Positions 1 to 64,000 of a stretch of DNA of 64,000 nucleotides are shown one piece after another. Every line of letters begins with the position of its first letter. Positions within the stretch are counted from its first letter, which is position 1. The stretch spans positions 1,860,001 to 1,924,000 of the forward strand of contig NZ_CP113361.1 in assembly GCF_026684035.1 (NCBI RefSeq), written 5' to 3'. The DNA is from Methanogenium organophilum (GTDB lineage Archaea > Halobacteriota > Methanomicrobia > Methanomicrobiales > Methanomicrobiaceae). The notes below the pieces were generated by a model. It had not been told where the DNA came from. It did not search any database and saw only the letters and a program-made list of their open reading frames with translations. Position numbers and translations under genes: made by a program.

Positions 1-357
1 CTGGTCATTCCAGATTGAGAGCGGTGCACCGAGTGCACGGTTTGCAATCGACATCACGATTGGCTGGCGCATGCCTGCCACATTGAAGACCACTTCTGCC
101 ATCAGCATGAGACCCTGGGATGAGGTGGCCGAATAGACACGCGAGCCTGTGGCGGATGATCCGAGACAGACGGAGAGTGCGGAGAGTTCTGATTCCACAC
201 AGATATATTCCGCGTCCAGTTCGCCGTCTGCGACAAAATCTGCAAGACGTTCGACGATATGAGTCTGGGGGGTGATTGGGTATGCGGAGACGACCTCCGG
301 GCGGCAGAGCTTTGCTGCCTCTGCAACGGCGTGAGAGCCTTCCATTATCTGCAACAT
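1..357 (-). CDS. porA: Pyruvate:ferredoxin oxidoreductase alpha subunit (PorA), N-terminal part
   Basis: The first 119 residues of a 2-oxoacid:ferredoxin oxidoreductase alpha chain; the rest lies beyond the window start. The N-terminus carries the family motif SAYPITPQT, followed by a stretch with [10 protein letters not shown] and YSATSSQGL typical of the pyrimidine-binding domain of these enzymes. The ATG at 357 directly follows the TAG stop of the delta subunit, so the two are translationally coupled. The gene order gamma-delta-alpha is that of por operons in methanogens, which favours pyruvate synthase (CO2 fixation onto acetyl-CoA with reduced ferredoxin) over the 2-oxoglutarate enzyme. 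The beta subunit would lie outside the window. Confidence 0.9.
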
Positions 358-615
358 CTATTTTTCCTCCTGAATCATGCTAATCGCTTCTGCAGGGCAT
401 TCTCTGGCGCATACGCCGCAGCCCTTGCAGAAGTCAAGGTCAAAGAGGATCTGGCCATCATTTTCACTGACTGCCGTTTCCGGGCAGAGCAATATACAGT
501 TACCACAAAGAATACATTTCTCCAGATCTACAACCGGCATGAAGACCCGCCATGATCCGGTTTTATTGTCGCGTGCCCTGCCGGGTTCCGCAGCGCATCC
601 GATACGAAGTGCCAT
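358..615 (-). CDS. porD: Pyruvate:ferredoxin oxidoreductase delta subunit, 2[4Fe-4S] ferredoxin-like (PorD)
   Basis: An 85-residue ferredoxin-like subunit. Two CxxCxxCxxxC clusters are visible: cysteines 34, 37, 40, 44 and 63, 66, 69, 73. In the four-subunit pyruvate synthase this chain carries electrons between ferredoxin and the thiamine-diphosphate site. It sits 1 nt after porC and abuts porA, so the three genes form one transcription unit read on the minus strand. Length and cluster spacing are normal for the family. Confidence 0.93.
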   Translation of the reverse strand: MALRIGCAAEPGRARDNKTGSWRVFMPVVDLEKCILCGNCILLCPETAVSENDGQILFDLDFCKGCGVCARECPAEAISMIQEEK

Positions 616-616
616 A

Positions 617-1171
617 TTACTGCCCCTCCTTTACGAGTTCATATGCGCGGCGTGCTGCTGCGATATTCTTTTCTGCAAGGGGGCCGGAGAAGCGCTCTGA
701 GAGTGCTTCTTCCAGTGATTTCAGTTCGATTTCACCGGTTGCGGCGGCAAATGCACCCATGAGGGTGGTATTGGTAATCGGGAGTCCGAGGATCTCCAGT
801 GCGAGGGATGTTGCGTCGATGGTGATGAGTTTCACACCGTCGGGCACACCCTCAACAGTACCGTTCTCGGTATTGACAAGTGCAATGCCACCTTCTTTGA
901 CTCCGCTAAACACATCGACATCGGCGATAAGCGAACTGTCCTGCACGATAATGTAGTCTGGTTCGTAGATCTGGCTGCGAAGGCGGACTTTCTCGTCACT
1001 GAAACGGACGAACGCCTGCACCGGTGCCCCTCGCCGTTCGACACCGAATGCGGGGAACGCCTGTGAATAGACGCCGCTTTTGAAGGCAGCGGTTGCAATG
1101 AGCTCTGCTGCGGTCACAGACCCCTGCCCTCCTCTTCCATGAATTCGTAGTTCTCTCAAAAAAATCCCCAT
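617..1171 (-). CDS. porC: Pyruvate:ferredoxin oxidoreductase gamma subunit (PorC)
   Basis: A 184-residue gamma chain. The N-terminal IHGRGGQGSVTAAELIA segment is the signature of 2-oxoacid oxidoreductase gamma subunits, and the central AFGVERRGAPVQAF stretch is also conserved. It is the first gene of the por operon seen here; the 5' flank (1172 onward) is AT-rich and should hold the promoter. With PorD and PorA it makes pyruvate from acetyl-CoA and CO2, the main entry into biosynthesis in an autotrophic methanogen. Confidence 0.92.
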   Translation of the reverse strand: MGIFLRELRIHGRGGQGSVTAAELIATAAFKSGVYSQAFPAFGVERRGAPVQAFVRFSDEKVRLRSQIYEPDYIIVQDSSLIADVDVFSGVKEGGIALVNTENGTVEGVPDGVKLITIDATSLALEILGLPITNTTLMGAFAAATGEIELKSLEEALSERFSGPLAEKNIAAARRAYELVKEGQ

Positions 1172-1395
1172 ATAATCTTACATGATTAATAGATATGAAT
1201 TTTTGGCACGCTGTACACCTGATCTCTTTCTCCGTGCAAAATTGCCGGTCTGTTCTTCATTGGTTGTCGAAATTTGAAAAATGTGGGAAGGGGATGCGCG
1301 ATGTATTTCCTGCCGTGAGGGTATCTGTCTTATCAAAGGACTCAGTATTTTTTCACCGGATCGGCTATCAATCCAGCCACTGTTTTGAGCACACA

Positions 1396-1683
1396 TCAGG
1401 TGTCTGCCTGATTCATCTGATTGTCATTATTGGCATCGCAAAAGAGAATTGGAGTGATCCTGATGTATTTGGGTTTTGTACAGCAGTCCTCACACCCTTC
1501 TACTGAGAGGAAGACTGTGCAGGTTCCTGCTGATATGTACTGGTGAACCGGATTTTGATCAGATGATGTGGGCCTGTCGCCGAAGGTCTTGTTTCAGTCG
1601 GCAAGTGTGCCTGTGGAGAGATCTGTGGTTATAATCGCCTGGGATGCAGCACAGGATTTGATATTTTCCCGGAGATCCATCAT
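1396..1683 (-). pseudogene. Possible decayed ORF overlapping the end of marker protein 12
   Basis: An ATG at 1683-1681 overlaps the TGA stop of the marker-12 gene in the ATGA arrangement common in this genome. It opens a frame of 29 codons ending in TGA at 1596-1594. The same frame then stays open for another 65 codons to a TGA at 1398-1396, with ordinary-looking codon choice and a CEDCC motif. This could be a gene broken by one nonsense codon, a short 29-residue peptide, or chance. I recognise no family. The rest of 1172-1679 shows no other convincing gene. Confidence 0.25.
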
Positions 1684-2555
1684 CTTTTAACTTTTAATCC
1701 CAGTACTGACCTTGCCCCTCCTGCAAATACATCCCGTGCAATCCGTGCGCACCCGCGTGCCGCCGCCCACTCGTCGAAGACCGTGACCGGAATTGTAATC
1801 AGACGCGAGACTTCCGCAGCAATGGCGGGTGCCTGTGACCCGGCGATTGCGACAGGTGCCTCGGGGGCAAGCAGGCGCAGGGATGCAATCTCCATTGCCA
1901 CCCAGAGGGCGAGGGTTGCCTCCTGCAGGTCTTCCGGGACAGTATGCCGGACACCGGCGTGGAGGAATGCCTCGTTTGCTGTCTCCTCTCCCCGGTCAAT
2001 CCGTCGTATTGCATCCACATCGAGAGCGCCGTGGGTTGTGCCCGGTGCAAATACGCAGGCATCGAAGGCACCGGTGATAGCCCTGTCGGTGACAAGCAGG
2101 CTCACGGTGTTGGAACCCGCATCTGCAACAATGAAGGTTTCACCCAGCGCCTGCATGGCTTCATAGGCAATGCCCAGTTTTTCCGGGCTGGTCTGGTGTG
2201 AGTATGCCTTAAAACGGGGGTCGGTGGGTGAGTCGCGGTGGATTCCGGGCATGACCACGGCGGGGATGCCAGATGCTTTTATCTCATCATACACCCGTGT
2301 TCCTCCGCCGGTGTGTTTTCCTGCACCTTCCCGTGTGACAATTCCCCGGTTTTTTACCTTCCGGATATCGGTGATGTCGGTGATGGCATCTCCCATTGAG
2401 TAACAGACCGCAATGCCCTCTATCTCTTCTGTCGGGCAGATCCGTTCGAGGTCTGCAATCGTGAATCCGGTTGCCTTTTCGCGGGATATCCGGAATTCCT
2501 TTGTTTCTGATGCAAACCGCAGTGCCGTTGTGCCGTGGTCGATGCCAATAAACAT
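1680..2555 (-). CDS. Methanogenesis marker protein 12
   Basis: A 291-residue protein matching, by recognition, the methanogenesis marker 12 family, found in methanogens and without a proven biochemical role. It has an ASKHA (actin/hexokinase/Hsp70) layout: a phosphate-1-like loop at the N-terminus (GIDHGTT, residues 4-10) and a second one in the middle (VADAGSNTVS). Nucleotide binding is therefore likely, but the substrate is unknown. It lies downstream of nothing obvious and before the por operon on the same strand. Length is normal. Confidence 0.85.
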   Translation of the reverse strand: MFIGIDHGTTALRFASETKEFRISREKATGFTIADLERICPTEEIEGIAVCYSMGDAITDITDIRKVKNRGIVTREGAGKHTGGGTRVYDEIKASGIPAVVMPGIHRDSPTDPRFKAYSHQTSPEKLGIAYEAMQALGETFIVADAGSNTVSLLVTDRAITGAFDACVFAPGTTHGALDVDAIRRIDRGEETANEAFLHAGVRHTVPEDLQEATLALWVAMEIASLRLLAPEAPVAIAGSQAPAIAAEVSRLITIPVTVFDEWAAARGCARIARDVFAGGARSVLGLKVKR

Positions 2556-2698
2556 GTAAAATCTGTATTAGTATCGGCAGGGGGTATTATACGGTTTATT
2601 ACTTGGTGCGGCAATTGCATGGAATATGATAGGTGGACTCTTTCCCATTTATCTGGAAAAAGAAGATGGTAAGGGGATACAATCCTGATTTCTGAATG

Positions 2699-3247
2699 TT
2701 ATTTCCCGTCTTCAACCACATCGTCAACAAAGCTCTGGAGCTGGGAGAGGACGGACGGTTCGATCCCTTTTTCTACAGCGAGAAATACGCCCGATATGTC
2801 AAGTATCTTTAGTTTACTGGCAATAAAATGGATGAATTTTGTAAGATTTGCAGATGAGATATGGATGAGCATGCTGTTGACCGAATTGATCAGAACCCAT
2901 ACTTTATTCCCCTCAATTGTTTTCAGCAGCTCTGTAACGGCGATTCCCATATCTGTCAGGTTTGAGGGATTGTTGATAAATGTACAGTTTATTGCGCCAT
3001 CTGGCTCTCTGCCGATTGCATATTTTGTTATGGCGTCGATGAAATGGACTTTATTGAGGTTTATGCCACTCTTTTCGTAGTCTTTTCGAAGTACGTTATA
3101 GGGTTCGTTTGTTGTGATGACGATGGTTGTAAACCCTTTTTCGGAAATCTCCTTAATTATCTCAATATTCCGTTTCCTGAGATTCTGAGGTTCGGAGAGA
3201 ACAAGATATATATATGCCTCGCCGGTATCACTAACGGATAACTGCAT
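2699..3247 (-). CDS. KaiC/RecA-like protein without a Walker A motif
   Basis: A 182-residue soluble protein. The pattern of hydrophobic strands (IYLVLSEPQNL, TIVITTNEP, VWVLINSVNSML) resembles the core of archaeal KaiC/RAD55-type proteins used in signal transduction, but no GxxxxGKT loop is present, so ATP hydrolysis is unlikely. It starts 9 nt after the PAS-domain gene and is presumably co-transcribed with it, which suggests it is the output or partner of that sensor. The family assignment is inferred from general pattern only; no catalytic residues were identified. Confidence 0.5.
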   Translation of the reverse strand: MQLSVSDTGEAYIYLVLSEPQNLRKRNIEIIKEISEKGFTTIVITTNEPYNVLRKDYEKSGINLNKVHFIDAITKYAIGREPDGAINCTFINNPSNLTDMGIAVTELLKTIEGNKVWVLINSVNSMLIHISSANLTKFIHFIASKLKILDISGVFLAVEKGIEPSVLSQLQSFVDDVVEDGK

Positions 3248-3256
3248 ATTATTCTC

Positions 3257-4321
3257 CTACTCAGATAAAAATTTCTTTAGTTCAGACGGCATATCTTCAA
3301 ATGCCATACCTATAGCCTTGTTCAGTTCAAAGAGATTTTCAATGATCTGTTCTGCATTTTTCGTCTGGATCCTTATTTGTAGAATTACATCCTCTGTCGA
3401 ACACTCGCCGTTCTCCAGGCGGAGTATGAGATCATCCATATTGGATTTTATCACTTCAACCGGGTTTTTGAGCCTCATCGCAGATTCGCCGAGGTATTCA
3501 ATGAAATCGGCCTGCAGTTTCCTCTCTCTGGTGATATCATTTCCAATCATAATGTAACCAAGAGTATTTCCTGTGCCGTTTTCAAGGGCGCGTGTGTTCC
3601 AGGTGATGATCTTTTCCGTTCCGTCCCTGGCAGAGATTTTACTCTCGAAATTCTTGATATCCCTTTTGTTGGATATGATGTCGAGTATCTTCTCTGTTAC
3701 TTCTTTGCGATATGTCGGGTCTGGATAGAGTTTCTTCCATATTTCATTGCTGCCCCTGACTTCCTCTGCACGATATCCACTGATCACTTCAGCAGCCCGG
3801 TTCCATACCTCAATGCGCGTCTGCGAATCAAGAAATGCAACCCAGACATTTGCGTTCATCAGAAGAGTTCTGAATTTTTTCTCCAGTGATACTATCTTGG
3901 AGATGTCCCGTGCCAGGGCGATATAGCCAATAATTTCTCCGTTATTATCACGGATATCTCTGGTATTCCACGAAATCTGTTTCCTGTTCCCTCCCTTGGT
4001 AAGAATTACTGTCTCAAAGTTTTCAAGTTTATTTCTGTTTTTAATGGCATCATCGATTTTTTCCGTCACTATTTTACGGTATTCCGGTTCTGGATAGAGC
4101 TTTTTCCATATTTCATTGCTACCCCTGACCTCCTCTTCAGTGTATCCGGTGATCTCTTCTCCTGCTGTATTCCAGACCCCGATGCGCCCCTTTTTGTCAA
4201 GAAAAGTTATCCATACGTTGGCGTTCATCAACAGTGTTTCGAAAAATCCTGCGGTAACAGAAGTATCCTGAATTGAAAAATGTTCTGGATGTTGGTCTGA
4301 ATAGCGATTGTTTTTATCCAT
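3257..4321 (-). CDS. Tandem-PAS sensor protein without a kinase domain
   Basis: A 354-residue cytoplasmic protein with no membrane segment. Two PAS domains lie at about residues 31-145 and 152-267. They are strikingly alike, sharing LLMNANVW at the start and EEVRGSNEIWKKLYP in the middle, which points to an internal duplication. The C-terminal ~80 residues are helical and look like a dimerisation (HisKA-like) region, with no recognisable phospho-acceptor histidine and no ATP-binding domain. It probably senses a small ligand or redox state and passes the signal by protein contact, perhaps to the KaiC-like product encoded 9 nt downstream. Confidence 0.75.
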   Translation of the reverse strand: MDKNNRYSDQHPEHFSIQDTSVTAGFFETLLMNANVWITFLDKKGRIGVWNTAGEEITGYTEEEVRGSNEIWKKLYPEPEYRKIVTEKIDDAIKNRNKLENFETVILTKGGNRKQISWNTRDIRDNNGEIIGYIALARDISKIVSLEKKFRTLLMNANVWVAFLDSQTRIEVWNRAAEVISGYRAEEVRGSNEIWKKLYPDPTYRKEVTEKILDIISNKRDIKNFESKISARDGTEKIITWNTRALENGTGNTLGYIMIGNDITRERKLQADFIEYLGESAMRLKNPVEVIKSNMDDLILRLENGECSTEDVILQIRIQTKNAEQIIENLFELNKAIGMAFEDMPSELKKFLSE

Positions 4322-4520
4322 CGTTCTCTCCTTATGGAAAAAATGCGGGGTCTCAATATATATTTATCCTGTCGCCGGAAAAACCGTTTTTAGGAACAGA
4401 AATTCCAATATATGGACTTAAGATGTGTTTCTGAATGCTGTGTGAAGGGTGTCGGGCAACGAATAGTCAGAATTGTGCCGGGTATACGTATTTAAGATAG
4501 CCAAAAAAAGTGGATTGTTA

Positions 4521-5150
4521 CTATTTTGTACCAAAGAGACGGTCGCCTGCGTCACCGAGACCGGGAACGATATAACCCAGTTCGTTTAGGTGATTATCAA
4601 TCACCGCAGGGATGATATCAACATCAGGGTGTTCCTCTGCTACCCTGCGGATACCCTCTGGGGTTGCGAGAATACAGAGCACTTTGATATCCTTTACTCC
4701 TGCTTCCTTAAGGAGAGTACAGACAGCAGATGTCGTACCTCCTGTCGCAAGCATCGGGTCAAGGATGTAATTGCGCCGCTCCTGCACGTCTTCTGCCAGT
4801 TTTGCATAATATTTCTTCGGCCGAAGAGTGGTTTCGTCCCGATAATATCCGATATAACTGATACGCGCCGTTGGTATTACTGTCAGGAAACCCTCCTGCA
4901 TGCCGATTCCCGCACGGAAGACGGGGACGATGGAGGGGACTTTCTCTTCAACCATCTGGACCTCAATCGGAGTGCCCTGCCAGCCGGTTATAGTGGCGTT
5001 TGTCAGTGGCAGATCCTTTGTGGCCTAATATGCGAGAAATGTGGAGAGTTCTGTTACAATCTCCCGGAAATCCTTGGAGTTCGTTGTCGGGTTCCGGAGC
5101 ATTGTCACCTTGTGACGGATGAGGGGATGAGTAACCGGATAGACTGCCAT
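4521..5150 (-). pseudogene. upp: Uracil phosphoribosyltransferase with an in-frame amber codon
   Basis: The frame from ATG 5150 to the stop at 4521 encodes a full-size (209-codon) uracil phosphoribosyltransferase, which makes UMP from uracil and PRPP. Codon 42 (5027-5025) is TAG, in the conserved segment LAY-stop-ATKDLPL; relatives such as E. coli Upp have glutamate there (TYEATADL), one base from TAG. The rest is intact: the PRPP-binding loop DPMLATGGT lies at 131-139 and the C-terminus GLGDAGDRLFGTK is canonical. An internal ATG at 4955 would yield 144 residues lacking the N-terminal third. The gene follows the truncated uraA by 1 nt. It is either a nonsense mutant or a base-call error. Confidence 0.85.
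5025..5027 (-). other. In-frame TAG codon inside upp
   Basis: Reading from ATG 5150 on the minus strand, codon 42 is TAG where glutamate is expected. A GAG to TAG change explains it. TAG is also used as an ordinary terminator nearby (porD, DUF368 gene), so reassignment to an amino acid is unlikely. Confidence 0.85.
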
Positions 5151-5151
5151 A

Positions 5152-5676
5152 TCAGAAGTCCACCTCGACAACCGGTTCATCTCCCTTCTTTGGTTCAGGG
5201 ATGATGAGGTTTAAGACTACACCGATGATTGCGGCAAGACCGATACCTGCAAGCTGGAAGTCGCCGATGGGAATGAAGAGTCCGCCGATTCCGGAGACCG
5301 GCACCACTGCAAGAATGGCGAGGTTCTTCGGGAGCATGAAGTCTACCTGGTTTTTCACCATCTGTTCAATTCCCAGGCGTACAATCAGGCCGAAGAGGAG
5401 AATCAGCACACCACCCATCACCGGGCCGGGTATGGTGCTGAGGAATGCGCCGATCTTGCCGATGAAGGCAAAGCATATTGCAAAGATTGCACCGAAGGTC
5501 ATCAGGAGTGGGTTGAAGTGGCCGGTCAGTTTGACTGCTCCGGTGACTTCAGAATATGTCGTGTTGGGGGGGCCTCCTGCAAGTGCTGCTACAAAGGTTG
5601 CGACACCGTCTCCCAGAAGAGTGCGGTGAACACCTGGATCTTGGGGATGGGGGGGTATTTTAGGCGATACGCATCT
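5152..5676 (-). pseudogene. uraA: Uracil/xanthine permease (UraA), C-terminal remnant
   Basis: Homology to NCS2-family uracil permeases begins at about 5643 with DPGVHRTLLGDGVAT and runs to the TGA at 5152, about 163 residues with the last membrane segments. Intact UraA has about 420 residues, so the N-terminal 60% is absent. The frame upstream of 5643 is open only to the TAG of the DUF368 gene at 5679-5677, and that neighbour is complete, so there is no room for the missing part. This looks like a deletion that fused the uraA 3' part to the end of the DUF368 gene. It precedes upp, also damaged. Confidence 0.85.
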
Positions 5677-6552
5677 CTATGAATTGACAGAAACGATCAT
5701 CCGTCGTTTTGCATACTCCATGAGTCCGATAAGGACGATTCCTGCTATAGTGAAGAGGACGGCAGATATTCCGAATCCCCCTTCTTTTGTGATGATGCCT
5801 GCAAGCATGCGTGTGGATCCGAGCATGAGCCCGGTGAGAAATGCAAGCATCACCGCGTGATGGGTGCGGAGGAGATACTGCAGTGTCCGGGAGAAGGCTA
5901 AGAGCCCGATAACCCCGCCAGTCATATAGGTGATCAATTCGGGGAGCGCAAGGGTGTGGACCGCATTTAGGAGATACTCATACTGGTTAAAGAGAAGCGT
6001 GATATATGCCCCTGAAATGCCGGGGAGGATCATGGCGCAGAGGGCAATCGCACCGGTAAAAAAAAGCACTGGAAGGGAGTGGCCAAGAGATGCGGGGTTC
6101 AGTCCTGCAATGATATATCCGGTTACAAATCCGCCGATGAGAAATGCGATGATGTCTGCTCCCCGGTGGGTGATCTCTGCAAATATGAGCACAGAGGATG
6201 CGAGGATGATGCCAAAGAAGAGCGCATAGGTCTCAACGGCATATTCGTTCAGGAGAAAGAGGATGAGCTGGGACATGATGAGGGCTGCAACCCCGATTCC
6301 TGCGATGAGAGTGCCCATAAAAAGCGGGTCTACTGCACGCACGCCGTCCCAAAATGCCTTTTTATCTCCCCGGATGAGGTGCTGCAGGGTATGTATGTGG
6401 ATGTTGCCAATGGCATTGATGAGCCGTTCGTAGATGCCGGTGATGAGCGCCATGGTTCCGCCGGAGACGCCGGGGATGATGTCTGAGGCACCCATGACCA
6501 TTCCTTTGAGAAAGATGAGGATACATTCACGGCTGATTCGGTCAGGAGTCAC
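5677..6552 (-). CDS. DUF368 membrane protein, probable polyprenyl-phosphate transporter
   Basis: A 291-residue polytopic membrane protein. The N-terminal GMVMGASDIIPGVSGGTMAL segment is the DUF368 signature, and a second, inverted-repeat-like copy LCAMILPGISGAYI appears in the middle, giving the two half-sites typical of the family. DUF368 proteins in bacteria have been linked to recycling of undecaprenyl phosphate across the membrane; in an archaeon the substrate would be dolichyl phosphate. The divergent epimerase gene fits a glycan-assembly context. Its TAG stop abuts the remnant of uraA. Confidence 0.85.
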   Translation of the reverse strand: MTPDRISRECILIFLKGMVMGASDIIPGVSGGTMALITGIYERLINAIGNIHIHTLQHLIRGDKKAFWDGVRAVDPLFMGTLIAGIGVAALIMSQLILFLLNEYAVETYALFFGIILASSVLIFAEITHRGADIIAFLIGGFVTGYIIAGLNPASLGHSLPVLFFTGAIALCAMILPGISGAYITLLFNQYEYLLNAVHTLALPELITYMTGGVIGLLAFSRTLQYLLRTHHAVMLAFLTGLMLGSTRMLAGIITKEGGFGISAVLFTIAGIVLIGLMEYAKRRMIVSVNS

Positions 6553-6570
6553 ACTATTCTATGTGAAAAG

Positions 6571-6590
6571 AGAGTTTTTAATGGTATAGC
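6571..6590 (+). promoter_or_regulatory. TATA-like element before the epimerase gene
   Basis: An AT-rich GTTTTTAATGG stretch lies about 30 nt before the ATG at 6610, the distance expected for an archaeal TATA box of a nearly leaderless transcript. It is in the 57-nt divergent gap with the DUF368 gene. Assigned by position and composition only. Confidence 0.35.
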
Positions 6591-6609
6591 AGACGATATC
6601 TCGTCAGCT

Positions 6610-7548
6610 ATGAAATCGATCATCACCGGCGGTGCCGGGTTTATTGGGTCCCATCTGGCAGATGCACTGGTCGCGCGCGGGGACGAGGTCATTGTCATCG
6701 ACAACCTTTCAACCGGAACAGCTGACCACCTTGCTGCACATATCGAATCCGATTCTCTGCTGCTTTTGACGGACGACCTGCTGGAGGATGGCTGGCAGGA
6801 TGCGTTTGCCGGTGCACAGCGGGTGTACCATGTCGCAGCAGACCCCGATGTGCGGGCAAGTGCGGGAGCGGCATATGAGGTATTCCGTCAGAACACCGAT
6901 GCCACAATGCGGGTCCTCGAAGCGATGCGGGTGTATGAGGTGCCTGAACTCGTCTTTACCTCCACATCGACTGTCTATGGTGAAGCGGCAGTCATCCCAA
7001 CCCCGGAGGATTACTCGCCAATGATTCCCATCTCCATCTACGCCGCTACTAAGCTGGCTGATGAGGCGATGATCTCTGCCTACGCTGCCACCTATGGAAT
7101 GAAGGCCTGGGTCTTCCGGTTTGCAAACATCATCGGTGAACGGAGCAATCATGGGGTCATCTGGGATTTTATGCACAAACTGAAGGATAATCCCTGTGAG
7201 CTTGAGATCCTTGGGGACGGAAAACAGACCAAATCATACCTGGAGGTCACTGCCTGTGTTGAGGGTATCCTGTATGCCGTTGACCACTCGGATGAGACAT
7301 TCAATTTTTATAATGTTGGTTCAGAGGACTGGATCAGCGTGACCGATATTGCAGATATCATCGTTGAAGAACTGGGCCTTGATGATGTCTCCTACCGGTT
7401 TACCGGCGGCGACCGTGGCTGGGTTGGCGATGTTCCGAAGATGCAGCTCGGGGTAGAGAAAGTAAAGGCGCTTGGCTGGGTACCTCCGGTGACGTCTGCG
7501 GAGTCGGTGCGCACCGCGGTACGTGCTCTCTTAAAGGAGATGTCATAA
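6610..7548 (+). CDS. NAD-dependent sugar-nucleotide epimerase/dehydratase (UDP-glucose 4-epimerase-like)
   Basis: A 312-residue extended short-chain dehydrogenase. The dinucleotide-binding loop GGAGFIG is at residues 7-13, the catalytic serine/threonine region TSTSTVYG at about 117-124, and the YxxxK pair at Y144/K148. Overall layout is that of GalE-type nucleotide-sugar epimerases, which convert UDP-sugars for glycan and S-layer glycosylation; the exact sugar cannot be told. It is divergent from the DUF368 lipid-carrier transporter, which supports a role in surface glycans. The start is the first ATG, with a TATA-like element about 30 nt upstream. Confidence 0.85.
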   Translation: MKSIITGGAGFIGSHLADALVARGDEVIVIDNLSTGTADHLAAHIESDSLLLLTDDLLEDGWQDAFAGAQRVYHVAADPDVRASAGAAYEVFRQNTDATMRVLEAMRVYEVPELVFTSTSTVYGEAAVIPTPEDYSPMIPISIYAATKLADEAMISAYAATYGMKAWVFRFANIIGERSNHGVIWDFMHKLKDNPCELEILGDGKQTKSYLEVTACVEGILYAVDHSDETFNFYNVGSEDWISVTDIADIIVEELGLDDVSYRFTGGDRGWVGDVPKMQLGVEKVKALGWVPPVTSAESVRTAVRALLKEMS

Positions 7549-7660
7549 TCCCCTTCTTCTTATCTCTGCAGTGAGAAAAATTCCGGAAAACAGACAAACC
7601 GATATCATTTGAATATCCGAAAAATACCCGTAAATACAGGAATACGAGAGGAATGATACA

Positions 7661-8821
7661 ATGAAATATCTGATTATCCTTGGCGACGGAATGGCTGACT
7701 GGCCCAACGAAGCACTTGACAATAAGACACCGCTTGCATACGCCAACATTCCGAATATGGATAGGATTGCCCGCGTTGGACGCTCCGGAATGCTGAAGAC
7801 AGTAAAAGACGGGTTTGAACCCGGCAGTGACATAGCAAATCTCTCTGTTCTGGGGTATGATCCGGCCCTCTACTATACCGGAAGGGGTGCCCTTGAGGCC
7901 GTCTCGATGGGTATTGATCTTGACGAAGACGATATTGCCTACCGTTGCAATCTGGTGACAGTGACAGACGGGGTGATGCGTGACTTCTCGGCAGGCCACA
8001 TCACATCAGAGGAGGGAGCGGCCCTTCTCTCCGCCCTTGATGCCGCACTGCCGGATGTGTCGCTTTATCCCGGTGTCTCATATCGCAATCTCTTGGTTGT
8101 GCCCGCCGGGGCGGGTGCAGAAACAACCCCGCCGCATGACATAGTGGACGAGGAGATTGCAGAACATCTGCCGGAAGGCGGAGACGCATCTCTGCTTGCT
8201 GAGTGTGTTCGGGTAAGCAGGGAGGTCTTTGCAGATCACCCGGTAAACCAAAAGCGCATTGCAGAGGGCAAGGTGCCTGCGACCCAGATCTGGCCGTGGT
8301 CCGGAGGAAAAAAGCCACAACTGCCGTCCTTTGAAGAGCGGTATGGCGTCCGTGGCGCGATGATATCTGCCGTTGACCTGCTGAACGGTATCGCCCGGTG
8401 TGCAGGTATGGATGTTGTCACAGTCCCCGGTGCAACAGGCTACCTGGACACGGATTACATGGCAAAAGCACGGTATGCGGTTCGCGCACTGGAGACGGCT
8501 GACTTCGTGTACATGCATGTGGAAGCGCCTGATGAGGCGGGCCACCTCGGGAGCGCGGAAGAGAAGGTGCTGGCCATTGAACGGCTTGACGAGGCGGTCA
8601 GCTACATTCTGGACCATGTGGAAGGAGTAATTGCGCTTCTGCCCGATCATCCGACACCGCTTGCCCTGAAGACACACACGAGCGACCCGGTGCCGTTTGC
8701 CGTGATGGGGCTGGGGACAGACGACGTGGACTCGTATTCAGAAGATGCGGCGGAGAAGGGGTCATTCGGGCTGATGGATGCCCTGGACTTCATTCCGATG
8801 CTGACTGCAAAACGGGAATAA
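7661..8821 (+). CDS. apgM: 2,3-bisphosphoglycerate-independent phosphoglycerate mutase, archaeal type
   Basis: A 386-residue enzyme interconverting 3- and 2-phosphoglycerate in glycolysis/gluconeogenesis. It belongs to the alkaline-phosphatase superfamily: metal-binding LGDGMADWP at residues 7-15 and the serine nucleophile at S62 within GSDIANLSVLGYDP. The C-terminal metal site EAPDEAGHLG is present. Length and motifs fit the archaeal apgM family. The ATG at 7661 has a purine-rich AGAGGAA about 7 nt upstream. Confidence 0.92.
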   Translation: MKYLIILGDGMADWPNEALDNKTPLAYANIPNMDRIARVGRSGMLKTVKDGFEPGSDIANLSVLGYDPALYYTGRGALEAVSMGIDLDEDDIAYRCNLVTVTDGVMRDFSAGHITSEEGAALLSALDAALPDVSLYPGVSYRNLLVVPAGAGAETTPPHDIVDEEIAEHLPEGGDASLLAECVRVSREVFADHPVNQKRIAEGKVPATQIWPWSGGKKPQLPSFEERYGVRGAMISAVDLLNGIARCAGMDVVTVPGATGYLDTDYMAKARYAVRALETADFVYMHVEAPDEAGHLGSAEEKVLAIERLDEAVSYILDHVEGVIALLPDHPTPLALKTHTSDPVPFAVMGLGTDDVDSYSEDAAEKGSFGLMDALDFIPMLTAKRE

Positions 8822-9081
8822 TACGACGGAAACCTATCTGAAATTCACCAGGGTATTTCGAAAAAAACTGCTGTAGAATGCGGCGGGTGCCATTAGATTT
8901 GGGCATCAGACCCCAGCATCATCATCCGGTTGTCAGTGGGGGTAACTGTCATCATCTGCCCAGGTCAGGCACCGTATGCCGTTTGCATTACTACTTCTTT
9001 TCATCAGGCGATAAATATTCGCGCCCTCCGCGGGGAAGAGATAACTACCGAAGGCAGACATATCTTATATCTGACAGCAGT

Positions 9082-9594
9082 ATGACACCGGGAAAACGAC
9101 TGACAATTGGCGTGACTGTAAACCTTGAACGGTACGAAAATCTCCGTGTGGCAGTAGAAGGGGATGTCGAGACCATTGAGGACGCAGAGAATCTCGCCCG
9201 GTATCTTGACAATGTCCTCGCAGGGTTTGGGAAAAATGATCCGGAGACCGAGAAGCAGATTTCAAACTATCGGTTTCGTGTCCTGCCCGGAAGGGGAGAT
9301 GCGGCGAATGCGACAGAGGCTGGGGTACTGCAGGAAGAGGTTCCGAGGTTTGATGCGGATCTCGTGTCAGATGCAGTGACTGCTGTGACGCCTGCCTCTG
9401 ATATACAAAAGGCCGAAGAGGCCGATACTGGTGCTTGCACGCCTTCCGCGCTGGCAAAGGAGATGTCCGGGCCTGTTTGTGCGGACTGTGGTACTCCAAT
9501 AACAAAACAGGAAGACAAGCTGGGCCGCCTCTTTGTGGACCGTCCGCTCTGCAAGTCCTGTCTGGAGGCTCTCCAGAAGGCGCAACAGCACTGA
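9082..9594 (+). CDS. Hypothetical protein with C-terminal zinc ribbon, upstream of orc1/cdc6
   Basis: A 170-residue protein of unknown function. The N-terminal ~70 residues look like a small folded domain of alternating strands and helices; residues 75-125 are acidic, low in complexity and probably a flexible linker; a zinc ribbon closes the protein, with C133xxC136 and C157xxC160. A longer frame starts at 8878, but the ATG at 9082 starts the compact domain and sits after a TATA-like CTTATATC. It ends 63 nt before orc1/cdc6 on the same strand. A nucleic-acid or replication role is only a guess from position and the zinc ribbon. Confidence 0.6.
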   Translation: MTPGKRLTIGVTVNLERYENLRVAVEGDVETIEDAENLARYLDNVLAGFGKNDPETEKQISNYRFRVLPGRGDAANATEAGVLQEEVPRFDADLVSDAVTAVTPASDIQKAEEADTGACTPSALAKEMSGPVCADCGTPITKQEDKLGRLFVDRPLCKSCLEALQKAQQH

Positions 9595-9626
9595 ACATGT
9601 GCAGGGTGAAAGCAACAAACACCTAT

Positions 9627-9637
9627 TCTTATATATC
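9627..9637 (+). promoter_or_regulatory. TATA box of orc1/cdc6
   Basis: TTCTTATATAT centred about 26 nt before the ATG at 9658 is a good archaeal TATA box and implies a leaderless transcript. It falls in the 63-nt gap after the zinc-ribbon gene, so orc1/cdc6 can be transcribed on its own. Confidence 0.5.
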
Positions 9638-9657
9638 CCGGCGCGAGATTCTCTGGT

Positions 9658-10791
9658 ATGAAGAAGAACCTGCTGATGTGGGATGAGTCGCTCTTTCAGG
9701 ACATGGAGGTCTTTGAGTTTGACTTCCTCCCCGGGCAGTTCGATTTTCGCGAGACACAGGAGCAGGAGCTTGCCTTCCAGATACAACCTGCCCTTCGAGG
9801 CGGGCGCCCCTTAAATACCATCTGCCGCGGTTTACCAGGCACCGGAAAGACGACGAGTGTTCGTAAACTCTTTTCCGAGATTGAGGAGCATACCAAAAAA
9901 ATTGTGCCGGTGCACATCAACTGTCAGATCGACAATACTAAATTTGCAATATTTTCGCAGATATTCCGGCGTATCTCCGGTCACAAAACCCCTGCATCAG
10001 GAACGTCCTTTAAGCAGGTATTTGATGCGGTCTGTAACTATCTGATTACAGAGAATGTTGTCCTCCTTGTCTGTCTTGACGATGCGAACTACCTGATGTA
10101 TGAAAACGAAATTAACAAGGTCCTCTATACTCTTCTGCGTGCACATGAGTCCTATCCCGGCGCGAAAATCGGGGTGATCACCGTGATATCGGATATGTCC
10201 GTTGACCTGATGAAGACGGTTGATGCACGGGTGGCATCTGTCTTTCAGCCGACTGACATCTACTTCCCGCCGTATGACGAGGATGAGATTAAAGAGATAC
10301 TTCGTCAGCGCATCAAGCAGGGATTCTATCCGGGGGTTATCAGTGAGGGAATGCTCACCCTCATCACTGAACAGACAATGAAGGGGGGGGATCTCCGGGT
10401 GGGAATTGACCTTCTGAAACGGGCGGGACTCAATGCAGAGAAGGACGCCCGCCGGAGTGTGGAGCGCGATGACGTGTGCCGTGCATATGAAGTATCTAAA
10501 TATCTGCATCTGACAGCGACCATCCGTGCTCTCCAATCAGAGGAACGTGCACTTCTGCGCCTGATCGCTGTCCGTTCACGTGATGAAAAGGATATGGCCG
10601 CGGGAAAGGTGCATGAGGCAGTGAAGGAATCTTCAATGAAACTAGGGTATACCCGGTTCTATGAAATGGTGAAAAAATTTGATTCCATGCGTCTGATAAA
10701 TCTGCACTACCGGGAAGGGCGGGGGAGGACACGGCTGATCACAATTCGGTATGATCCGGACCGTGTCATAGAAGCGATTGATAGCTGCTGA
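9658..10791 (+). CDS. orc1/cdc6: Orc1/Cdc6 replication initiator AAA+ ATPase
   Basis: A 377-residue initiator that binds the replication origin and loads the MCM helicase. The Walker A loop GLPGTGKTT is at residues 59-67, the Walker B acidic pair at D141/D142 (written LDDAN rather than the more common LDE/LDD-E), and a sensor region DARVASVF follows. A C-terminal winged-helix part covers about 290-377. Length is close to the usual 380-420. Initiator genes often sit next to an origin, but I could not see a convincing repeated origin-recognition box in the flanking gaps. Confidence 0.88.
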   Translation: MKKNLLMWDESLFQDMEVFEFDFLPGQFDFRETQEQELAFQIQPALRGGRPLNTICRGLPGTGKTTSVRKLFSEIEEHTKKIVPVHINCQIDNTKFAIFSQIFRRISGHKTPASGTSFKQVFDAVCNYLITENVVLLVCLDDANYLMYENEINKVLYTLLRAHESYPGAKIGVITVISDMSVDLMKTVDARVASVFQPTDIYFPPYDEDEIKEILRQRIKQGFYPGVISEGMLTLITEQTMKGGDLRVGIDLLKRAGLNAEKDARRSVERDDVCRAYEVSKYLHLTATIRALQSEERALLRLIAVRSRDEKDMAAGKVHEAVKESSMKLGYTRFYEMVKKFDSMRLINLHYREGRGRTRLITIRYDPDRVIEAIDSC

Positions 10792-10841
10792 CTTCACCAA
10801 TTAACAATCCTTATCTATTTTGCTCAAGCAATGTATGCGTT

Positions 10842-10846
10842 AGGAG
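10842..10846 (+). promoter_or_regulatory. Ribosome binding site of mch
   Basis: AGGAG lies 9 nt before the ATG at 10856 and supports that start. An AT-rich TTATCTATTTT at 10811-10821 is a candidate TATA box for the gene. Confidence 0.5.
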
Positions 10847-10855
10847 ATTTCTCTC

Positions 10856-11803
10856 ATGATCAGCATTAATGAACTTGCACTTGAGCTCTTTGAGGAGCTT
10901 GCAGAGTATCCGGAAGACTTCAATGCAGTCTTCCATCAGCTTGACAACGGAGCACGCATCGTTGACTGTGGTGTTCAGGCAAAAGGCGGCTATGCCGCAG
11001 GAAAGCGCTTCACTGAGATCTGTATGGGTGGCCTTGCTGAAGTATCATTCCGGATGGGCCAGATAAACCATGTCCCGATGCCCTTCATCGATGTCAACAC
11101 TGATTTCCCGTCACTTGCGTGCCTTGGTGCACAGGAAGCAGGGTGGAGGATCACCCACGAGAAGTATTTCGCGATGGGCAGCGGCCCGGCCCGCGCTCTT
11201 TCCCGCAACCCGAAGGAGTGCTATGAGCTCATAGAGTACGAAGACGACTGTGACTATGCAGTCATCTGCCTTGAGTCTGATACACTCCCGAACGAGGCAG
11301 TGATGCAGAAGATTGCAGACGGATGCAACGTCGATGTCGCAAATGTCTGTGCAGTTGTTGCACCGACTGCATCCGTTGTCGGTTCCATCCAGGTGGCAGG
11401 CCGTTGTGTTGAGACAGCAATCTACCGCCTTGAACAGCTCCACTACGACCCGAAGAAGGTCATCTGTGCATGCGGTTCAGCTCCTGTACCTCCGGTGAAG
11501 TCGGACTCCACCAAGGCAATGGGCTGCACCAATGATGCCACTATCTACTTCGGTCAGATTAACCTGACCATCGACGGTGCTGATATCGCAGACTATGTCG
11601 ATAAGATCCCGTCCAATACCTCCTCTTCCTACGGCAAACCGTTCTACGACACATTCAAGGAGGCAAACTTCGACTTCTTCAAGATTGACCAGGGTCTCTT
11701 TGCACCCGCAGAGGTTACAATCAATGAAGTCTCAGAGGGGAAGGTATACCGCTGTGGTGCAGTAAACCCCGAAGTGACTCTTCAGTCCTTCGGCTACCTC
11801 TGA
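10856..11803 (+). CDS. mch: Methenyltetrahydromethanopterin cyclohydrolase
   Basis: A 315-residue enzyme of the CO2-to-methane pathway: it interconverts N5-formyl- and N5,N10-methenyl-tetrahydromethanopterin. The whole protein matches the archaeal Mch family, including VDCGVQAKGGYAAG near the N-terminus and a conserved central AVVAPTASVVGSIQVAGR. Length is normal. It stands alone with its own Shine-Dalgarno and a T-rich run after the stop, so it is probably monocistronic and highly expressed. Base usage is richer in C-ending codons than the neighbours, consistent with high expression. Confidence 0.96.
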   Translation: MISINELALELFEELAEYPEDFNAVFHQLDNGARIVDCGVQAKGGYAAGKRFTEICMGGLAEVSFRMGQINHVPMPFIDVNTDFPSLACLGAQEAGWRITHEKYFAMGSGPARALSRNPKECYELIEYEDDCDYAVICLESDTLPNEAVMQKIADGCNVDVANVCAVVAPTASVVGSIQVAGRCVETAIYRLEQLHYDPKKVICACGSAPVPPVKSDSTKAMGCTNDATIYFGQINLTIDGADIADYVDKIPSNTSSSYGKPFYDTFKEANFDFFKIDQGLFAPAEVTINEVSEGKVYRCGAVNPEVTLQSFGYL

Positions 11804-11808
11804 ATAAT

Positions 11809-11820
11809 CCTTTTTTCTTT
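11809..11820 (+). terminator. T-rich terminator after mch
   Basis: A run CCTTTTTTCTTT begins 5 nt after the mch stop codon. Archaeal RNA polymerase terminates at such oligo-T tracts without a required hairpin. Confidence 0.5.
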
Positions 11821-12000
11821 GGTTCCGCATTATCTGTCCGTTTCTTATCAGGGTTAGCCGTGCCTGTTGGTATCTGGTCCGCATTCATATGGATGGCTGG
11901 TGCAGAAACGTCTATATTGTATCCCAATTGTGCTGAATGATTGATTTTTTCGGAAAAACTGTTTCGTTATCTTTTTTGCTTCCCATTCAGATTCAGAAAG

Positions 12001-12195
12001 ATGACACATACACACTGCAAAAAGCACCCGGAAATTCTTGCAACCTCTTCATGTAAGACCTGTAAAAATGGTTGCTGTGATGACTGCATGGGTCCCATGG
12101 GGGTTTGCAGATCCTGCTGGTTTAAGATCGTGGCAGTGGTTTTTATTGTTATGATGGTGAGTGCCTCGGTTGTCTGGTCCTTCTGGGGATTTTAA
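12001..12195 (+). CDS. Small zinc-binding protein with one membrane anchor
   Basis: A 64-residue protein. The N-terminal part holds many cysteines and histidines (CKKHPE, SCKTCKNGCCDDC, CRSC) in a B-box-like arrangement for one or two zinc ions; residues about 42-60 form a single hydrophobic membrane segment. The cysteine-rich head would face the cytoplasm. An alternative TTG start 20 codons upstream (11941) is possible but adds only a basic, aromatic-rich extension. Function unknown; such B-box plus membrane proteins are known but uncharacterised. Confidence 0.6.
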   Translation: MTHTHCKKHPEILATSSCKTCKNGCCDDCMGPMGVCRSCWFKIVAVVFIVMMVSASVVWSFWGF

Positions 12196-12463
12196 TCCCG
12201 ACTGCTTCAATCATTTTTTTTGAATGTGCGTCACAATGGATTTGGATAACGAACGGTTGTTAGCACGTTCATGCATCTCTGATATTTTGTATGTGGATGA
12301 TGTGATCTGGAACGGGAAACCCGGCAATATGAAAATATGTGGAAGCGCGGGAACCAATGTGATGGGTGGGGTGAATGAGTGTGATGGTAAGAGCATGCAC
12401 AACATTCATTAAGACCTGTTTCTGTCTTTGTCCTGCAGGATTCTGTGCATGAATGCCCTTTTC

Positions 12464-12742
12464 TCACACCATGAGAAAGAGGGATACAAACCAGATGATT
12501 GCACCACAGTGGAGTATGAGAAAGAACGGGACTACCTTAAACTTCAGTTTTTGTGTCTTATGGCGGAACTTCCGCATGCCTGCGTACGCACCGAAAGGCC
12601 CGAGGAATGCTGCGATGATGAGTGTCTTCTCCGGGGTGCGCCATGCACCGTTTTCTGCCTTGCGTTTGTCCCGTCCGTAGACAAGAAATGCGATGATATT
12701 TACCACGACGTAGAGGGCCGCGAAGATGATGAAGGTATCCAT
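12464..12742 (-). CDS. DUF1294 small membrane protein
   Basis: A 92-residue membrane protein. After a first membrane helix (residues 3-22) comes the DUF1294 hallmark YGRDKRKAENGAWRTPE, then a second segment with GPFGAYAGMRKFRHKTQKLKF, and a last helix. These match the DUF1294 family, whose function is unknown. A longer frame reaches to 12997, but its first 85 residues look non-coding and the ATG at 12742 begins exactly at the family's usual N-terminus. Confidence 0.8.
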   Translation of the reverse strand: MDTFIIFAALYVVVNIIAFLVYGRDKRKAENGAWRTPEKTLIIAAFLGPFGAYAGMRKFRHKTQKLKFKVVPFFLILHCGAIIWFVSLFLMV

Positions 12743-13007
12743 AGGGTGTAATTCCTTTCGTTTTTCCGGGAGAGGGGTGATGAGAGATAGTCCAATGGCC
12801 CAATGGCACAATAGGGAAACCAAACCCGGCGAATGTCGTTTTATAGATCTGTGGCGGCGTATGTTATATAGGCAGCAGAAATGAACGGGAGGGGCTGTCA
12901 AAATGAGATCTCCGGGATGTATTCTGTCTGTTAGCAATTCCGTCCAGAGGAATACACAAGGCTTAATATCTTTGAAAAAAATGAATTTAAGGCACAACGT
13001 GCATACA

Positions 13008-13081
13008 GGGCTTGTGGTCTAGTTGGTTATGACATCGCCTTTACACGGCGAAGATCCCCGGTTCGAATCCGGGCAGGCCCA
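13008..13081 (+). tRNA. tRNA-Val (anticodon UAC)
   Basis: A full cloverleaf folds from this segment: the acceptor GGGCTTG pairs with CAGGCCC with one G-U pair, the anticodon stem TCGCC/GGCGA closes a TTTACAC loop with TAC at 13042-13044, and the T arm CCCGG-TTCGAAT-CCGGG is perfect. The discriminator is A at 13081. No intron and no encoded CCA. It would read GUA and, by wobble, other Val codons. Confidence 0.96.
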
Positions 13082-13090
13082 CTCGTTATC

Positions 13091-13117
13091 ATTTTTTGTG
13101 TTGATTTACCTTTTTTA
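13091..13117 (+). terminator. Two T6 tracts after tRNA-Val
   Basis: T runs at 13092-13097 and 13111-13116 lie just downstream of the tRNA and are the expected termination signal for the archaeal polymerase. Confidence 0.5.
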
Positions 13118-13228
13118 CCGGAGCTAATTACGATTTATCTAAATCATCCCATGAGTGTTGGAATATACTTATGGAATGAAATCGGCTAATGTCCGATATA
13201 CTCTTTAACTGAAGTATTAATCTGACTT

Positions 13229-13714
13229 TCAGGCCACCGGCACATAAATCTCTGTCAGAATATCCTCCTCTGCCACCTCCATCGGGTCATTTACATATAT
13301 TTCCCGAATCGGGCCGGTGACCTCCTTGCCGTGTTCAGCCATCCATGCGAAGATCTTATTGTAGGTTGTCTCTGATGCTGCATACGGGCCTTTATGGACG
13401 GCTTTCACCATTTTTCCGCCAGGAAGTTCGTAACATTTTGCTCCTTTCGGACTGTTTTCTGTAATTTCAATGGACGCCGCCACTGGGAGTGCTACTTCAA
13501 TGTCGGCGTTTCCCTCTTCTGCTGCCCGCATCGCCTCTTCCGGGGATGTTTCATGGCAGACAAAGACTGGCATGCCGATAATCTCAATTCCTTCCTGCTC
13601 CACGTAGAGAAAGAGCTCCATAATCATCTCAGGGATCTGTTCCTGATAAAATCCGCGGCGTCGCATGCCAAGGACGGTCTGCGCAGCCACGTCGGTTATG
13701 GTAATATCTGTCAT
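13229..13714 (-). CDS. GyrI-like effector-binding domain protein
   Basis: A 161-residue stand-alone GyrI-like (AraC effector-binding) domain. It opens with a strand leading into VLGMRRRGFYQEQIPEMIMEL and ends with the typical IREIYVNDPMEVAEEDILTEIYVPV, the segment in which a conserved glutamate often lines the small-molecule pocket. No DNA-binding domain is attached, so it may act as a ligand-binding or hydrolase-like protein rather than a regulator. It is monocistronic, facing the tRNA gene. Confidence 0.8.
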   Translation of the reverse strand: MTDITITDVAAQTVLGMRRRGFYQEQIPEMIMELFLYVEQEGIEIIGMPVFVCHETSPEEAMRAAEEGNADIEVALPVAASIEITENSPKGAKCYELPGGKMVKAVHKGPYAASETTYNKIFAWMAEHGKEVTGPIREIYVNDPMEVAEEDILTEIYVPVA

Positions 13715-13883
13715 AGTTGTTCGTTTTGTGAATCGCAGGGCGTGCTATTTATGCATTGGCCCGGCGGAGTGAAAGTGAAAACTAGTTTCAGGCTGCCCAT
13801 GTGCAGGAGCATTGGGATATCTCACTGTTGTTGTTTATCTCTGATTGTGAGAAGTAATTAAAAAATAAGAGAATCCGGAAAAA

Positions 13884-14648
13884 TTAAACTCCCGCAAAGA
13901 TTACGGAAAATGTTTCTGCATCTTCCGCCGTCTCTTCCCATGGGCGTCCATACCCTGCGTCAAAATTGCCGGACGGCTCGCCGTCAAAAGTCACGAGCCA
14001 CTTGTGAATACCGCCTGCACCGGAAATAGGTATTTCTGAGTAAGGTGGGACGAATGAGTCTGTGACAATTTCTGCACTGCCGGAGACGGACGCATTCCAC
14101 TGGTATCCGGTCGTCGGGTTCTCATCCAGTGTGACAAGCACAGCATCGCCCTTTGACACAGAGATAGTCGTGCCGTTATTCGCGCTGATAACATCCACCA
14201 CCGTCGTCCCTTCCGGAGCCACGTAGAAGGTGATCGTGTAGGTCTCATCATCCGGATGGGCGTCCTCCCACGGACGGACGTATACGGCGCTGAATGTCAC
14301 GATTCCCGTCACCTTCGGCTCCAGTGCCCAGACATGGGTCCCTCCGGCACCAGGCCGCTCCTCTTCGGGCGGGACGTATGCATCACTCGTGATAGCAAGG
14401 CCGTCAGCATTAGTCACATTCCAGGAGTACCCGGTGGTAGGGTTCTCCGGAAGTGTTATCCGGATCTCGGTTTGCATGTCAACGGGAATGATGTCATCGT
14501 TGTTGTTTTGCCCAACAAGGACGATTTTGTCCTGCACCGCAACGGGTGTCGGTGTTTCTCCTCCTGCTGTCTCAGTCGTAGTGCACCCTGCCGCACAGAG
14601 AATGCCTGCAAGGGCGACTGCCATCAGAATTCCATATACTGGTTTCAT
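13884..14648 (-). CDS. Lipoprotein with two chagasin-type (I42) protease-inhibitor domains
   Basis: A 254-residue secreted lipoprotein: a signal peptide ends at a lipobox-like AAGC with cysteine 22, then a Thr/Pro-rich spacer. Two chagasin-like domains follow at about 42-145 and 150-254. Each shows the inhibitor loops NPTTGY (69-74 and 177-182), a GAGGxH loop, and RPWE (125-128 and 235-238). Chagasins inhibit papain-family cysteine proteases from outside the cell. The tandem arrangement suggests an internal duplication. Likely anchored on the cell surface. Confidence 0.85.
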   Translation of the reverse strand: MKPVYGILMAVALAGILCAAGCTTTETAGGETPTPVAVQDKIVLVGQNNNDDIIPVDMQTEIRITLPENPTTGYSWNVTNADGLAITSDAYVPPEEERPGAGGTHVWALEPKVTGIVTFSAVYVRPWEDAHPDDETYTITFYVAPEGTTVVDVISANNGTTISVSKGDAVLVTLDENPTTGYQWNASVSGSAEIVTDSFVPPYSEIPISGAGGIHKWLVTFDGEPSGNFDAGYGRPWEETAEDAETFSVIFAGV

Positions 14649-14762
14649 AGGCGCTCAGTGGAATATGGATGGGAAGATTGATAAATCAAGCGATAATTAC
14701 GAAATATTTGGCACTCATGGCTCGCTTATGCAAAAAAAGAGGAATTATGTGTTTTTCTACTG

Positions 14763-15995
14763 TTACCGCTTTCGCCACAGCACAAGAAGGAGCAGCACGC
14801 CGAGGGCGACAACCGCCCAGAGGAATATGTAGTAGTATGGTGTTTCATCAGCTTCTGTGCGGGCCATCAGAGCAATGTGGGCGGGTTCTGTCACAGTCAT
14901 CTGCAGTATCTGTGAACCCTCTTCTGATACGTCCGGAACTGCCATCAACACCGGCTCCGTGCCATCCGTCCGGTAGATTCCATAGGTATTCCCCGCAATT
15001 CCGGGCAGCTCTGCCGGAATGTCTGCCTCGATGGTGACCGATGGCGCTTCGGCAGACTCTGCCGCGGAGATGAAGGTGATGTTCATTGCGTCGCCGAAGA
15101 GCTGGTATCCCTCGGGCGGGGTATATGTGTCAGCAAGGAGACCGAAGTCCCGGCCGCTCACGGTATATGGGTCACAGCAGTATGTGGTGTTTGAGAAGAT
15201 GTCTGCTGCGAAGTACGTCGGTCCCTCAAGAGACGGAGTCTCTACCGAGCAGCCGGACGCCGCATAGAACTGGATGTACTGGATGACATCCGAAAATGCC
15301 GACCCGGTGATGGAGCAGTCAGTGATGCCTACGCCCAGAATCCCTGCACCGTTCCCTGTAAAGGTGGTATTGGTTATCTCACAGCGCTCAGCATTCTCTG
15401 CGAGAATCCCCAGTTCTGCACCCATGAGGTGGACGCCCTCCAGTGCCGTATCCTCCGTGTCCCGGAGGGTGATTCCGATGCCGTCCGCGGTGACCTGGCA
15501 CCCGGATATCTTCGTCCCCATGCAGAACATGGTTTCAATACCGGTCTGCGCAGCCATTACCTGTGTGGTGGCAAGGGTGCTCTCATTACACCTGCTGCAG
15601 AGGATCCCCACACCATCGCTGATCACCCTGCAGTCCCGGACCACAAGCCCATCCGTCTGGTTTGCGATGATACCTACGCCCGCCGCAGTGCACGCCAGAT
15701 TCCGGATGATCACATCATCTGCGGTCACAGAGAGGGCCGTGGTGTCCCCGGCAGTGCCAATCGTTGCCCCTTCCTCCCCGGAGACTGTGACCGGGACGCC
15801 AATCACCACTCCGCCGGGATAGGTGCCGGCTCGTACCACGATCTCATCCCCGGGCGCCGCTGCATCCAGTGCCTGATGCAGGTCTGTATATGCACCTCCA
15901 TCCGGTGCAACCGTGAGGGTCGCCCCCTGGACCCCGCCCATCGCGATAAGGATACAGAGAAGGACGGCGAGTACACGTGCTGCCTTTTCGGTCAT
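14763..15995 (-). CDS. Surface right-handed beta-helix (NosD-like) protein
   Basis: A 410-residue exported protein: signal peptide (1-24), then TLTVAPDGGAYTDLHQALDAAAPGDEIVV, the standard opening of NosD/pectate-lyase-type beta-helix proteins, with helix turns to about residue 250. A smaller beta-rich domain follows, and a C-terminal membrane helix (about 387-405) ends in WRKR, anchoring it outside. It is the last gene of a three-gene operon and overlaps the preceding stop by 4 nt (ATGA). Such proteins bind or process surface polysaccharide; no enzyme activity can be assigned. Confidence 0.75.
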   Translation of the reverse strand: MTEKAARVLAVLLCILIAMGGVQGATLTVAPDGGAYTDLHQALDAAAPGDEIVVRAGTYPGGVVIGVPVTVSGEEGATIGTAGDTTALSVTADDVIIRNLACTAAGVGIIANQTDGLVVRDCRVISDGVGILCSRCNESTLATTQVMAAQTGIETMFCMGTKISGCQVTADGIGITLRDTEDTALEGVHLMGAELGILAENAERCEITNTTFTGNGAGILGVGITDCSITGSAFSDVIQYIQFYAASGCSVETPSLEGPTYFAADIFSNTTYCCDPYTVSGRDFGLLADTYTPPEGYQLFGDAMNITFISAAESAEAPSVTIEADIPAELPGIAGNTYGIYRTDGTEPVLMAVPDVSEEGSQILQMTVTEPAHIALMARTEADETPYYYIFLWAVVALGVLLLLVLWRKR

Positions 15996-18025
15996 AGCTT
16001 CACCACCCTAAGGGATACGTCCCTCGTAAACGACTGTTCCAGGTCCATCCGTGCATCCGAACCGAGGAAGGTGAAGAGCGAGTCGTGGTATGATCCAGCG
16101 TCCCGCGACGACCATGATCGCTCATAGACATTCTTTCCTGTCTGCACCAGAAGCCCCGCGATTTTGGCATCACGGAGTACCGTCATCTTGTCGTCAATGC
16201 CCGCACCCTGCAGCATCAGCGTCCTTGTCGGCCATGCATCCGGACTGTCGGGGGACACTGCCGGGAGACTATCCGTCTGGATATCGGTCATTGGTTGTCT
16301 CCCTCCAAGGGTGACGGTGCCTGATGCGGGAATTGTGCCGCTCGCCGAGCCGGTGTGTTCGGTGCCGTGCACAATATAGGTCACCGTGACATCATATTCA
16401 TGGGAACCGGTGGCGGGCATCGATACCGGATAGGCAATGACGGGGATCTCCCACGACGAGAACTTCTCATTCATCATCCGGTTGACCGTCTGGTAGTCGT
16501 CCACCTGACCCAGGACGGTTGAGTCCACCCGCCATGTCTCTTCGAAGGGCACAATCTCGGTATGCTCGCTCGTAGGGGATACCTCATATGGGGTATAGCC
16601 TGAGGTAAAGAGGTCATAGGAGTTCGTGAAGGTGTAGCTTGCGTCAGTCTGCTCCTTTCCGGAAAATTTCTCTTTGGTGGTCTGCCCGGTCAGGCTGAAC
16701 GCATACTCGTAATCAATCAGGTCGTGCATATGCTGGAACGAGAATTCATACGCCATCGTTCCCGACTCCTTCCAGTTTACCGTGCCGGTGTATTCTTCTT
16801 TTTTCACGCGAATCTCCGCCAATCCAACCAATGCATCCATATGTCCCCTGCCGACATCCTGGAAGAGGATGCGCACCACTTCCGTCCCCTCCTTTGTACC
16901 GGCGATGAAGGTCAACCGTACCTCACCGTTTGCATCGGTGATGGGGTTGCCTTTGCTGTCTGTTTTTCCTGCAACAATGACCCGGACGCCGTCTGAGAGC
17001 AGCACCTCCTCTACCAGGAGGGCCCGGTCAGCAAGCGGCCGCCTGCTGGCGTCCGGTGCGAGTTCAAAGAGCGAGACCGTGATATCTGTCTTCCCCTCCG
17101 GCGGGATCTCCGGGTCCGCCACGCGTACCTCCATCATTACCCCGGTGATGGGAATGGTCACGCGGGTTCTTACATCCTTTCCGCCCCTGCCGTCCGTTCC
17201 GATGGTGACGGTGTCCTTCCCTGCACCCATGCCCTTCGAGGCAACCAGTTGATAGGTGGCCAGTGCCTTCCCGTTCTGGTCGGTGACGGCATACTGCCAT
17301 CCGTACCATCCGGGGTCTTTGGATTCCCCTTCGCCTATTACCTGTCCTCTTGAGGTTATGGCCTCAAAATAGACCCTGGTTCCCGGAACCGGCTCCCCGG
17401 CGCAGTTTGTGACGGTGACGGTTATTGTTGTGGTCTCGCGGATGTCTTCCGGCGTGACCGATGTGGGATTGATGGTAGCGGAGAGCGACGGGCCCCGTGG
17501 TGGTACGGGGTGCCTCTTTTCATGGGCCTGGATGAGGGCTGCGAGGTCGCCGTAGCCTGCTACATGTTCTGTAATGGCATTCGTGAGCTCCTCTTCTGCG
17601 TCAACGGTGGTGTACCCACGGGCTACTACCATGATGAGGTCTTCATCAACAAGGGAAGAACTGATGACATACCGGGATCCCACTGACCCGATGGAGAGAC
17701 GGGTTACGTATTCCGCTGAGATCTTCTCTCCTATGGCGATCTGTTCTGCCCCTGCATCTCTTCCGGCCAGGAGTTCATCCCGTTCGGCCTGGAGCAGTTC
17801 GCCAATCTCTGCTGCCGAACTGACGCGGACACCAGGGTTTGCCTCCTGGAGTTCCTGTGCATACCGGAGATTCAGGAGGGTGGCGGTCTCAGTGGAGATT
17901 CCATCTCCTGCCGTGATTTGCACCACATAGATAGTCGGCGCAGAGCAGGTGTCCGTCTCCGCGAGAACCGGTGCTGTGAATGCTGCGAGGATGAGAAGCG
18001 TGCAGATGCCGATGCGCAGAGTCAT
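15992..18025 (-). CDS. Secreted Ig-like-fold protein, unknown function
   Basis: A 677-residue exported protein with signal peptide 1-22. Residues about 30-160 resemble the periplasmic domain of TolB/CsgG-type proteins, with a strand-helix pattern ending in VVARGYTTVDAEEEL. From about 180 on there are two bacterial-Ig-like (invasin/intimin-type) repeats with SVTPEDIRETTTITVTV and PIPPEGKTDITVSL-like segments, then a long beta-rich C-terminus. No anchor is visible. It overlaps both neighbours by 4 nt (ATGA), so the three surface genes are coupled. Family assignments are approximate. Confidence 0.55.
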   Translation of the reverse strand: MTLRIGICTLLILAAFTAPVLAETDTCSAPTIYVVQITAGDGISTETATLLNLRYAQELQEANPGVRVSSAAEIGELLQAERDELLAGRDAGAEQIAIGEKISAEYVTRLSIGSVGSRYVISSSLVDEDLIMVVARGYTTVDAEEELTNAITEHVAGYGDLAALIQAHEKRHPVPPRGPSLSATINPTSVTPEDIRETTTITVTVTNCAGEPVPGTRVYFEAITSRGQVIGEGESKDPGWYGWQYAVTDQNGKALATYQLVASKGMGAGKDTVTIGTDGRGGKDVRTRVTIPITGVMMEVRVADPEIPPEGKTDITVSLFELAPDASRRPLADRALLVEEVLLSDGVRVIVAGKTDSKGNPITDANGEVRLTFIAGTKEGTEVVRILFQDVGRGHMDALVGLAEIRVKKEEYTGTVNWKESGTMAYEFSFQHMHDLIDYEYAFSLTGQTTKEKFSGKEQTDASYTFTNSYDLFTSGYTPYEVSPTSEHTEIVPFEETWRVDSTVLGQVDDYQTVNRMMNEKFSSWEIPVIAYPVSMPATGSHEYDVTVTYIVHGTEHTGSASGTIPASGTVTLGGRQPMTDIQTDSLPAVSPDSPDAWPTRTLMLQGAGIDDKMTVLRDAKIAGLLVQTGKNVYERSWSSRDAGSYHDSLFTFLGSDARMDLEQSFTRDVSLRVVKL

Positions 18026-21000
18026 GCCGTCACCTCCGTTCCGCTGCCCGTGTCCGGCATCAGCCTGAGTTCCAGCACCGTCGTCTCTCCCGGCTGCACG
18101 ATGGCACGCCCTGTCATCTGTGCGGATACCGGCCGGATGCCCCCGCCTGAGGTGATGACAGCTCCGGAGATGAGATAGGTGCCTGCACTCACCGGAATCG
18201 ATATCTCGCGATCCGTTCCGAGACTATGTTCCACCACAACTTCCCTAGTGGCCGTATCCGTCACCCGGACTATGCCGCCGGTGATGTCCCTGTCACCGGC
18301 ACTCCCGGGAATGATCAGCCGGATGTCCCCCTCCTCCCGGGAGATGGTATAGGTGATCTGATCTTCAGCAAGGGGAGTGCTGTTTTCTGCAGTGAGCCGG
18401 GCCCGGATGGTGTAGGTCCCCTCCTGCCAGGCATCGTCAACCGGTTCGTCCAGGAGGACGAGGTATTGCGACCCAAGTGGCTCCATCCGAACCGCTGAAA
18501 AGCTCTCGGTTCCCGCTGGCAGATACCGGATGCCCCCGTCTGGAGACTCAAGCACGACGGAGAGCGAGGCGTTCTCCGGTTCTTCTCCTGCCGTCACCGC
18601 TGCTGTGATTATAAGTGGCGTTCCGTCGGTCAGGTCTGCACGGTTCCGGTAGAGCTGCACGGACGGCACCGGGCTGTAGTATACCGGGACCGAGGAGAGT
18701 GCGGTAAGTACATCTGAACCCTCGGGCATGAGAGTGGCAATGAGATGGTAGGTGCCGGGGAGATCACCGGACCGGAAGGTAACAGAACCCGGCAGACGTC
18801 CCTGGTGGTTCAGGGTGACATATTGTGGGTCGAGGTCTGAAGGTTCTCCCTGACCGTCAGGGAAGGCACGTTCAGTACCGTCCGGTGCGATAAGGGAGAT
18901 CCGGGCCCGGTAGGCGTCATCCAGTCCGATGCCTGCGATCTTCACCCATACCATCATCTCTTCTCCCGGTCCGCATGCCTGGTCCGGGGTGAACACCGCA
19001 ATCGATGGGGCCGATGCCTGCGTGGTCTGCGCGAGGGTTATGTTGCGGATCTGCCACGAGGAGAGATCCGTCGTGCGCGATGGGTTTTCTCCATGGATAA
19101 AAGAGACGACGTTCTCCGCATCCGGCACGACCCATGCTGCCGGGATGGTGGCCTGATACCACACCCATCCCGTCTGTGGGTCGTTCACGGCTGCTATTTC
19201 ACCATGACGGGATGCAGACGGCATGATGACCGCTCCTGCGCCGGGAACACCTGTCAGCTGGCGATTTGCATAGACGTGCACGGTTTCATCCATGGTGGTC
19301 TCCGCCTCAAAGGAGAGGGTGTAGTTCACCCCCTGCCCGATGAAGCTGAAGGCCGCGTCGTCGGGAAATGCATCTGTCCCCACGGTCTCCTCTTCTCTCA
19401 GGGCGAGCGGGATCACCGTGAACGCCACCGTTCCCTCGCCGTATCGGCCGGCATAATCCACACCGGTAACGGTGATGGTATGGTCACCCAGCGTCAGGCG
19501 TTCAAGGGGGATCGCCTGCCCCGGTGTGACCTGCAGCACCGCCCCGTCGTCCAGCTGGTAGTATGCACGTGCCAGGGGCCGGGGTGCGGTGTAGGTGAGC
19601 TCGGTGAACCGTTCGGTCATCCGGCCCGATGTAGGGGTGAGAATCTGGATTGCAAATGCGGGCTCCTCCACAACCGGGAAGGGATAGGCGTCCGCGGGCG
19701 GTGCGTCATCATCACCGTCATCCGGCGGAGCGGGTGTGGGAGTGGGTGGCGTGGTGGGCACCGGCGTGGGAGTTATCGGTGGGGTTGGTGTGGGAGATAT
19801 GGTGGGCGTCGGTGTCGGCGTGGGTTCTGTAACCTGCACGGTGAAGTTCACAAATGTGGAATTCGCATTGCCGATAATGTCGTCGACAAAGACCCGGAGC
19901 AGATGGTCGCCGTTCGGGAGGGAGGTGAGTGTCGTATTGGGGATGAATGCTACAGTCCCCCCGCCGTCAAGCGTATACCACCAGGAGAATACATCGGTAT
20001 CCGGTGAATGCACGGTAAGAGGAATGTCACGGCTGGTATAGGTCAGGTTTTCTCCCGGCGAAATCACTTTCATCCGGGGAGGGGTGGTATCCACCTCTGC
20101 GATGAAGGCCAAAACCGAGCTGTTTTCATTTCCGGCGTCGTCCCGTGCTCCCACGAGGAGGGAATGGTTTCCGCCCGTAAGCGGCGGGAGGATGATGTCG
20201 GGCACAAACGAGACATTTGCCCCGCCATCAAGTGCATACCACCATGCGACTACGTCACTGTCCGGGCTGGAGACAGAGAGAGGGACGCTCGCTGTGGGGT
20301 AGCTCTCCCCCGCGACAGGCGCATGGATGGTAATCACCGGCGGGGTGGTATCCGGCGTGAAGGTGGTGACAAGCGGGTGATAGTCATCTGCCGGTCTTCC
20401 GCCGCCGGTGGTGTACGGAACAGCGGTGTCACCCAGTCCGTCGCCGGTGGTATCGACCCCGGTGTAGTCTTCCCAGTAATTACCTGCCGTCCACGGGCCG
20501 CCGAGGATATTTGTGGAGGCAACTGGCGTCACGTTCCAATGTGTGTCTGTTCCCCAGTTCCGGGCATGCTCCACTGTATTGTTGATGAACCGGTTGTCAT
20601 AGATGAGTGCTTCCATGCCGTAATTTGCGATGCCGATACCCTGCCGGGCGGCAAAGTCATTTCCGATGGCGCATCCGGTGACCGTCAGACGGAGGTTATC
20701 GGAACCGGAGTTCCTGATACCGTATGAATTGTCTGCTTCCGTGGAGTGACCATTGTTCGTGATGCTGCAGTCTTCGATGAGGACATCCGGGCAGGTGTAC
20801 TCGAGATAGATGCCGACCGGATTGTTGGCGGTCACGTACGTGCGAAGAATCTGCATGCGCTCGGTTTCTGTCGCAAATATTCCGGCATTTCCATCACTGT
20901 CCTGACCGTTCGAATCGACATGGGAATCGGCGATGATGATATCGTCGGAATCCCCGATGAGGATACCCTCGTATCCGTTCCCGTGGGCGGTTATGGTATC

Positions 21001-22353
21001 AAGGGTGATGTTGTCCGACCGGTAGACGAGCACCGACTGGAGATTATTCTCCAGATAAAAGTCCTCTGCCGTGCAGTTGCTGCACCCGATGAGACCCAGA
21101 TATCCGGGTGCGGGAGTAAGCGTGGTGTAATTATATCGCTTCCCTGTCTCTTCCACAATCCAGTATATGGGGGCCCCGTCCACGGTGTTGGTGGTATCGA
21201 TTGTATAACGCTTCGGCTTATTGGTGGCATAGTTCAGGTCGCCCGCATATCCAAAGCCGTAGGTGCAGTCCTCAATGACATTATCTGTCATGTGGAGGTT
21301 GTCCGCATCACCCTGAATCTTGATGCCGTATTTATGGTTTTTGACGGTGTTGTTTGTGATGATATTTCCATCCTCGTTGATCAGGATACCGGCACGCCAG
21401 TCTTCGCTGGGGCCAAGGATGGTGTTCTCAGAGATTGTGTTCCCGTCCCCTGCAATGGAGAGATATGTCATGTTTTTGAGGACATTTCGGGTGAAGAGAT
21501 TGCCACTGGTATCACTGATGAGAATCTTCCGTCCATAGGTGCTATCCGAACCCCAGGGCGTCCAGTCGGCGGTATCGAAGAGGTTGTCACGGAACTCGTT
21601 GTTGGTCGCATAACTCTCGGTCTTATCGGAAATGTAGGTGTTTTTGAGTGAATCGTATGCAGTGTTTGTCACCGTGTTGTTCGTAAATTCGTTGTTCCGT
21701 GCATAATTGAACCAGACACCGTAGCGGGTGGCATTGAAGGTGTTATTGTATATCCGGTTGTCGTTTGACCCGGACGTTGCAACCATGGCGTACCAGCAGT
21801 CCTCGATGTGGTTGTTGCGGATGATTGTGCTATCGGCATCTCCGAATCCAAAGGCGGATGTGGTTCCTATTGCATATCCGATTCTGATGCCGGCAGAATC
21901 CTGGGTAGAAAAGTAGGTGTCGTTCTGCCAGTAACCCTCTTTAATCACAAATCCGTCAAGGATACATCCGTCTGCACAGAACGCAAATACATCGCCTATT
22001 TGTTCTCTTGTGTCCAGCTCACGGCCGTATACCACCGGTCTCCCGATGCCGGTCAGGTTGACACGGGTGGTGACCTCGTGGTACCCGGTATAGGTGCCCG
22101 GATAGACAAGGATGGTGTCCCCGTCCACGGATGCGGCGAGTGCGTCTGTGATTGTCTGGTAGTCTGCGGGCGGCACTGGGATATCCCCGTCGTCGTCATC
22201 GACCGTGAGTACTCCCGCCATCCGTTCCTCTGCGAAAACCGGTGCGGTCATCATACACTCCCCTGTATCTGCCGAAACAACTCCTGCTATGCCCGCAAAA
22301 AGAATGAGTGCTACTGCTATGGCCTTCCACGTTCCTCTCTCTGGATAATTCAT
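18022..22353 (-). CDS. Giant surface beta-helix/Ig-like protein
   Basis: A 1443-residue exported protein and the first gene of the operon. After the signal peptide (1-28) a NosD-type right-handed beta-helix runs to about 640, with turns such as NNEFTNNTVTNTAYD and ITNNTVKNHKYG. Two closely related Ig-like repeats (DTTPPVITIHAP and DTTPPRMKVISP) follow at about 665-845, then a Thr/Pro-rich, glycosylatable linker (about 848-900), then a beta-rich C-terminal half without a membrane anchor. Many NxT/S sites are consistent with surface N-glycosylation. It is probably an S-layer-associated adhesin or polysaccharide-binding protein. Confidence 0.7.
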   Translation of the reverse strand: MNYPERGTWKAIAVALILFAGIAGVVSADTGECMMTAPVFAEERMAGVLTVDDDDGDIPVPPADYQTITDALAASVDGDTILVYPGTYTGYHEVTTRVNLTGIGRPVVYGRELDTREQIGDVFAFCADGCILDGFVIKEGYWQNDTYFSTQDSAGIRIGYAIGTTSAFGFGDADSTIIRNNHIEDCWYAMVATSGSNDNRIYNNTFNATRYGVWFNYARNNEFTNNTVTNTAYDSLKNTYISDKTESYATNNEFRDNLFDTADWTPWGSDSTYGRKILISDTSGNLFTRNVLKNMTYLSIAGDGNTISENTILGPSEDWRAGILINEDGNIITNNTVKNHKYGIKIQGDADNLHMTDNVIEDCTYGFGYAGDLNYATNKPKRYTIDTTNTVDGAPIYWIVEETGKRYNYTTLTPAPGYLGLIGCSNCTAEDFYLENNLQSVLVYRSDNITLDTITAHGNGYEGILIGDSDDIIIADSHVDSNGQDSDGNAGIFATETERMQILRTYVTANNPVGIYLEYTCPDVLIEDCSITNNGHSTEADNSYGIRNSGSDNLRLTVTGCAIGNDFAARQGIGIANYGMEALIYDNRFINNTVEHARNWGTDTHWNVTPVASTNILGGPWTAGNYWEDYTGVDTTGDGLGDTAVPYTTGGGRPADDYHPLVTTFTPDTTPPVITIHAPVAGESYPTASVPLSVSSPDSDVVAWWYALDGGANVSFVPDIILPPLTGGNHSLLVGARDDAGNENSSVLAFIAEVDTTPPRMKVISPGENLTYTSRDIPLTVHSPDTDVFSWWYTLDGGGTVAFIPNTTLTSLPNGDHLLRVFVDDIIGNANSTFVNFTVQVTEPTPTPTPTISPTPTPPITPTPVPTTPPTPTPAPPDDGDDDAPPADAYPFPVVEEPAFAIQILTPTSGRMTERFTELTYTAPRPLARAYYQLDDGAVLQVTPGQAIPLERLTLGDHTITVTGVDYAGRYGEGTVAFTVIPLALREEETVGTDAFPDDAAFSFIGQGVNYTLSFEAETTMDETVHVYANRQLTGVPGAGAVIMPSASRHGEIAAVNDPQTGWVWYQATIPAAWVVPDAENVVSFIHGENPSRTTDLSSWQIRNITLAQTTQASAPSIAVFTPDQACGPGEEMMVWVKIAGIGLDDAYRARISLIAPDGTERAFPDGQGEPSDLDPQYVTLNHQGRLPGSVTFRSGDLPGTYHLIATLMPEGSDVLTALSSVPVYYSPVPSVQLYRNRADLTDGTPLIITAAVTAGEEPENASLSVVLESPDGGIRYLPAGTESFSAVRMEPLGSQYLVLLDEPVDDAWQEGTYTIRARLTAENSTPLAEDQITYTISREEGDIRLIIPGSAGDRDITGGIVRVTDTATREVVVEHSLGTDREISIPVSAGTYLISGAVITSGGGIRPVSAQMTGRAIVQPGETTVLELRLMPDTGSGTEVTA
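19795..19850. repeat. Low-complexity Thr/Pro-coding repeat
   Basis: Irregular GTGGGxGTxGGxGT repeats on the plus strand encode the TPTPT linker of the giant surface protein on the minus strand. Such simple repeats are slippage-prone. Confidence 0.6.
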
Positions 22354-22486
22354 ACAAAATTCCCCCCTTATCCTGATAATTCGGTATGGGGCAGGTACCG
22401 GCCTGACATTCCGGTGCCTGCTTATAGGGGGACATTGGTGTATTGAATATTAGCTTTTTGGTCTGCGCGGATACGCGGGACCGGTA

Positions 22487-22918
22487 TTACGGTGCACTGT
22501 CATCGTCCTGGCCAGCCGGTATCTCCGGAATATGAGCCAGATGGGTATGCACTCGGCGATGACAGCTCTCACAGAGAGTGACGAGATTCTCTTGTGCATC
22601 ATTGGTACGGTCACCGTCCCGGTGGTGGATGTGCAGGTACTTCCCTGCACCGCAGAGGCGGCAGCGGCGCTTGTCCCGGTCAAGTATCTGTTCCCTAAGC
22701 GCTTTCCATTCCTTTAGTCCGTATTTGTCACGGACGCTTATCACCATCACATGGCGCCGGCAGAAGAGGATATTGCCATCCCGCTCTGCGTATGCGCAGG
22801 TGTAGCAGAGGCGCCGATAGCCATTCAGACCGGGCCGGTCATGACAGGGAGGAATATCTCCGGTTGAAAACGAGAAGAGACTGCGCTGAAGTTCGATTGC
22901 CTGTTTGGACCGGGCCAT
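22487..22918 (-). CDS. HNH endonuclease with an extra N-terminal zinc motif
   Basis: A 143-residue HNH nuclease. The catalytic part is at about 84-124: zinc cysteines C86/C89 and C116/C119, metal-binding histidines in the IHH pair (98-99), N111 and H120. The N-terminus adds a second, smaller metal-binding candidate with C25, C38, C41 and C53. Homologues occur as free-standing, HNH-only proteins in archaea and in phages. There is no methyltransferase, intron or mobile element next to it, so its role is open: DNA repair, defence or a relic of a mobile gene. Confidence 0.8.
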   Translation of the reverse strand: MARSKQAIELQRSLFSFSTGDIPPCHDRPGLNGYRRLCYTCAYAERDGNILFCRRHVMVISVRDKYGLKEWKALREQILDRDKRRCRLCGAGKYLHIHHRDGDRTNDAQENLVTLCESCHRRVHTHLAHIPEIPAGQDDDSAP

Positions 22919-22979
22919 ATCTGGTAGTAATACGATACAGAGTAATTCTTTTAAACACAGATCCGTGCGGGGTGAAAGT

Positions 22980-23702
22980 TTAGGAGTGGTATTGCGGGTC
23001 TCTCATTTCCGAATGTTCTGGCCGGAAATCTTTCTGAATTTTTCCGTCATGGAGACGAATGATCCGGTCAAAGTATTCCTTGTGCCAGCTCTCATGGGAG
23101 ACCATGATAACGGTCAGGTCCATTGTATGATTGATCTCACGGAATAGATCAAGGACAGCTCGTGAGTTTGTTGAGTCCAGGTTGGCACAGGGTTCGTCCG
23201 CAAAGAGGATCTCAGGAGCATTGATCAGTGCACGCGCAATCGCCACCCGCTGCTGTTCACCTCCGGAGAGTTCAGACGGGAGATGCATCGTCCGGTCACC
23301 CAGGCCGACCTGACCGAGGAGCTCTTTCGCACGGTGAGCATACGAATCTGCGTTGTCCCCGCGTGCCATTGCAACAAGAGATACATTCTCCTCTGCGGTC
23401 AGCTCGGGCACCAGTGCATAGTCCTGGAAGATAAAACCGAATCGGGAGAGGCGAAACATCCCTTTCTCTGCCTCTGAAAGGGAGATGACGTCTCTCCCGT
23501 CGATAGAGATGGTCCCCTCCGTCGGCGGGTCGAGAAGCCCGAGCATGTGGAGCAGTGTGGACTTTCCCGACCCGGATGAGCCGGTAATTCCCAGAAATTC
23601 GCCCTTTTTGACGGTAAATGAGACTCCGTCGATTGCCCGGACATCAACCACACCCATCGTGTAGAATTTTCTGAGTTCTTCTGCCCTGATGTAATCATCC
23701 AC
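22980..23702 (-). CDS. ABC transporter ATP-binding protein, MacB/LolD type
   Basis: A 240-residue ATPase. Walker A is GSSGSGKST near residue 41, the signature motif [15 protein letters not shown], and Walker [13 protein letters not shown]. Its closest look is the MacB/LolD subgroup that drives lipoprotein or peptide export or mechanical transfer. It overlaps the permease gene by 8 nt, and the two follow a secreted protein in one operon. Confidence 0.88.
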
Positions 23703-24903
23703 CGCGAATCGCCTCCAGAATCCCTTCGTTCACCACACGCCAGGCGGGAATGAATCCGGCGACGGCGGAGGAGACAAAGAGCAGAGCCGTGTTCTCGATG
23801 ATCATAGAGATGGTCACGATGGGCGTCACGTTGCCGTCCGGGAATTCAATTGGATAGGTGGTGAAGTAAAGGACCATCATCCCGAGGAGGAGAGACCCCA
23901 GTGCAGTGCCAAGAAGACAGATGAAGACCACCTGCATCACATAGGAGTTGATGATAATGCTTTTTTTCAGGCCGATCGCCTTGAGGATGCCGATCTGCTT
24001 GCGGTTGTTGAAGGTTTTTATCGTGGTCATGATGAAGATGAGGACGACTGCGATGACGAGTCCCCCAAAGACACTGATCATGTTGATGATGGCAAAGGAT
24101 TCAATTGACTCACTCACCACATCGGGCAGTGCCTCCTCCCATGTCTTCACATCTTCCCCCACACCAAACTGGAGAATCCGCTTTTTTACAAGCGGGGCCT
24201 CCTCGTTTGTCACAGTCTTCACGAGCACCTCGGTTGCCTGTGCCCCTCCTGCACCACTGACGGCATCCATCTCATCCTTTGTTACAAATACCATGTAGTC
24301 CGCCTGGTATGACTTCGTGGTGAAGATGCCCTTGATGCGGTATTCCCGTACGACTCCGTTTGCATACCGGACGGTGATCGTGTCCCCCACCGTGGCCCCT
24401 CCCAGGGATGCATAGAACTCTCCTGTATCATCCGGTTCGCCTGCAACGAGGCTACCGACGAGGATCTGGTCACGGTCTCCGCTGCCGAGGAAATCTCCAT
24501 CTTTTACATACTGATGAAATTTGGTGACTTCTGTCTCGTCCCGCGGATCGAAGGCATTGATTTCCATTGCCACCGTCTTGTCTTCGAAGTCGATGGACCC
24601 GGCCATCGGATAGCGGGCGGACGCACGCACCACACCGGGCACCCGGTTGACTGTTGCAAGCAGGGTTTCCACATCATCAATATACCGGACATCTTCGGGC
24701 GGCTTGATAATGACATCGGATGAGATGTAGTCGATGGTCTGCTCGTAGTAGACATCCATAGCCCCCATGATCACCGACGGCAGGAAGATCATATTGGTGA
24801 GTACGAGGGCGATGATGACGATATACATGGCGTTTCTGCCTTTTCCGCCCCGCTGGAGGGATCGTGCCGCGAGAAACGCAGAAACTTTCTGATCGTTCAG
24901 CAT
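23695..24903 (-). CDS. ABC transporter permease, FtsX/MacB family
   Basis: A 402-residue permease with an N-terminal membrane helix (about 28-52), a large extracellular domain (about 55-260; MacB_PCD-like) and three C-terminal helices with the FtsX motif KQIGILKAIGLKK. With the adjacent ATPase it forms a mechanotransmission-type exporter, which moves substrate or remodels proteins outside the membrane rather than taking up nutrients. The preceding gene ends only 3 nt upstream. Confidence 0.85.
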   Translation of the reverse strand: MLNDQKVSAFLAARSLQRGGKGRNAMYIVIIALVLTNMIFLPSVIMGAMDVYYEQTIDYISSDVIIKPPEDVRYIDDVETLLATVNRVPGVVRASARYPMAGSIDFEDKTVAMEINAFDPRDETEVTKFHQYVKDGDFLGSGDRDQILVGSLVAGEPDDTGEFYASLGGATVGDTITVRYANGVVREYRIKGIFTTKSYQADYMVFVTKDEMDAVSGAGGAQATEVLVKTVTNEEAPLVKKRILQFGVGEDVKTWEEALPDVVSESIESFAIINMISVFGGLVIAVVLIFIMTTIKTFNNRKQIGILKAIGLKKSIIINSYVMQVVFICLLGTALGSLLLGMMVLYFTTYPIEFPDGNVTPIVTISMIIENTALLFVSSAVAGFIPAWRVVNEGILEAIRGG

Positions 24904-24906
24904 CGC

Positions 24907-26121
24907 CTATGCCTGCCCGCTCTTCTTCCGGTATACGAGGAGGTAATAGGCACCTCCTGCTGCAAGGATCAGGATGATCAGTAATCCGGCGAACGTTGTG
25001 AGCGCATTCTCCGTCTTCACGGCGAGCGTGAGATCAAATGATTCGGTATGCTGTCCCCAGTCATCCTCCCAGGTGACGGTGAGAGTATAGGGGTAGTCCC
25101 CGCCAGTGCCGCCGTCAAGAGAGAATACGGCAGGACCATCGTTGTTCGGTTTAATTTTTCCGATAAATGCCTCTTTTGTCCCCGTAAACGGCAGGTCAAT
25201 CACTGCCATCGTTGCGATAGCCTCATCCGTTCCGGTATTTTCCAGGCGGATGGTCATATCAAAGGGTTCCCCCCCTGAAATTCGTGCGGGTTCGGTGCGT
25301 ACCGAGGCGATGGAGAGTTCGGCATGCCCGTGTACATCAAGGGTGAGGGAGTCTGTCTGTGTCACAGGCACACCATCCACGACTGCGTAGGATATTTCAA
25401 GGGGGATCTCTTGCACGCTGTTCTCCAGTGACCGGCTGGTTATGAGACTGACTGTTATTACCTCTGACTCCTCCGGTGCAAGGGTATTAAGGTAGAAGGA
25501 ACCCGTCTCAAGAGGGCCGAGATAGGGATTGTCATCTACAATCCGGATGCGGATATCATCAGCGGCACTCCTCCCCCTGTTTGTAACGGTAACATTCCGC
25601 TGGATGGTCTCCCCCGGCACTACGTAGCCATTTTCCTCCTGTGTTATGACAAGCATTGCCGTGCTGAGGGTGGCAATCGGCATATTTACATTCACCGGGA
25701 CGGGGTATGTGAGACCTTCCGCACCCCTGACCCGAACACGAAGGACAGGAAAGTAGATGCCAGCTTCTTCCGGTGCCCGAATCAGAAAGGAGAGGGTGAT
25801 TTCCTGCCCCGGTCCCAGGTCGCCGGTGAACTGTGAATTGCCGCCGAGAACCTCGATGTCCCCCCTGCCGTCCAAAAAGACGCTCGTAATCGTTGGGTTT
25901 AGATCTGTCTGGGTGGTGATCTGCGAATCAGACGTTGTCGCTGTCGATGTCTGTGCTGTATTTTTTAGGGTTACGGTGATAATTCCCGTATCCCCCGGCA
26001 TAAGTACCGTAGGTGTCACACTACTCTCTGTTGCCGTGACTGTGGGTTCATAAAGCCCTGCGGCCGCAATACCTGCCAGTGCTGCTGTGCAGATGCAGAC
26101 CACACACAAATATCGTATCAT
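24907..26121 (-). CDS. Secreted CARDB/COG1361-type protein, partner of the ABC exporter
   Basis: A 404-residue exported protein: signal peptide MIRYLCVVCICTAALAG, several Ig-like CARDB repeats with conserved MPGDTGIITVTLKN and TVTNRGRSAADDIRI, and a C-terminal membrane helix followed by VYRKKSGQA. The ATG at 26121 has GGAG about 8 nt upstream and starts right at the signal peptide; a second possible start is at 26148. It ends 3 nt before the permease gene. Such COG1361 proteins often accompany MacB-like permeases in methanogens and may be the exported or scaffolding component. Confidence 0.65.
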   Translation of the reverse strand: MIRYLCVVCICTAALAGIAAAGLYEPTVTATESSVTPTVLMPGDTGIITVTLKNTAQTSTATTSDSQITTQTDLNPTITSVFLDGRGDIEVLGGNSQFTGDLGPGQEITLSFLIRAPEEAGIYFPVLRVRVRGAEGLTYPVPVNVNMPIATLSTAMLVITQEENGYVVPGETIQRNVTVTNRGRSAADDIRIRIVDDNPYLGPLETGSFYLNTLAPEESEVITVSLITSRSLENSVQEIPLEISYAVVDGVPVTQTDSLTLDVHGHAELSIASVRTEPARISGGEPFDMTIRLENTGTDEAIATMAVIDLPFTGTKEAFIGKIKPNNDGPAVFSLDGGTGGDYPYTLTVTWEDDWGQHTESFDLTLAVKTENALTTFAGLLIILILAAGGAYYLLVYRKKSGQA

Positions 26122-26148
26122 CCTGTGAATCTCCCATTTGGTAAGCAT

Positions 26149-26519
26149 AGCCTCAATCCGTCTGGTATAATGTGTAATGTGATGTCAGGTAACTAAAATG
26201 ACTTCCGGTCACGGTGCTGAAATCCGATTCATGTAGTGCGTCGCATGTACCTATCTGAGCATATAATCAAGTCCGGATGCGGTAGTCCGTACATGAGGCC
26301 AAGAAGATCTGGAATGACTTTTGGGTATATGCATTGTACATGAATGATGGATGAATGAAAGGAAATTATAACTGTGGGCCGATTTCCGGGTGGACACTAT
26401 GGATTATCATCCTGATATATTCCGTATGTTGCATTCGCGAAGTAATTTCAATACCGGGGGAGAACATATCTGAATGGGAATAGCTGCAGGAGTGCGGCCA
26501 GATTAGGGAGTTACACAAA
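26149..26519. other. Intergenic region, no gene seen
   Basis: 371 nt of AT-rich sequence between the exporter operon (minus) and the orphan membrane protein gene (plus). It must hold both divergent promoters. I see no ORF, RNA gene or repeat I can support. Confidence 0.5.
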
Positions 26520-27620
26520 ATGAGTGACAATTATACAGCAGAACGTCAGCGTCTTATTACGGAGATGCAGACAGAGATTATCGAAACTGATCGGAAAATC
26601 TCTGAATTCAGCAAAATACACGGGGCGGGAAAATATGCACTGGTTCTGATTTTTGTCGCATTTATTATGAATGTCATCTTCTTTGCAGAACTTCCCAATT
26701 ATAGCCTGTTCTGGGTGGTGGCATCATTCCTCCTGCTGATGTTCAACCCCATTATTCTGATGCTTCCTACGCAAAAAGCAGATATTGCCTTTCCGTCAGG
26801 CAAAGGGAGCGGGGGTTTCACCGATCTCGTGCGGGATGCGGCAGTAAGTGCCGGCACGGCAGTTACGCGTGAACGCAAACTCTATGCAGAGACGCTCTGG
26901 AACCTCTTCTTCATTAACTGTCAGCCAATAGCTCCCGGTTTTATTCTGCTTTTTTCCGTAAGCATCATTCTTGCTCTTATTGGCCTAATCACCGGATTCT
27001 TTGAACTCCGATCAGGAATCATACTGATTGTGCAGTCCCTTGCAATTATTGCATTTTATTCCGGGATACTGAAGATCAAACCATATTCTCCGGGCTTCTT
27101 CTCAGGGATTATGGGAATACGCACTGACATCTCACGCCGCCTGAACCAGGGAATCGCAAATGGCATGAAATTTATTCTTGTCCTGGCCTTCCTTGCGGCC
27201 ATCTCGGGAGTGCTGATACTGGGTGTCCTGCTCCTTCCGGGCCAGTCATTATCCAGTGTAATGAGAATTGAAGGATTTGTCGCCCTCGGACCGAATGCCA
27301 TTCCTCTCCTCCTTGTATTTCTCTCCCAGCTGCTCGTGGTGCGCTATTTCCAGGGGATATACAGCAGGAGGCTGGTCCTTGACCTCTCTGAATATAATCA
27401 CGGGCTTCTGCAGGGTACCCTGCTCCGTGATGTTCAGGCACTGCCGGAGACGCCTGGTGAGGAGGCTGAGAAAGAACTGGAGATCATTGGGAAGGCATAT
27501 CAGCGGTTGCATATGTTCAAGGTGGATGATCAGGCGTTTGCCGGATATTTCCCGGTGTGGATGATCGTCCCCAATCTTGATGTGATGATTCAGCGGGCAC
27601 CGAAAAAAGAAAATGGCTGA
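26520..27620 (+). CDS. Hypothetical multi-spanning membrane protein
   Basis: A 366-residue protein with a short coiled-coil-like N-terminus (about 5-32), then two adjacent membrane helices (about 38-58 and 64-84), a soluble loop with a charged TAVTRERKLYAE segment, two more helices (about 140-165 and 168-190), and two further helices (about 215-240 and 258-282). The last 80 residues are soluble and acidic. I recognise no family. It starts with ATG after a purine-rich GGGAG at 26505-26509 and ends 9 nt before a convergent lipoprotein gene. Confidence 0.6.
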   Translation: MSDNYTAERQRLITEMQTEIIETDRKISEFSKIHGAGKYALVLIFVAFIMNVIFFAELPNYSLFWVVASFLLLMFNPIILMLPTQKADIAFPSGKGSGGFTDLVRDAAVSAGTAVTRERKLYAETLWNLFFINCQPIAPGFILLFSVSIILALIGLITGFFELRSGIILIVQSLAIIAFYSGILKIKPYSPGFFSGIMGIRTDISRRLNQGIANGMKFILVLAFLAAISGVLILGVLLLPGQSLSSVMRIEGFVALGPNAIPLLLVFLSQLLVVRYFQGIYSRRLVLDLSEYNHGLLQGTLLRDVQALPETPGEEAEKELEIIGKAYQRLHMFKVDDQAFAGYFPVWMIVPNLDVMIQRAPKKENG

Positions 27621-27629
27621 GGATAGGTT

Positions 27630-28163
27630 TTACACGTCATCCCTGAGCATGATGATGACGCCGTAGTTATAGGGTTCAGCGGGATTAATCTGCATCCCGT
27701 CTTTCAGTCCTACAACGGCGAAATTTTCTGTTTTCACATTCATTGGGAAGATACGGTCCGTCATGGATTTATACGGAATGCCTGATGCAATGATGTCTTC
27801 ATAGGATGTTATGGTAAAGTCCTTAGGGACGTCTGCATAATTGTAGGCAAATCCGACCATAAAGAGATTGTCTCCCTCGCTTGCCATATTGCTCCCCGTT
27901 GCTGTGGCATCAATATCAAGGCTGACATAGACCCCAAAGACATTTTTTATCGGATCCGCCCTGATGGATGTTTTGTAGTCAGGCACACCGGGTGATTTGA
28001 TAAAGATGGGGTCGGTAACTGTCCAGGTTTCTTCCTCAGTCGGCACAGGAGTGACTTCGGGGGTTGCAGGTTCTGCGGGTTCGTCTGTTGTGGCACATCC
28101 ACATGCCAGTACAGCAAGGAAAAGTGCAACAATGATGACAGATATTGTTCCTCTTAGTTTCAT
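27630..28163 (-). CDS. Hypothetical lipoprotein
   Basis: A 177-residue exported protein. The signal peptide ends in AVLACGC, with the lipid-acceptor cysteine about residue 23, then a Glu/Pro/Thr-rich spacer. The remaining ~130 residues are a beta-rich domain with no known motif. A second ATG 5 codons upstream (28178) is possible; the ATG at 28163 sits directly at the basic start of the signal peptide. It converges on the membrane protein gene. Confidence 0.6.
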   Translation of the reverse strand: MKLRGTISVIIVALFLAVLACGCATTDEPAEPATPEVTPVPTEEETWTVTDPIFIKSPGVPDYKTSIRADPIKNVFGVYVSLDIDATATGSNMASEGDNLFMVGFAYNYADVPKDFTITSYEDIIASGIPYKSMTDRIFPMNVKTENFAVVGLKDGMQINPAEPYNYGVIIMLRDDV

Positions 28164-28267
28164 GGTAGAAGATCCCATGCGAATATATAAAGTATATCTG
28201 TTGTCCCTGGATTCCTTGTGCTGTTTCCATATGTTTATTAGTGGTCTTTAACAAAATTGGCTATCAT

Positions 28268-29173
28268 ATGACATCCGGCGAATATCCCACTGCAAAGGTT
28301 AACGGGGAGGAGATCCCGTACGACCCTGACGTACTAAGGAAGATCCAGGAACACCCATGCTACAGCGAAAAGGCATGCCATACGTTCGGGAGAATGCACC
28401 TCGCAGTGGCACCAAAATGCAATATTCAGTGTAATTATTGTATCCGTGACTTTGACTGTGTCAACGAAAGCCGCCCTGGTGTCTGCAGTAAGGTGCTCAC
28501 TCCTGAAGAGGCTCTGGTGCTGGTACGGGAAGTGATGGGGAAGTTCTCCTATATCAAGGTGATAGGCATTGCAGGACCGGGGGACCCCCTTGCAAATGAG
28601 GAGACCTTTGAGACCCTCCGTCTTCTCAAAGAAGAATTCCCGGTGCCGATCAAGTGCCTCTCCACAAACGGGCTGATGCTTCCGGAGAATATTGACCGTC
28701 TTGAAGAATATGATGTGGGGAACATCACTGTCACCTGCAATGCAATAGACCCTGCCATCGGTGAACAGATCTACTCCTTTGTGGAATGGGAAGGAGAGAA
28801 ACTGCATGGACGTGAAGCAGCAGAACGGCTCCTTGCACAGCAGTTGAAAGGTATTGAGATGGCTGTGGAACGCAAGATGCTCGTCAAGGTGAACACGGTC
28901 CTGATCCCTGGTGTCAATGACCATCATATCGTTGATATTGCAAAGAAGATGGGTGAGATGGGTGTCTATACCTTCAATATCATTCCGGTCATCCCGCAGT
29001 ATAAGTTTGCTCACATTACTCCGCCAACCCCTGCCGACAAGAAGGCGATGCATGATGCATGTGCCCCATATATCCGCCAGATGAAGCACTGTGCACGCTG
29101 TCGCTCTGATGCGATAGGAAAACTGGGAAAAGACGTACAGGATGAGATCTACCGGAACTGCGGTTCACTCTAA
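28268..29173 (+). CDS. nifB: NifB-type radical SAM protein (iron-sulfur-carbide cluster precursor synthesis)
   Basis: A 301-residue radical SAM enzyme of the stand-alone archaeal NifB type. It has HPCYSEKACHTFGRMH before the SAM motif CNIQCNYC (C51, C55, C58), then FDCVNESRPGV and near the C-terminus HCARCRSDAIG, all hallmarks of NifB, which fuses two [4Fe-4S] clusters with a carbide into the [8Fe-9S-C] L-cluster. The C-terminal NifX-like domain of bacterial NifB is absent, as in other methanogens. No nifHDK genes are in the window. A GTG start 27 nt upstream (28241) is possible. Confidence 0.88.
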   Translation: MTSGEYPTAKVNGEEIPYDPDVLRKIQEHPCYSEKACHTFGRMHLAVAPKCNIQCNYCIRDFDCVNESRPGVCSKVLTPEEALVLVREVMGKFSYIKVIGIAGPGDPLANEETFETLRLLKEEFPVPIKCLSTNGLMLPENIDRLEEYDVGNITVTCNAIDPAIGEQIYSFVEWEGEKLHGREAAERLLAQQLKGIEMAVERKMLVKVNTVLIPGVNDHHIVDIAKKMGEMGVYTFNIIPVIPQYKFAHITPPTPADKKAMHDACAPYIRQMKHCARCRSDAIGKLGKDVQDEIYRNCGSL

Positions 29174-29397
29174 ATACCCCTTTAATATTTTCTGATTCTG
29201 GTCTGCATTTTGTTTCCGGTTATTTCTGATACAATACGAATTGATGATCTCGTGTTTTGGATGAAGGCTGCATTTGGCCAGACACACACTTTCACCCTAC
29301 CTCCAGTACATGTTAATATGCGGTCTGTGCCGGATATGTGTACATGCAGCAAAATGATATACAACCGGCAGGGTACTGCGAACGTGGGATTTTCACT

Positions 29398-29853
29398 ATG
29401 GTCACAGCACCACGACCGATTCTTGAAGGAACTCTTGCCACCCTGCTTCTGCGTGAATCCGGTGGTGCAGTGGTTGTTACCAGCGGCCGGGTCTGTGACG
29501 GAACCTTTGTGAAGGCGGCAGGTGTATCTCCCGGCACGTTGGTCCTCCGCGCCGGCAGTCCCTCACAGCTTACGAGTATTGTCCGGACCCGCAATTCACC
29601 GCTTATCGTGGTCGTGCATGACCCGGAATTGTATGTAAATGATGAAGATGTTGCAGCCCGTGTTGCAGCGGTGCTGCGGGAGTATGCATGGTCGTGCGCA
29701 AATCGGATTGTACTCCTGGCCCGTCCAGGAGATGCATACCTGGATGTGATGTTGCCGTATGCAGGTCGATATCTCTACATTGAACGTGACTGTGAGTGGA
29801 AGAACGGGCAGATTATTTGTGACCGCCAGATAACACTTGATGCAGTTGGGTGA
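29398..29853 (+). CDS. Hypothetical soluble protein
   Basis: A 151-residue protein with no signal peptide or membrane helix. It has alternating strand-helix pattern with LLLRESGGAVVVTSGRV at the start and IVLLARPGDAYLDVMLPYAG later, which suggests a Rossmann-like alpha/beta fold. I recognise no family or active site. A frame extension to 29338 exists, but the ATG at 29398 begins the regular sequence. It stands alone between nifB and a lipoprotein gene. Confidence 0.5.
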   Translation: MVTAPRPILEGTLATLLLRESGGAVVVTSGRVCDGTFVKAAGVSPGTLVLRAGSPSQLTSIVRTRNSPLIVVVHDPELYVNDEDVAARVAAVLREYAWSCANRIVLLARPGDAYLDVMLPYAGRYLYIERDCEWKNGQIICDRQITLDAVG

Positions 29854-29993
29854 GATAAATAAAAACACTACGCAAAAATAGCAGAATGTCTAACCTCTGT
29901 TTGGTATGGTCAGAGGATTTCTTTACACCGGCATCCGGAATGTCAATTTTCTTGTTCGTGGGATGAAACAGGCAGAAACGGGGGTGGTATAGG

Positions 29994-30470
29994 ATGGCGA
30001 CCGGAAATGTCCGCTGTCTTCTTCTCTCTGCCGCATGTATATGTGCGGCGATCTTTGGGGCGGGCTGTCTTGGTGCACCTGGATCACAGGACTTTCTCCC
30101 TCCTACTCCCGGCGAAATAGATGTTGTGCCTGGATTTCAGGTGGCAGAGGCAGACGCTTCACTCACCCTGACGCGGTTAATCGAAGAATGGATTGCGGAA
30201 AATCCTGACCTTGCAGGGTATTCGGTGGATATGTTCTATAACGGCACTCCCCTTGAGGTGGTTGAGAGTAGTAGTTGCCATCGTGACGACGGCACCCCGA
30301 CAGTCTATGTCCATACCTTCCGTTATACAATGCCGTCACTGAAGGATCCGGAGCATATGCAGGATGATGTTACCCTGCAGATCACGGTTGTGGACGGTGC
30401 TGTCACAGAACGGCTGGTATCGATGGGCAGCATATCGATGGGCAGCAGTGTGACGGTTACGGGTGTCTGA
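29994..30470 (+). CDS. Hypothetical lipoprotein
   Basis: A 158-residue exported protein. The signal peptide ends in a lipobox-like FGAGC with cysteine 25 followed by LGAPGS. The body is a small beta-rich domain (about 45-158) with two internal short repeats, SMGSISMGSS. No catalytic motif seen; family unknown. Convergent with the threonine aldolase gene. Confidence 0.55.
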   Translation: MATGNVRCLLLSAACICAAIFGAGCLGAPGSQDFLPPTPGEIDVVPGFQVAEADASLTLTRLIEEWIAENPDLAGYSVDMFYNGTPLEVVESSSCHRDDGTPTVYVHTFRYTMPSLKDPEHMQDDVTLQITVVDGAVTERLVSMGSISMGSSVTVTGV

Positions 30471-30493
30471 ACTCCCTCTCTTTCTTCCGAATA

Positions 30494-31573
30494 TTACTCT
30501 GTTTTGCCTGCATGACGCACAGCCGCAGTCAACGCTGTGGCAAACACGTGCACATCCTCTTCTGTCGTCTTCCATGACGTCATCCAGCGTGCCACTGGTG
30601 CCCGTGTGTCACTGCCGGTCAGGTAGAAATAGGAATGTTCCATAATGGAAGATATCGCGGTTTTCGGAACAGCAGCAAAGACCGCGTTGCTTTCCACCGG
30701 TTGCACAATCTCAACACCGGGGATCTCTCGGACGGATTCTGCAAGGAGAGCAGCCATCCGGTTTGCGTGCAGTGCATTCTCCAGCCAGAGGTTTCCTTCC
30801 AGCAGTGCAGTGAACTGTACTGCGATAAATCGCATCTTCGATGCAAGCTGGGTTGCCTGTTTTCGGTAATACCGGTAATCTGCTGCAAGGTCAGAATTAA
30901 AAAAGATCACTGCCTCGCCGAGCATCAGACCATTTTTTGTGCCGCCAAAGGAGAGGACGTCCACGCCTGCGTCATGGGTAATCTCCCGCAGGGATGTCCC
31001 AAGGGCCGCTCCTGCGTTACAGATGCGTGCCCCGTCCATGTGTACGAGCATCCCGTGTGCATGGGCGGTATCTGCAATGGCCCGCACTTCTTCAGGAGTG
31101 TAGACAGTTCCTGTTTCTGTTGCCTGGGTGAGAGAGACCACCCGCGGCTGTGCATTGTGTTCGTCCCCCCGTCCAAAGAGATGTGATTCGATGTCTGCCG
31201 GTTTTAGTTTCCCGTCCGGTGCACTGACCGGGAGGAGCTTACAGCCGGCCACCCGTTCCGGTGCCCCGCACTCATCGACATTGATATGCGCACAATCCGT
31301 GCATACGACCGCCTCAAATGGGCGTGTGATGGCTGCAAGGGCGGTCACATTTGCCCCGGTGCCATTCATGACAAAGAACGGTTCAACATCTTTTCCGAAG
31401 TGCTGCCGGAAGACATCCACTGCCCTTTCCGTATAGGGATCATCACCGTATGCAATGGTGTCCCCAACATTCGCGGCCACGATAGCCTCTATTATGGCAG
31501 GGTGAACGCCGGTATTGTTGTCACTCGCAAAACTCGTTGGATATATTCGGTATTTTGAATCTGACTGCGTCAT
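30494..31573 (-). CDS. Low-specificity L-threonine aldolase
   Basis: A 359-residue PLP enzyme of fold type I that splits L-threonine (and allo-threonine) to glycine and acetaldehyde. The PLP-binding lysine is within SFGGTKNGLM, and the ENPT-like HMDGARICNAGAALG segment before it is the family hallmark. A longer frame to 31717 adds 48 low-quality residues; the ATG at 31573 starts at the usual N-terminus. It is monocistronic. Confidence 0.85.
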   Translation of the reverse strand: MTQSDSKYRIYPTSFASDNNTGVHPAIIEAIVAANVGDTIAYGDDPYTERAVDVFRQHFGKDVEPFFVMNGTGANVTALAAITRPFEAVVCTDCAHINVDECGAPERVAGCKLLPVSAPDGKLKPADIESHLFGRGDEHNAQPRVVSLTQATETGTVYTPEEVRAIADTAHAHGMLVHMDGARICNAGAALGTSLREITHDAGVDVLSFGGTKNGLMLGEAVIFFNSDLAADYRYYRKQATQLASKMRFIAVQFTALLEGNLWLENALHANRMAALLAESVREIPGVEIVQPVESNAVFAAVPKTAISSIMEHSYFYLTGSDTRAPVARWMTSWKTTEEDVHVFATALTAAVRHAGKTE

Positions 31574-31763
31574 CAATTGCTCCGTTTTTGCTCCTTTGTG
31601 TAAGGGTTGGACTGGCACTGTAGTGTAATCTTTCGGTTGTCTGCGGGTTTGGGGGTACGTCCGCATCTTTTGGGTGGATTGCACGGAGGGTCGTTTCCCG
31701 GCGGGTGAGATGAACACATCAAAACAAGACTGAGAAAAAAAGTGGAAAAAAGAAGAGTTGATC

Positions 31764-33596
31764 TCAGATGAACCGTGGTTTCACAGAGAGGTTCTTTGGG
31801 GTGTATAGTTTGCGTACCGGCATGCCCGCAGTCACAGCTGAGATTGCCTCTGCCAGTGCTTCTGTTGTCATCTCTTCCTTGTACGGTTTCTTTGGCTGTG
31901 ACTCCTTGCGGATGGTCACGGTGAGTGTGCCTGATTCAGCCTCTGAGTCCCCGACGACTGCCACATACGGCACCCAGTCCATGCCTGCTTCCCTTACCTT
32001 TTTGCCAACAGATTCCTCTCGGTCGTCAACGTCACAGCGGATGCCTGCCTTTGTCAGATTCTCGCAGACCTCTTTTGCGTATGAGATATGACGCTCTGCG
32101 ACCGGTACAATCCGTGCCTGTGTCGGAGAGAGCCATACCGGGAGCATCGGGACATCCTGTGTCGCGGTCTTCTCCAGAAGGGCGCAGATAACCCGCTCTA
32201 TGGACCCTGTTGGTGAACAGTGGATGATGGGTGGATGGACTTCTCCTTCATCGGTGAAATATTTGATATCAAATCGTGTTGAGGACTCCACATCAATCTG
32301 GACAGTTGGGTTTTCAATGGGACGTCCCTGCCCGTCAATTGCTGCAAGGTCCACCTTTGCCACCCAGTAGTGCACACGGTCCGAGAGCAGTTCAATGAGC
32401 ATCGGTACACCGGATGCCTTTACGATGCCCTTCACCCATTCCTCGTGCTCTTCATAGAACTCCTCTGTACAGCGGAATATGCCCGCAAGCGGGGTCTCAA
32501 GGTCGCGACCGCTCTGCCAGCCCATCATCATCTGCTCTTCAAAGCATTCGAGTGTCTGGTCCATGTCAAGGCAGAGGGAGTGCATGTCAGGCATCGTAAA
32601 TGCACGCAGACGCTTCAGACCAATGCACTCTCCCTTCTGCTCATGGCGGAAGGAGTATGTGGAGAGTTCATACATCTTCATCGGGAGCGTGTTTGGTGAG
32701 ATGTGCATGTCATGCATGATGGAGAACATTCCAAAGCATGCAGCAAACCGGAGCATCATGTTGCGGTTGCCTGACTTGAATCGGTACTGGCGCTCACCAA
32801 ATTTGCCGGCGTGCTCGTTGATGGCCGGGTTGTCGAGGTCATACATGACCGGCGTCTCAACCGGCATACCTCCATAGTCGAGTACGAGCCCGAGGACATA
32901 GTCTGAAAGCAGATCGCGGATGATCTTTCCACGGGGCATCCACCGATGGTTCCCGACATCAGAGAGGGGTTCGTAATCAACGAATTCTTTTGCCCGCATC
33001 AGTTCGCAGTGCACAGAGTCGCCGGTTCCTTCTGCAGCGATTCCGGTCTCTTTCTTGACCAGTTTCCCGAATGGAGTGTCATCTGCGTATTTCGCCGGTT
33101 CTTCGCGTGCACCCTCCGGGGTGAGGACAAAGAACGTGTGGGTGACTTCCTTCTTCGCTGTCTTCTCTTCGGTGTCTTCCGGGGTTATTGTCCGGGAGAG
33201 TTCAGAGAGAGGGTGGCCCTTGCAGGAGATGGTGAAGGCCTTGTACCACCCAAACGGTGCACGTTTGACAGTCATTCCCTTCTTTTCGGAGCAGATTCTC
33301 TCGATTGCAGTCAGTGCTTCAATCGCCGCCTTCGGGGATGATAGGTCACTGGAGAGGTGGGCATACGGGTAGACCATAATATTTGTCGTCCCGAGCTTCT
33401 CTGCTGCTTCCAGGATCTCTCTTGCGGTCTTTGCCGCAACTCCCGCGATATTCTCTTCGTCCGGCGCTTCCACAGCACAGAATGCTGTCAGTGCCTCTTC
33501 AAGTCCGTCGGCCGGTACAATGTTCTCTTCTGCTACCGGTGTCTTCTTCTGGGCCTCATATGTAATCTGGTCGGAATGAATCAGCAAAATTCGCAT
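31764..33596 (-). CDS. thrS: Threonyl-tRNA synthetase, archaeal type
   Basis: A 610-residue class II aminoacyl-tRNA synthetase. The N-terminus ([18 protein letters not shown]) is the archaeal editing domain related to D-aminoacyl-tRNA deacylase, rather than the bacterial type. The catalytic core has the class II motifs, with [22 protein letters not shown] as the region holding active-site residues, and a C-terminal anticodon-binding domain of about 100 residues. It is the last gene of the block from the AsnB-like gene, after an 84-nt gap, and may have its own promoter. Confidence 0.92.
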
Positions 33597-33680
33597 GATG
33601 AATACTCCTCGGTATATATAACGCGAGTACAGTTTAGATCTGTTCCATAATTAGGGTATGGATTCCCGGTACCTACCGGT

Positions 33681-34232
33681 TCACTTGATATTTTTGTGAT
33701 AGCGTGAGAGGGTTGCCTGGCGCTGGTTGAGATATTTTGCATCTCCCTTTGAACCGTATGGCTTCTCTGCACGCTCTGTAGTATAAAATACAAGTTGGCC
33801 GATTGGCATTCCTGCATAGAGGCGAACCGGGCGGCGGTTTGCATTTGATATTTCAAGTGTTATGGTCCCGCAAAATCCTGCGTCAATCCATCCACCTGTC
33901 TGGTGCAGGGCAATGCCCAGACGCGCAATGCTGGATTTCCCTTCGATGGTTGCAACAATGTCATCCGGCAGAGTGATGCACTCGTGTGTTTCTGCAAGAA
34001 GAAACATGCCGGGCGGAATATCAATATATTCTGCATGCTTCTCGTCAACATGGGATACAATTGAATCCTGTTCGTACGGGTCGATAACGTCATCAGACTC
34101 TTCATACCACACAAAATGGTCACCCAGTCGGATGTCGATTGAATTGGGCTGAATTAACTTTGGGTCAAACGGGTCGATTTTTATAAAACCCCGCTCAATA
34201 CGGTTTTCTATCTGCCAGTCAACGAGAATCAT
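33681..34232 (-). CDS. dcd: dCTP deaminase
   Basis: A 183-residue nucleotide-metabolism enzyme that converts dCTP to dUTP (possibly on to dUMP in the bifunctional archaeal form, which cannot be told from sequence). The trimeric-dUTPase-like motifs [10 protein letters not shown] and [18 protein letters not shown] are intact, the latter carrying the catalytic glutamate. Start is ATG 34232, 64 nt after the trmJ stop. It belongs to de novo pyrimidine deoxynucleotide supply, which matters here because the salvage genes in the window are damaged. Confidence 0.9.
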
Positions 34233-34296
34233 AATACCTGATAGAAAATTGGTTGTGAGCGGTATTTATTTTATCTTGCCAAATCGGTGGTCAGCG

Positions 34297-35055
34297 TTAC
34301 ACCTGGCCTGAACTGGCATCGCTTTCATCTGTCACGGAATCATACATTTCGCCATTTTTTCCTTCATTGATGTGCCATTCGGCACGCCGGATGAGCCCAT
34401 GGAGGGTGGTTACTTCCCGGCCGGTAAGACGGGTGCGTCCGAAGATCCGCCGCATCATGGTCATGGTATTGGCCCGTTTGTATTCACGGTGATCGACGAG
34501 ATCCAGAAATTTATCGATATGGTCATAGAGCGCATCCATCTCGCGCCGTGAAGCGGTGATATACTCTCCCCGCGGCAGGTGTGCAAGCTCATAGCAGACA
34601 ATACCAACTGCATGGGAAATATTCACAATCGGATACTCCCGTGATGTCGGGATAGTGCATACCAGATCGCACTGCCGCACTTCTTCATTGGACAGTCCCC
34701 AGTTTTCTCTGCCGAAGAGGATGGAGATTTTGCCTTCGACAGGGGCAACAATATCCCGGAGTTCGCCCGGTGTATAGTAGGGCATGCGCATTGCGTGGGA
34801 TATTGTCTTTGAGATCTCCCCGGTTGTTGCAACGAGCATATTGGACTCTGCAATCACATCGTCCAGAGATTCTGCGATCACCGCTGATTCCAGCACATCT
34901 TTTGCATGGGATGCCCGTACTGATGCCTCGATTCCCATCTCCGGGGGGTTGATGAGGACAAGACGGGTAAACCCAAAATTCTTCATCACCCGTGCTGCAA
35001 ATCCGATATTCCCTTCATACAGGGGTTCAACAAGGACGATTTCAACCTCTGCCAT
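34297..35055 (-). CDS. trmJ: tRNA 2'-O-methyltransferase, TrmJ-like (SPOUT)
   Basis: A 252-residue SPOUT-family methyltransferase. The N-terminus VLVEPLYEGNIGFAARVMKNFGF and the trefoil-knot motifs FGRENWGLSNEE and TSREYPIVNISHAVGIVCYEL are those of TrmJ, which methylates the ribose at position 32 of tRNAs in archaea. A C-terminal helical extension (about 170-252) is typical of the archaeal form. It follows the GGGP synthase gene by 15 nt in the housekeeping operon. Confidence 0.85.
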   Translation of the reverse strand: MAEVEIVLVEPLYEGNIGFAARVMKNFGFTRLVLINPPEMGIEASVRASHAKDVLESAVIAESLDDVIAESNMLVATTGEISKTISHAMRMPYYTPGELRDIVAPVEGKISILFGRENWGLSNEEVRQCDLVCTIPTSREYPIVNISHAVGIVCYELAHLPRGEYITASRREMDALYDHIDKFLDLVDHREYKRANTMTMMRRIFGRTRLTGREVTTLHGLIRRAEWHINEGKNGEMYDSVTDESDASSGQV

Positions 35056-35070
35056 GTGAACGTATTCTCT

Positions 35071-35757
35071 TTAGTGGACTGCCTTCACGGTTGCCTTCAG
35101 TGCAGAGACACCGTCGTCATAGACAGCGTTGCCGACGACGATAGTATCAGCAAGCCTGCCCATCTCAGCTGCCTTCTCTGCATTATTGATACCACCGCCA
35201 TAGAAAAGACGGGCGTCAGAGATGACCTCTGCTGCCGCAGCAACCACGGTGGGGTCGCCATATGTTCCGGAATATTCAATGTATACTACCGGGAAAGAGA
35301 AGTACTGGTCTGCAACCTCAGCATAGGCTGCAACATCTTCCGCAGATATGTCACAGATAGCGCCTGTCACCTTGCCCACCGATGACGCCGGATTCAGTAC
35401 AATATATGCCTCAGGAACCACCTTTGTCCAGTCTATGCTATTATGTTTCACCCAGTATTGGTGTTTTCCGACCATCCAGCGCATATCCGGGGTGTTGAGA
35501 ACACTGGGCACAAAGAGACCGTCCACTTCCTCAAGAACCACTGCCTCCGGCCCTGCAGGTTCGACAACAACAGGGAGATCATATTCCTTCACCTGAGTGA
35601 TTAACTCCCGCATATTCTCCTGGGTTACATTGAGTGTCCCTGAGAGCATCAGGGCGTCTGTTCCACTTGTCGCAATCTCTGCGACGGCATCATTGTCTAT
35701 TACTTTGTCCGGGTCCAGTTTGGTGATATGGACCCATTCTTTCCAGCTGTCATCCAT
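35071..35757 (-). CDS. Geranylgeranylglyceryl phosphate synthase
   Basis: A 228-residue TIM-barrel enzyme of archaeal membrane lipid synthesis: it joins geranylgeranyl diphosphate to glycerol-1-phosphate. Typical PcrB/GGGPS features are KLDPDK at the N-terminus, YIEYSGTYGDP in the middle and FYGGGINNAEKA near the C-terminus (phosphate-binding loop). Length is normal for the group. It lies between topA (14 nt away) and trmJ in an operon of mixed housekeeping function. Confidence 0.9.
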   Translation of the reverse strand: MDDSWKEWVHITKLDPDKVIDNDAVAEIATSGTDALMLSGTLNVTQENMRELITQVKEYDLPVVVEPAGPEAVVLEEVDGLFVPSVLNTPDMRWMVGKHQYWVKHNSIDWTKVVPEAYIVLNPASSVGKVTGAICDISAEDVAAYAEVADQYFSFPVVYIEYSGTYGDPTVVAAAAEVISDARLFYGGGINNAEKAAEMGRLADTIVVGNAVYDDGVSALKATVKAVH

Positions 35758-35771
35758 CTGTATCTACCTAT

Positions 35772-38597
35772 TTATTTGCAGGCATCCTGAAATGCACGGA
35801 TCTTTTCTGCCGGTATACCGGTTACTTTTGCGAGGTGACTGGCATCTGCAGCCTTTAGTCCTGGCATATCAATAACCCCTGCACGGTACAGCCGTTCAAG
35901 CATTGCCTCGCCCAGTCCGGGGATTTCGAGAAGGTCTTTGCGCCCCGCTTCCACCATCTTTGCCGTCACCTTCTGCGGTGGCGCAATGCCCATCCCGTTG
36001 CAGACCGATGTGGCATGTTTCCAGGCCGTGTCTGGTTTAATTCCGGTAATAATGCTGAGGTATGCAGGGTGCAGGGCACAGAAGTCAGCCGGCGTGGTGA
36101 TGCCCGCCTCAAAGTATTTCTTCAGGCTCACCGCGGGCACCCCGTATTCTCGGAGTATAGCACGGTTGTATACTGCCCGTGCCTCTCCAAGAAGGGTCTC
36201 CGCCTCTGCTTCGGAGAGGTGCGTATGTGTGAGTGCTTCCGTTGTCATCGAAGCAAGCCCTCCCAGATCATTGACACCTGCCTCTACAAGGGCAGCAGCC
36301 ACCTTGGCAGGTGAACGGCCCCGGCGGGGCACTACATGTTTGCGGACAAATTTTTTCAGTTCAGAACGCTTCCTGAGAAGTTCCAGAACGCCCTCTGCCT
36401 CTTCACGCAGGCAGGCCACAGTTGCCAGGTCTGTACCAAGTGCCTCTGTCAGCCGTTCTGGTTCGATATTTGCCACCTCGTACACACTGTAGATATGCGA
36501 CGCGTGCAGACGGGAAATCATCTCTTCATCAGCAGAAGGCATCATCATGAGCGCCTCGCGGTTGGAACTGATATGGTTGCAGAGCGGGCAGCCGATCTCC
36601 CACGGCCGGGCCCCTTTTCGGATAAGGCGGACATAGTTGAGGCCGTGCACCTCGCATACCTTATCTTCCCGGATAGCGGTACCCCATGCAGCACTAGGCA
36701 GGCCGATATTGAACGTACAGTCCGGGTATCCCGTGCACCCGATAAACTGTGACATCCCTTTCGTCTGGCGTATCATCAGGTCGTTGCCGCAGACCGGACA
36801 TTTCCCGATGATTCTCTCCTCATCGGTCCGGCCCATAATCTCACGACCAATCTGTTCCTCATTTGCCTCGAGCGCATCAAAGACATGGTGCAGCATCGTC
36901 TGTGACTCAGAGATGACCTCATCACGGGAGAGTTTTGCCTCTTTGATCTCTTCCATATGCTGTTCGATGGTGCTTGTCATCTCCGGGTTTGTGATGGGTA
37001 CACCATGGTTCTCCATTGCCTCCACAACACCCTTCCCAACGAGAGTCGGACGAACAGGGGTGCCCTCCACATACCGGCGTGAGACCAGTTTGCCAATCAC
37101 TTCGTGCCGGGTGGATTTTGTGCCAAGGCCAAGTTCCTCCATCCGTTGAATCAGTTTTGACTGGGAATACCGTGGGGGCGGTGTGGTATATTTCTCCTCA
37201 TTGTTGATGCCAAGGACCGGAAGGCGGTCACCTACCTTCATCACCGGAAGGATGGTCTCCTTTGCCTCACTGTAGGTATATACTTCCCGGTATCCTGCCT
37301 CTGCCAGACGTGACCCGGTGGCAGTATAGGTCTCGTTTCCTGCGTCAAAGAGATATTTCAGGGTCGTCCAGCGTGCGTCCGGTGAGAGTGTCGCAAGAAA
37401 CCGCCTGACGATGAGCTCATATATCTTCCACTGGTCGTCGGTGAGGGCCTCTTTTTTTGCAGCCCCTGCCGGATGAATTGGCGGATGATCCGTGCTTGAT
37501 TTTTTTCCGCGGGTTGGTTCTTTCCTGCGGTGTGCCTGTGTCCATTCAACCGCACGGGAGAGACTGGACTTCTTCAGTTCTTTCAGGACTTCATCAATAT
37601 CCAGTGACTTTGGATAAACAGTATTATCCGTACGGGGGTAGGAAATGTATCCGTTCATATAGAGGTCTTCTGCAATACGCATCGCATTTGCAGCGGAGAA
37701 TCGCAGGCGGCCTGCTGCAACGATGAACGATGTCGTATCAAAAGGTGCCGGTGCCCGGTCAGTCCGTGTTCCTTCTTTGGCGCTGGTGACAACAAGCGGT
37801 GCAGACGTATTTTGTTCTGCCATCACTGCTTCATTTTTGTCATGGAACCTGTCGGTGGTGTGGCGTGCGGTGACCGGCGTTCCATCTTTTTCGGTATCCA
37901 CTGAGAGCATCCAGTACGGCTCCGGTACAAACGCCTCAATCTCTCTCTCCCGGTCAACGATCATTGCGAGTGTCGGGCTCTGTACCCTGCCAACGGAAAG
38001 AATACTCTTTCCTCCTCGTTTTGCGGCAATAGAGATGAACCGGGTGAGGGATGCACCCCATAAGAGGTCGATTATCTGGCGGGCCTCACCCGCTGCAGCG
38101 AGGTCAAAATCGATTTCATCAGGTTCTGCAAAGGCAGTGGTTATTTCCTGGGCGGTAATTGCAGAGAACCGTGCCCGTTGCACAGGCACGTCCTTGTTTG
38201 CGGAACGCACAATCTCATAGGCCTCCTTGCCGATCAGTTCTCCCTCACGGTCAAAATCAGTGGCAATGGTGACGAGTGTGGCCTTTTTTGAGAGCTTTTT
38301 TATCAGGGCAACAATATTTTTTGCGGTTGGCTTTTTGATGGTCCCTGCGTCAATGAGTGTCCGTGGCGTATTCACCTCTGAGCGCCAGTTACTGTATCCC
38401 GGTTCAAAATCAATTTCCACCACGTGGCCCCGCAGCCCGAGGGTTACAGCATCATCAAACCGGTAGGTACTGACACCGTTCTCCTTTCCTGTGCGGACCT
38501 TCGCTCCTTTCTGCACTTGAGACGAATCCGACGACGCGGCAAGGATGTCGGCGATACGTCGGGCTGCAATATTCTTCTCTGCAATGATAAGATGCAT
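35772..38597 (-). CDS. topA: DNA topoisomerase I (type IA) with a long helix-hairpin-helix tail
   Basis: A 941-residue type IA topoisomerase. The TOPRIM domain starts with LIIAEKNIAARRIA, and the active-site tyrosine lies in NGYISYPRTDN. One zinc-finger cluster remains around 620-665 (CPVCGNDL and CTGYPDC) plus a second pair near CEVHG and CPLCNH. After about residue 700 the protein carries a long tail of repeated helix-hairpin-helix-like motifs (for example LLEIPGLGEAMLERLYRAG), an archaeal addition used for DNA binding. It is between gatB (6 nt) and GGGP synthase. Confidence 0.92.
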   Translation of the reverse strand: MHLIIAEKNIAARRIADILAASSDSSQVQKGAKVRTGKENGVSTYRFDDAVTLGLRGHVVEIDFEPGYSNWRSEVNTPRTLIDAGTIKKPTAKNIVALIKKLSKKATLVTIATDFDREGELIGKEAYEIVRSANKDVPVQRARFSAITAQEITTAFAEPDEIDFDLAAAGEARQIIDLLWGASLTRFISIAAKRGGKSILSVGRVQSPTLAMIVDREREIEAFVPEPYWMLSVDTEKDGTPVTARHTTDRFHDKNEAVMAEQNTSAPLVVTSAKEGTRTDRAPAPFDTTSFIVAAGRLRFSAANAMRIAEDLYMNGYISYPRTDNTVYPKSLDIDEVLKELKKSSLSRAVEWTQAHRRKEPTRGKKSSTDHPPIHPAGAAKKEALTDDQWKIYELIVRRFLATLSPDARWTTLKYLFDAGNETYTATGSRLAEAGYREVYTYSEAKETILPVMKVGDRLPVLGINNEEKYTTPPPRYSQSKLIQRMEELGLGTKSTRHEVIGKLVSRRYVEGTPVRPTLVGKGVVEAMENHGVPITNPEMTSTIEQHMEEIKEAKLSRDEVISESQTMLHHVFDALEANEEQIGREIMGRTDEERIIGKCPVCGNDLMIRQTKGMSQFIGCTGYPDCTFNIGLPSAAWGTAIREDKVCEVHGLNYVRLIRKGARPWEIGCPLCNHISSNREALMMMPSADEEMISRLHASHIYSVYEVANIEPERLTEALGTDLATVACLREEAEGVLELLRKRSELKKFVRKHVVPRRGRSPAKVAAALVEAGVNDLGGLASMTTEALTHTHLSEAEAETLLGEARAVYNRAILREYGVPAVSLKKYFEAGITTPADFCALHPAYLSIITGIKPDTAWKHATSVCNGMGIAPPQKVTAKMVEAGRKDLLEIPGLGEAMLERLYRAGVIDMPGLKAADASHLAKVTGIPAEKIRAFQDACK

Positions 38598-38603
38598 CCG
38601 GAT

Positions 38604-40040
38604 TCAATCCTCCGCTTCTTTCAGAGCGGCTGCCATCGCGAGATTAAGTTCTTTGGGGTCGGCCCGTCCGCGGGTTGCCTTCATGACCTGACCTACAAGG
38701 AAGTTTATCGCTCCTTTCTTTCCTGCCCGGTAATCTGCCACAGCATCGGGGTTTGTGGTAATGACCTCCTGTATGACCGCAGTGAAGTCATCTCCCGCGG
38801 CCTTGGTGAGGCCCATGCGGGTCACGATGTCAGCAGGCATCTCGCATGCTTCGGTGTCTTCTCCCATGCACTGATCAAGCATCGTCCTGAGCACTTCCAC
38901 ACCGGATTTGTCGGTGATGGTGTCATCACGGATGAGGGTGATGAGGTCTGCGATGTTCATTACGGGCACATCATCAATGCGCATTGAGCGGTAGTTCAGT
39001 TCTCCCAGAAGAATGTCTGCCACCCATGTGGCGGCAATGCAGGGGTCAGCGTCTGCAACTGACTCATAGAAGTTTGCGACCTTCAGGTCACCGGTGAGGG
39101 TACGGGCATGGTTATCTGAGATGCCATACTGCGTCATAAACCGCTCGCGGCGTGCATCCGGAAGTTCGGGGAGGACAATGTCATCCACCCATCCGGAGAC
39201 TCTCAGCGGACGAAGGTCGGGTTCAGGAAAATACCGGTAATCGTTTTCATCCTCTTTGCTGCGGGAAGAGGTGGTGATGCCACGGCCTTCCTGGAAATGG
39301 CGTGTTTCCTGTTCAATCCTCTGTCCTCTCCGGATGAGATTGCGCTGGCGGGTGATCTCAAAGTTGAGTGCCTTCTCTACCCCTTTGTATGAGGAAATGT
39401 TCTTGCACTCCACCCGGTTGTGGCCCTTGATGGAGATGTTTGCATCCACACGGATGGAACCTTCACGTTCACCGTCGAAGACCTCGAGATATTCGAGGGT
39501 GGAACGGAGTTTGTTCAGGAATCTGCGTGCCTCTTTTGGAGAGCGGAGATCGGGTTCGGTGACGATTTCAATTAAGGGGATGGAACTCCGGTTGTAGTCC
39601 ACAAGAGAGTATCCCGCCCGGTCCCGTGACGTCTTGTGCACCAGTCTCCCCGGGTCCTCTTCGAGGTGAATCCGGGTGATGCGGATATTCTTTGGGTGCC
39701 CTTCATCATCATCAATCTCCATGATACCCTTCTCTGCGATGGGTTTGTCATACTGGGAGATCTGGTAACCCTTGGGAAGATCGGGATAGAAATAGTTCTT
39801 ACGGGAGAACTCAGAGACTTCCGGTACCGTCAGGTTCAGGGCCTTTGCAACTTTGAGGGCATAGAGCACTGCCTGTTTGTTCAGGCGGGGCATTGCACCC
39901 GGAAGACCAAGGCATATCGGGCAGACGTGCGTGTTTGGCTCGTCTCCCTGGAAATCCGTGGAACATCCACAGAAGAGTTTTGTCTTTGTATTGAGCTGGC
40001 AGTGAATCTCCAGTCCGATAATGACGGTCTTGTCAGTCAT
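38604..40040 (-). CDS. gatB: Aspartyl/glutamyl-tRNA amidotransferase subunit B
   Basis: A 478-residue GatB, the kinase/amidase subunit that converts Asp-tRNA(Asn) and/or Glu-tRNA(Gln) to the amide. The N-terminal GLEIHCQLNTKTKLFCGC and CPICLGLPGAMPRLN motifs are present, with the zinc-like cysteines C24, C26, C40 and C43, and a C-terminal YqeY-like domain at about 340-478. Its ATG at 40040 is adjacent to the gatA stop. Confidence 0.94.
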   Translation of the reverse strand: MTDKTVIIGLEIHCQLNTKTKLFCGCSTDFQGDEPNTHVCPICLGLPGAMPRLNKQAVLYALKVAKALNLTVPEVSEFSRKNYFYPDLPKGYQISQYDKPIAEKGIMEIDDDEGHPKNIRITRIHLEEDPGRLVHKTSRDRAGYSLVDYNRSSIPLIEIVTEPDLRSPKEARRFLNKLRSTLEYLEVFDGEREGSIRVDANISIKGHNRVECKNISSYKGVEKALNFEITRQRNLIRRGQRIEQETRHFQEGRGITTSSRSKEDENDYRYFPEPDLRPLRVSGWVDDIVLPELPDARRERFMTQYGISDNHARTLTGDLKVANFYESVADADPCIAATWVADILLGELNYRSMRIDDVPVMNIADLITLIRDDTITDKSGVEVLRTMLDQCMGEDTEACEMPADIVTRMGLTKAAGDDFTAVIQEVITTNPDAVADYRAGKKGAINFLVGQVMKATRGRADPKELNLAMAAALKEAED

Positions 40041-41351
40041 TTATGCCATCTCCGTCTCGTATGCAAATGCCGCATCCATGATCCGTTCATCCTCAAAGTG
40101 GCGGCCGATTAACTGCAGGCCGACCGGCATCTTCTCAACCGTTCCGCAGGGGACGGATATTGCAGGCACCCCTGCGAGGTTTGCAGGCACCGTCAGGATA
40201 TCTGCGAGATACATTGAAAGGGGGTCGCTCTTTTCGGCGAGTTTGAAGGCAATTTGTGGCATGGTCGGGCCTGCGATGATATCCGCCTCTTTGAATATCC
40301 TCAGGAAGTCCTTGCGTACATTCTCCCGTGCCACCTGTGCCTTTGCATAATATTTCCCGTAGTATCCGGCAGAAAGGGCAAATGTTCCCAGCATGATCCG
40401 ACGCTGCACCTCTTTTCCAAAGAGTGCCCCGCGATGGTCACGGAATTCGTCGTGCCAGGAGCGTTTTGTCTCAACGGACGGGCCAAAGCGCACCCCGTCA
40501 AACCGGGAGAGGTTTGAGGATGCCTCACTTGTGCAGGTTACATAATATGCTGCAAGGGCGTATGCCATCGAGGGAATGGAGCAGGGCATCGTTTCAGCGC
40601 CTGCGTCTTCCAGTTTTCCGATGGCAGTGCGCACACACTGTGCCACTGCGGGTTCAACACCTTCTCCGAAATATTCGTCAGGAACTGCAATTTTCATGCC
40701 TGCAATATCTCCTGACAGTGTATGGGTGTAGGGGCGGTCATAGGCTGTTGAGTCACGGGGGTCAGGACCTGCTATGGCAGACATCAGGGTATTAACGTCT
40801 GTCACAGTCCTTCCCAGGGGACCAATCTGCTCCAGTGAGTTGGAGTATGCAATAAGACCATAGCGTGAGACACGGCCAAAGGTTGGTTTCAGTCCGACAA
40901 TGCCGCAGAATGCTGCAGGACAGCGGATTGATCCACCGGTATCGCTCCCCAGTGCAAAGTCGACCATGCCGGAACCGACTGCTGCAGCACTTCCTCCGGA
41001 TGACCCTCCGGGGACCCGCGATGCGTCATGCGGGTTTGTTGTGGGGCCGAATGCACTGTTCTCCGTGGTCGTTCCCATCCCGAATTCGTCCATATTAGTC
41101 TTGCCCACGACAGCAGCGCCTGCTTCCCTGAGGCGTGTTACTACATGCGCATCATAGGGGGGGACATACCCGGCGAGGATACGGGAGGCACAGGTGGTGG
41201 GAATGCCTGCTGTTGAGATATTGTCTTTGACAGCAATTCCCTTCCCTTCAAGCACACCACCTGTCTCTTCGTACATAGCGACATCCAGACGGGTGATGAA
41301 TGCATTTGTCCGGTCTGCTCCTTCAAAGAAGTACTCTCTTGTCATTCTCAC
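40041..41351 (-). CDS. gatA: Aspartyl/glutamyl-tRNA amidotransferase subunit A
   Basis: A 436-residue amidase-signature glutaminase that releases ammonia from glutamine for GatB. The Ser-cisSer-Lys triad is visible: lysine in GIAVKDN, the serines in PGGSSGGSAAAV and the downstream SDTGGSIRCPA loop. It overlaps gatC by 4 nt (ATGA) and abuts gatB, an arrangement giving equal subunit supply. Length is a little below the 480 of bacterial GatA, as in other archaea. Confidence 0.94.
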   Translation of the reverse strand: MRMTREYFFEGADRTNAFITRLDVAMYEETGGVLEGKGIAVKDNISTAGIPTTCASRILAGYVPPYDAHVVTRLREAGAAVVGKTNMDEFGMGTTTENSAFGPTTNPHDASRVPGGSSGGSAAAVGSGMVDFALGSDTGGSIRCPAAFCGIVGLKPTFGRVSRYGLIAYSNSLEQIGPLGRTVTDVNTLMSAIAGPDPRDSTAYDRPYTHTLSGDIAGMKIAVPDEYFGEGVEPAVAQCVRTAIGKLEDAGAETMPCSIPSMAYALAAYYVTCTSEASSNLSRFDGVRFGPSVETKRSWHDEFRDHRGALFGKEVQRRIMLGTFALSAGYYGKYYAKAQVARENVRKDFLRIFKEADIIAGPTMPQIAFKLAEKSDPLSMYLADILTVPANLAGVPAISVPCGTVEKMPVGLQLIGRHFEDERIMDAAFAYETEMA

Positions 41352-41617
41352 ATCACCCGTGGTGCCCTGATAAACCCGTCTTCCGTCTCATGGGCGTTGG
41401 CACATGCTGCTTCCTGTGTCAGTGAAGGAGTTACCTCATCTTCACGCAGAACATTTACCAGATCAGCTTCGCCTTCCTCACCTTCATTGACGGTATCCAG
41501 GATATCAAAATATTCAAGTATATGATTGAACTGGGAGGTAAATTCTGCCAGTTCTTCTTTTTGTATATGGATATCTGCAAGTTTTGCAATTCCTTCAACA
41601 TCGTTTTCCAAAACCAT
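41348..41617 (-). CDS. gatC: Aspartyl/glutamyl-tRNA amidotransferase subunit C
   Basis: An 89-residue GatC, the small subunit that wraps around GatA and GatB. The pattern IAKLADIHIQKEELAEFTSQFNHILEYF at the N-terminus and a Pro/acidic C-terminal half are characteristic. It follows the AsnB-like gene by 14 nt and overlaps gatA by 4 nt. The full set gatC-gatA-gatB identifies GatCAB (not GatDE) as an amidotransferase available to this organism. Confidence 0.9.
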   Translation of the reverse strand: MVLENDVEGIAKLADIHIQKEELAEFTSQFNHILEYFDILDTVNEGEEGEADLVNVLREDEVTPSLTQEAACANAHETEDGFIRAPRVM

Positions 41618-41631
41618 ACGTCTCGTGCCCT

Positions 41632-42618
41632 TCAGAGTTGATTCATGTACCCTTGTACTGAGTTTTTATAACCGTTTTTACGTGCGGTTCGTTGGATGAC
41701 CTTCCAGATGCCACTGCCGTACTGCATCGCCTTCTTCTCGTAACAGGCGATTTCCCGTGGCATATAGCCGCATGCGACCTCTCTGAGAGGACGTTTCCGT
41801 ACTCCCCCGTAGACTTTTCTCTCTGCGGGAATGGCCTCTGCAGCGCGCACAACACGTGCATCAAGAAATGGACAGGAGAAGAAGCAGCCAAAAAGACCTG
41901 CCACTGCCTGGTCGCGGGCACTCTGCACGGCAAGGCCTGCAAAGTCCTCTTTAAAGAGACGGGCGATATCATCGGTATCGAGATATCGTGCGTATCCCCC
42001 GAAGAGTTCATCTGCCCCCTGACCGGCAAGAATGTGGGAATATCCGTTTTCTCCTGCCCATTGCGCAACGAAGTAGAGTGTTACGGCAATTGACGCATCG
42101 ACAGGAGTGGCACGGGGGATGACCTTTATCACTGTCCGAAGGACATCTTCGATGTCATCCGGGGAGACGGTCACACAGGTATGATCCAGCCCGATTTCAT
42201 TTGCCACCTCTGTTGCATGGGAGAGGTCGTGTGAGCCGGCAATTCCCAGGGTTACACACGGTTGTTTCGCAATGGCAGCAACCAGAGCTGAATCAACACC
42301 GCCCGAGAATGCGACAACCCCGCCTGATTTTCTGAGCAGCACGGCAGTTTCGATTGCATCTGCGAGTGGCAGGAGGGGGGGGTCAGGCATTATCCGGCCT
42401 GTCACAACGCCATTCTCCATTACAGTACCTGCATCGCAGCTGCCGGGCACAATTCCCATATGATCACGTGCACAGCCGTTTCCCCAGGTAAGGAAGAACT
42501 CTCCTCCGCATGCGGTGAGCCATTCAGCCCCTCCCGTGAGACGGGAGGCAATCTCTTCGGTGGTGAGCACAGTGCCGTCAGTTTCTATCCAGCCTTTCAG
42601 GTTAATCTCTGGTACCAT
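41632..42618 (-). CDS. Asparagine synthetase-like ATP-PPase without a glutaminase cysteine
   Basis: A 328-residue protein from the AsnB superfamily. The C-terminal ATP-pyrophosphatase domain is intact: PP-loop AFSGGVDSAL, then AGQGADELFGGYARYL and a later KVYGGVRKRPLREVA. The N-terminal ~95 residues look like a shortened, decayed Ntn-glutaminase (GGEFFLTWGNGCARDHMGI keeps the RDHxGI element) but the catalytic Cys2 is absent and the domain is half size. It could use free ammonia, or take ammonia from a partner. It precedes gatC by 14 nt. A TTG start at 42639 is less likely. Confidence 0.75.
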   Translation of the reverse strand: MVPEINLKGWIETDGTVLTTEEIASRLTGGAEWLTACGGEFFLTWGNGCARDHMGIVPGSCDAGTVMENGVVTGRIMPDPPLLPLADAIETAVLLRKSGGVVAFSGGVDSALVAAIAKQPCVTLGIAGSHDLSHATEVANEIGLDHTCVTVSPDDIEDVLRTVIKVIPRATPVDASIAVTLYFVAQWAGENGYSHILAGQGADELFGGYARYLDTDDIARLFKEDFAGLAVQSARDQAVAGLFGCFFSCPFLDARVVRAAEAIPAERKVYGGVRKRPLREVACGYMPREIACYEKKAMQYGSGIWKVIQRTARKNGYKNSVQGYMNQL

Positions 42619-42823
42619 CTTTTGTCCGTTCCTGTTCAATCCGGTTATCCAGGTACAATCTCTTCACTGACTAGAAAAAGAATGTGAATTTGGCCAGTAC
42701 TGAAGGCCGGCAGGTACTGTCCTCCTTCTCATCGCAGGTGTTCCCTCGCCTGCTCCTGCTGTCAACTCTGGAATATACCTGTGGAAAAAAGATGGAAATT
42801 GGTGGAATTGTCTGTTATTCTAT

Positions 42824-43006
42824 CTAAATGTCGTATGCTACAGGGCCCTTTTCGAGCATCTTCTTGTACCACACAAACCATGGCGTGTCAAGGAACCCGA
42901 TACTATTTTTGGCAAGAATCTGGGATGCAGCAAAGTAGACTGCATATACGGTGACGAGTGTGGCATACCTGTATTCCCGTTTATTGTTGAGCATCCACGC
43001 AGACAC
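42824..43006 (-). CDS. Small membrane protein; 5' end uncertain, possible frameshift
   Basis: The frame from GTG 43006 gives 60 residues starting in the middle of a membrane helix, with a second helix YATLVTVYAVYFAASQIL. The frame stays open upstream to a TGA at 43083-43081 and encodes the front half of the first helix (FPVVWIYWAVSLTIVTY). One base less in the G6 run (6 C on the plus strand, 43071-43076) would join this frame to an ATG at 43097 and give a tidy 90-residue two-helix protein. So the gene is either frameshifted, misread, or starts at an unusual codon. No family recognised. Confidence 0.45.
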   Translation of the reverse strand: MSAWMLNNKREYRYATLVTVYAVYFAASQILAKNSIGFLDTPWFVWYKKMLEKGPVAYDI

Positions 43007-43173
43007 ATACGTAACGATGGTAAGGCTTACCGCCCAGTAGATCCAGACAACAGGAAATGTGATGTTTGATCCCCCCTCTCAATGACGGCCGTTCCATGGC
43101 CATCCGTTGTTTAGCCGGTTCCGAATTTTGAGAGACATTATCAAAAAAGTTGGTATGGGATGGGTTGTTTTGC

Positions 43174-44514
43174 TTATACGGTACGTGGGCTCAGTTTTTC
43201 TGCAAGTGCCTCCACCTGTGCCACAGCGGTTCCGATGTAGTTGTCCGGATTCAGGAGCGCCACGATCTCTTCATAGGAAAGATGAGCGGCAACTGCCTCG
43301 TCCTCTGAAAATACCTCTGCTACGGGGCGCTTCTCTTCAAGGGCAATCATGCATGCAACACGCACCCGCTCGTGGGCGTCCTGCCGGTCCATTCCGCGCT
43401 TCGTCAGTTCAATCATCACGGATTCTGCCATATTCACGCCATGAAGCAGATCCAGATTCTTTCGGATATTATCTTCACGGATACGCAGCCCGGTGAGTAC
43501 CTTTGTCATAACGGTGAGAATGTGGTCACAGAGAATGCTTGCCTCAGGGAAAGTGACGCGTTCGCACGAAGAGTTGGTGAGGTCCCGCTCATCCCAGAGG
43601 ACATTGTTTGCAAGGGCCGGCTCAATCATGGCCCGGACAATACGTGACAGACCGGAGACCTGTTCGGATTTGATTGGGTTGCGCTTGTGCGGCATCGTGG
43701 AAGAACCTACCTGATTTTTGCCAAATGCTTCTTCGAGCTCACCGATCTCTGAGCGCTGCATCAGACGCACTTCAAGGGCAATCTTGTCGAGGGTGGTGGC
43801 AACATTTGCAAGGAACATTATGTACTCGGCAAACCGGTCACGCTGGATGACCTGGCTGGATACGTCAACGGGTGTCAGGCCGAGATATTCCATCATATTG
43901 GCCATGACTGCAGTGCCGGCACTCCCTAGCGATGCCTGTGTTCCGACAGCGCCGGTCATCTGCCCCACCGCTGCACGCGGGCGGAGCTGTTCCAGCCGCT
44001 CAATATGGCGTGCTACCTCAGACGCCCAGATGGCAAAGCGCAGACCGTAGGTAGTGGGTACCCCAATCTGTCCGTGGGTGCGTCCGGCGCAGACCAGATT
44101 CTTTGTTTCAATGCTGCGCTCCAGAAGTACACCGAGAAGGATTCTGAGTTTCTGCTCAATGATCCCCAGGCTCTCTTTTACCTGCAGTCCGGTTGCCGTA
44201 TCGAGAATGTCATTGGATGTCGCCCCATAGTGAACCCACCGTGCTGATTCTCCGCTGACTTCAGAGAGGGCCTTCACAATGGCCATCATGTCGTGGTTGA
44301 TCTCTTCTTCAATCTCTTTTGCGCGTGCAAGGGATGCGTCCGGCGCATGGGCCTCGATTTCATCAGCAGCTGCCTGCGGGATAACTCCTGCCTTTGCCTC
44401 TGCGACTGCAAGACCAACTTCTGCTGAGACTACACAGCGAAACCGGTTCTCTTCGTCCCAGACAGCTCGCATCTCCGGTGTGCCATACCGGAAGTCGATG
44501 GGGTGGATTGCCAT
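43174..44514 (-). CDS. purB: Adenylosuccinate lyase
   Basis: A 446-residue enzyme of purine synthesis acting twice: on SAICAR and on adenylosuccinate. It has the superfamily signature GSSTMPHKRNP with the catalytic serine loop, SARWVHYGATSND with the base region, and HGVNMAESVM near the C-terminus. Length is normal. It is monocistronic. Confidence 0.93.
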   Translation of the reverse strand: MAIHPIDFRYGTPEMRAVWDEENRFRCVVSAEVGLAVAEAKAGVIPQAAADEIEAHAPDASLARAKEIEEEINHDMMAIVKALSEVSGESARWVHYGATSNDILDTATGLQVKESLGIIEQKLRILLGVLLERSIETKNLVCAGRTHGQIGVPTTYGLRFAIWASEVARHIERLEQLRPRAAVGQMTGAVGTQASLGSAGTAVMANMMEYLGLTPVDVSSQVIQRDRFAEYIMFLANVATTLDKIALEVRLMQRSEIGELEEAFGKNQVGSSTMPHKRNPIKSEQVSGLSRIVRAMIEPALANNVLWDERDLTNSSCERVTFPEASILCDHILTVMTKVLTGLRIREDNIRKNLDLLHGVNMAESVMIELTKRGMDRQDAHERVRVACMIALEEKRPVAEVFSEDEAVAAHLSYEEIVALLNPDNYIGTAVAQVEALAEKLSPRTV

Positions 44515-44582
44515 AGTACTCTATACATGCGGCCGGAAGCGCAAAAATGGTTTGCAGAAAAGAAGAGAGAATTGGGCGGATA

Positions 44583-44819
44583 TTATTCTCTGATGTGGTA
44601 ATCCGCATCGATAACCATCGGGTCGCTCTCCTCGGGTAAAAGGCCCCAGAGTATGATGTATAGCAGGATCATGGGCAGCATGTATGTGAATAGAGTGAGC
44701 ACCACCCAGATGATCCTGATCAGCGTGGGATTCACGTGCAGGTAACCGCCAATACCTCCACATACACCCCCCAGCATCCGGTTGTCAGCAGACCGGCCGA
44801 AACGGCGTGACGATTGCAT
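44583..44819 (-). CDS. PspC-domain membrane protein
   Basis: A 78-residue protein with the PspC signature RMLGGVCGGIGGYLHVNPTLIRI followed by one membrane helix (about 38-60) and a short acidic tail. PspC proteins take part in envelope-stress signalling in bacteria; in archaea they are small orphans of unknown role. It is divergent from the XPD helicase gene. Confidence 0.85.
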   Translation of the reverse strand: MQSSRRFGRSADNRMLGGVCGGIGGYLHVNPTLIRIIWVVLTLFTYMLPMILLYIILWGLLPEESDPMVIDADYHIRE

Positions 44820-44918
44820 ACATGTATAGTCACTGTCTTTTGGATAAATTTCTTTGTGTACTGACGACCTGGCGGAATACGTTCAGACCCAAGAGTAGAT
44901 GATACTCCACACACAAAT

Positions 44919-46931
44919 ATGGGGATGATGGGCATCAGAGGTGACTATTTTCCATATGGGTCATACCGTCCCCACCAGCAGGATATGCTGGATATGGCAG
45001 CCGCCTGTGCACGGGAAGGCGGCATCGGGATGATAGATGCCCCGACAGGCAGTGGGAAGTCAAGTGTTGTGTCAGCCTTCCTTGAAGAGGCAAACGGCAG
45101 AAAGGTCATTGTTGCAGTACGGACGGTCAGTCAGCTCAATACGTTTGTCCGTGAACTGGAGCTTGTCCGAAAGAAACATCCGAATCTGCGCTATTCTTAT
45201 CTTGTTGGGAAACGTCAGATGTGCCCGATGGCAGGGGAAGGCGATACCTATCGTGTCTGTGAGGGTCTGAAGGCGTTCTCCTCATCACTGATGCGTGAAC
45301 GTGCGCGCAAAGGTGCGCATGTGCCGGCCAAGGACAAGGTAATTGAGGATCAAATACGGAGACAGGATGCAGAACACCCGCTCCTCTGCCCGTATTTTAT
45401 CCGAAGCCGGGTATTCATCGAGGGGGCAGACGGTCTGCGGATGGTGCCCTCGGGCACGCTAAAATCGCGTGCGGAACAGGTCGCACGAACCAAGGTTACA
45501 CCTGACCGTCTGCATGAATTTTCCAAGGGTCTCTGCCCATATGAAGTGATGCTGCAGGCCGCACGGGATGCAGACGTTATTCTTCTCAATTTCTATCATC
45601 TCTTTGATACTGATATCCGTGACCAGCTATATCAGTCACTGGGCATCGAAGCAGAGAATGCACTCCTGATCGTTGATGAGGCGCATAACTGTGGCAGTAC
45701 TGTAGAAAGCATACAGTCTGTGACCCTTTTCCGTGCTTCTCTTGACCAGGGTATGATCGAATTAGGTCGGATGCGGGGGCGTGTTGCGGGGGCCGATGCC
45801 CTGCTGAACATGCTGCCCCGTGTCGGTCAGTTCATGGACTCACTGCAGCGGTCATTCAAGGAAGAGGACTGGTTTGATCCTGCGAATTTTGTGCGTTTTG
45901 TCCTGACCGGCAGTCTCTACCAGCGTATCGATGATATCGTTGACGACCTTCTCAAGGCAGAAGAGACCTACCATGAGGCACAGAAACAGTCCGGCGATTT
46001 CAAAGAGAGTGCGGTGGAACGGCTGACGGCATTCTTTTACCGGATCATGCGGTCGCTTGATGATCCTGCGTTTCTCACCCTGTACCGGAAGAAGGGAGAG
46101 GAGATATCTCTTCAGGTGCGCAATATCGACCCATCATCGACCCTGAAGGATATCGCCTCGTATCATGCCTGTGCGATATTTATTAGTGGCACCCTCTCTC
46201 CTGTGGAGAGCTACCGGCGTCTCTACTTTGAAGATCTTCCAGTACAGACACTCAGCCTTCCCAATGCGTTTCCAAAGGAGAACCGGGCGCTCTTCTGTGC
46301 AAAGGATGTCACATCCACCTACCGTATGCGGCGGGATGCCGGAAACATGGAACGTATTGAAGGATACATTCGCAGTTTTGCAACGCTCCATGGCAGCCTC
46401 GCGGTATATTTCCCGTCGTATGAACTGCTTGAGCGCTTCACAGCAAATCTCCCGTCACGTCTGAACCGCAAGCGCGTCTTTATCGAGTCTTCCTCCTCTT
46501 CTGATGCCGCAGAAGATCTCCGGGAGTTCATGTCACTTCCATCCCGTGGAGAATATGGGATTATCTTTGGAGTCTGTGGAGGGAAATGGAGTGAAGGACT
46601 GGATTACCGGGGAGAACTCCTCTCCGGTGCATTGGTGTTAGGGCTTCCCCTTGCGCCGTTCACGGAAGTAAGGCGGATGACAAACCAATATTTCAAAAAC
46701 AAGTTTGGAAAGGAGGGAGAGTTCATCTCCTACACCATGCCGGCGATTAATCGTGTCCTCCAGGCGCTGGGCCGTGTGCTGCGCACGCCGGAAGACCGAG
46801 GTGTTCTTATGATCGGAGAGAGCCGGTTTCTTGAAACAGAAGTTCATGGTGGCCTCCCCCCGTGGATGCAGGAAGAAATGATCCCGTGCACGCTATCCTC
46901 GTTTTCCGAGGAGGCAAAACAGTGGCGCTGA
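44919..46931 (+). CDS. XPD/DinG-type DNA helicase with Fe-S cluster
   Basis: A 670-residue superfamily-2 helicase of the Rad3/XPD group. Walker A is APTGSGKSS (41-49) and the DEAH box IVDEAHN (251-257). Four cysteines for the [4Fe-4S] cluster sit at C102, C114, C157 and C206, spacing typical of the XPD family. A late motif VLGLPLAPFTEVRRM and the ALGRVLRTPEDRG motif VI are intact. It unwinds DNA 5'-3' in repair. It is followed by an overlapping O6-alkylguanine methyltransferase gene, giving a small repair operon. Confidence 0.9.
   Translation: MGMMGIRGDYFPYGSYRPHQQDMLDMAAACAREGGIGMIDAPTGSGKSSVVSAFLEEANGRKVIVAVRTVSQLNTFVRELELVRKKHPNLRYSYLVGKRQMCPMAGEGDTYRVCEGLKAFSSSLMRERARKGAHVPAKDKVIEDQIRRQDAEHPLLCPYFIRSRVFIEGADGLRMVPSGTLKSRAEQVARTKVTPDRLHEFSKGLCPYEVMLQAARDADVILLNFYHLFDTDIRDQLYQSLGIEAENALLIVDEAHNCGSTVESIQSVTLFRASLDQGMIELGRMRGRVAGADALLNMLPRVGQFMDSLQRSFKEEDWFDPANFVRFVLTGSLYQRIDDIVDDLLKAEETYHEAQKQSGDFKESAVERLTAFFYRIMRSLDDPAFLTLYRKKGEEISLQVRNIDPSSTLKDIASYHACAIFISGTLSPVESYRRLYFEDLPVQTLSLPNAFPKENRALFCAKDVTSTYRMRRDAGNMERIEGYIRSFATLHGSLAVYFPSYELLERFTANLPSRLNRKRVFIESSSSSDAAEDLREFMSLPSRGEYGIIFGVCGGKWSEGLDYRGELLSGALVLGLPLAPFTEVRRMTNQYFKNKFGKEGEFISYTMPAINRVLQALGRVLRTPEDRGVLMIGESRFLETEVHGGLPPWMQEEMIPCTLSSFSEEAKQWR
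46908..46914 (+). promoter_or_regulatory. Ribosome binding site of ogt inside the helicase 3' end
   Basis: GAGGAGG ends 7 nt before GTG 46922. It lies inside the last codons of the helicase gene and selects that GTG over the earlier in-frame GTG at 46862. Confidence 0.6.
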
Positions 46932-47353
46932 CAACCGGTGCCTGCCGGTTTGGTCTTTGGTGGGTTCATGTAGACTGGTCCAAAGACTGTGTACACCATG
47001 TCTCATTTGCAAAGACGGGTGCGGAGGGTCCGGTGCCGCCTGCCATCCGGGCATACTGTGCTGGCAGGCTACGTGACCAAATCTCTCTCCGGTCTGTTGC
47101 AACAGAAGACGGTGCCCCGTATGCTGCTGTGTACCGTGCAGTATGCGGGATTCCGTACGGATCGACTGCCACATACGGGAAAATTGCATGGGAGTGTGGC
47201 ACGTCCCCACGGGTGGTTGGAATAGCAATGCGGCGAAATCCGACGCCCCTTGTAATTCCATGCCACAGGGTTGTGGCACAGGGCGGACTGGGCGGTTTCA
47301 CTCCTGACGTTTCAATAAAACAGGCCCTTCTTGCAATGGAACAGCAGGACTGA
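46922..47353 (+). CDS. ogt: Methylated-DNA--protein-cysteine methyltransferase
   Basis: A 143-residue suicide enzyme that takes alkyl groups off O6-alkylguanine. The acceptor-cysteine motif PCHRVV is intact, preceded by the helix-turn-helix element TATYGKIAWECGTSPRVVG and the RNPTPLVI loop. The GTG start at 46922, overlapping the helicase stop by 10 nt and preceded by GAGGAGG, gives a protein without the poorly conserved extension from 46862. It shares a message with the XPD helicase. Confidence 0.88.
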   Translation: MALTTGACRFGLWWVHVDWSKDCVHHVSFAKTGAEGPVPPAIRAYCAGRLRDQISLRSVATEDGAPYAAVYRAVCGIPYGSTATYGKIAWECGTSPRVVGIAMRRNPTPLVIPCHRVVAQGGLGGFTPDVSIKQALLAMEQQD

Positions 47354-47630
47354 TGTGAGGGCTGTTTTCAGTCGAGAGGAGAACGGAACCCTTTGCAGAT
47401 CTTCGTCCTTTTCATTCACAATGTATTATCAGATGTCATATTTTGAAGAAAATTTCCCTTATAATTGATGTCCGGAGCAGTGAATGTCCGCCTGGGATGA
47501 TTATTCATTGCTGATACCTTTCTATTCGATGCGATCAGGTAAAGAGCATCGTGGGTAATCTTCTCTGCAAGGTCTGGATAATGACCATTTAAATGTACTG
47601 AAGGCGAATCTATCATCTATTGATGTGACC
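47354..47630. other. Intergenic region with doubtful ORF
   Basis: Holds the 3' flank of ogt and the promoter of panE. A minus-strand frame of 66 codons (47616-47416) exists but has no domain and no clear ribosome site, so I leave it uncalled. A TTTAAATG at 47588-47595 about 36 nt before the panE ATG could be its TATA box. Confidence 0.35.
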
Positions 47631-48545
47631 ATGAAGATAGCAGTACTCGGAGCGGGGGCGGTTGGTCTTTCCATTGCTGCCCGCCTTTCATCACTGGCAG
47701 ACGTCCATGCGGTAGCACGACCGCGGCATGCAGATGCTGTTACACGCCTTGGGCTACGCCTTACCGGCCTCTGGGGGGATGGCACCTATACCTTTCCCTG
47801 CACCACTGACCTCCCGGATGATGAATATGACTACATCCTCATCACGTCCAAGGCAACGCAGACACGGGATATCTGTGAAGAGTTCGGGGACCGGTTTGGG
47901 GATGCTTCTGTAGTTTCTATTCAGAACGGCATTGGTAATGAGGAGATTATCAGTGAATATACCGGAAATGTAATCGGCGGCATGATCATCACGGGTTTTG
48001 AGTGGCGGGGGGATGCTGACATCCATATATCGGTGATCGGAGGCGACGCACAGTTTGGCCTCTTCCCGGATGGATGTGATGAGCGGGTAGATACGCTTGT
48101 CGGAATGTTCGAAACGGCGGGAATCGTTGCTGTTGCAACCGAATCAATACGCTCTGCAGTTTGGGGGAAGACCATCTACAATGCAGCACTGAATCCGCTT
48201 GGTGCCGTGATGGGGGTTCCGTATGGCGCTCTTTTAAATCCGTATGCATGGGAGGTAATCACAGACATTGTTGAGGAAGCCTATGCGGTTGCGGATGCAG
48301 AGGGCATCACTCTGGAATATCCAACCACAGAAGTATATCTGCAATATCTGCACGATGTACAGATCCCGTCAACGTTCGCCCACCATTCCTCCATGTATCA
48401 GGCGCTTTCCGCTGGAAAACGTACCGAAATTGATTTTATGAACGGGGCACTGGTGACAAAGGGGGCTGGACATGGCATATCGACCCCTGTTAATCTGCTC
48501 ATCACCCGGCTGATCCGATTCCGGGAAACAGTGGGAGATTCGTGA
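47631..48545 (+). CDS. panE: 2-dehydropantoate 2-reductase (ketopantoate reductase)
   Basis: A 304-residue NADPH-dependent reductase of coenzyme A synthesis, or a family relative. GAGAVGLSIAARL near the N-terminus is the dinucleotide loop; SIQNGIGNEE, VWGKTIYNAALNPLGAV (with the catalytic lysine) and EIDFMNGALV follow in the usual order. The first in-frame GTG is at 47625, but ATG 47631 begins the family pattern. Its stop overlaps the mobA start by 4 nt. Some archaea use this family for other 2-keto acids, so the substrate is not certain. Confidence 0.85.
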   Translation: MKIAVLGAGAVGLSIAARLSSLADVHAVARPRHADAVTRLGLRLTGLWGDGTYTFPCTTDLPDDEYDYILITSKATQTRDICEEFGDRFGDASVVSIQNGIGNEEIISEYTGNVIGGMIITGFEWRGDADIHISVIGGDAQFGLFPDGCDERVDTLVGMFETAGIVAVATESIRSAVWGKTIYNAALNPLGAVMGVPYGALLNPYAWEVITDIVEEAYAVADAEGITLEYPTTEVYLQYLHDVQIPSTFAHHSSMYQALSAGKRTEIDFMNGALVTKGAGHGISTPVNLLITRLIRFRETVGDS

Positions 48546-49153
48546 AAATACTCATGCGTTCCGGTATTATTCTTGCAGGTGGAGAGGCTCGCAGGGCGGG
48601 AGGGAGGGAAAAATATTTCTTCAGCCACTGTGGCGCTACCTTCATCTCACTTCTTGTATCAACCCTGAACGAAATTGTTGATGAAGTGATCATTGTCGTG
48701 CGTGATACTGATCAGTGTCACCGGTTTTCGGAAATTGCCGGTGTCAGGGTTGTCCCGGATCGGCATAAGGGCCGCGGTCCGGTCGGCGGCATTCATGCCG
48801 GTGTATGTGAGGCAGAAGGGGACTTCCTATTTGCTGTTGCCTGTGATATGCCCTGTGTCAGTGGAGATGTGATTGATTATCTTTTCCATGCTGCAGAGGG
48901 TTTCGACGCTGCGATTCCCCGCTGGGAAAACGGAATGACAGAACCCCTTCATGCGGTGTACCGGCGGCAGGCACTGGTTCGCCGGTTTGCAGGTACAGAG
49001 GCACGGTCTATGCGTGATCTCATGTCCGGCCTTTCAGTAAACTATGTGGACTGCGATCTCCTCCGCCGGTTTGACCCTGAACTCCTGACCTTCACCAATA
49101 TCAATAATGAAGAAGATTATATCCGTCTTCGTGCGGTCTATCCGGAAGAGTAA
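48542..49153 (+). CDS. mobA: Molybdenum cofactor guanylyltransferase-like protein (MobA)
   Basis: A 203-residue nucleotidyltransferase. The N-terminal IILAGGEARRAGGREKYF matches the LAGGxSxRMGxxK loop of MobA, and ACDMPCVS the metal-binding D. It likely adds GMP to molybdopterin, needed for tungsten/molybdenum formylmethanofuran or formate dehydrogenase; a role on another cofactor cannot be excluded. It starts with GTG 48542, overlapping the panE stop, and ends 3 nt before rlmH. Confidence 0.8.
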   Translation: MKILMRSGIILAGGEARRAGGREKYFFSHCGATFISLLVSTLNEIVDEVIIVVRDTDQCHRFSEIAGVRVVPDRHKGRGPVGGIHAGVCEAEGDFLFAVACDMPCVSGDVIDYLFHAAEGFDAAIPRWENGMTEPLHAVYRRQALVRRFAGTEARSMRDLMSGLSVNYVDCDLLRRFDPELLTFTNINNEEDYIRLRAVYPEE

Positions 49154-49156
49154 AAA

Positions 49157-49639
49157 ATGGTCCGGTATCATGTCATTGCTGTTGGGAAGGCAAAGGAGCC
49201 CTTCTACCGGGACGGGGTTGCAGAATATTCGCGGCGTCTCACCGGGATGGCGGAATTTATGGTAACAGAGGTAGCAGATGAGCGCCTGCCTGACAATGGT
49301 GGTCCGGCAGAATATGCACGCATTCTCGCAAAGGAGGGATCCCGCATATTGTCTCATGTTCGTCCACAGGACCTGTGTATTGTGCTTGATGTCAAAGGTC
49401 ATACGATGACTTCTGAAGCGTTTGCTCGTTACCTGAATGATGCCATACTTGAGGGTAAAAACAGAATCACTTTTGCCATAGGAGGGAGTCTCGGTATTGC
49501 GCCGGATGTGCGGGCACGTGCGGATTTGCTCCTCTCATTCGGGCCGATGACATTTCCACACCAGATGGCGCGGTTGATTCTGGCTGAACAGGTATATCGT
49601 GGTGTAATGATTAATGCCGGACGGCAGTATCACCGGTAA
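49157..49639 (+). CDS. rlmH: 23S rRNA (pseudouridine-N3) methyltransferase RlmH
   Basis: A 160-residue SPOUT methyltransferase. The N-terminus VIAVGKAKEPFYRDGVAEYSRRL, the knot segment FAIGGSLGIAPDVRARADLLLSFGPMTFPHQM and the C-terminal EQVYRGVMINAGRQYHR are all typical of RlmH. Its place in the ribosome is methylation of pseudouridine 1915 (E. coli numbering). It follows mobA in a three-gene plus-strand operon. Confidence 0.92.
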   Translation: MVRYHVIAVGKAKEPFYRDGVAEYSRRLTGMAEFMVTEVADERLPDNGGPAEYARILAKEGSRILSHVRPQDLCIVLDVKGHTMTSEAFARYLNDAILEGKNRITFAIGGSLGIAPDVRARADLLLSFGPMTFPHQMARLILAEQVYRGVMINAGRQYHR

Positions 49640-49651
49640 AAAAATGATTGT

Positions 49652-49924
49652 TCACTTATTCTCTTTTTCAAGAATCTTCTGAATTCTCTTTTCCTCCCAT
49701 TCTTTTCCAAGGAAATATTTACCGCCCCAAACCGATGCAGCATGCATTACAACACCTATTCCCCAGAATATTGTTACCCAGTAAAACCACCAGGATCCCC
49801 ATGCGGTGACTGCATTGATGGTGAAGAGGAGGAGATTGATGAATATATACATCCCCAGGTGATAATAAAAATCCCTGATTTCTTTTACATGTGCTTTTGC
49901 CCTTTCGTAGGCTTCATCTTCCAT
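49652..49924 (-). CDS. 2TM-domain small membrane protein
   Basis: A 90-residue protein with a basic N-terminal helix AYERAKAHVKEIRDFYYHLGMY, then two membrane helices about 24-44 and 47-68 separated by a tight turn WGSWWFYW, and a charged C-terminal coil. This is the 2TM domain layout, found alone or as the N-terminus of sensor kinases. Function unknown. Confidence 0.8.
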   Translation of the reverse strand: MEDEAYERAKAHVKEIRDFYYHLGMYIFINLLLFTINAVTAWGSWWFYWVTIFWGIGVVMHAASVWGGKYFLGKEWEEKRIQKILEKENK

Positions 49925-49997
49925 TATTTTTCATAGTGGTGGCGGAAAATAAAAGATTTTTTGAAGTATGGTTCACCAGCGTAAAAAAATTAGATGT

Positions 49998-50762
49998 TCA
50001 GAATGACTTTCGGCGTCCGGACGCATCCCGTGCATATGCCCCCAGTTCGCTGTTTTCAAGGATATCGCCGGTAAATACCGGGCCGTCACGGCATACCCTG
50101 AGTCCTGTGGGATCAATACAGCATGAGCCGCAGATTCCTACTCCGCATTTCATGTAGCGATGAAGACTAAACTGCCCTTTCTCCGGGCATCCGGCGTCAA
50201 TGAGGATGGCAAGCACCGCCTTCATCATGACTTCCGGACCGCAGACACAGATAGTGTCGTACATTGCCGGGTCAGCAGTGCGCAACAGATCTGTCACAAA
50301 TCCGTGATGCCCGTATGTGCCGTCATCTGTTGCACACTGGAGATTGGTGCATCGGGAGAGTTCTTCGCGGTAGAGCAGATCTGCTGCTGTGCGTGCTCCG
50401 AGGATGAAGTCATCTGCCGCACCGGATGTGGCAAGCAGGCGCAGAGGTACTGCCCCGACACCACCTCCAACAGCAAGTGTTTTTCCGGTGGGAGAAAATC
50501 CGTTTCCGAGTGGCCCTTTGATACCGATCTCGTCTCCCCGGCTGAGTGTAAAGAGGGTTTCTGTGGCGTCCCCCACCTTCTGCACGGTAATAGCATTCTG
50601 TGCGCAAAATCCCATGGGTATCTCATCGGTGCCGGGCACCCAGACCATGCAGAAATGGCCGGGTTCTGCCGGGAACCGTCTGGAGAAGACAAATGTCCTG
50701 ATGGATGGTGACTCTTCGATAATGTCCGTGATTGTCACCGGGACAGAGGGAATTTCATGCAT
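49998..50762 (-). CDS. pyrK: Dihydroorotate dehydrogenase electron-transfer subunit
   Basis: A 254-residue FAD/[2Fe-2S] protein that passes electrons from PyrD to an acceptor. The N-terminal ferredoxin-reductase-like FAD-binding region covers about 10-100 (with SRGDEIGIKGPLGNGF), and the C-terminus carries the [2Fe-2S] motif MKCGVGICGSCCIDPTGLRVC. Starts at ATG 50762, inside the end of pyrD by 8 nt, so the two subunits are translated together. Its function in an anaerobic methanogen would be reoxidation through NAD or ferredoxin/F420. Confidence 0.88.
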   Translation of the reverse strand: MHEIPSVPVTITDIIEESPSIRTFVFSRRFPAEPGHFCMVWVPGTDEIPMGFCAQNAITVQKVGDATETLFTLSRGDEIGIKGPLGNGFSPTGKTLAVGGGVGAVPLRLLATSGAADDFILGARTAADLLYREELSRCTNLQCATDDGTYGHHGFVTDLLRTADPAMYDTICVCGPEVMMKAVLAILIDAGCPEKGQFSLHRYMKCGVGICGSCCIDPTGLRVCRDGPVFTGDILENSELGAYARDASGRRKSF

Positions 50763-51645
50763 GGGCGCACCCCACAATATTTTCCGGACATTCGCCGCCG
50801 TCCTGCCGATAGAGATTCTCAGAAATCTGTCGGAATATCGCCACATCGTCCACGACTGCACTGCCGATCTCCACTGCCGATGCACCGGCCATCATCATCT
50901 CCACTACATTGTCGGCACTTGATACGCCGCCGCACCCGATGATGGGTATCTCACAGGATTCATACAGTTCCCAGACACACCGGACAGCCACCGGGAAGAT
51001 GGCAGGGCCGGAGAGTCCGCCCATGCCGTTCCCCAGCATCGGACGTCGGAAATGTGTTGATATCCGCATCGCCTTCACTGTGTTCACTGCCACAATGGCG
51101 TCTGCTCCGCCGCGCTCTGCTGCAAGACCTATCTCGGTGATGTCGGTTACATTCGGGGTAAGTTTTACCCATACCGGGAGGCCAGTATGTTTGGCCATCC
51201 GCGTGCACTGTTCAACCATGTCCGGGTCCGCCCCGACTGCCGCACCATATCCTTCTGCATGCGGGCAGGAGAGGTTTAGCTCAAGAGCCTGCACGCGGCC
51301 TGCAAACCAGTCTGCCACTTCCCCGAACTCCTCCGGCGTGCCGCCGAAAATGGATGCGATGACCGGTTTCCCGCGAAGCCCGTCAAGTTCCCCGGTAAAC
51401 TCTTTGGACGGGTTGGGAAGACCCATTGCGTTCATCACAGCGCCGTCCAGAACTGCCACACAGGGGCCGTGATGTCCTTCTTTTGGTTCGGGGCCGATTG
51501 ATTTCGTAACCACACCGCCCGCTCCTGATTGAAGCATCCGTGCAAGGGATGCTCCGGTTGTTCCCAGCACGCCTGCTGCAAGAATGCAGTGGTTCTGCAG
51601 CCTGACGCCGCCCACTGTTACATCGCCCGGAATTAGTGTCACCAT
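50755..51645 (-). CDS. pyrD: Dihydroorotate dehydrogenase catalytic subunit (class 1B)
   Basis: A 296-residue TIM-barrel flavoenzyme that oxidises dihydroorotate to orotate in de novo pyrimidine synthesis. The class 1 motif LELNLSCPHA with the catalytic cysteine and the FMN-binding GCGGVSSADNVVEMMMAGASAVEIGSA segment are intact. It overlaps pyrK by 8 nt, the arrangement of the class 1B heterotetramer. With dcd it shows de novo pyrimidine synthesis is active, in contrast to the damaged salvage genes. Confidence 0.92.
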   Translation of the reverse strand: MVTLIPGDVTVGGVRLQNHCILAAGVLGTTGASLARMLQSGAGGVVTKSIGPEPKEGHHGPCVAVLDGAVMNAMGLPNPSKEFTGELDGLRGKPVIASIFGGTPEEFGEVADWFAGRVQALELNLSCPHAEGYGAAVGADPDMVEQCTRMAKHTGLPVWVKLTPNVTDITEIGLAAERGGADAIVAVNTVKAMRISTHFRRPMLGNGMGGLSGPAIFPVAVRCVWELYESCEIPIIGCGGVSSADNVVEMMMAGASAVEIGSAVVDDVAIFRQISENLYRQDGGECPENIVGCAHA

Positions 51646-51694
51646 CTGGTTAAAAATTGTAGTTATTTATTATTAGCATACCCATAACTGATCC

Positions 51695-52561
51695 ATGACC
51701 AGCCTCTCGGTGATGGGTGTCGGAAAGATTGGTGGTGAGGTGGCGTATCTCGCTTCAGTGCTGGGGATCGCAGATGAGATATGTCTCTATGATATCGATA
51801 CTGCACTCTCCCGTGCACAGATGCTTGACATTCTCCACACCGGTATTGACCTCTCCATCTCAACGGATCCGGAAGATATCAGCGGGGCTGATATTGCGGT
51901 ATTTTCAGCAGGTATGGGACGGACACCTGATGTCAGGACACGTGCTGACCTGCTTATGGTAAACCTTCCCGCAGTAAATGAATGTGCAGCATTTCTGGAA
52001 GATTATTCCGGTGTCCTTATCACAATTACAAATCCGATGGATGCGAATAATTATTACTTTCATCATCACTGTGGAATTCCCCGCGAACGATGTATTGGAT
52101 TTGGGGGTCAGCTTGATACAGCCCGATTTGGGGGTTACCTGACAGAATATGGGATTTTGGGTGATGCCTGGGTGCTCGGCGAGCATGGTGAGCATCAGGT
52201 GCCGCTCTTCTCGTGTCTGTCGGAGGATGTGCCGGAAGGGACACGTAATGAAATTCTGGGAAAGATGCGCCGCTCAAGTATGGAAGTGATCCGGGGCAAG
52301 GGAGGAACCGTATTCGGGCCTGCCTGGCATATCGCAAATCTTGTCCGTATCGTGGCCGAGGATGCCCATGCTGTCGTGCCGGTGTCCTGCATTCTGAATG
52401 GTGAATATGGGGTTTCCGGGTGTTCTCTTGGTATACCCGCACGTATCGGGCGCAGGGGTATCGAAGAGATCATTGAATGGAAACTGGATGAATGGGAACA
52501 GGCACACTTTATGGAGGCAGCGGCTGCATCCTGTGCACTCTGTAGACGGGCTGATGAATAA
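51695..52561 (+). CDS. mdh: Malate dehydrogenase
   Basis: A 288-residue NAD(P)-dependent dehydrogenase of the LDH/MDH family. The nucleotide loop GVGKIGGEVAY, the substrate arginine in GMGRTPDVRTRADL, and the catalytic histidine in GEHGEHQVP are present. The first arginine loop (GRTPD) fits malate rather than lactate. The divergent pyrD lies 49 nt away. The gene is followed after 2 nt by polB. Confidence 0.85.
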   Translation: MTSLSVMGVGKIGGEVAYLASVLGIADEICLYDIDTALSRAQMLDILHTGIDLSISTDPEDISGADIAVFSAGMGRTPDVRTRADLLMVNLPAVNECAAFLEDYSGVLITITNPMDANNYYFHHHCGIPRERCIGFGGQLDTARFGGYLTEYGILGDAWVLGEHGEHQVPLFSCLSEDVPEGTRNEILGKMRRSSMEVIRGKGGTVFGPAWHIANLVRIVAEDAHAVVPVSCILNGEYGVSGCSLGIPARIGRRGIEEIIEWKLDEWEQAHFMEAAAASCALCRRADE

Positions 52562-52563
52562 CA

Positions 52564-54972
52564 ATGGATAACAAAGAAGAACTCAGCCTTGCGATAAACC
52601 AGGTTGAGTATGCAAACACCCCGGACGGGCCGGTTGTCTATATCTTTGGGCGGGATCCCTCCGGTACTGCCCACCAGATCGAGGTGACCGGGTTTCGCCC
52701 CTATTTCTACGCTTCTCAGGAAAAGGCCGATTCCCTCCCCCCGCATCCTAAAACAGAGGTTGATACCACCGTTTCCTATACCTCTATACGTGGAGAGGCG
52801 CTCCGGAAGATTTACACCCGGTCACCGGGTGACGTGCGCGATGTTCGTGATTATTATGAACCGCATTATGAAGCAGATATCCCCTTTGCAACACGGTACC
52901 TGATTGACCGGGGGCTGACCGGGGGAGCCATCGTCTCCGGCATACCCGCAGATTACCGGGATGTGATATCTGCGGATTACCGGGATATCATATCTGCAGA
53001 GGTGGATGCACCGGCACGGGTATGTATGATGGATATTGAGTGTGAGGATGAACGCGGATTCCCGGAACCAGGTAGGGATGCCATTGTCTGCATCACCTGT
53101 CATGACTCATTCGATGATGCTTATGTAACGCTCTACCTGCAGCCCCCGGGAAAGGCAGAACATCCGGAACCGATTCCGGTCTGCCCAAACCATCAGGTAA
53201 TCACCTATTCATCAGAACGTGCCCTTCTGAGGGGGCTTGGGGCATATATCCGTGAGACCGATCCGGATATCCTGTCCGGCTGGAACTTCGTTGATTTTGA
53301 TATCAGTTATATCACAAAACGCATGGAGGCCCTTGGCCTTGAGCCCGATTCTCTGTCGCGGATACCCGGCGCCGGTGCCCGAAACCCGCTTCGCGGAAGG
53401 GCCCTCTTCGACCTTTTGACAGGATACCGAAAGATGCAGAGTTCACGCAAGGAGTCATACCGGCTGGACGCTATCGGGGAAGAAGAGCTTGGGGAAGGCA
53501 AGGTGCGCTACACTGGCACCCTGAGTGATCTCTGGCGGGATAACCCGCAGGATCTGGTGGCATATAATGTGCGTGATGTGGAACTCTGTGTGGGAATTGA
53601 TGCAAAAAGTACAATCATTGGGTTCTACCGTGAAATTGCCCGCTATGTGGGCTGTCCTCTGGACCGGACACTGAACTCTTCGAATGTGATCGATATCTTT
53701 GTTCTCCGCAAGGCATCCGGCAGATATGTACTTCCCTCCAAGGGATTTGCATCAGGTGATGAATTTGAGGGTGCGACGGTCTTTGACCCGTCACGGGGGG
53801 TGAAGGAGAATGTTGTAGTGCTTGACCTGAAGTCCCTGTACCCTATGTGCATGATGACCATCAATGCCTCTATGGAGACAAAGGATCCGGAAGGAGAGCT
53901 CCGTGCACCAAATGGAATCCGGTTCAAAAAATCGCCGGACGGGCTGACACGCAGTATCATTGCAGACCTTCTGGGCGAGCGGGATGAAAAGAAGGCACTG
54001 CGCAATACCTTTGATTATGGATCTCCCGAGTATCAGCTCTATGATATCCAGCAAAACGTTCTCAAAGTAATTATGAACACCTATTATGGTGTCTCGGGGT
54101 ATGCACGGTTCCGCCTGTATGACCGGGAGATTGGGTCTGCTGTAACTTCGGTCGGGCGGGCTATAATTGCACACACCCGTGATGTGATAACAGGCATGGG
54201 ATATAGTGTGCTCTATGGGGATACGGATTCCTGCATGATAGAGCTCCCGGTGGCGGACGCCGAAGAAACCATTGGAATGGCACGGGCGATTGAAGCGCGT
54301 CTCAACGAGAGCTATGGTGATTTTGCATGTGAGGTGCTCGGGGCTGAAACGCATTATTTCTCCATCAAATTTGAGAAGATATACCGGCGGTTCTTCCAGG
54401 CAGGAAAGAAAAAGCGGTATGCAGGGCATCTGGTCTGGAAAGAGGGGAAAGAGGTCGACAAGATTGATATCGTCGGCTTTGAGATGAAGCGCTCGGACTC
54501 GTCCCAGGTGACAAAAGAGGTCCAGCAGCATGTGATGGAACTCATTCTCCGTGGCTCGGGCAGGGCTGCAGTGAAATCATATCTTGGTGATGTGATCAAA
54601 AAATACCGGAAAGGAAATTATTCTCTTGAGGAGATTGGCATTCCCGGAGGCATCAACAAATCCCTTGACAGTTACAAGAACAAGGATGCACATGTCAGGG
54701 GGGCTGAATATTCCAACAAATATCTGGGAACCGGGTTTGTATCCGGGAGTAAGCCCAAACGGGTATACATCAGGAATGTGACGGGAAAATACCCTAAGAC
54801 CGATGTGGTGTGCTTTGAGTATGCGGATCAGATCCCCCCGGAATTTGAGATCGACCTCGAAAAGATGCTTGATCGGTCGGTTGAACAGCCGATATCACGT
54901 ATCATTGAAGCTGTCGGGTGGACGTGGCAGGAGATGGATCCGTCACATACAACTCTCGCGGACTTCTTCTGA
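52564..54972 (+). CDS. polB: DNA polymerase, family B
   Basis: An 802-residue replicative/repair polymerase. Proofreading exonuclease motifs are intact: ExoI MDIECE, ExoII NFVDFDISYI, ExoIII YNVRDVELCV. Polymerase motifs: DLKSLYP (region II), KVIMNTYYG (motif B), YGDTDS (region I). No intein interrupts them. A 24-bp tandem duplication near residues 130-145 doubles a DYRD[V/I]ISA unit just before the exonuclease domain. It starts 2 nt after mdh. The TGA stop is followed in frame by 45 further codons. Confidence 0.93.
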   Translation: MDNKEELSLAINQVEYANTPDGPVVYIFGRDPSGTAHQIEVTGFRPYFYASQEKADSLPPHPKTEVDTTVSYTSIRGEALRKIYTRSPGDVRDVRDYYEPHYEADIPFATRYLIDRGLTGGAIVSGIPADYRDVISADYRDIISAEVDAPARVCMMDIECEDERGFPEPGRDAIVCITCHDSFDDAYVTLYLQPPGKAEHPEPIPVCPNHQVITYSSERALLRGLGAYIRETDPDILSGWNFVDFDISYITKRMEALGLEPDSLSRIPGAGARNPLRGRALFDLLTGYRKMQSSRKESYRLDAIGEEELGEGKVRYTGTLSDLWRDNPQDLVAYNVRDVELCVGIDAKSTIIGFYREIARYVGCPLDRTLNSSNVIDIFVLRKASGRYVLPSKGFASGDEFEGATVFDPSRGVKENVVVLDLKSLYPMCMMTINASMETKDPEGELRAPNGIRFKKSPDGLTRSIIADLLGERDEKKALRNTFDYGSPEYQLYDIQQNVLKVIMNTYYGVSGYARFRLYDREIGSAVTSVGRAIIAHTRDVITGMGYSVLYGDTDSCMIELPVADAEETIGMARAIEARLNESYGDFACEVLGAETHYFSIKFEKIYRRFFQAGKKKRYAGHLVWKEGKEVDKIDIVGFEMKRSDSSQVTKEVQQHVMELILRGSGRAAVKSYLGDVIKKYRKGNYSLEEIGIPGGINKSLDSYKNKDAHVRGAEYSNKYLGTGFVSGSKPKRVYIRNVTGKYPKTDVVCFEYADQIPPEFEIDLEKMLDRSVEQPISRIIEAVGWTWQEMDPSHTTLADFF
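52951..52998. repeat. 24-bp tandem duplication inside polB
   Basis: Two adjacent 24-bp units (52951-52974 and 52975-52998) that differ at three positions. They encode two copies of DYRDxISA within the N-terminal domain of the polymerase. In-frame, so the reading frame is kept. Confidence 0.75.
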
Positions 54973-55613
54973 TACCCGGAGTTTGTGGTTAAAATCCACT
55001 GTCCATACATTGATCTGGTTTCAATCGTGGAAATCTCCGTTCGGGGAATGTATTGGGGGGTACCTCTGGTGGCCATTTTATCTATTCCTGTTTTTTGGAG
55101 AAATATACAGCATCCACAGGATGATTAGGTAGATGAGTTCATCTGTAGCGACTGCACCGGGGAATATGTATCTTCTGTTTTCTCATGCAAGGGTAATTGC
55201 AGCGAAGAATACTGAAATATCTTTTAAGGAGGTTTAACACTCGGTGCCTTAGCATACCCGTGTGTCCGGGAGGATTTTACCATCACCGATGGCATGAGAT
55301 GTTCAAAAAAGAATATTTATAGATTTGTATGAATGTTTTGGTGGTATCTTTTCTATATCAGGCAATGTTTCGAGGTGCCACGTCTATGGCATAGTATTGT
55401 GCATTGACATGGTGAAAGAGAAGATATTCTAACCTGATGGAGTCCCTGGATTGTGCTTTTTCTGCTGTAATAATTTAGCTCTCACCTCCTGCGACAGATT
55501 ACAGTCATGCAGAACTACTATAATCGTTCAGGTGAGTGCATATGTATTCTCAATAGTTTATTGAGCTACCGTTACCTTTAATATGGGTGGTCTATTCAGC
55601 CCCCGCAATAGTG
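54973..55613. other. Long AT-rich gap after polB; no firm gene
   Basis: 641 nt between polB and the flavodoxin gene, with no clear coding region. After the polB TGA the same frame stays open for 45 codons to TAG at 55111-55113 and contains a membrane-like YWGVPLVAILSIPVF, which may be a short GTG-started ORF or coincidence. Further on the sequence is AT-rich with many stops in all frames; I see no tRNA or recognisable structured RNA. Confidence 0.4.
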
Positions 55614-56123
55614 TTATAGCTGAAGCAGGCAGAGATCAATAAGGCCCTGGGCCCAGATCACAGCCGCTTCCCTGTTACGGTAATCCCCTGGTTTTGCACC
55701 AATGATCTTCATTACTGCCTTATCTTTGAAGGAAAGGTGCTCCTCTGATATTTTGCCCGCAAAGTATCCAATGTCTCTAAGTTCGATATGTTCCAGTATC
55801 TGGTCAAAAGCAGCAGACGCAGCCTGTTTTTTTTCCGGAGAAATATCCAGCAGAGAGTACCCTGAGAGAAAGCCGATCACCGGAATTTCATGTAGCATAT
55901 TCTTGTGAAGGCTGACGAATGCAACCAGTTCCGGTAGTACTTTGCCATAATATATCGGGCTCCCGATGATCACAGCACTATAGCCTGTTATATCGAATAC
56001 GTCCTTCACGTTTCGTACATCTACTTCACGACCCTGCTTGCGCAGACCTTCTGCGATTGCCGTGGCAATTCCTTCTGTTGCACCGTATTTGGTGGCGTAT
56101 ATGACAAGTATCCGATTGTTCAT
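55614..56123 (-). CDS. Flavodoxin-like protein (protoporphyrinogen oxidase HemG-like)
   Basis: A 169-residue flavodoxin-fold protein. The FMN phosphate loop is ILVIYATKYGATEGIA at the N-terminus and GSPIYYGKVLPELVAFV in the middle. It resembles the HemG group (Flavodoxin_5) rather than electron-transfer flavodoxins. It is the downstream member of a minus-strand pair with the next gene, separated by 108 nt, and may be a paralogue from duplication. Role: redox chaperoning or oxygen protection is possible, not shown. Confidence 0.75.
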   Translation of the reverse strand: MNNRILVIYATKYGATEGIATAIAEGLRKQGREVDVRNVKDVFDITGYSAVIIGSPIYYGKVLPELVAFVSLHKNMLHEIPVIGFLSGYSLLDISPEKKQAASAAFDQILEHIELRDIGYFAGKISEEHLSFKDKAVMKIIGAKPGDYRNREAAVIWAQGLIDLCLLQL

Positions 56124-56231
56124 GGTAGTTTATCTCTTTCGGTGGCTGTATCAACTGGTCTCTGGTGTGTTAACTGAAAGACGTCTGAAGATATGAATTG
56201 TATATCGTTTCTCTTTAAGAAACCTCCTTTT

Positions 56232-56753
56232 TTATATGGAATTATTATTTTCAAGAATAGCTGATGCAATTTCCCGGGCCCAGGTCCTGATTGCCTCATG
56301 ATCCCTGAAATCTCCGACCGGAGGGTGCACCATATCGGCAATCTGTGCATCAGCCTCTATGAGGACGGACGGGTCGAGAGATCCCGCAAATACTTTTTTT
56401 ACCGCAGGCTTTACATAATCTTTCATTTCATCAATAGCGGCAATGAGTGTCCGTTCTGCTTCTTCTCCGGGTGGACAGCATGAGACGCCATCGACAAATA
56501 TTGCGACCCATTTTTCTGCTAAAAACTGCATATATTTCTGGCAGAAATCCCGTGCTTCAATGAGCATTTTTCCCATATATACCGGACTTCCGATAATGAC
56601 TGCATCGTAGGTATCGATAGATCCGGTCTCCATTACATTGATGAGATCACTTTCAATGCCATTTTCTGTTAGAATGTCCTGTATTTCTTCTGCGATCTCC
56701 TTCGTAGTCCCATATTTTGTCGCATATGCAATGAGTGTACGAGTTCCTGTCAT
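56232..56753 (-). CDS. Flavodoxin-like protein, paralogue of the downstream gene
   Basis: A 173-residue flavodoxin-fold protein with TLIAYATKYGTTKEIAEEI and GSPVYMGKMLIEARDF in the same positions as its neighbour. It adds an adjacent cysteine pair in DGVSCCPPGEE that the other copy lacks. C-terminal segment VHPPVGDFRDHEAIRTWA mirrors the KPGDYRNREAAVIWA of the second copy. Together they look like an old tandem duplication. No partner dehydrogenase is encoded nearby. Confidence 0.75.
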   Translation of the reverse strand: MTGTRTLIAYATKYGTTKEIAEEIQDILTENGIESDLINVMETGSIDTYDAVIIGSPVYMGKMLIEARDFCQKYMQFLAEKWVAIFVDGVSCCPPGEEAERTLIAAIDEMKDYVKPAVKKVFAGSLDPSVLIEADAQIADMVHPPVGDFRDHEAIRTWAREIASAILENNNSI

Positions 56754-56855
56754 AATTATCCATGTATGGATTCTCCTGCATTAATCACTATTGATAGAAT
56801 CCGGAGAGGGATTTATGTAAAATTGATGGTAATGGACATTATGGTGAGATACTCA

Positions 56856-57554
56856 ATGAATAAAATCAATCTGATGTCAATAATTCTCATCTCTATTGGT
56901 ATTATTTGCTGGTGTGTGATACCGGTATCCGCTCTGTCATCTGCAGTAATAGGAGAGACCGTTCATCTCTCCGGAAAGGGAGGGGGATATGATGATATGT
57001 ATCTCTTCCTGACAGGCCCCAATCTTGAACCCGGTGGCGTCAGGCTGGACAGTGTCACAAGTCCGGTGGTATCAGGCACTGCTGCGTCTTTCACCCATGC
57101 ACCTGTCAGAAGCGGGGTGTGGGAGTATGTTTGGGACACCGGCAGGACAGGGGGTACGCTGGATCCCGGTACCTATCTGGTATGGGCAGTGCCGGAGCCC
57201 CTTGACCGTTATGACCTCCAGGGCACATCTTATGCGACCATAAACATCCGTCTGACAAATCCTGGACTGACAGCAGAGATATCCGGGGATTTTGGCAATG
57301 GGTCGCCTGAAGAGACCGTTAAAGTGACTGCAGAAGAGACCGGAGAGGAGATTACTTCGGTTAGCAGTACGGAACCTTCCGGAGACGAAGAAATATCTGG
57401 TACTATGGATCGTGAAGCAAATGGGGTAGAGGACATCTCCGAGGATGCACTGCCTCAACCCACTACTGCAGGGTCTTTCCCGTATCCGTTTGTCTGTGCC
57501 GCAGGTATTGGAATTTTTTTCCTGCAGATAATGGGAATCAGAATAAAATTGTAG
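56856..57554 (+). CDS. DUF3821 surface protein with C-terminal membrane anchor
   Basis: A 232-residue exported protein. A signal peptide (about 1-28) is followed by the DUF3821 domain VHLSGKGGGYDDMYLFLTGPNL, then an acidic, Ser/Thr/Glu-rich stalk, and a C-terminal membrane helix ending GIRIKL. DUF3821 domains occur in secreted or S-layer-associated proteins of Methanomicrobiales, so this is a good lineage marker. A longer frame starts at 56766; the ATG at 56856 sits at the signal peptide. Confidence 0.75.
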   Translation: MNKINLMSIILISIGIICWCVIPVSALSSAVIGETVHLSGKGGGYDDMYLFLTGPNLEPGGVRLDSVTSPVVSGTAASFTHAPVRSGVWEYVWDTGRTGGTLDPGTYLVWAVPEPLDRYDLQGTSYATINIRLTNPGLTAEISGDFGNGSPEETVKVTAEETGEEITSVSSTEPSGDEEISGTMDREANGVEDISEDALPQPTTAGSFPYPFVCAAGIGIFFLQIMGIRIKL

Positions 57555-57570
57555 ATTATATATGGGGATT

Positions 57571-58032
57571 TCAGTCCCCGTTCTTTTTTAGCTTGATACC
57601 ATTTACTTCACAGGAAGCACCGCACCCGTTTGTTGTCCCGTTATCAATGATACGATAGGCATCTGCGAGAACTGCCGCCTGTGCAAGTGATCCGGCAATG
57701 AGGACAACTTCCAGGATTTCATCTTTGGTTGCCCCTTTTTTAAGGGCGGAACTCATGTGGTATTCAACACAATGGTTGCAGTTCAGTGCAGCACCAACTG
57801 CAATACTAATCAGTTCAATCATCTTTGGATCGATAGATGATGTCTCAAAAATTGTATCCTTATACATCAGGTGCGAAAGAAGGACTTCGGGTTTTTTAGC
57901 CATCTTCTGATAGATGAGAGGGACACTTCCGTATTCATCTTTTATGCCCTCCAGCCAGTCTTTTGATGCTGTCTCTGTTCCACGTTTCAGAATTTCCTGA
58001 AGTGTGCCCTCAAAATCCACAATATGCGCCAT
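57571..58032 (-). CDS. Carboxymuconolactone decarboxylase/AhpD-like protein
   Basis: A 153-residue AhpD-like fold protein. The active CxxC motif and proton-relay residue are in LNCNHCVEYHMSSALKKG, the standard AhpD/CMD signature, giving likely peroxide or disulfide reductase activity. A cysteine-rich C-terminus (NGCGASC) adds two extra thiols. The ATG at 58032 begins the family pattern; a slightly longer start at 58047 exists. It sits just upstream of the MCR-maturation cluster in the same direction and may be an oxygen-protection partner. Confidence 0.8.
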   Translation of the reverse strand: MAHIVDFEGTLQEILKRGTETASKDWLEGIKDEYGSVPLIYQKMAKKPEVLLSHLMYKDTIFETSSIDPKMIELISIAVGAALNCNHCVEYHMSSALKKGATKDEILEVVLIAGSLAQAAVLADAYRIIDNGTTNGCGASCEVNGIKLKKNGD

Positions 58033-58081
58033 TAATGTATCTTCCAAATGTTTGTCAGAAAAAAGGGAAATAATTTCTTAT

Positions 58082-59026
58082 TTAGACCATTATTTTCGTC
58101 TCTGAAAATGGCCGTATACGGATAAGGATATAATCACGCATACGGGAAGGGAGAATGTGGGTAATGTCACCAATTTTAACACCGTTTTCAATTTCAATTG
58201 CAGCAATTGAATCTGCATAGGCATCATACGGCAGTTTAACGCGGAGTGCACGTATCTGGACCGTGATGGGTGTAGGATGGGTTGACCGGTCGGTTATATC
58301 CATTGCATCATCAAGGACTGCCATCAGACGTGCCGGATTCACAGAAAGAGGATCTTTTGCAACGTCTTCACGCTTTTGAGAAAGAACTGACGATACCTCA
58401 TCAACGAGTGCATCGAGACGGTCGATTTCGCCCTCCTGCCGTTTCATCCGGTGGCCGATTCTTCCGATTCCGCCAACGTATCCGTCAACAGGGGGATCAA
58501 TAATGCGCTGCAGTGCCTCTGTGGAAGGCCGTCCGGTGAGAATGATGGGCACATTTATTCCCCTGCGCAGAGCAGGCATTTTATACTCTATGCAGGATTC
58601 AAAGTTGCCGAGCATCATCACTGCACAGTCATGCTCATTGATGATGTCACGTTCTTCGATATTCAGGTTTGCAATCCGTTTACCAAAACCACGGGCAAGG
58701 CCAATCATATTGGTCTTCGCCCCGGCGCTTCTGAGATATTCTGCTACATCACATGAGGTATGGGGCAGGTGATGGATCTCAAGACTGGGGCTGATGACAG
58801 CAATTTCGGTCCCTACAAGGGGAGCCTCAAACACCTCGCCTGCCAGAGGACGACTGATTTTCCGTATCAGTTCAATATCGTCTTTTGGCACGAGGGACTG
58901 TAGCACCACTTCCTGGGCAAGCATGTGTTTCTGAACGATATATCCTCCAAGGTCATCAATAAGGTCAATGACAATGTCGTGGCGGTATACTCCTCCTTTG
59001 TAGGTGATAGGAACAAGGACGGTCAT
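58082..59026 (-). CDS. Methanogenesis marker protein 7
   Basis: A 314-residue protein of the marker 7 family, found in methanogens. It has a segment HTSCDVAEYLRSAGAKTNMIGLARGFGKRIANLN and later RMKRQEGEIDRLDALVDEVSSVL. Its start overlaps the marker 17 stop by 4 nt (ATGA). As I recall from recent structural work, marker proteins 3, 7 and 17 join McrC and the A2 ATPase in the complex that activates methyl-coenzyme M reductase; the sequence alone cannot show that. Last gene of the cluster. Confidence 0.88.
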   Translation of the reverse strand: MTVLVPITYKGGVYRHDIVIDLIDDLGGYIVQKHMLAQEVVLQSLVPKDDIELIRKISRPLAGEVFEAPLVGTEIAVISPSLEIHHLPHTSCDVAEYLRSAGAKTNMIGLARGFGKRIANLNIEERDIINEHDCAVMMLGNFESCIEYKMPALRRGINVPIILTGRPSTEALQRIIDPPVDGYVGGIGRIGHRMKRQEGEIDRLDALVDEVSSVLSQKREDVAKDPLSVNPARLMAVLDDAMDITDRSTHPTPITVQIRALRVKLPYDAYADSIAAIEIENGVKIGDITHILPSRMRDYILIRIRPFSETKIMV

Positions 59027-59616
59027 GCTGTCACCCCCACCAGAGCAAATTTCTCCTTTAGAAGTGTTTCAATGACCTCTTCATCCAGCGTGTTCTCGCT
59101 TGCCACATAGCTGAAGAGCCCTTCTCCGACAGTCTGGCGTCGGACCTTGAATCCTTCGGGAGCAATCCACTGGAGTGCATAGATGATGTCATGGAACATC
59201 CCCTCGCTCGGGTCAACAATAACTATCTCCTCAATCGCACGGGGGTCCAGATTCGGCACGCGGATCTTTACTGTGAACCGGTCGGGCTGGGTGATTAGAT
59301 CACGTCCATAGGTGTCCCAGAGGATGGACAGCATCGGTGAGAGATAGGTCTCGGAGCCGATGTCCAGCACAATTCCTTCATCAGTTTTCAGGGCACTTGC
59401 AACGTCATGGATATGCACAAGTCCAGGCATCTTTTTGATAATTCCTACTGCAAGAAAGAGCGGTGTTTCCAGGTCTATGTAGATGTGAAGTCTGCCAATG
59501 GACTGGTTCAGGTTGAGATCCGAGAGAATGTCATCTGCAATCTGGCGGTATGTTTCAGCACCCACTGATTCCGTGCATTCCACAACAAAGTACTCAAGCC
59601 CTTTCATGGCAGTCAC
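59023..59616 (-). CDS. Methanogenesis marker protein 17
   Basis: A 197-residue protein of the marker 17 family. No known catalytic motif; the sequence ends in a regular strand-helix region with [17 protein letters not shown]. It overlaps both neighbours by 4 nt (ATGA), so it is made together with markers 7 and 15. It belongs to the set proposed to form the MCR activation complex. Confidence 0.88.
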
Positions 59617-60854
59617 TTCTCCTCAATAAATCCTGATGCAAGGAGGGCCGACCCGACCGAACCGATATACTGCGAATGGTGTGGCACCAGAATATCTGTC
59701 TGGAGCAGATCACCCATCTCATGGACCAGGCCCTCGATAAGTGAGGTGCCGCCGACCATGATCACCGGCTCTTTAATGTCAACTTCCTGGAGCTGCTGCT
59801 CAAAGACTTGTTCTGCGACACTGCGGCATGCAGCTGCGGCTACATCTTCTTTGGAGTTCCCTTCTGCCAGTGCATTGACGAGACTTTGTGTCCCGAATAC
59901 GATACAGTAACTGTTCATGGGGACGGTCTTTGATATGCCTTTCATAGCAATCGGGCCAAGTTCGGTGATGTCCACGCCTATTCGTTTGGCGGTCATCTCA
60001 AGGAACCGTCCGGACGCGCCGGCACAGATGCCACCCATGGTGAACGTGCCGGGGATACCGTCCTGGACAGAAATTGCCTTGTTGTCCATACCCCCGATAT
60101 CAATCACTGTCGCTTCGCCATGCTGCCGGTCAGCCAGATATACCGCACCCTTGGAATTAACGGTCAGTTCTTCCTGAATAAGGTCGGCTCCGATCTTGTC
60201 TCCGATCAGGTGCCTGCCATATCCGGTGGTGCCAATGGCCTCAATGTCTCCCATTTCAAGACCTGCCTCCTTCAGAGCCGCCTCAATAACACCATTTGCG
60301 CTGTTTATCACTTCGGTGGTGGGCATCCAGCCGGTACCAATTATCTCATTGTTCCGCATGATGACCGCTTTTGTTGTCGCAGACCCTGAGTCAATACCCA
60401 TCGTCGTCCCTTTCTGCTTTTCACGGGCAAGAAGTGCCCGTCTGCGGGCGATGGTGGTGAGCGCTTCCATCCGGGTGAGGAGTGTCCCTGATGTGGTGCG
60501 TTCGGTAAAGGAATAACTCACGACCGGGAGGTCTGAGTGTTCATGGATGTAGCGCCGCAGTTCATTGCGGACAATTGCTGCTTCCGCACAGCGGAAACAG
60601 GTGGCAATAAAGACTGCATCAGCCTCTACATTTCCCTCAACGAGTGCCATGGCACGGGCAATGGCAAGTTTCAAATCTCCTGACCGTGCTTCAAGACCGA
60701 ATGCATCATACGACCGGCGGATATCGGCAAGGGTCACATCCGGAAAGAACATCTCGGCATTGACCGCCTCTGCTGCATCATAGATCTCCTTTTGCACACC
60801 ACTGTGTTCTGGTCCACAGGAGAGTTGCGCTACGCGGACTGGTTGTTCACTCAT
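59613..60854 (-). CDS. Methanogenesis marker protein 15 (BadF/BcrA/HgdC-type ATPase)
   Basis: A 413-residue protein. An N-terminal part (about 1-140) with [13 protein letters not shown] and [12 protein letters not shown] precedes a C-terminal ASKHA ATPase of the 2-hydroxyglutaryl-CoA-dehydratase activator type: phosphate loop [24 protein letters not shown] and [13 protein letters not shown] with the family's cysteine. In dehydratase systems such activators use ATP to push low-potential electrons, so this one may do similar work in nickel-cofactor reduction. ATG 60854 lies within the end of marker 5 by 8 nt. Confidence 0.88.
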
Positions 60855-61302
60855 TGTTCTCACCACCAAGTCCCGTAAGGAATTCCTTTATCTGTGTGAC
60901 AAATGCGGTGCCTTCCTCTTCGCTATACGGGTATTTGATATCCAGGACGGGCAGTCCTTCCTGCTGGCGCACCATGTACATCACCAGTTCATTCGTGCGG
61001 GCACACCCCATGCACCCAAAGGAGAGGTCTGCATCATTGATGATGATTGCGGCATCGGCTTCTTCAATAAGAGGGCCGTAGATAGACATCCTTCCGCGGA
61101 CTCCGCAGGGGACCTCTACTGCGGCATATTTGAGTCCTTTTTTCGGGTCTTCCGGTGTCATCTGGAGAGGTGGCGAGTCAAGACTGGGAGTTTGGATCCG
61201 TTCCCGTATACTGGTCGCTGCCCCCAGTGCTTCATGGCCCCATCTCTCTACCATATCTGAGAGCACAAGGCTTGTTGCAGGGTAAATAAACACTTTTGCC
61301 AT
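60847..61302 (-). CDS. Methanogenesis marker protein 5
   Basis: A 151-residue protein of the marker 5 family. It has a [13 protein letters not shown] motif, a likely metal or Fe-S ligand group, and [22 protein letters not shown] before it. ATG 61302 is preceded on the minus strand by GAGGAGG 8-9 nt upstream, which fixes the start; a longer frame to 61335 overlaps the marker 6 end. Four nt separate it from marker 6. Confidence 0.85.
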
Positions 61303-61306
61303 TCTG

Positions 61307-61774
61307 TTATGCCTCCTCGTTTCTGATAATCTCAACTAATTTTTCCAGGGGTAACTTTCCTTCATCCAGTTTCTTCTTCCCGAACCGTGGGAATTCTGGT
61401 GTGGTGTTCTTTTCGAGTTCTTCAAGGCCGTGAGAGACATACCGGAAGAGTCCGCTCTCAAATTCATGACCATAGTATCCCGGTCGTGCACCGCCAAGAT
61501 TTGCACGGCACCGGCGTGTATCGCCGGGTGGGAATCCACGGTCTTTTACGAATATATGGGCCGGGTCAACCTTTCTCAGTTCAGTGATGAGTTTTTTCAC
61601 GTTCTCCGGAGCGCCTGTTACCTGCAGTCCGAAACAGGTTTCTTTGATCATCAGACCGTCAGAGATTTCATACGCACGTATCGCAAGGGTCTGGGGTGTT
61701 ACGTCCGGTGAATCTATGAATACATACTTTGTTACGGTACCAACGTATGTGGGGACATACTGGTCTCTGCTCAT
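61307..61774 (-). CDS. Methanogenesis marker protein 6
   Basis: A 155-residue protein of the marker 6 family. The middle holds RGFPPGDTRRCRANLGGARPGYYGHE, a conserved stretch with a single cysteine. Its ATG overlaps the marker 3 stop by 4 nt (ATGA). No enzyme activity is known; the gene is part of the coupled cluster. Confidence 0.87.
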   Translation of the reverse strand: MSRDQYVPTYVGTVTKYVFIDSPDVTPQTLAIRAYEISDGLMIKETCFGLQVTGAPENVKKLITELRKVDPAHIFVKDRGFPPGDTRRCRANLGGARPGYYGHEFESGLFRYVSHGLEELEKNTTPEFPRFGKKKLDEGKLPLEKLVEIIRNEEA

Positions 61775-63324
61775 CGGGACACCTCCCGAATATAGACGGT
61801 GCTGCCTTCTTTCAGGGCAGCAAGTTTCTCCGGTTCACAGACGCGCCCAATTATATTTGTGCCTTCAAATGGTTCCGATGTTGGGCCAAACTCACTGTTT
61901 TCTGTGGTTCTGCATCCAACAAGGCCGGTAATTTTCCGAGAGTCATTGGTAATGGCAAGCATATTGGCAGGGACACTGTTTTCCGGCGTATTTTCCTTAT
62001 TAATGTTTGTGCCTTTTTTTATCTGTGGCTGGAACAGCAGGACGTCATCAAATTTCATAAGAAGCGGCATTTCACCAATCTCATGCCATCTGAGACCGGT
62101 CACGGATCGGAATATGTAGCAGCTTCGGGGGGCCTCGGCATCAAAAAGTTCAACAGAGATGACCTGAGATGCCGGAATGGTGGTGACATATACTGTTTTT
62201 TTGGCAAGCACTTCCAGCGTGGTCTTCGGGGACTGTGAGATCACCACCCGTTCCCCTGTGGATTCATCTGTTTCAAGGGTAACTCCCCGTTTATCTGCAG
62301 TTTCCTGTGCGAGAGATAGTGCCATCCCGCAGAGATCAAACTGTGGTGGTTCCACATCAAAGAGGAATGTCTCGCCGTCACCTGCGATGCGTGCCAGTTC
62401 AATGCCATGCTCAACACTGGCAACGACCGTATGGTTCGGACTTCCGGCAATATCATCTGTGTATATGAATACCGAGCCCCGGTTTCTTCCTTTCACGCGG
62501 ACAGTTACCGTGCCTTCAAACCGGGAGTGCGGAACACCTTCGTAGAATACTTCACTCTCACGCATGCGATCATCGCGGATATGGGTGCCTGAGGTCAGTG
62601 AGACTGTGTATCTACCCGTCCTGTAGGTGAGAAGGAGGTGCTCAACACTCTGTGCATGGGTAGTATCAATCTCTTCCTCCCGATACCCCGCCGCACGGGC
62701 CCGTGCATGGGTGATGATACTCATGCCGTCTTCCAGGATGAGATCCTGTTTGGTGGTTGTGAAGGCATTTGATGCATCCGCACTTCGGATAATCCGTTCC
62801 ATCGAGATGATTGCATCCTTGGGCTTCCACTCTTCGAGGACTGACATCCCTGAAATGACTTTTCCAACAATACCTCCTTCTTTTGCAGCGCCATGGTCTG
62901 CAATATGGGGTGATTTGGAAAATATGAGGTACGATCTTTCTGCGTCATATCCCCCACACCCAAGGATAACGTCACCGCGTGCATAGCGGTGTGGGGATCG
63001 TTTTGGGATGATATCTGTCGGAAAAGGTCCAAATGCTGCCGCCTGTCGGTCGGCCCATTTCAAAATAAGTTTCTCTGGATGAGTACCGGTTTGAGAACCA
63101 CCAGTGATAAATTTCTGAAAAACAGGAGGTGCTTCACCGAATATTTCGATGATTACCTCTCCCGCGGTGGTTGTTACGCGGATATTGCGCGTGGTTGCGG
63201 ACTCTGTTTCCACAGGTCGTATAATCGCAACACTGCATTCCGGGGGATGGGTAGGGATAATATCCCCAAGTACCGCTCCATCCGGTACTTCCAGCCTCTC
63301 GTCATCGAGGCGGATCTCTGTCAT
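61771..63324 (-). CDS. Methanogenesis marker protein 3 (cyclophilin-like domain)
   Basis: A 517-residue protein of the marker 3 family. It begins with a ubiquitin-like MTEIRLDDERLEVPDGAVLGDI strand pattern and has a central part with GKVISGMSVLEEWKPKDAI that resembles a peptidyl-prolyl isomerase fold, consistent with a chaperone or scaffold. The ATG at 63324 matches this N-terminus; a longer frame to 63405 overlaps the AtwA stop and looks spurious. It follows atwA by 13 nt and is named among the MCR activation factors. Confidence 0.85.
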   Translation of the reverse strand: MTEIRLDDERLEVPDGAVLGDIIPTHPPECSVAIIRPVETESATTRNIRVTTTAGEVIIEIFGEAPPVFQKFITGGSQTGTHPEKLILKWADRQAAAFGPFPTDIIPKRSPHRYARGDVILGCGGYDAERSYLIFSKSPHIADHGAAKEGGIVGKVISGMSVLEEWKPKDAIISMERIIRSADASNAFTTTKQDLILEDGMSIITHARARAAGYREEEIDTTHAQSVEHLLLTYRTGRYTVSLTSGTHIRDDRMRESEVFYEGVPHSRFEGTVTVRVKGRNRGSVFIYTDDIAGSPNHTVVASVEHGIELARIAGDGETFLFDVEPPQFDLCGMALSLAQETADKRGVTLETDESTGERVVISQSPKTTLEVLAKKTVYVTTIPASQVISVELFDAEAPRSCYIFRSVTGLRWHEIGEMPLLMKFDDVLLFQPQIKKGTNINKENTPENSVPANMLAITNDSRKITGLVGCRTTENSEFGPTSEPFEGTNIIGRVCEPEKLAALKEGSTVYIREVSR

Positions 63325-63337
63325 TGTATTACTCCAC

Positions 63338-64000
63338 TTAGACGTTTGCCATAATTTGTCGCTCTTTATCTGAAAGTTCCTGGAGCACCTCTGCAGTCGG
63401 TCCAATCTTCACGATTTTTCCGCCTCTCATGAGAATACACCTGTCGCAGATATCGCGTACAAATTCCATGTCGTGGGAGACTACAATAAATGTTTCATCT
63501 ATTTCTTCACGTGCTGTCACAATAGAGTGCTTTACGTCAATCTTGGTGATGGGGTCCATGGTTCCGGTTGGTTCATCGAGAATGACAATTCTGGGCTCTT
63601 TGATAAGCACCTGAGCAAGGGCAACCCGATGTTTTTCACCTTCTGAGAGTTGATCCGGACGACGGTTGAGAATGCCTTTTGCCTTCTCTTCGGTGAATCC
63701 GGCCATCTTCAGAGTGATGATTGCCTTGCGCATGGCAAGTTCCTTAGGGAATTCAAGACCGATGGAGTCGGTAAGGTTGTCAAGAATACTCCGGTGAGGA
63801 TAGAGATCATACTCCTGGTGGAGAAGGCCAATGTATTTTTTGGCCCGGCCCCGCTGTTCTATACCAGGCTTTGTCATGTCCACGCATTCATCACCGATAC
63901 GGATATTCATATCACCGGCAGTCGGTTCGATAATCCCTGCAATCATCTTGGAAAGGGTAGTTTTCCCTGCACCCGATGTTCCGATAATTCCGAAAATTTC
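63338..64000 (-). CDS. atwA: MCR activation ATPase component A2 (AtwA), C-terminal part
   Basis: The C-terminal ~220 residues of component A2, a double-ABC ATPase that drives reductive activation of the nickel cofactor in methyl-coenzyme M reductase. In this part the second ATPase has Walker A GTSGAGKTT (near the window end), signature LSEGEKHRVALAQVL and Walker B IVILDEPTGTMD with the H-loop VVSHDMEF. The gene runs beyond the window. It is the first of the seven cluster genes seen here. Confidence 0.9.
   Translation of the reverse strand, partial: EIFGIIGTSGAGKTTLSKMIAGIIEPTAGDMNIRIGDECVDMTKPGIEQRGRAKKYIGLLHQEYDLYPHRSILDNLTDSIGLEFPKELAMRKAIITLKMAGFTEEKAKGILNRRPDQLSEGEKHRVALAQVLIKEPRIVILDEPTGTMDPITKIDVKHSIVTAREEIDETFIVVSHDMEFVRDICDRCILMRGGKIVKIGPTAEVLQELSDKERQIMANV

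Follow-up and report, generated by a model that had tools for sequence, protein, structure and literature searches.

Very probable recent decay of the uraA–upp uracil-salvage unit in Methanogenium organophilum

Functional uracil permeases of the NCS2 type have a complete fold of 14 helices and match the profile PF00860 along their entire length. Two conserved glutamates of UraA belong to the substrate site; following the positions in Escherichia coli UraA, we take them to lie in TM8 and TM10. In Methanomicrobiales the permease gene is associated with upp, coding for uracil phosphoribosyltransferase: an intact-looking upp was found in 17 of the 60 relatives searched (in pieces in one of them, G001), and in all 17 it is adjacent to a gene for a UraA-type permease. 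Four congeners (M. cariaci, G001; M. marinum, G002; G005 and G006) carry uraA–upp flanked by the same two genes, DUF368 and PAS; the two named species, together with Methanogenium MAGs, are the named relatives matching the uraA remnant described here. An uninterrupted uraA frame is present in G002, G005 and G006; in the G001 draft the gene falls into three pieces, through frameshifts that look like homopolymer errors of that draft rather than decay. The window that we analysed, 64,000 nucleotides of the M. organophilum genome (one contig of 2.65 Mb), shares with this salvage operon its gene order and the overlapping stop/start TGATATGG that makes a unit of uraA and upp, and the surviving parts are 88–92% identical to the Methanogenium orthologues. 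By contrast, its uraA lacks the leader and codons 1–255, while its upp has a TAG at codon 42. We conclude that this is very probably a recently decayed uracil-salvage unit, the function of which was presumably dispensable.

The locus lies on the minus strand, in the order DUF368 gene (6552–5677), uraA remnant (ending at 5152), upp (5150–4521) and PAS gene (4321–3257). In keeping with the sequence-only reading, what is left of uraA is the C-terminal third, about 163 codons (5152–5642) of a permease that is 418 residues long in G006, the original start being lost. Within 5152–5676, PF00860 is matched at profile positions 264–387 of 389 only (115 bits) and the NCBIfam uracil permease model PRK10720 at positions 259–406 of 429, short of the full length of a functional UraA. 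Orthology of the remnant to UraA is apparent from the order DUF368–uraA–upp–PAS in the four congeners and from 88–91% identity to the C-terminal part of the intact proteins of G006, G002 and G005. Its first residue aligns with K256 of the G006 protein. The first conserved glutamate motif (APAIEHFGD in G006) is deleted and the second (NTTYSEVTG) is kept, these glutamates being, presumably, the counterparts of the E. coli substrate-site residues.

The missing part was removed by a deletion. Alignment with five congeners places the break at about 5636–5645, close to the 5643 initially proposed: homology to the region downstream of DUF368 stops in CATCCCC, and homology to uraA starts from AAGA (AAGATCCAGG, 5642), the junction reading TACCCCCCCATCCCC|AAGATCCAGG around 5649–5633. 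The distance between flanking anchors is 99 bp in the window versus 1005 bp in both G006 and G005, which leaves 906 bp net missing from the window. Compared with these two congeners the deletion spans from about 36 nt past the DUF368 stop to about codon 256 of uraA, taking away leader, start and the first ~255 codons, much as the sequence-only reading had supposed of the promoter and the N-terminal part. The congener alignment revealed no long repeat across the junction. Relocation of the N-terminal half by a rearrangement was rejected, no such piece being found in the whole genome. Along with the entire intergenic leader went an inverted repeat, CATCAT-N6-ATGATG, located ~50 nt before uraA in G002, G005 and G006 (e.g. 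G006:C1:76045-76062), possibly an operator or a leader hairpin. It was rejected as a genome-wide regulator site: beyond the uraA leader there is one further copy in G005 and one in G001, and no regulon is evident. The neighbouring DUF368/PF04018 gene, polyprenyl-phosphate translocase-like (226.7 bits, profile positions 1–227 of 246) and lying upstream of the remnant, is complete, as had been stated, and its start and length are identical in the congeners. The idea that uraA was fused to it had to be dropped, however: DUF368 keeps its own TAG stop (5677–5679), the two genes abut, and there is no protein fusion even though the remnant chances to share the frame.

The second gene, upp (4521–5150), still has 209 codons that match PF14681 over positions 3–206 of 206, with one TAG inside. 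A functional uracil phosphoribosyltransferase needs an uninterrupted frame of ~209 codons; here codon 42 (5025–5027) is TAG, the nonsense codon that had been noticed at the outset. This is a single G>T change, as the codon is GAG in G006, G002 and G005 and GAA in G001; the glutamate is also conserved in G007 and G008. Decoding of this TAG as pyrrolysine was rejected. The best matches to a pyrrolysyl-tRNA synthetase (PylS) in the genome score 31 and 27 bits, the cut-off being 178, and sub-threshold matches of like kind turn up in most control genomes; the TAG is therefore a stop. A replacement elsewhere was likewise rejected: upp is the sole UPRTase-family match in the genome and there is no other UraA-type permease, the other NCS2 genes being an intact one for a 445-residue protein that belongs to another subfamily, and a partial copy of that gene. 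On this gene content, UraA and Upp activities are predicted to be lost. The genome does code for PyrB, PyrC, PyrD, PyrK, PyrE and PyrF homologues. In the window, pyrD (50755–51645) and pyrK (49998–50885) are intact, the pair (49998–51645, minus strand) matching NCBIfam PRK07259 and PRK00054 above cut-off, and so is dcd (33681–34232); these genes are 28–46 kb distant from uraA–upp and do not belong to its operon. UMP should therefore still be made de novo, and the proposal of a dead salvage unit alongside intact pyrD, pyrK and dcd agrees with this inventory.

Substitutions tell how far decay has gone. Of the changes private to the uraA remnant, 9 are non-synonymous and 10 synonymous; in G006, G002 and G005 taken together the figures are 3 and 20 (Fisher p = 0.02). 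The raised non-synonymous share is what would be expected of a pseudogene. Some of the changes in the remnant fall at sites conserved in the genus (IASLG>IVRLG, DLTV>DFML and VVLV>VVPV, with respect to residues common to G006, G002, G005 and G004). In upp, where the missense changes include D>V in EEKDPSIVP and A>T in ILAAPEG, private changes are 9 to 25 versus 16 to 61 in relatives (p = 0.62), with no significant excess of amino acid changes. Overall dN/dS of upp is still low, 0.035–0.087, and its decay is therefore recent on this branch. The lack of a significant excess would mean that upp was lost later, or too recently to show, which hints at an order of loss with uraA going first and upp following.

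Losses of one gene or of both are seen in related genomes too, but at other breakpoints than in the window. In G003 (locus L062, 8077–8539), DUF368 adjoins the PAS gene on one contig, uraA and upp both being cleanly absent; this genome groups with G001, which has the pair intact, with 99% support in the tree, and its loss is therefore independent of that in the window. The place of the window species itself in the genus tree is poorly supported (46%). G003 also has a divergent UPRTase gene (locus L072, contig 144, 978–1541) on a 5.8 kb contig, 23% identical to Upp of G006, possibly a replacement gene or a contamination. G049 has an intact uraA, but of the upp behind it no more than the final ~80 codons are left; G034 has uraA and no upp. 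G029 (locus L071, 4300–5488) has no upp, and its uraA breaks off after ~157 residues and continues midway in the frame of a transporter gene lying downstream, probably through a deletion between the similar stretches ALFIAGI and VIAGI. A transporter of this type, NRAMP-like by eye, is complete beside the intact uraA of G034 (locus L070). Finally, upp is apparently gone in G004; the end of this MAG contig forms a chimera with an internal uraA segment, and we consider this loss as tentative.

All these observations would be explained if the salvage unit was dispensable and was lost step by step under relaxed selection. In the ancestor, DUF368 would have been followed by a separate promoter/leader, then by uraA–upp. 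One deletion of ~0.9 kb between non-repeated sequences cost uraA its leader and ~255 initial codons; upp was cut short after 41 codons by a GAG>TAG point mutation. Import of uracil by the permease and its conversion to UMP by Upp would be gone, the cell relying on de novo UMP synthesis. The sequence-only reading had left the choice between selection, with a toxic analogue as the agent, and relaxed need. Relaxed need would be the simplest cause, because related genomes have repeatedly lost the pair, or had it broken, through lesions that differ from one to another, and nothing favours positive selection for loss over relaxed need. On the side of the toxic analogue, both genes of the pair were hit, and loss of uracil phosphoribosyltransferase does make a methanogen, Methanococcus maripaludis, resistant to 6-azauracil (PMC11267900). 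However, a single lesion in upp would be enough for resistance, the remnant has drifted further, and related genomes lost the pair by several routes and stand at different stages, as expected of a dispensable function. We know of no analogue source in this setting, and consider it very unlikely that the loss was driven by selection through a toxic pyrimidine analogue, in favour of resistant cells. In a broader version, uraA–upp would be under recurrent selection for loss in Methanomicrobiales, e.g. where uracil import is costly or neighbours release a toxic analogue; the several different breaks would then reflect an ecological pressure, not neutral decay. This, too, we consider very unlikely.

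An assembly or sequencing error, hiding a true genome with intact uraA and upp, is unlikely, to the point of being barely credible for the locus as a whole. To be sure, congeners with the pair all have intact frames, bar the probable sequencing frameshifts in the G001 draft, and one misread base might, in principle, be behind the nonsense codon of upp; the deletion is not easily explained in that way. The comparison proposed earlier, a search of relatives for an intact uraA between DUF368 and upp, does find it, yet this does not imply an assembly collapse: the junction lacks a long repeat on which a collapse could occur, and the genome is a single contig. As first reported, the uraA deletion and the GAG>TAG of upp are independent lesions; together with the missense changes, which are independent of both and affect invariant residues of the remnant as a collapse would not, they argue against such a fault. 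Hardly more plausible is continued translation of the remnant as a fusion or a new small membrane protein, whether ribosomes read through the DUF368 TAG or start at an internal ATG at 5502. An open frame in phase with DUF368 extends from 5676 to 5152, and the ATG opens an ORF of 116 residues; against this, the genome has no pyrrolysine system, the gene's own leader and promoter are gone, amino acid replacement is raised, with Arg and Pro at conserved positions, and the shared phase has a one in three probability of arising by chance.

The event is ordinary gene decay of a known kind, well resolved; its interest lies mainly in the repeated losses, which show a salvage pathway in the course of disappearing: close relatives have it intact, half lost or excised altogether. 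The strain is predicted to be naturally resistant to uracil analogues, and upp should be usable in it as a counterselection marker without prior knockout. Automatic annotation calls for caution, as neither a uracil permease nor a UPRTase should be called in this genome. The genome also has another truncated permease frame, 197 codons long: the 3′ part of the 445-residue NCS2 gene, which by eye resembles purine permeases, is copied 1.6 kb away as a 586-bp, 97% identical stretch (locus L004, 8832–9417 and 10476–11061; genome 426.8–429.1 kb).

Follow-up and report, generated by a model that had tools for sequence, protein, structure and literature searches.

The single NifB found in the genome of Methanogenium organophilum, encoded by a gene that is not linked to nitrogenase genes, most likely feeds both the McrC/Mmp7 sites of the MCR activation complex and the NifEN/nitrogenase system. 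Shared supply is the simplest reading because one NifB is accompanied by two acceptor systems, and this reading builds on directly observed gene content, conservation of motifs and ligand positions, co-occurrence, and purifying selection. The NifB family makes the [8Fe–9S–C] precursor. In the proposed scheme, NifB would fuse two [4Fe–4S] clusters around a SAM-derived carbide, and the resulting precursor would have two destinations. One is the ATP-driven MCR activation complex, with its cluster sites in McrC and Mmp7, which is required whenever methane is produced; the other, when nitrogen is fixed under nitrogen limitation, is NifEN and then NifDK.

A connection of NifB with methanogenesis has already been proposed in print (PMC12176620, PMC8809328). 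PMC12176620 gives NifB a probable role in forming the clusters of MCR activation and names it as the enzyme that synthesizes them, and PMC8809328 places a methanogen nifB outside the nif cluster and states that it may not serve nitrogen fixation alone. A preliminary description of this DNA, which read nifB as a methanogenesis gene, is half right and already published in that half, and its title is misleading for this genome.

The nifB gene and its product

The genome (G000) is one contig (C1) of 2,648,164 bases (~2.65 Mb), and the window, the whole stretch of 64,000 nucleotides analysed here, corresponds to G000:C1:1860001-1924000. The gene has the following position in the window:

28268..29173, plus strand: nifB, encoding a stand-alone NifB of 301 aa without a NifX domain

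The start of the gene is backed by a homologue in locus L053. The protein scores 357.4 bits in a profile search with TIGR01290 (nifB), above the cut-off of 343.65, and its single Pfam domain at E ≤ 0.001 is Radical_SAM. The HPC, CxxxCxxC, and CxxCRxDA motifs are all present, and residues C31, H44, C51, C55, C58, C64, C130, C275, and C278, which we take to belong to particular clusters, are identical in 109 or 110 of the 110 NifBs compared (80 from named loci and 30 from a profile search of the phylum sample). The best PDB match is 6y1x (E 1.7e-133), with nearly the whole length covered, and the other three structures of stand-alone archaeal NifB (7bi7, 7jma, and 7jmb) are matched at ~3e-74; no notable difference from these structures is seen, and the window NifB is an ordinary member of the family. 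The hallmarks of NifB claimed in the preliminary description are thus present, with the motifs intact and the profile score over the cut-off. Judged from its sequence, the family assignment as NifB is beyond doubt, and the protein is predicted to have NifB enzyme activity.

The closest named record to the window NifB comes from a Methanogenium sp. MAG (89% identity), in which the gene order on both flanks is largely kept, and this places the genome among the Methanomicrobiales; nifB differs from the Methanogenium homologue with a dN of 0.057 and a dS of 0.793. Three ORFs near nifB, at 26520-27620 (plus strand), 27630-28178 (minus strand), and 29994-30470 (plus strand), were without a hit in either Pfam or NCBIfam; good conservation in L053 is seen for the first two, each of which also has weak matches in two more loci. 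The window carries one copy of nifB, in contrast to the tandem pairs found in a Methanogenium MAG (L053:6765-7742 and 8001-8903, with the upstream copy ~25 residues longer) and in Methanoculleus sp. MH98A (L058:6559-7443 and 8001-8885).

A nif operon elsewhere on the contig

The genome-wide PF00148 and PF00142 searches gave zero matches in the window, and to that extent the earlier statement that no nif genes are near nifB stands. The same searches led to a nif operon on the same contig at C1:1.033-1.043 Mb, ~0.85 Mb from the window, with nifH, two P-II genes, nifDKEN, and modAB, and the title "without nitrogenase genes" fails on this operon. In coordinates of locus L017 (C1:1028000-1046000), its genes are:

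4782-5606: nifH, over the NCBIfam cut-off
5620-6390: two P-II genes
6412-8028: nifD, over the NCBIfam cut-off
8031-9401: nifK, 422.7 bits, below the cut-off of 427.3, in operon order
9426-10814: nifE, over the NCBIfam cut-off
10811-12232: nifN, 272.8 bits, below the cut-off of 326.8, in operon order
12593-13228: AnfO-like gene
13344-14174: modA
14032-14976: modB

All nifHDKEN ORFs are full-length, nifX is not among the 11 genes scanned in L017, and an alignment of NifD shows that Cys and His of the cofactor-ligand type, which we take to be the cofactor ligands, are kept. The consecutive order of nifH, two P-II genes, and nifDKEN, with nifB unlinked, resembles that of the nif operons of M. maripaludis and Methanocaldococcus FS406-22 described in PMC8809328; the present operon differs from that description in being followed by modAB and an AnfO-like gene.

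A second NifB was not detected: the TIGR01290 search gave one match in this genome, and the next hit in a protein search of it reaches 25.3 bits, with 28% identity. The claim that nifB is not a nitrogen-fixation gene is contradicted because the nif operon is present and a single NifB is found; a complete nif operon elsewhere without a dedicated second NifB had been named in the preliminary description itself as evidence against that claim.

NifB could still serve MCR activation only, with the nif operon silent or non-functional. The scores of nifK and nifN under their curated cut-offs speak for this reading, as does the retention of NifB without NifD in many members of the order (see below), but nifHDKEN are full-length and arranged as an operon that also includes two P-II genes and modAB, the catalytic-type Cys and His of NifD are kept, and no other NifB was found in the genome. 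We consider an exclusive role in MCR activation improbable, and the nif operon is predicted to be functional and to draw on the same NifB as the MCR activation complex.

The motif GGAA-N6-TTCC, an NrpR operator of methanogen nif genes, occurs twice in the window (1.30 expected), with neither match close to nifB, and once at the nif locus (0.44 expected), within the 3' end of nifH. It is absent from both the nifB and nif promoters, and the search is uninformative on regulation.

A mercury methylation corrinoid protein, HgcA, is encoded just upstream of the nif operon at L017:2649-3794 (G000:C1:1030648-1031793; 445.7 bits, cut-off 275). A CfbC-like NifH homologue (418.8 bits, cut-off 402) is encoded beside two PF00148 proteins at L018:7178-10110 (C1:805-808 kb), apart from CfbD and CfbB at 2.49 Mb. 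This locus, in which the start of the second PF00148 ORF is uncertain, was rejected as a third Nif-type client, since the first PF00148 protein has no Cys where NifD has its cofactor Cys, in the numbering that we assume for the latter.

The MCR activation genes

The other end of the window encodes a methanogenesis marker cluster:

58082..59026, minus strand: mmp7, cluster-binding subunit of the MCR activation complex (TIGR03274, 407 bits)
59023..59616, minus strand: mmp17, MCR activation complex subunit (TIGR03291, 170.9 bits)
59613..60869, minus strand: mmp15, a marker cluster gene that is not among the named subunits of the complex (TIGR03286, 735.9 bits)
60847..61335, minus strand: mmp5, marker cluster member (TIGR03271, 225.5 bits)
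61307..61774, minus strand: mmp6, marker cluster member (TIGR03272, 137.4 bits)
61771..63405, minus strand: mmp3, MCR activation complex subunit (TIGR03268, 465.6 bits)
63338..64000, minus strand: atwA (component A2), truncated at the window edge, with the complete gene reaching G000:C1:1924942

The scores of Mmp7, Mmp17, and Mmp3 exceed their NCBIfam cut-offs. The C-terminal 202 aa of AtwA are matched in the window, and the complete protein in the genome has 534 aa and scores 852 bits against TIGR03269. The preliminary description had listed atwA and marker proteins 3, 7, and 17 together with NifB in the window, and the profiles recover all of them, atwA as a partial gene. With mcrC at C1:669683-670282, the whole MCR activation complex set of McrC, Mmp7, Mmp17, Mmp3, and A2 is encoded in the genome. 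A further gene of the window, at 1680-2555 on the minus strand, encodes methanogenesis marker 12 protein (337.4 bits, cut-off 180.85).

Cryo-EM saw [8Fe–9S–C]-like clusters in McrC and Mmp7, with C12, H49, C55, and H118 of McrC and H84, C90, and C143 of Mmp7 as cluster ligands, and the carbide of these clusters still awaits validation, according to PMC12176620. All seven positions are kept in the aligned M. organophilum proteins, with the McrC residue numbers counted by hand on the alignment and those of Mmp7 given in M. maripaludis numbering. The same five proteins as in the MCR activation complex structures (PDB 8s7v, 8s7x, and 9h1l) are thus encoded here with the seven named ligands, and the difference lies in mcrC, which is distant from the marker cluster. 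McrC and Mmp7 would be the recipients to which NifB delivers its product.

The nifB gene lies about 29-36 kb from mmp7, mmp17, mmp3, and atwA, and the preliminary description had placed weight on their sharing one window. Little of that weight is left. Among the matches listed, the distance between nifB and mmp7 is at most 60 kb for 5 of the 6 single-contig genomes within the family and for 2 of the 36 outside it; these 42 genomes are those with both coordinates among the matches listed, with the best-scoring NifB used and genome sizes rounded. In the flanks of 80 named NifB loci (≤8 kb, often less), zero ORFs had a marker-cluster protein as their best match, the atwA query being the 202-aa C-terminal part only. 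The proximity of nifB to the marker cluster is family-level synteny, and linkage to mmp7 was rejected as a functional signal on the basis of the 2 of 36 genomes outside the family. Nif genes are close to nifB in 3 of the 80 named loci, all three in records labelled bacterial.

Occurrence of NifB with Mmp7 and NifD

A phylum sample of 295 genomes, requested at ≥90% completeness, was searched with TIGR01290 (NifB), TIGR01282 (nifD), and TIGR03274 (Mmp7), applying self-set limits of E ≤ 1e-50 to NifB and Mmp7 matches and of E ≤ 1e-120 to NifD-like ones; 24 weak NifB matches and 1 weak Mmp7 match were counted as absent. NifB and Mmp7 occur together in 174 genomes, Mmp7 alone in 4, NifB alone in 12, and neither in 105, so that NifB is present in 174 of the 178 genomes bearing Mmp7. 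When 55 genomes with NifD-like proteins were left out and three with intermediate NifD scores (G067, G097, and G107) were set aside, the remaining 237 genomes gave counts of 122, 3, 9, and 103, respectively. The genomes are related, and these counts are phylogenetically correlated rather than independent events; Fisher p values, which presuppose independence, carry no weight here. The named control M. jannaschii is positive for NifB and Mmp7 and negative for nifD.

In the order sample, which includes the present genome, NifB is found in 75/75 members, Mmp7 in 74/75, and NifD in 16/75, and 59 of the 75 keep NifB without NifD; the lone member without Mmp7 (G270, 400 contigs) has McrC. The dN/dS of nifB is 0.075-0.148 in all 10 pairs from five nif-less genomes of one genus, so NifB is maintained without nitrogenase, under purifying selection. 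PMC12176620 describes NifB as essential in methanogens, those that lack nitrogenase genes included, and as a probable participant in forming the clusters of the MCR complex. The part of the preliminary description that called NifB a methanogenesis gene is thus borne out by the NifD-independent co-occurrence with Mmp7, by selection in nif-less relatives, and by the published proposal.

These observations also bear on the reading that NifB serves nitrogen fixation only in M. organophilum. The nif operon and the single NifB would fit such a role, but the 59 order members that keep NifB without NifD include close congeners of nif bearers, in which the gene is under purifying selection, the McrC/Mmp7 ligand positions are intact, and essentiality in nitrogenase-free methanogens has been published (PMC12176620). 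An exclusive role in nitrogen fixation is therefore very improbable, and supply of both systems by one NifB remains the preferred reading.

Exceptions in both directions

Four genomes carry Mmp7 only: G048, in which a C-terminal NifB fragment is present; G272, with an assembly of 270 contigs; G175; and G183. In G183 (40 contigs, 99% complete; L135 and L138), Mmp7 and McrC are both encoded and none of the seven ligand positions is lost, and NifB was not detected by the TIGR01290 search; the short PF00148 match of this genome, at 69.5 bits, is probably CfbD-like. G175 (L137; 230 contigs), from the same family, has Mmp7 and gave no match to NifB, full-length McrC, or PF00148, and is a weak case of a NifB-less genome. 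The two genomes have 67 radical SAM matches; NifB motifs are absent from all ORFs of at least 200 aa at the 30 loci that were fetched and inspected, and the other 37 were judged by the TIGR01290 search alone. Haloarchaeal methanogens were ruled out as their identity by composition (median pI 6.30, GC 0.41), which would presumably fit Methanoliparia. In at least one MCR-bearing lineage, represented by G183, the McrC/Mmp7 sites may be filled in the absence of NifB.

The converse exception is formed by six small genomes (G006, G015, G024, G031, G037, and G043; L146, L147, and L149-L152), which have NifB homologues of 193-244 bits, below the curated cut-off, and no McrC, Mmp7, or PF00148 match in profile searches. 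The six homologues form one clade in the tree (support 1.0). The cysteines of the radical SAM motif are retained in 6/6, as are C31, H44, and C130, and C275 and C278 in the 5/5 sequences that reach that region; Val replaces C265 in the 5/5 that extend that far, and C64 is a Cys in 1/6. Neighbourhoods were viewed in five of the six genomes, with a domain scan on G031 alone: in G015, G031, and G043 a block of HerA, NurA, Rad50-like, and Mre11-like genes immediately precedes the nifB homologue, in G024 the homologue follows a Rad50-like gene, and G006 has no such block. Since a NifB homologue is encoded in these six genomes with no match for Mmp7, McrC, or PF00148, NifB without nitrogenase does not by itself prove a role in MCR activation.

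Both kinds of exception favour the view that the conserved non-nitrogenase role of NifB is to supply another cluster client common to methanogens, with the co-occurrence with Mmp7 being indirect: NifB homologues occur where neither client system was detected, and G183 has Mmp7 and McrC without a detected NifB. This view is nevertheless unlikely, as 174 of the 178 Mmp7 genomes carry NifB and the cryo-EM clusters of McrC and Mmp7 described in PMC12176620 mark these proteins as direct clients. It is conceivable, if rather doubtful, that NifB has a third client in archaea and that G183-like lineages fill the McrC/Mmp7 sites without it; for M. organophilum, supply of McrC/Mmp7 and of NifEN by the one NifB is the reading that we retain.

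Implications

That NifB is linked to methanogenesis has been recognised only recently, and it has a bearing on the origin of nitrogenase cofactors. Finding no nif genes around nifB must not be equated with a lack of nitrogenase, and the exceptions in the phylum are places to probe both the strict need for NifB in MCR activation and further clients of NifB. In M. organophilum, both systems may have to rely on a single NifB, and nifB would then be needed even when no nitrogen is fixed.
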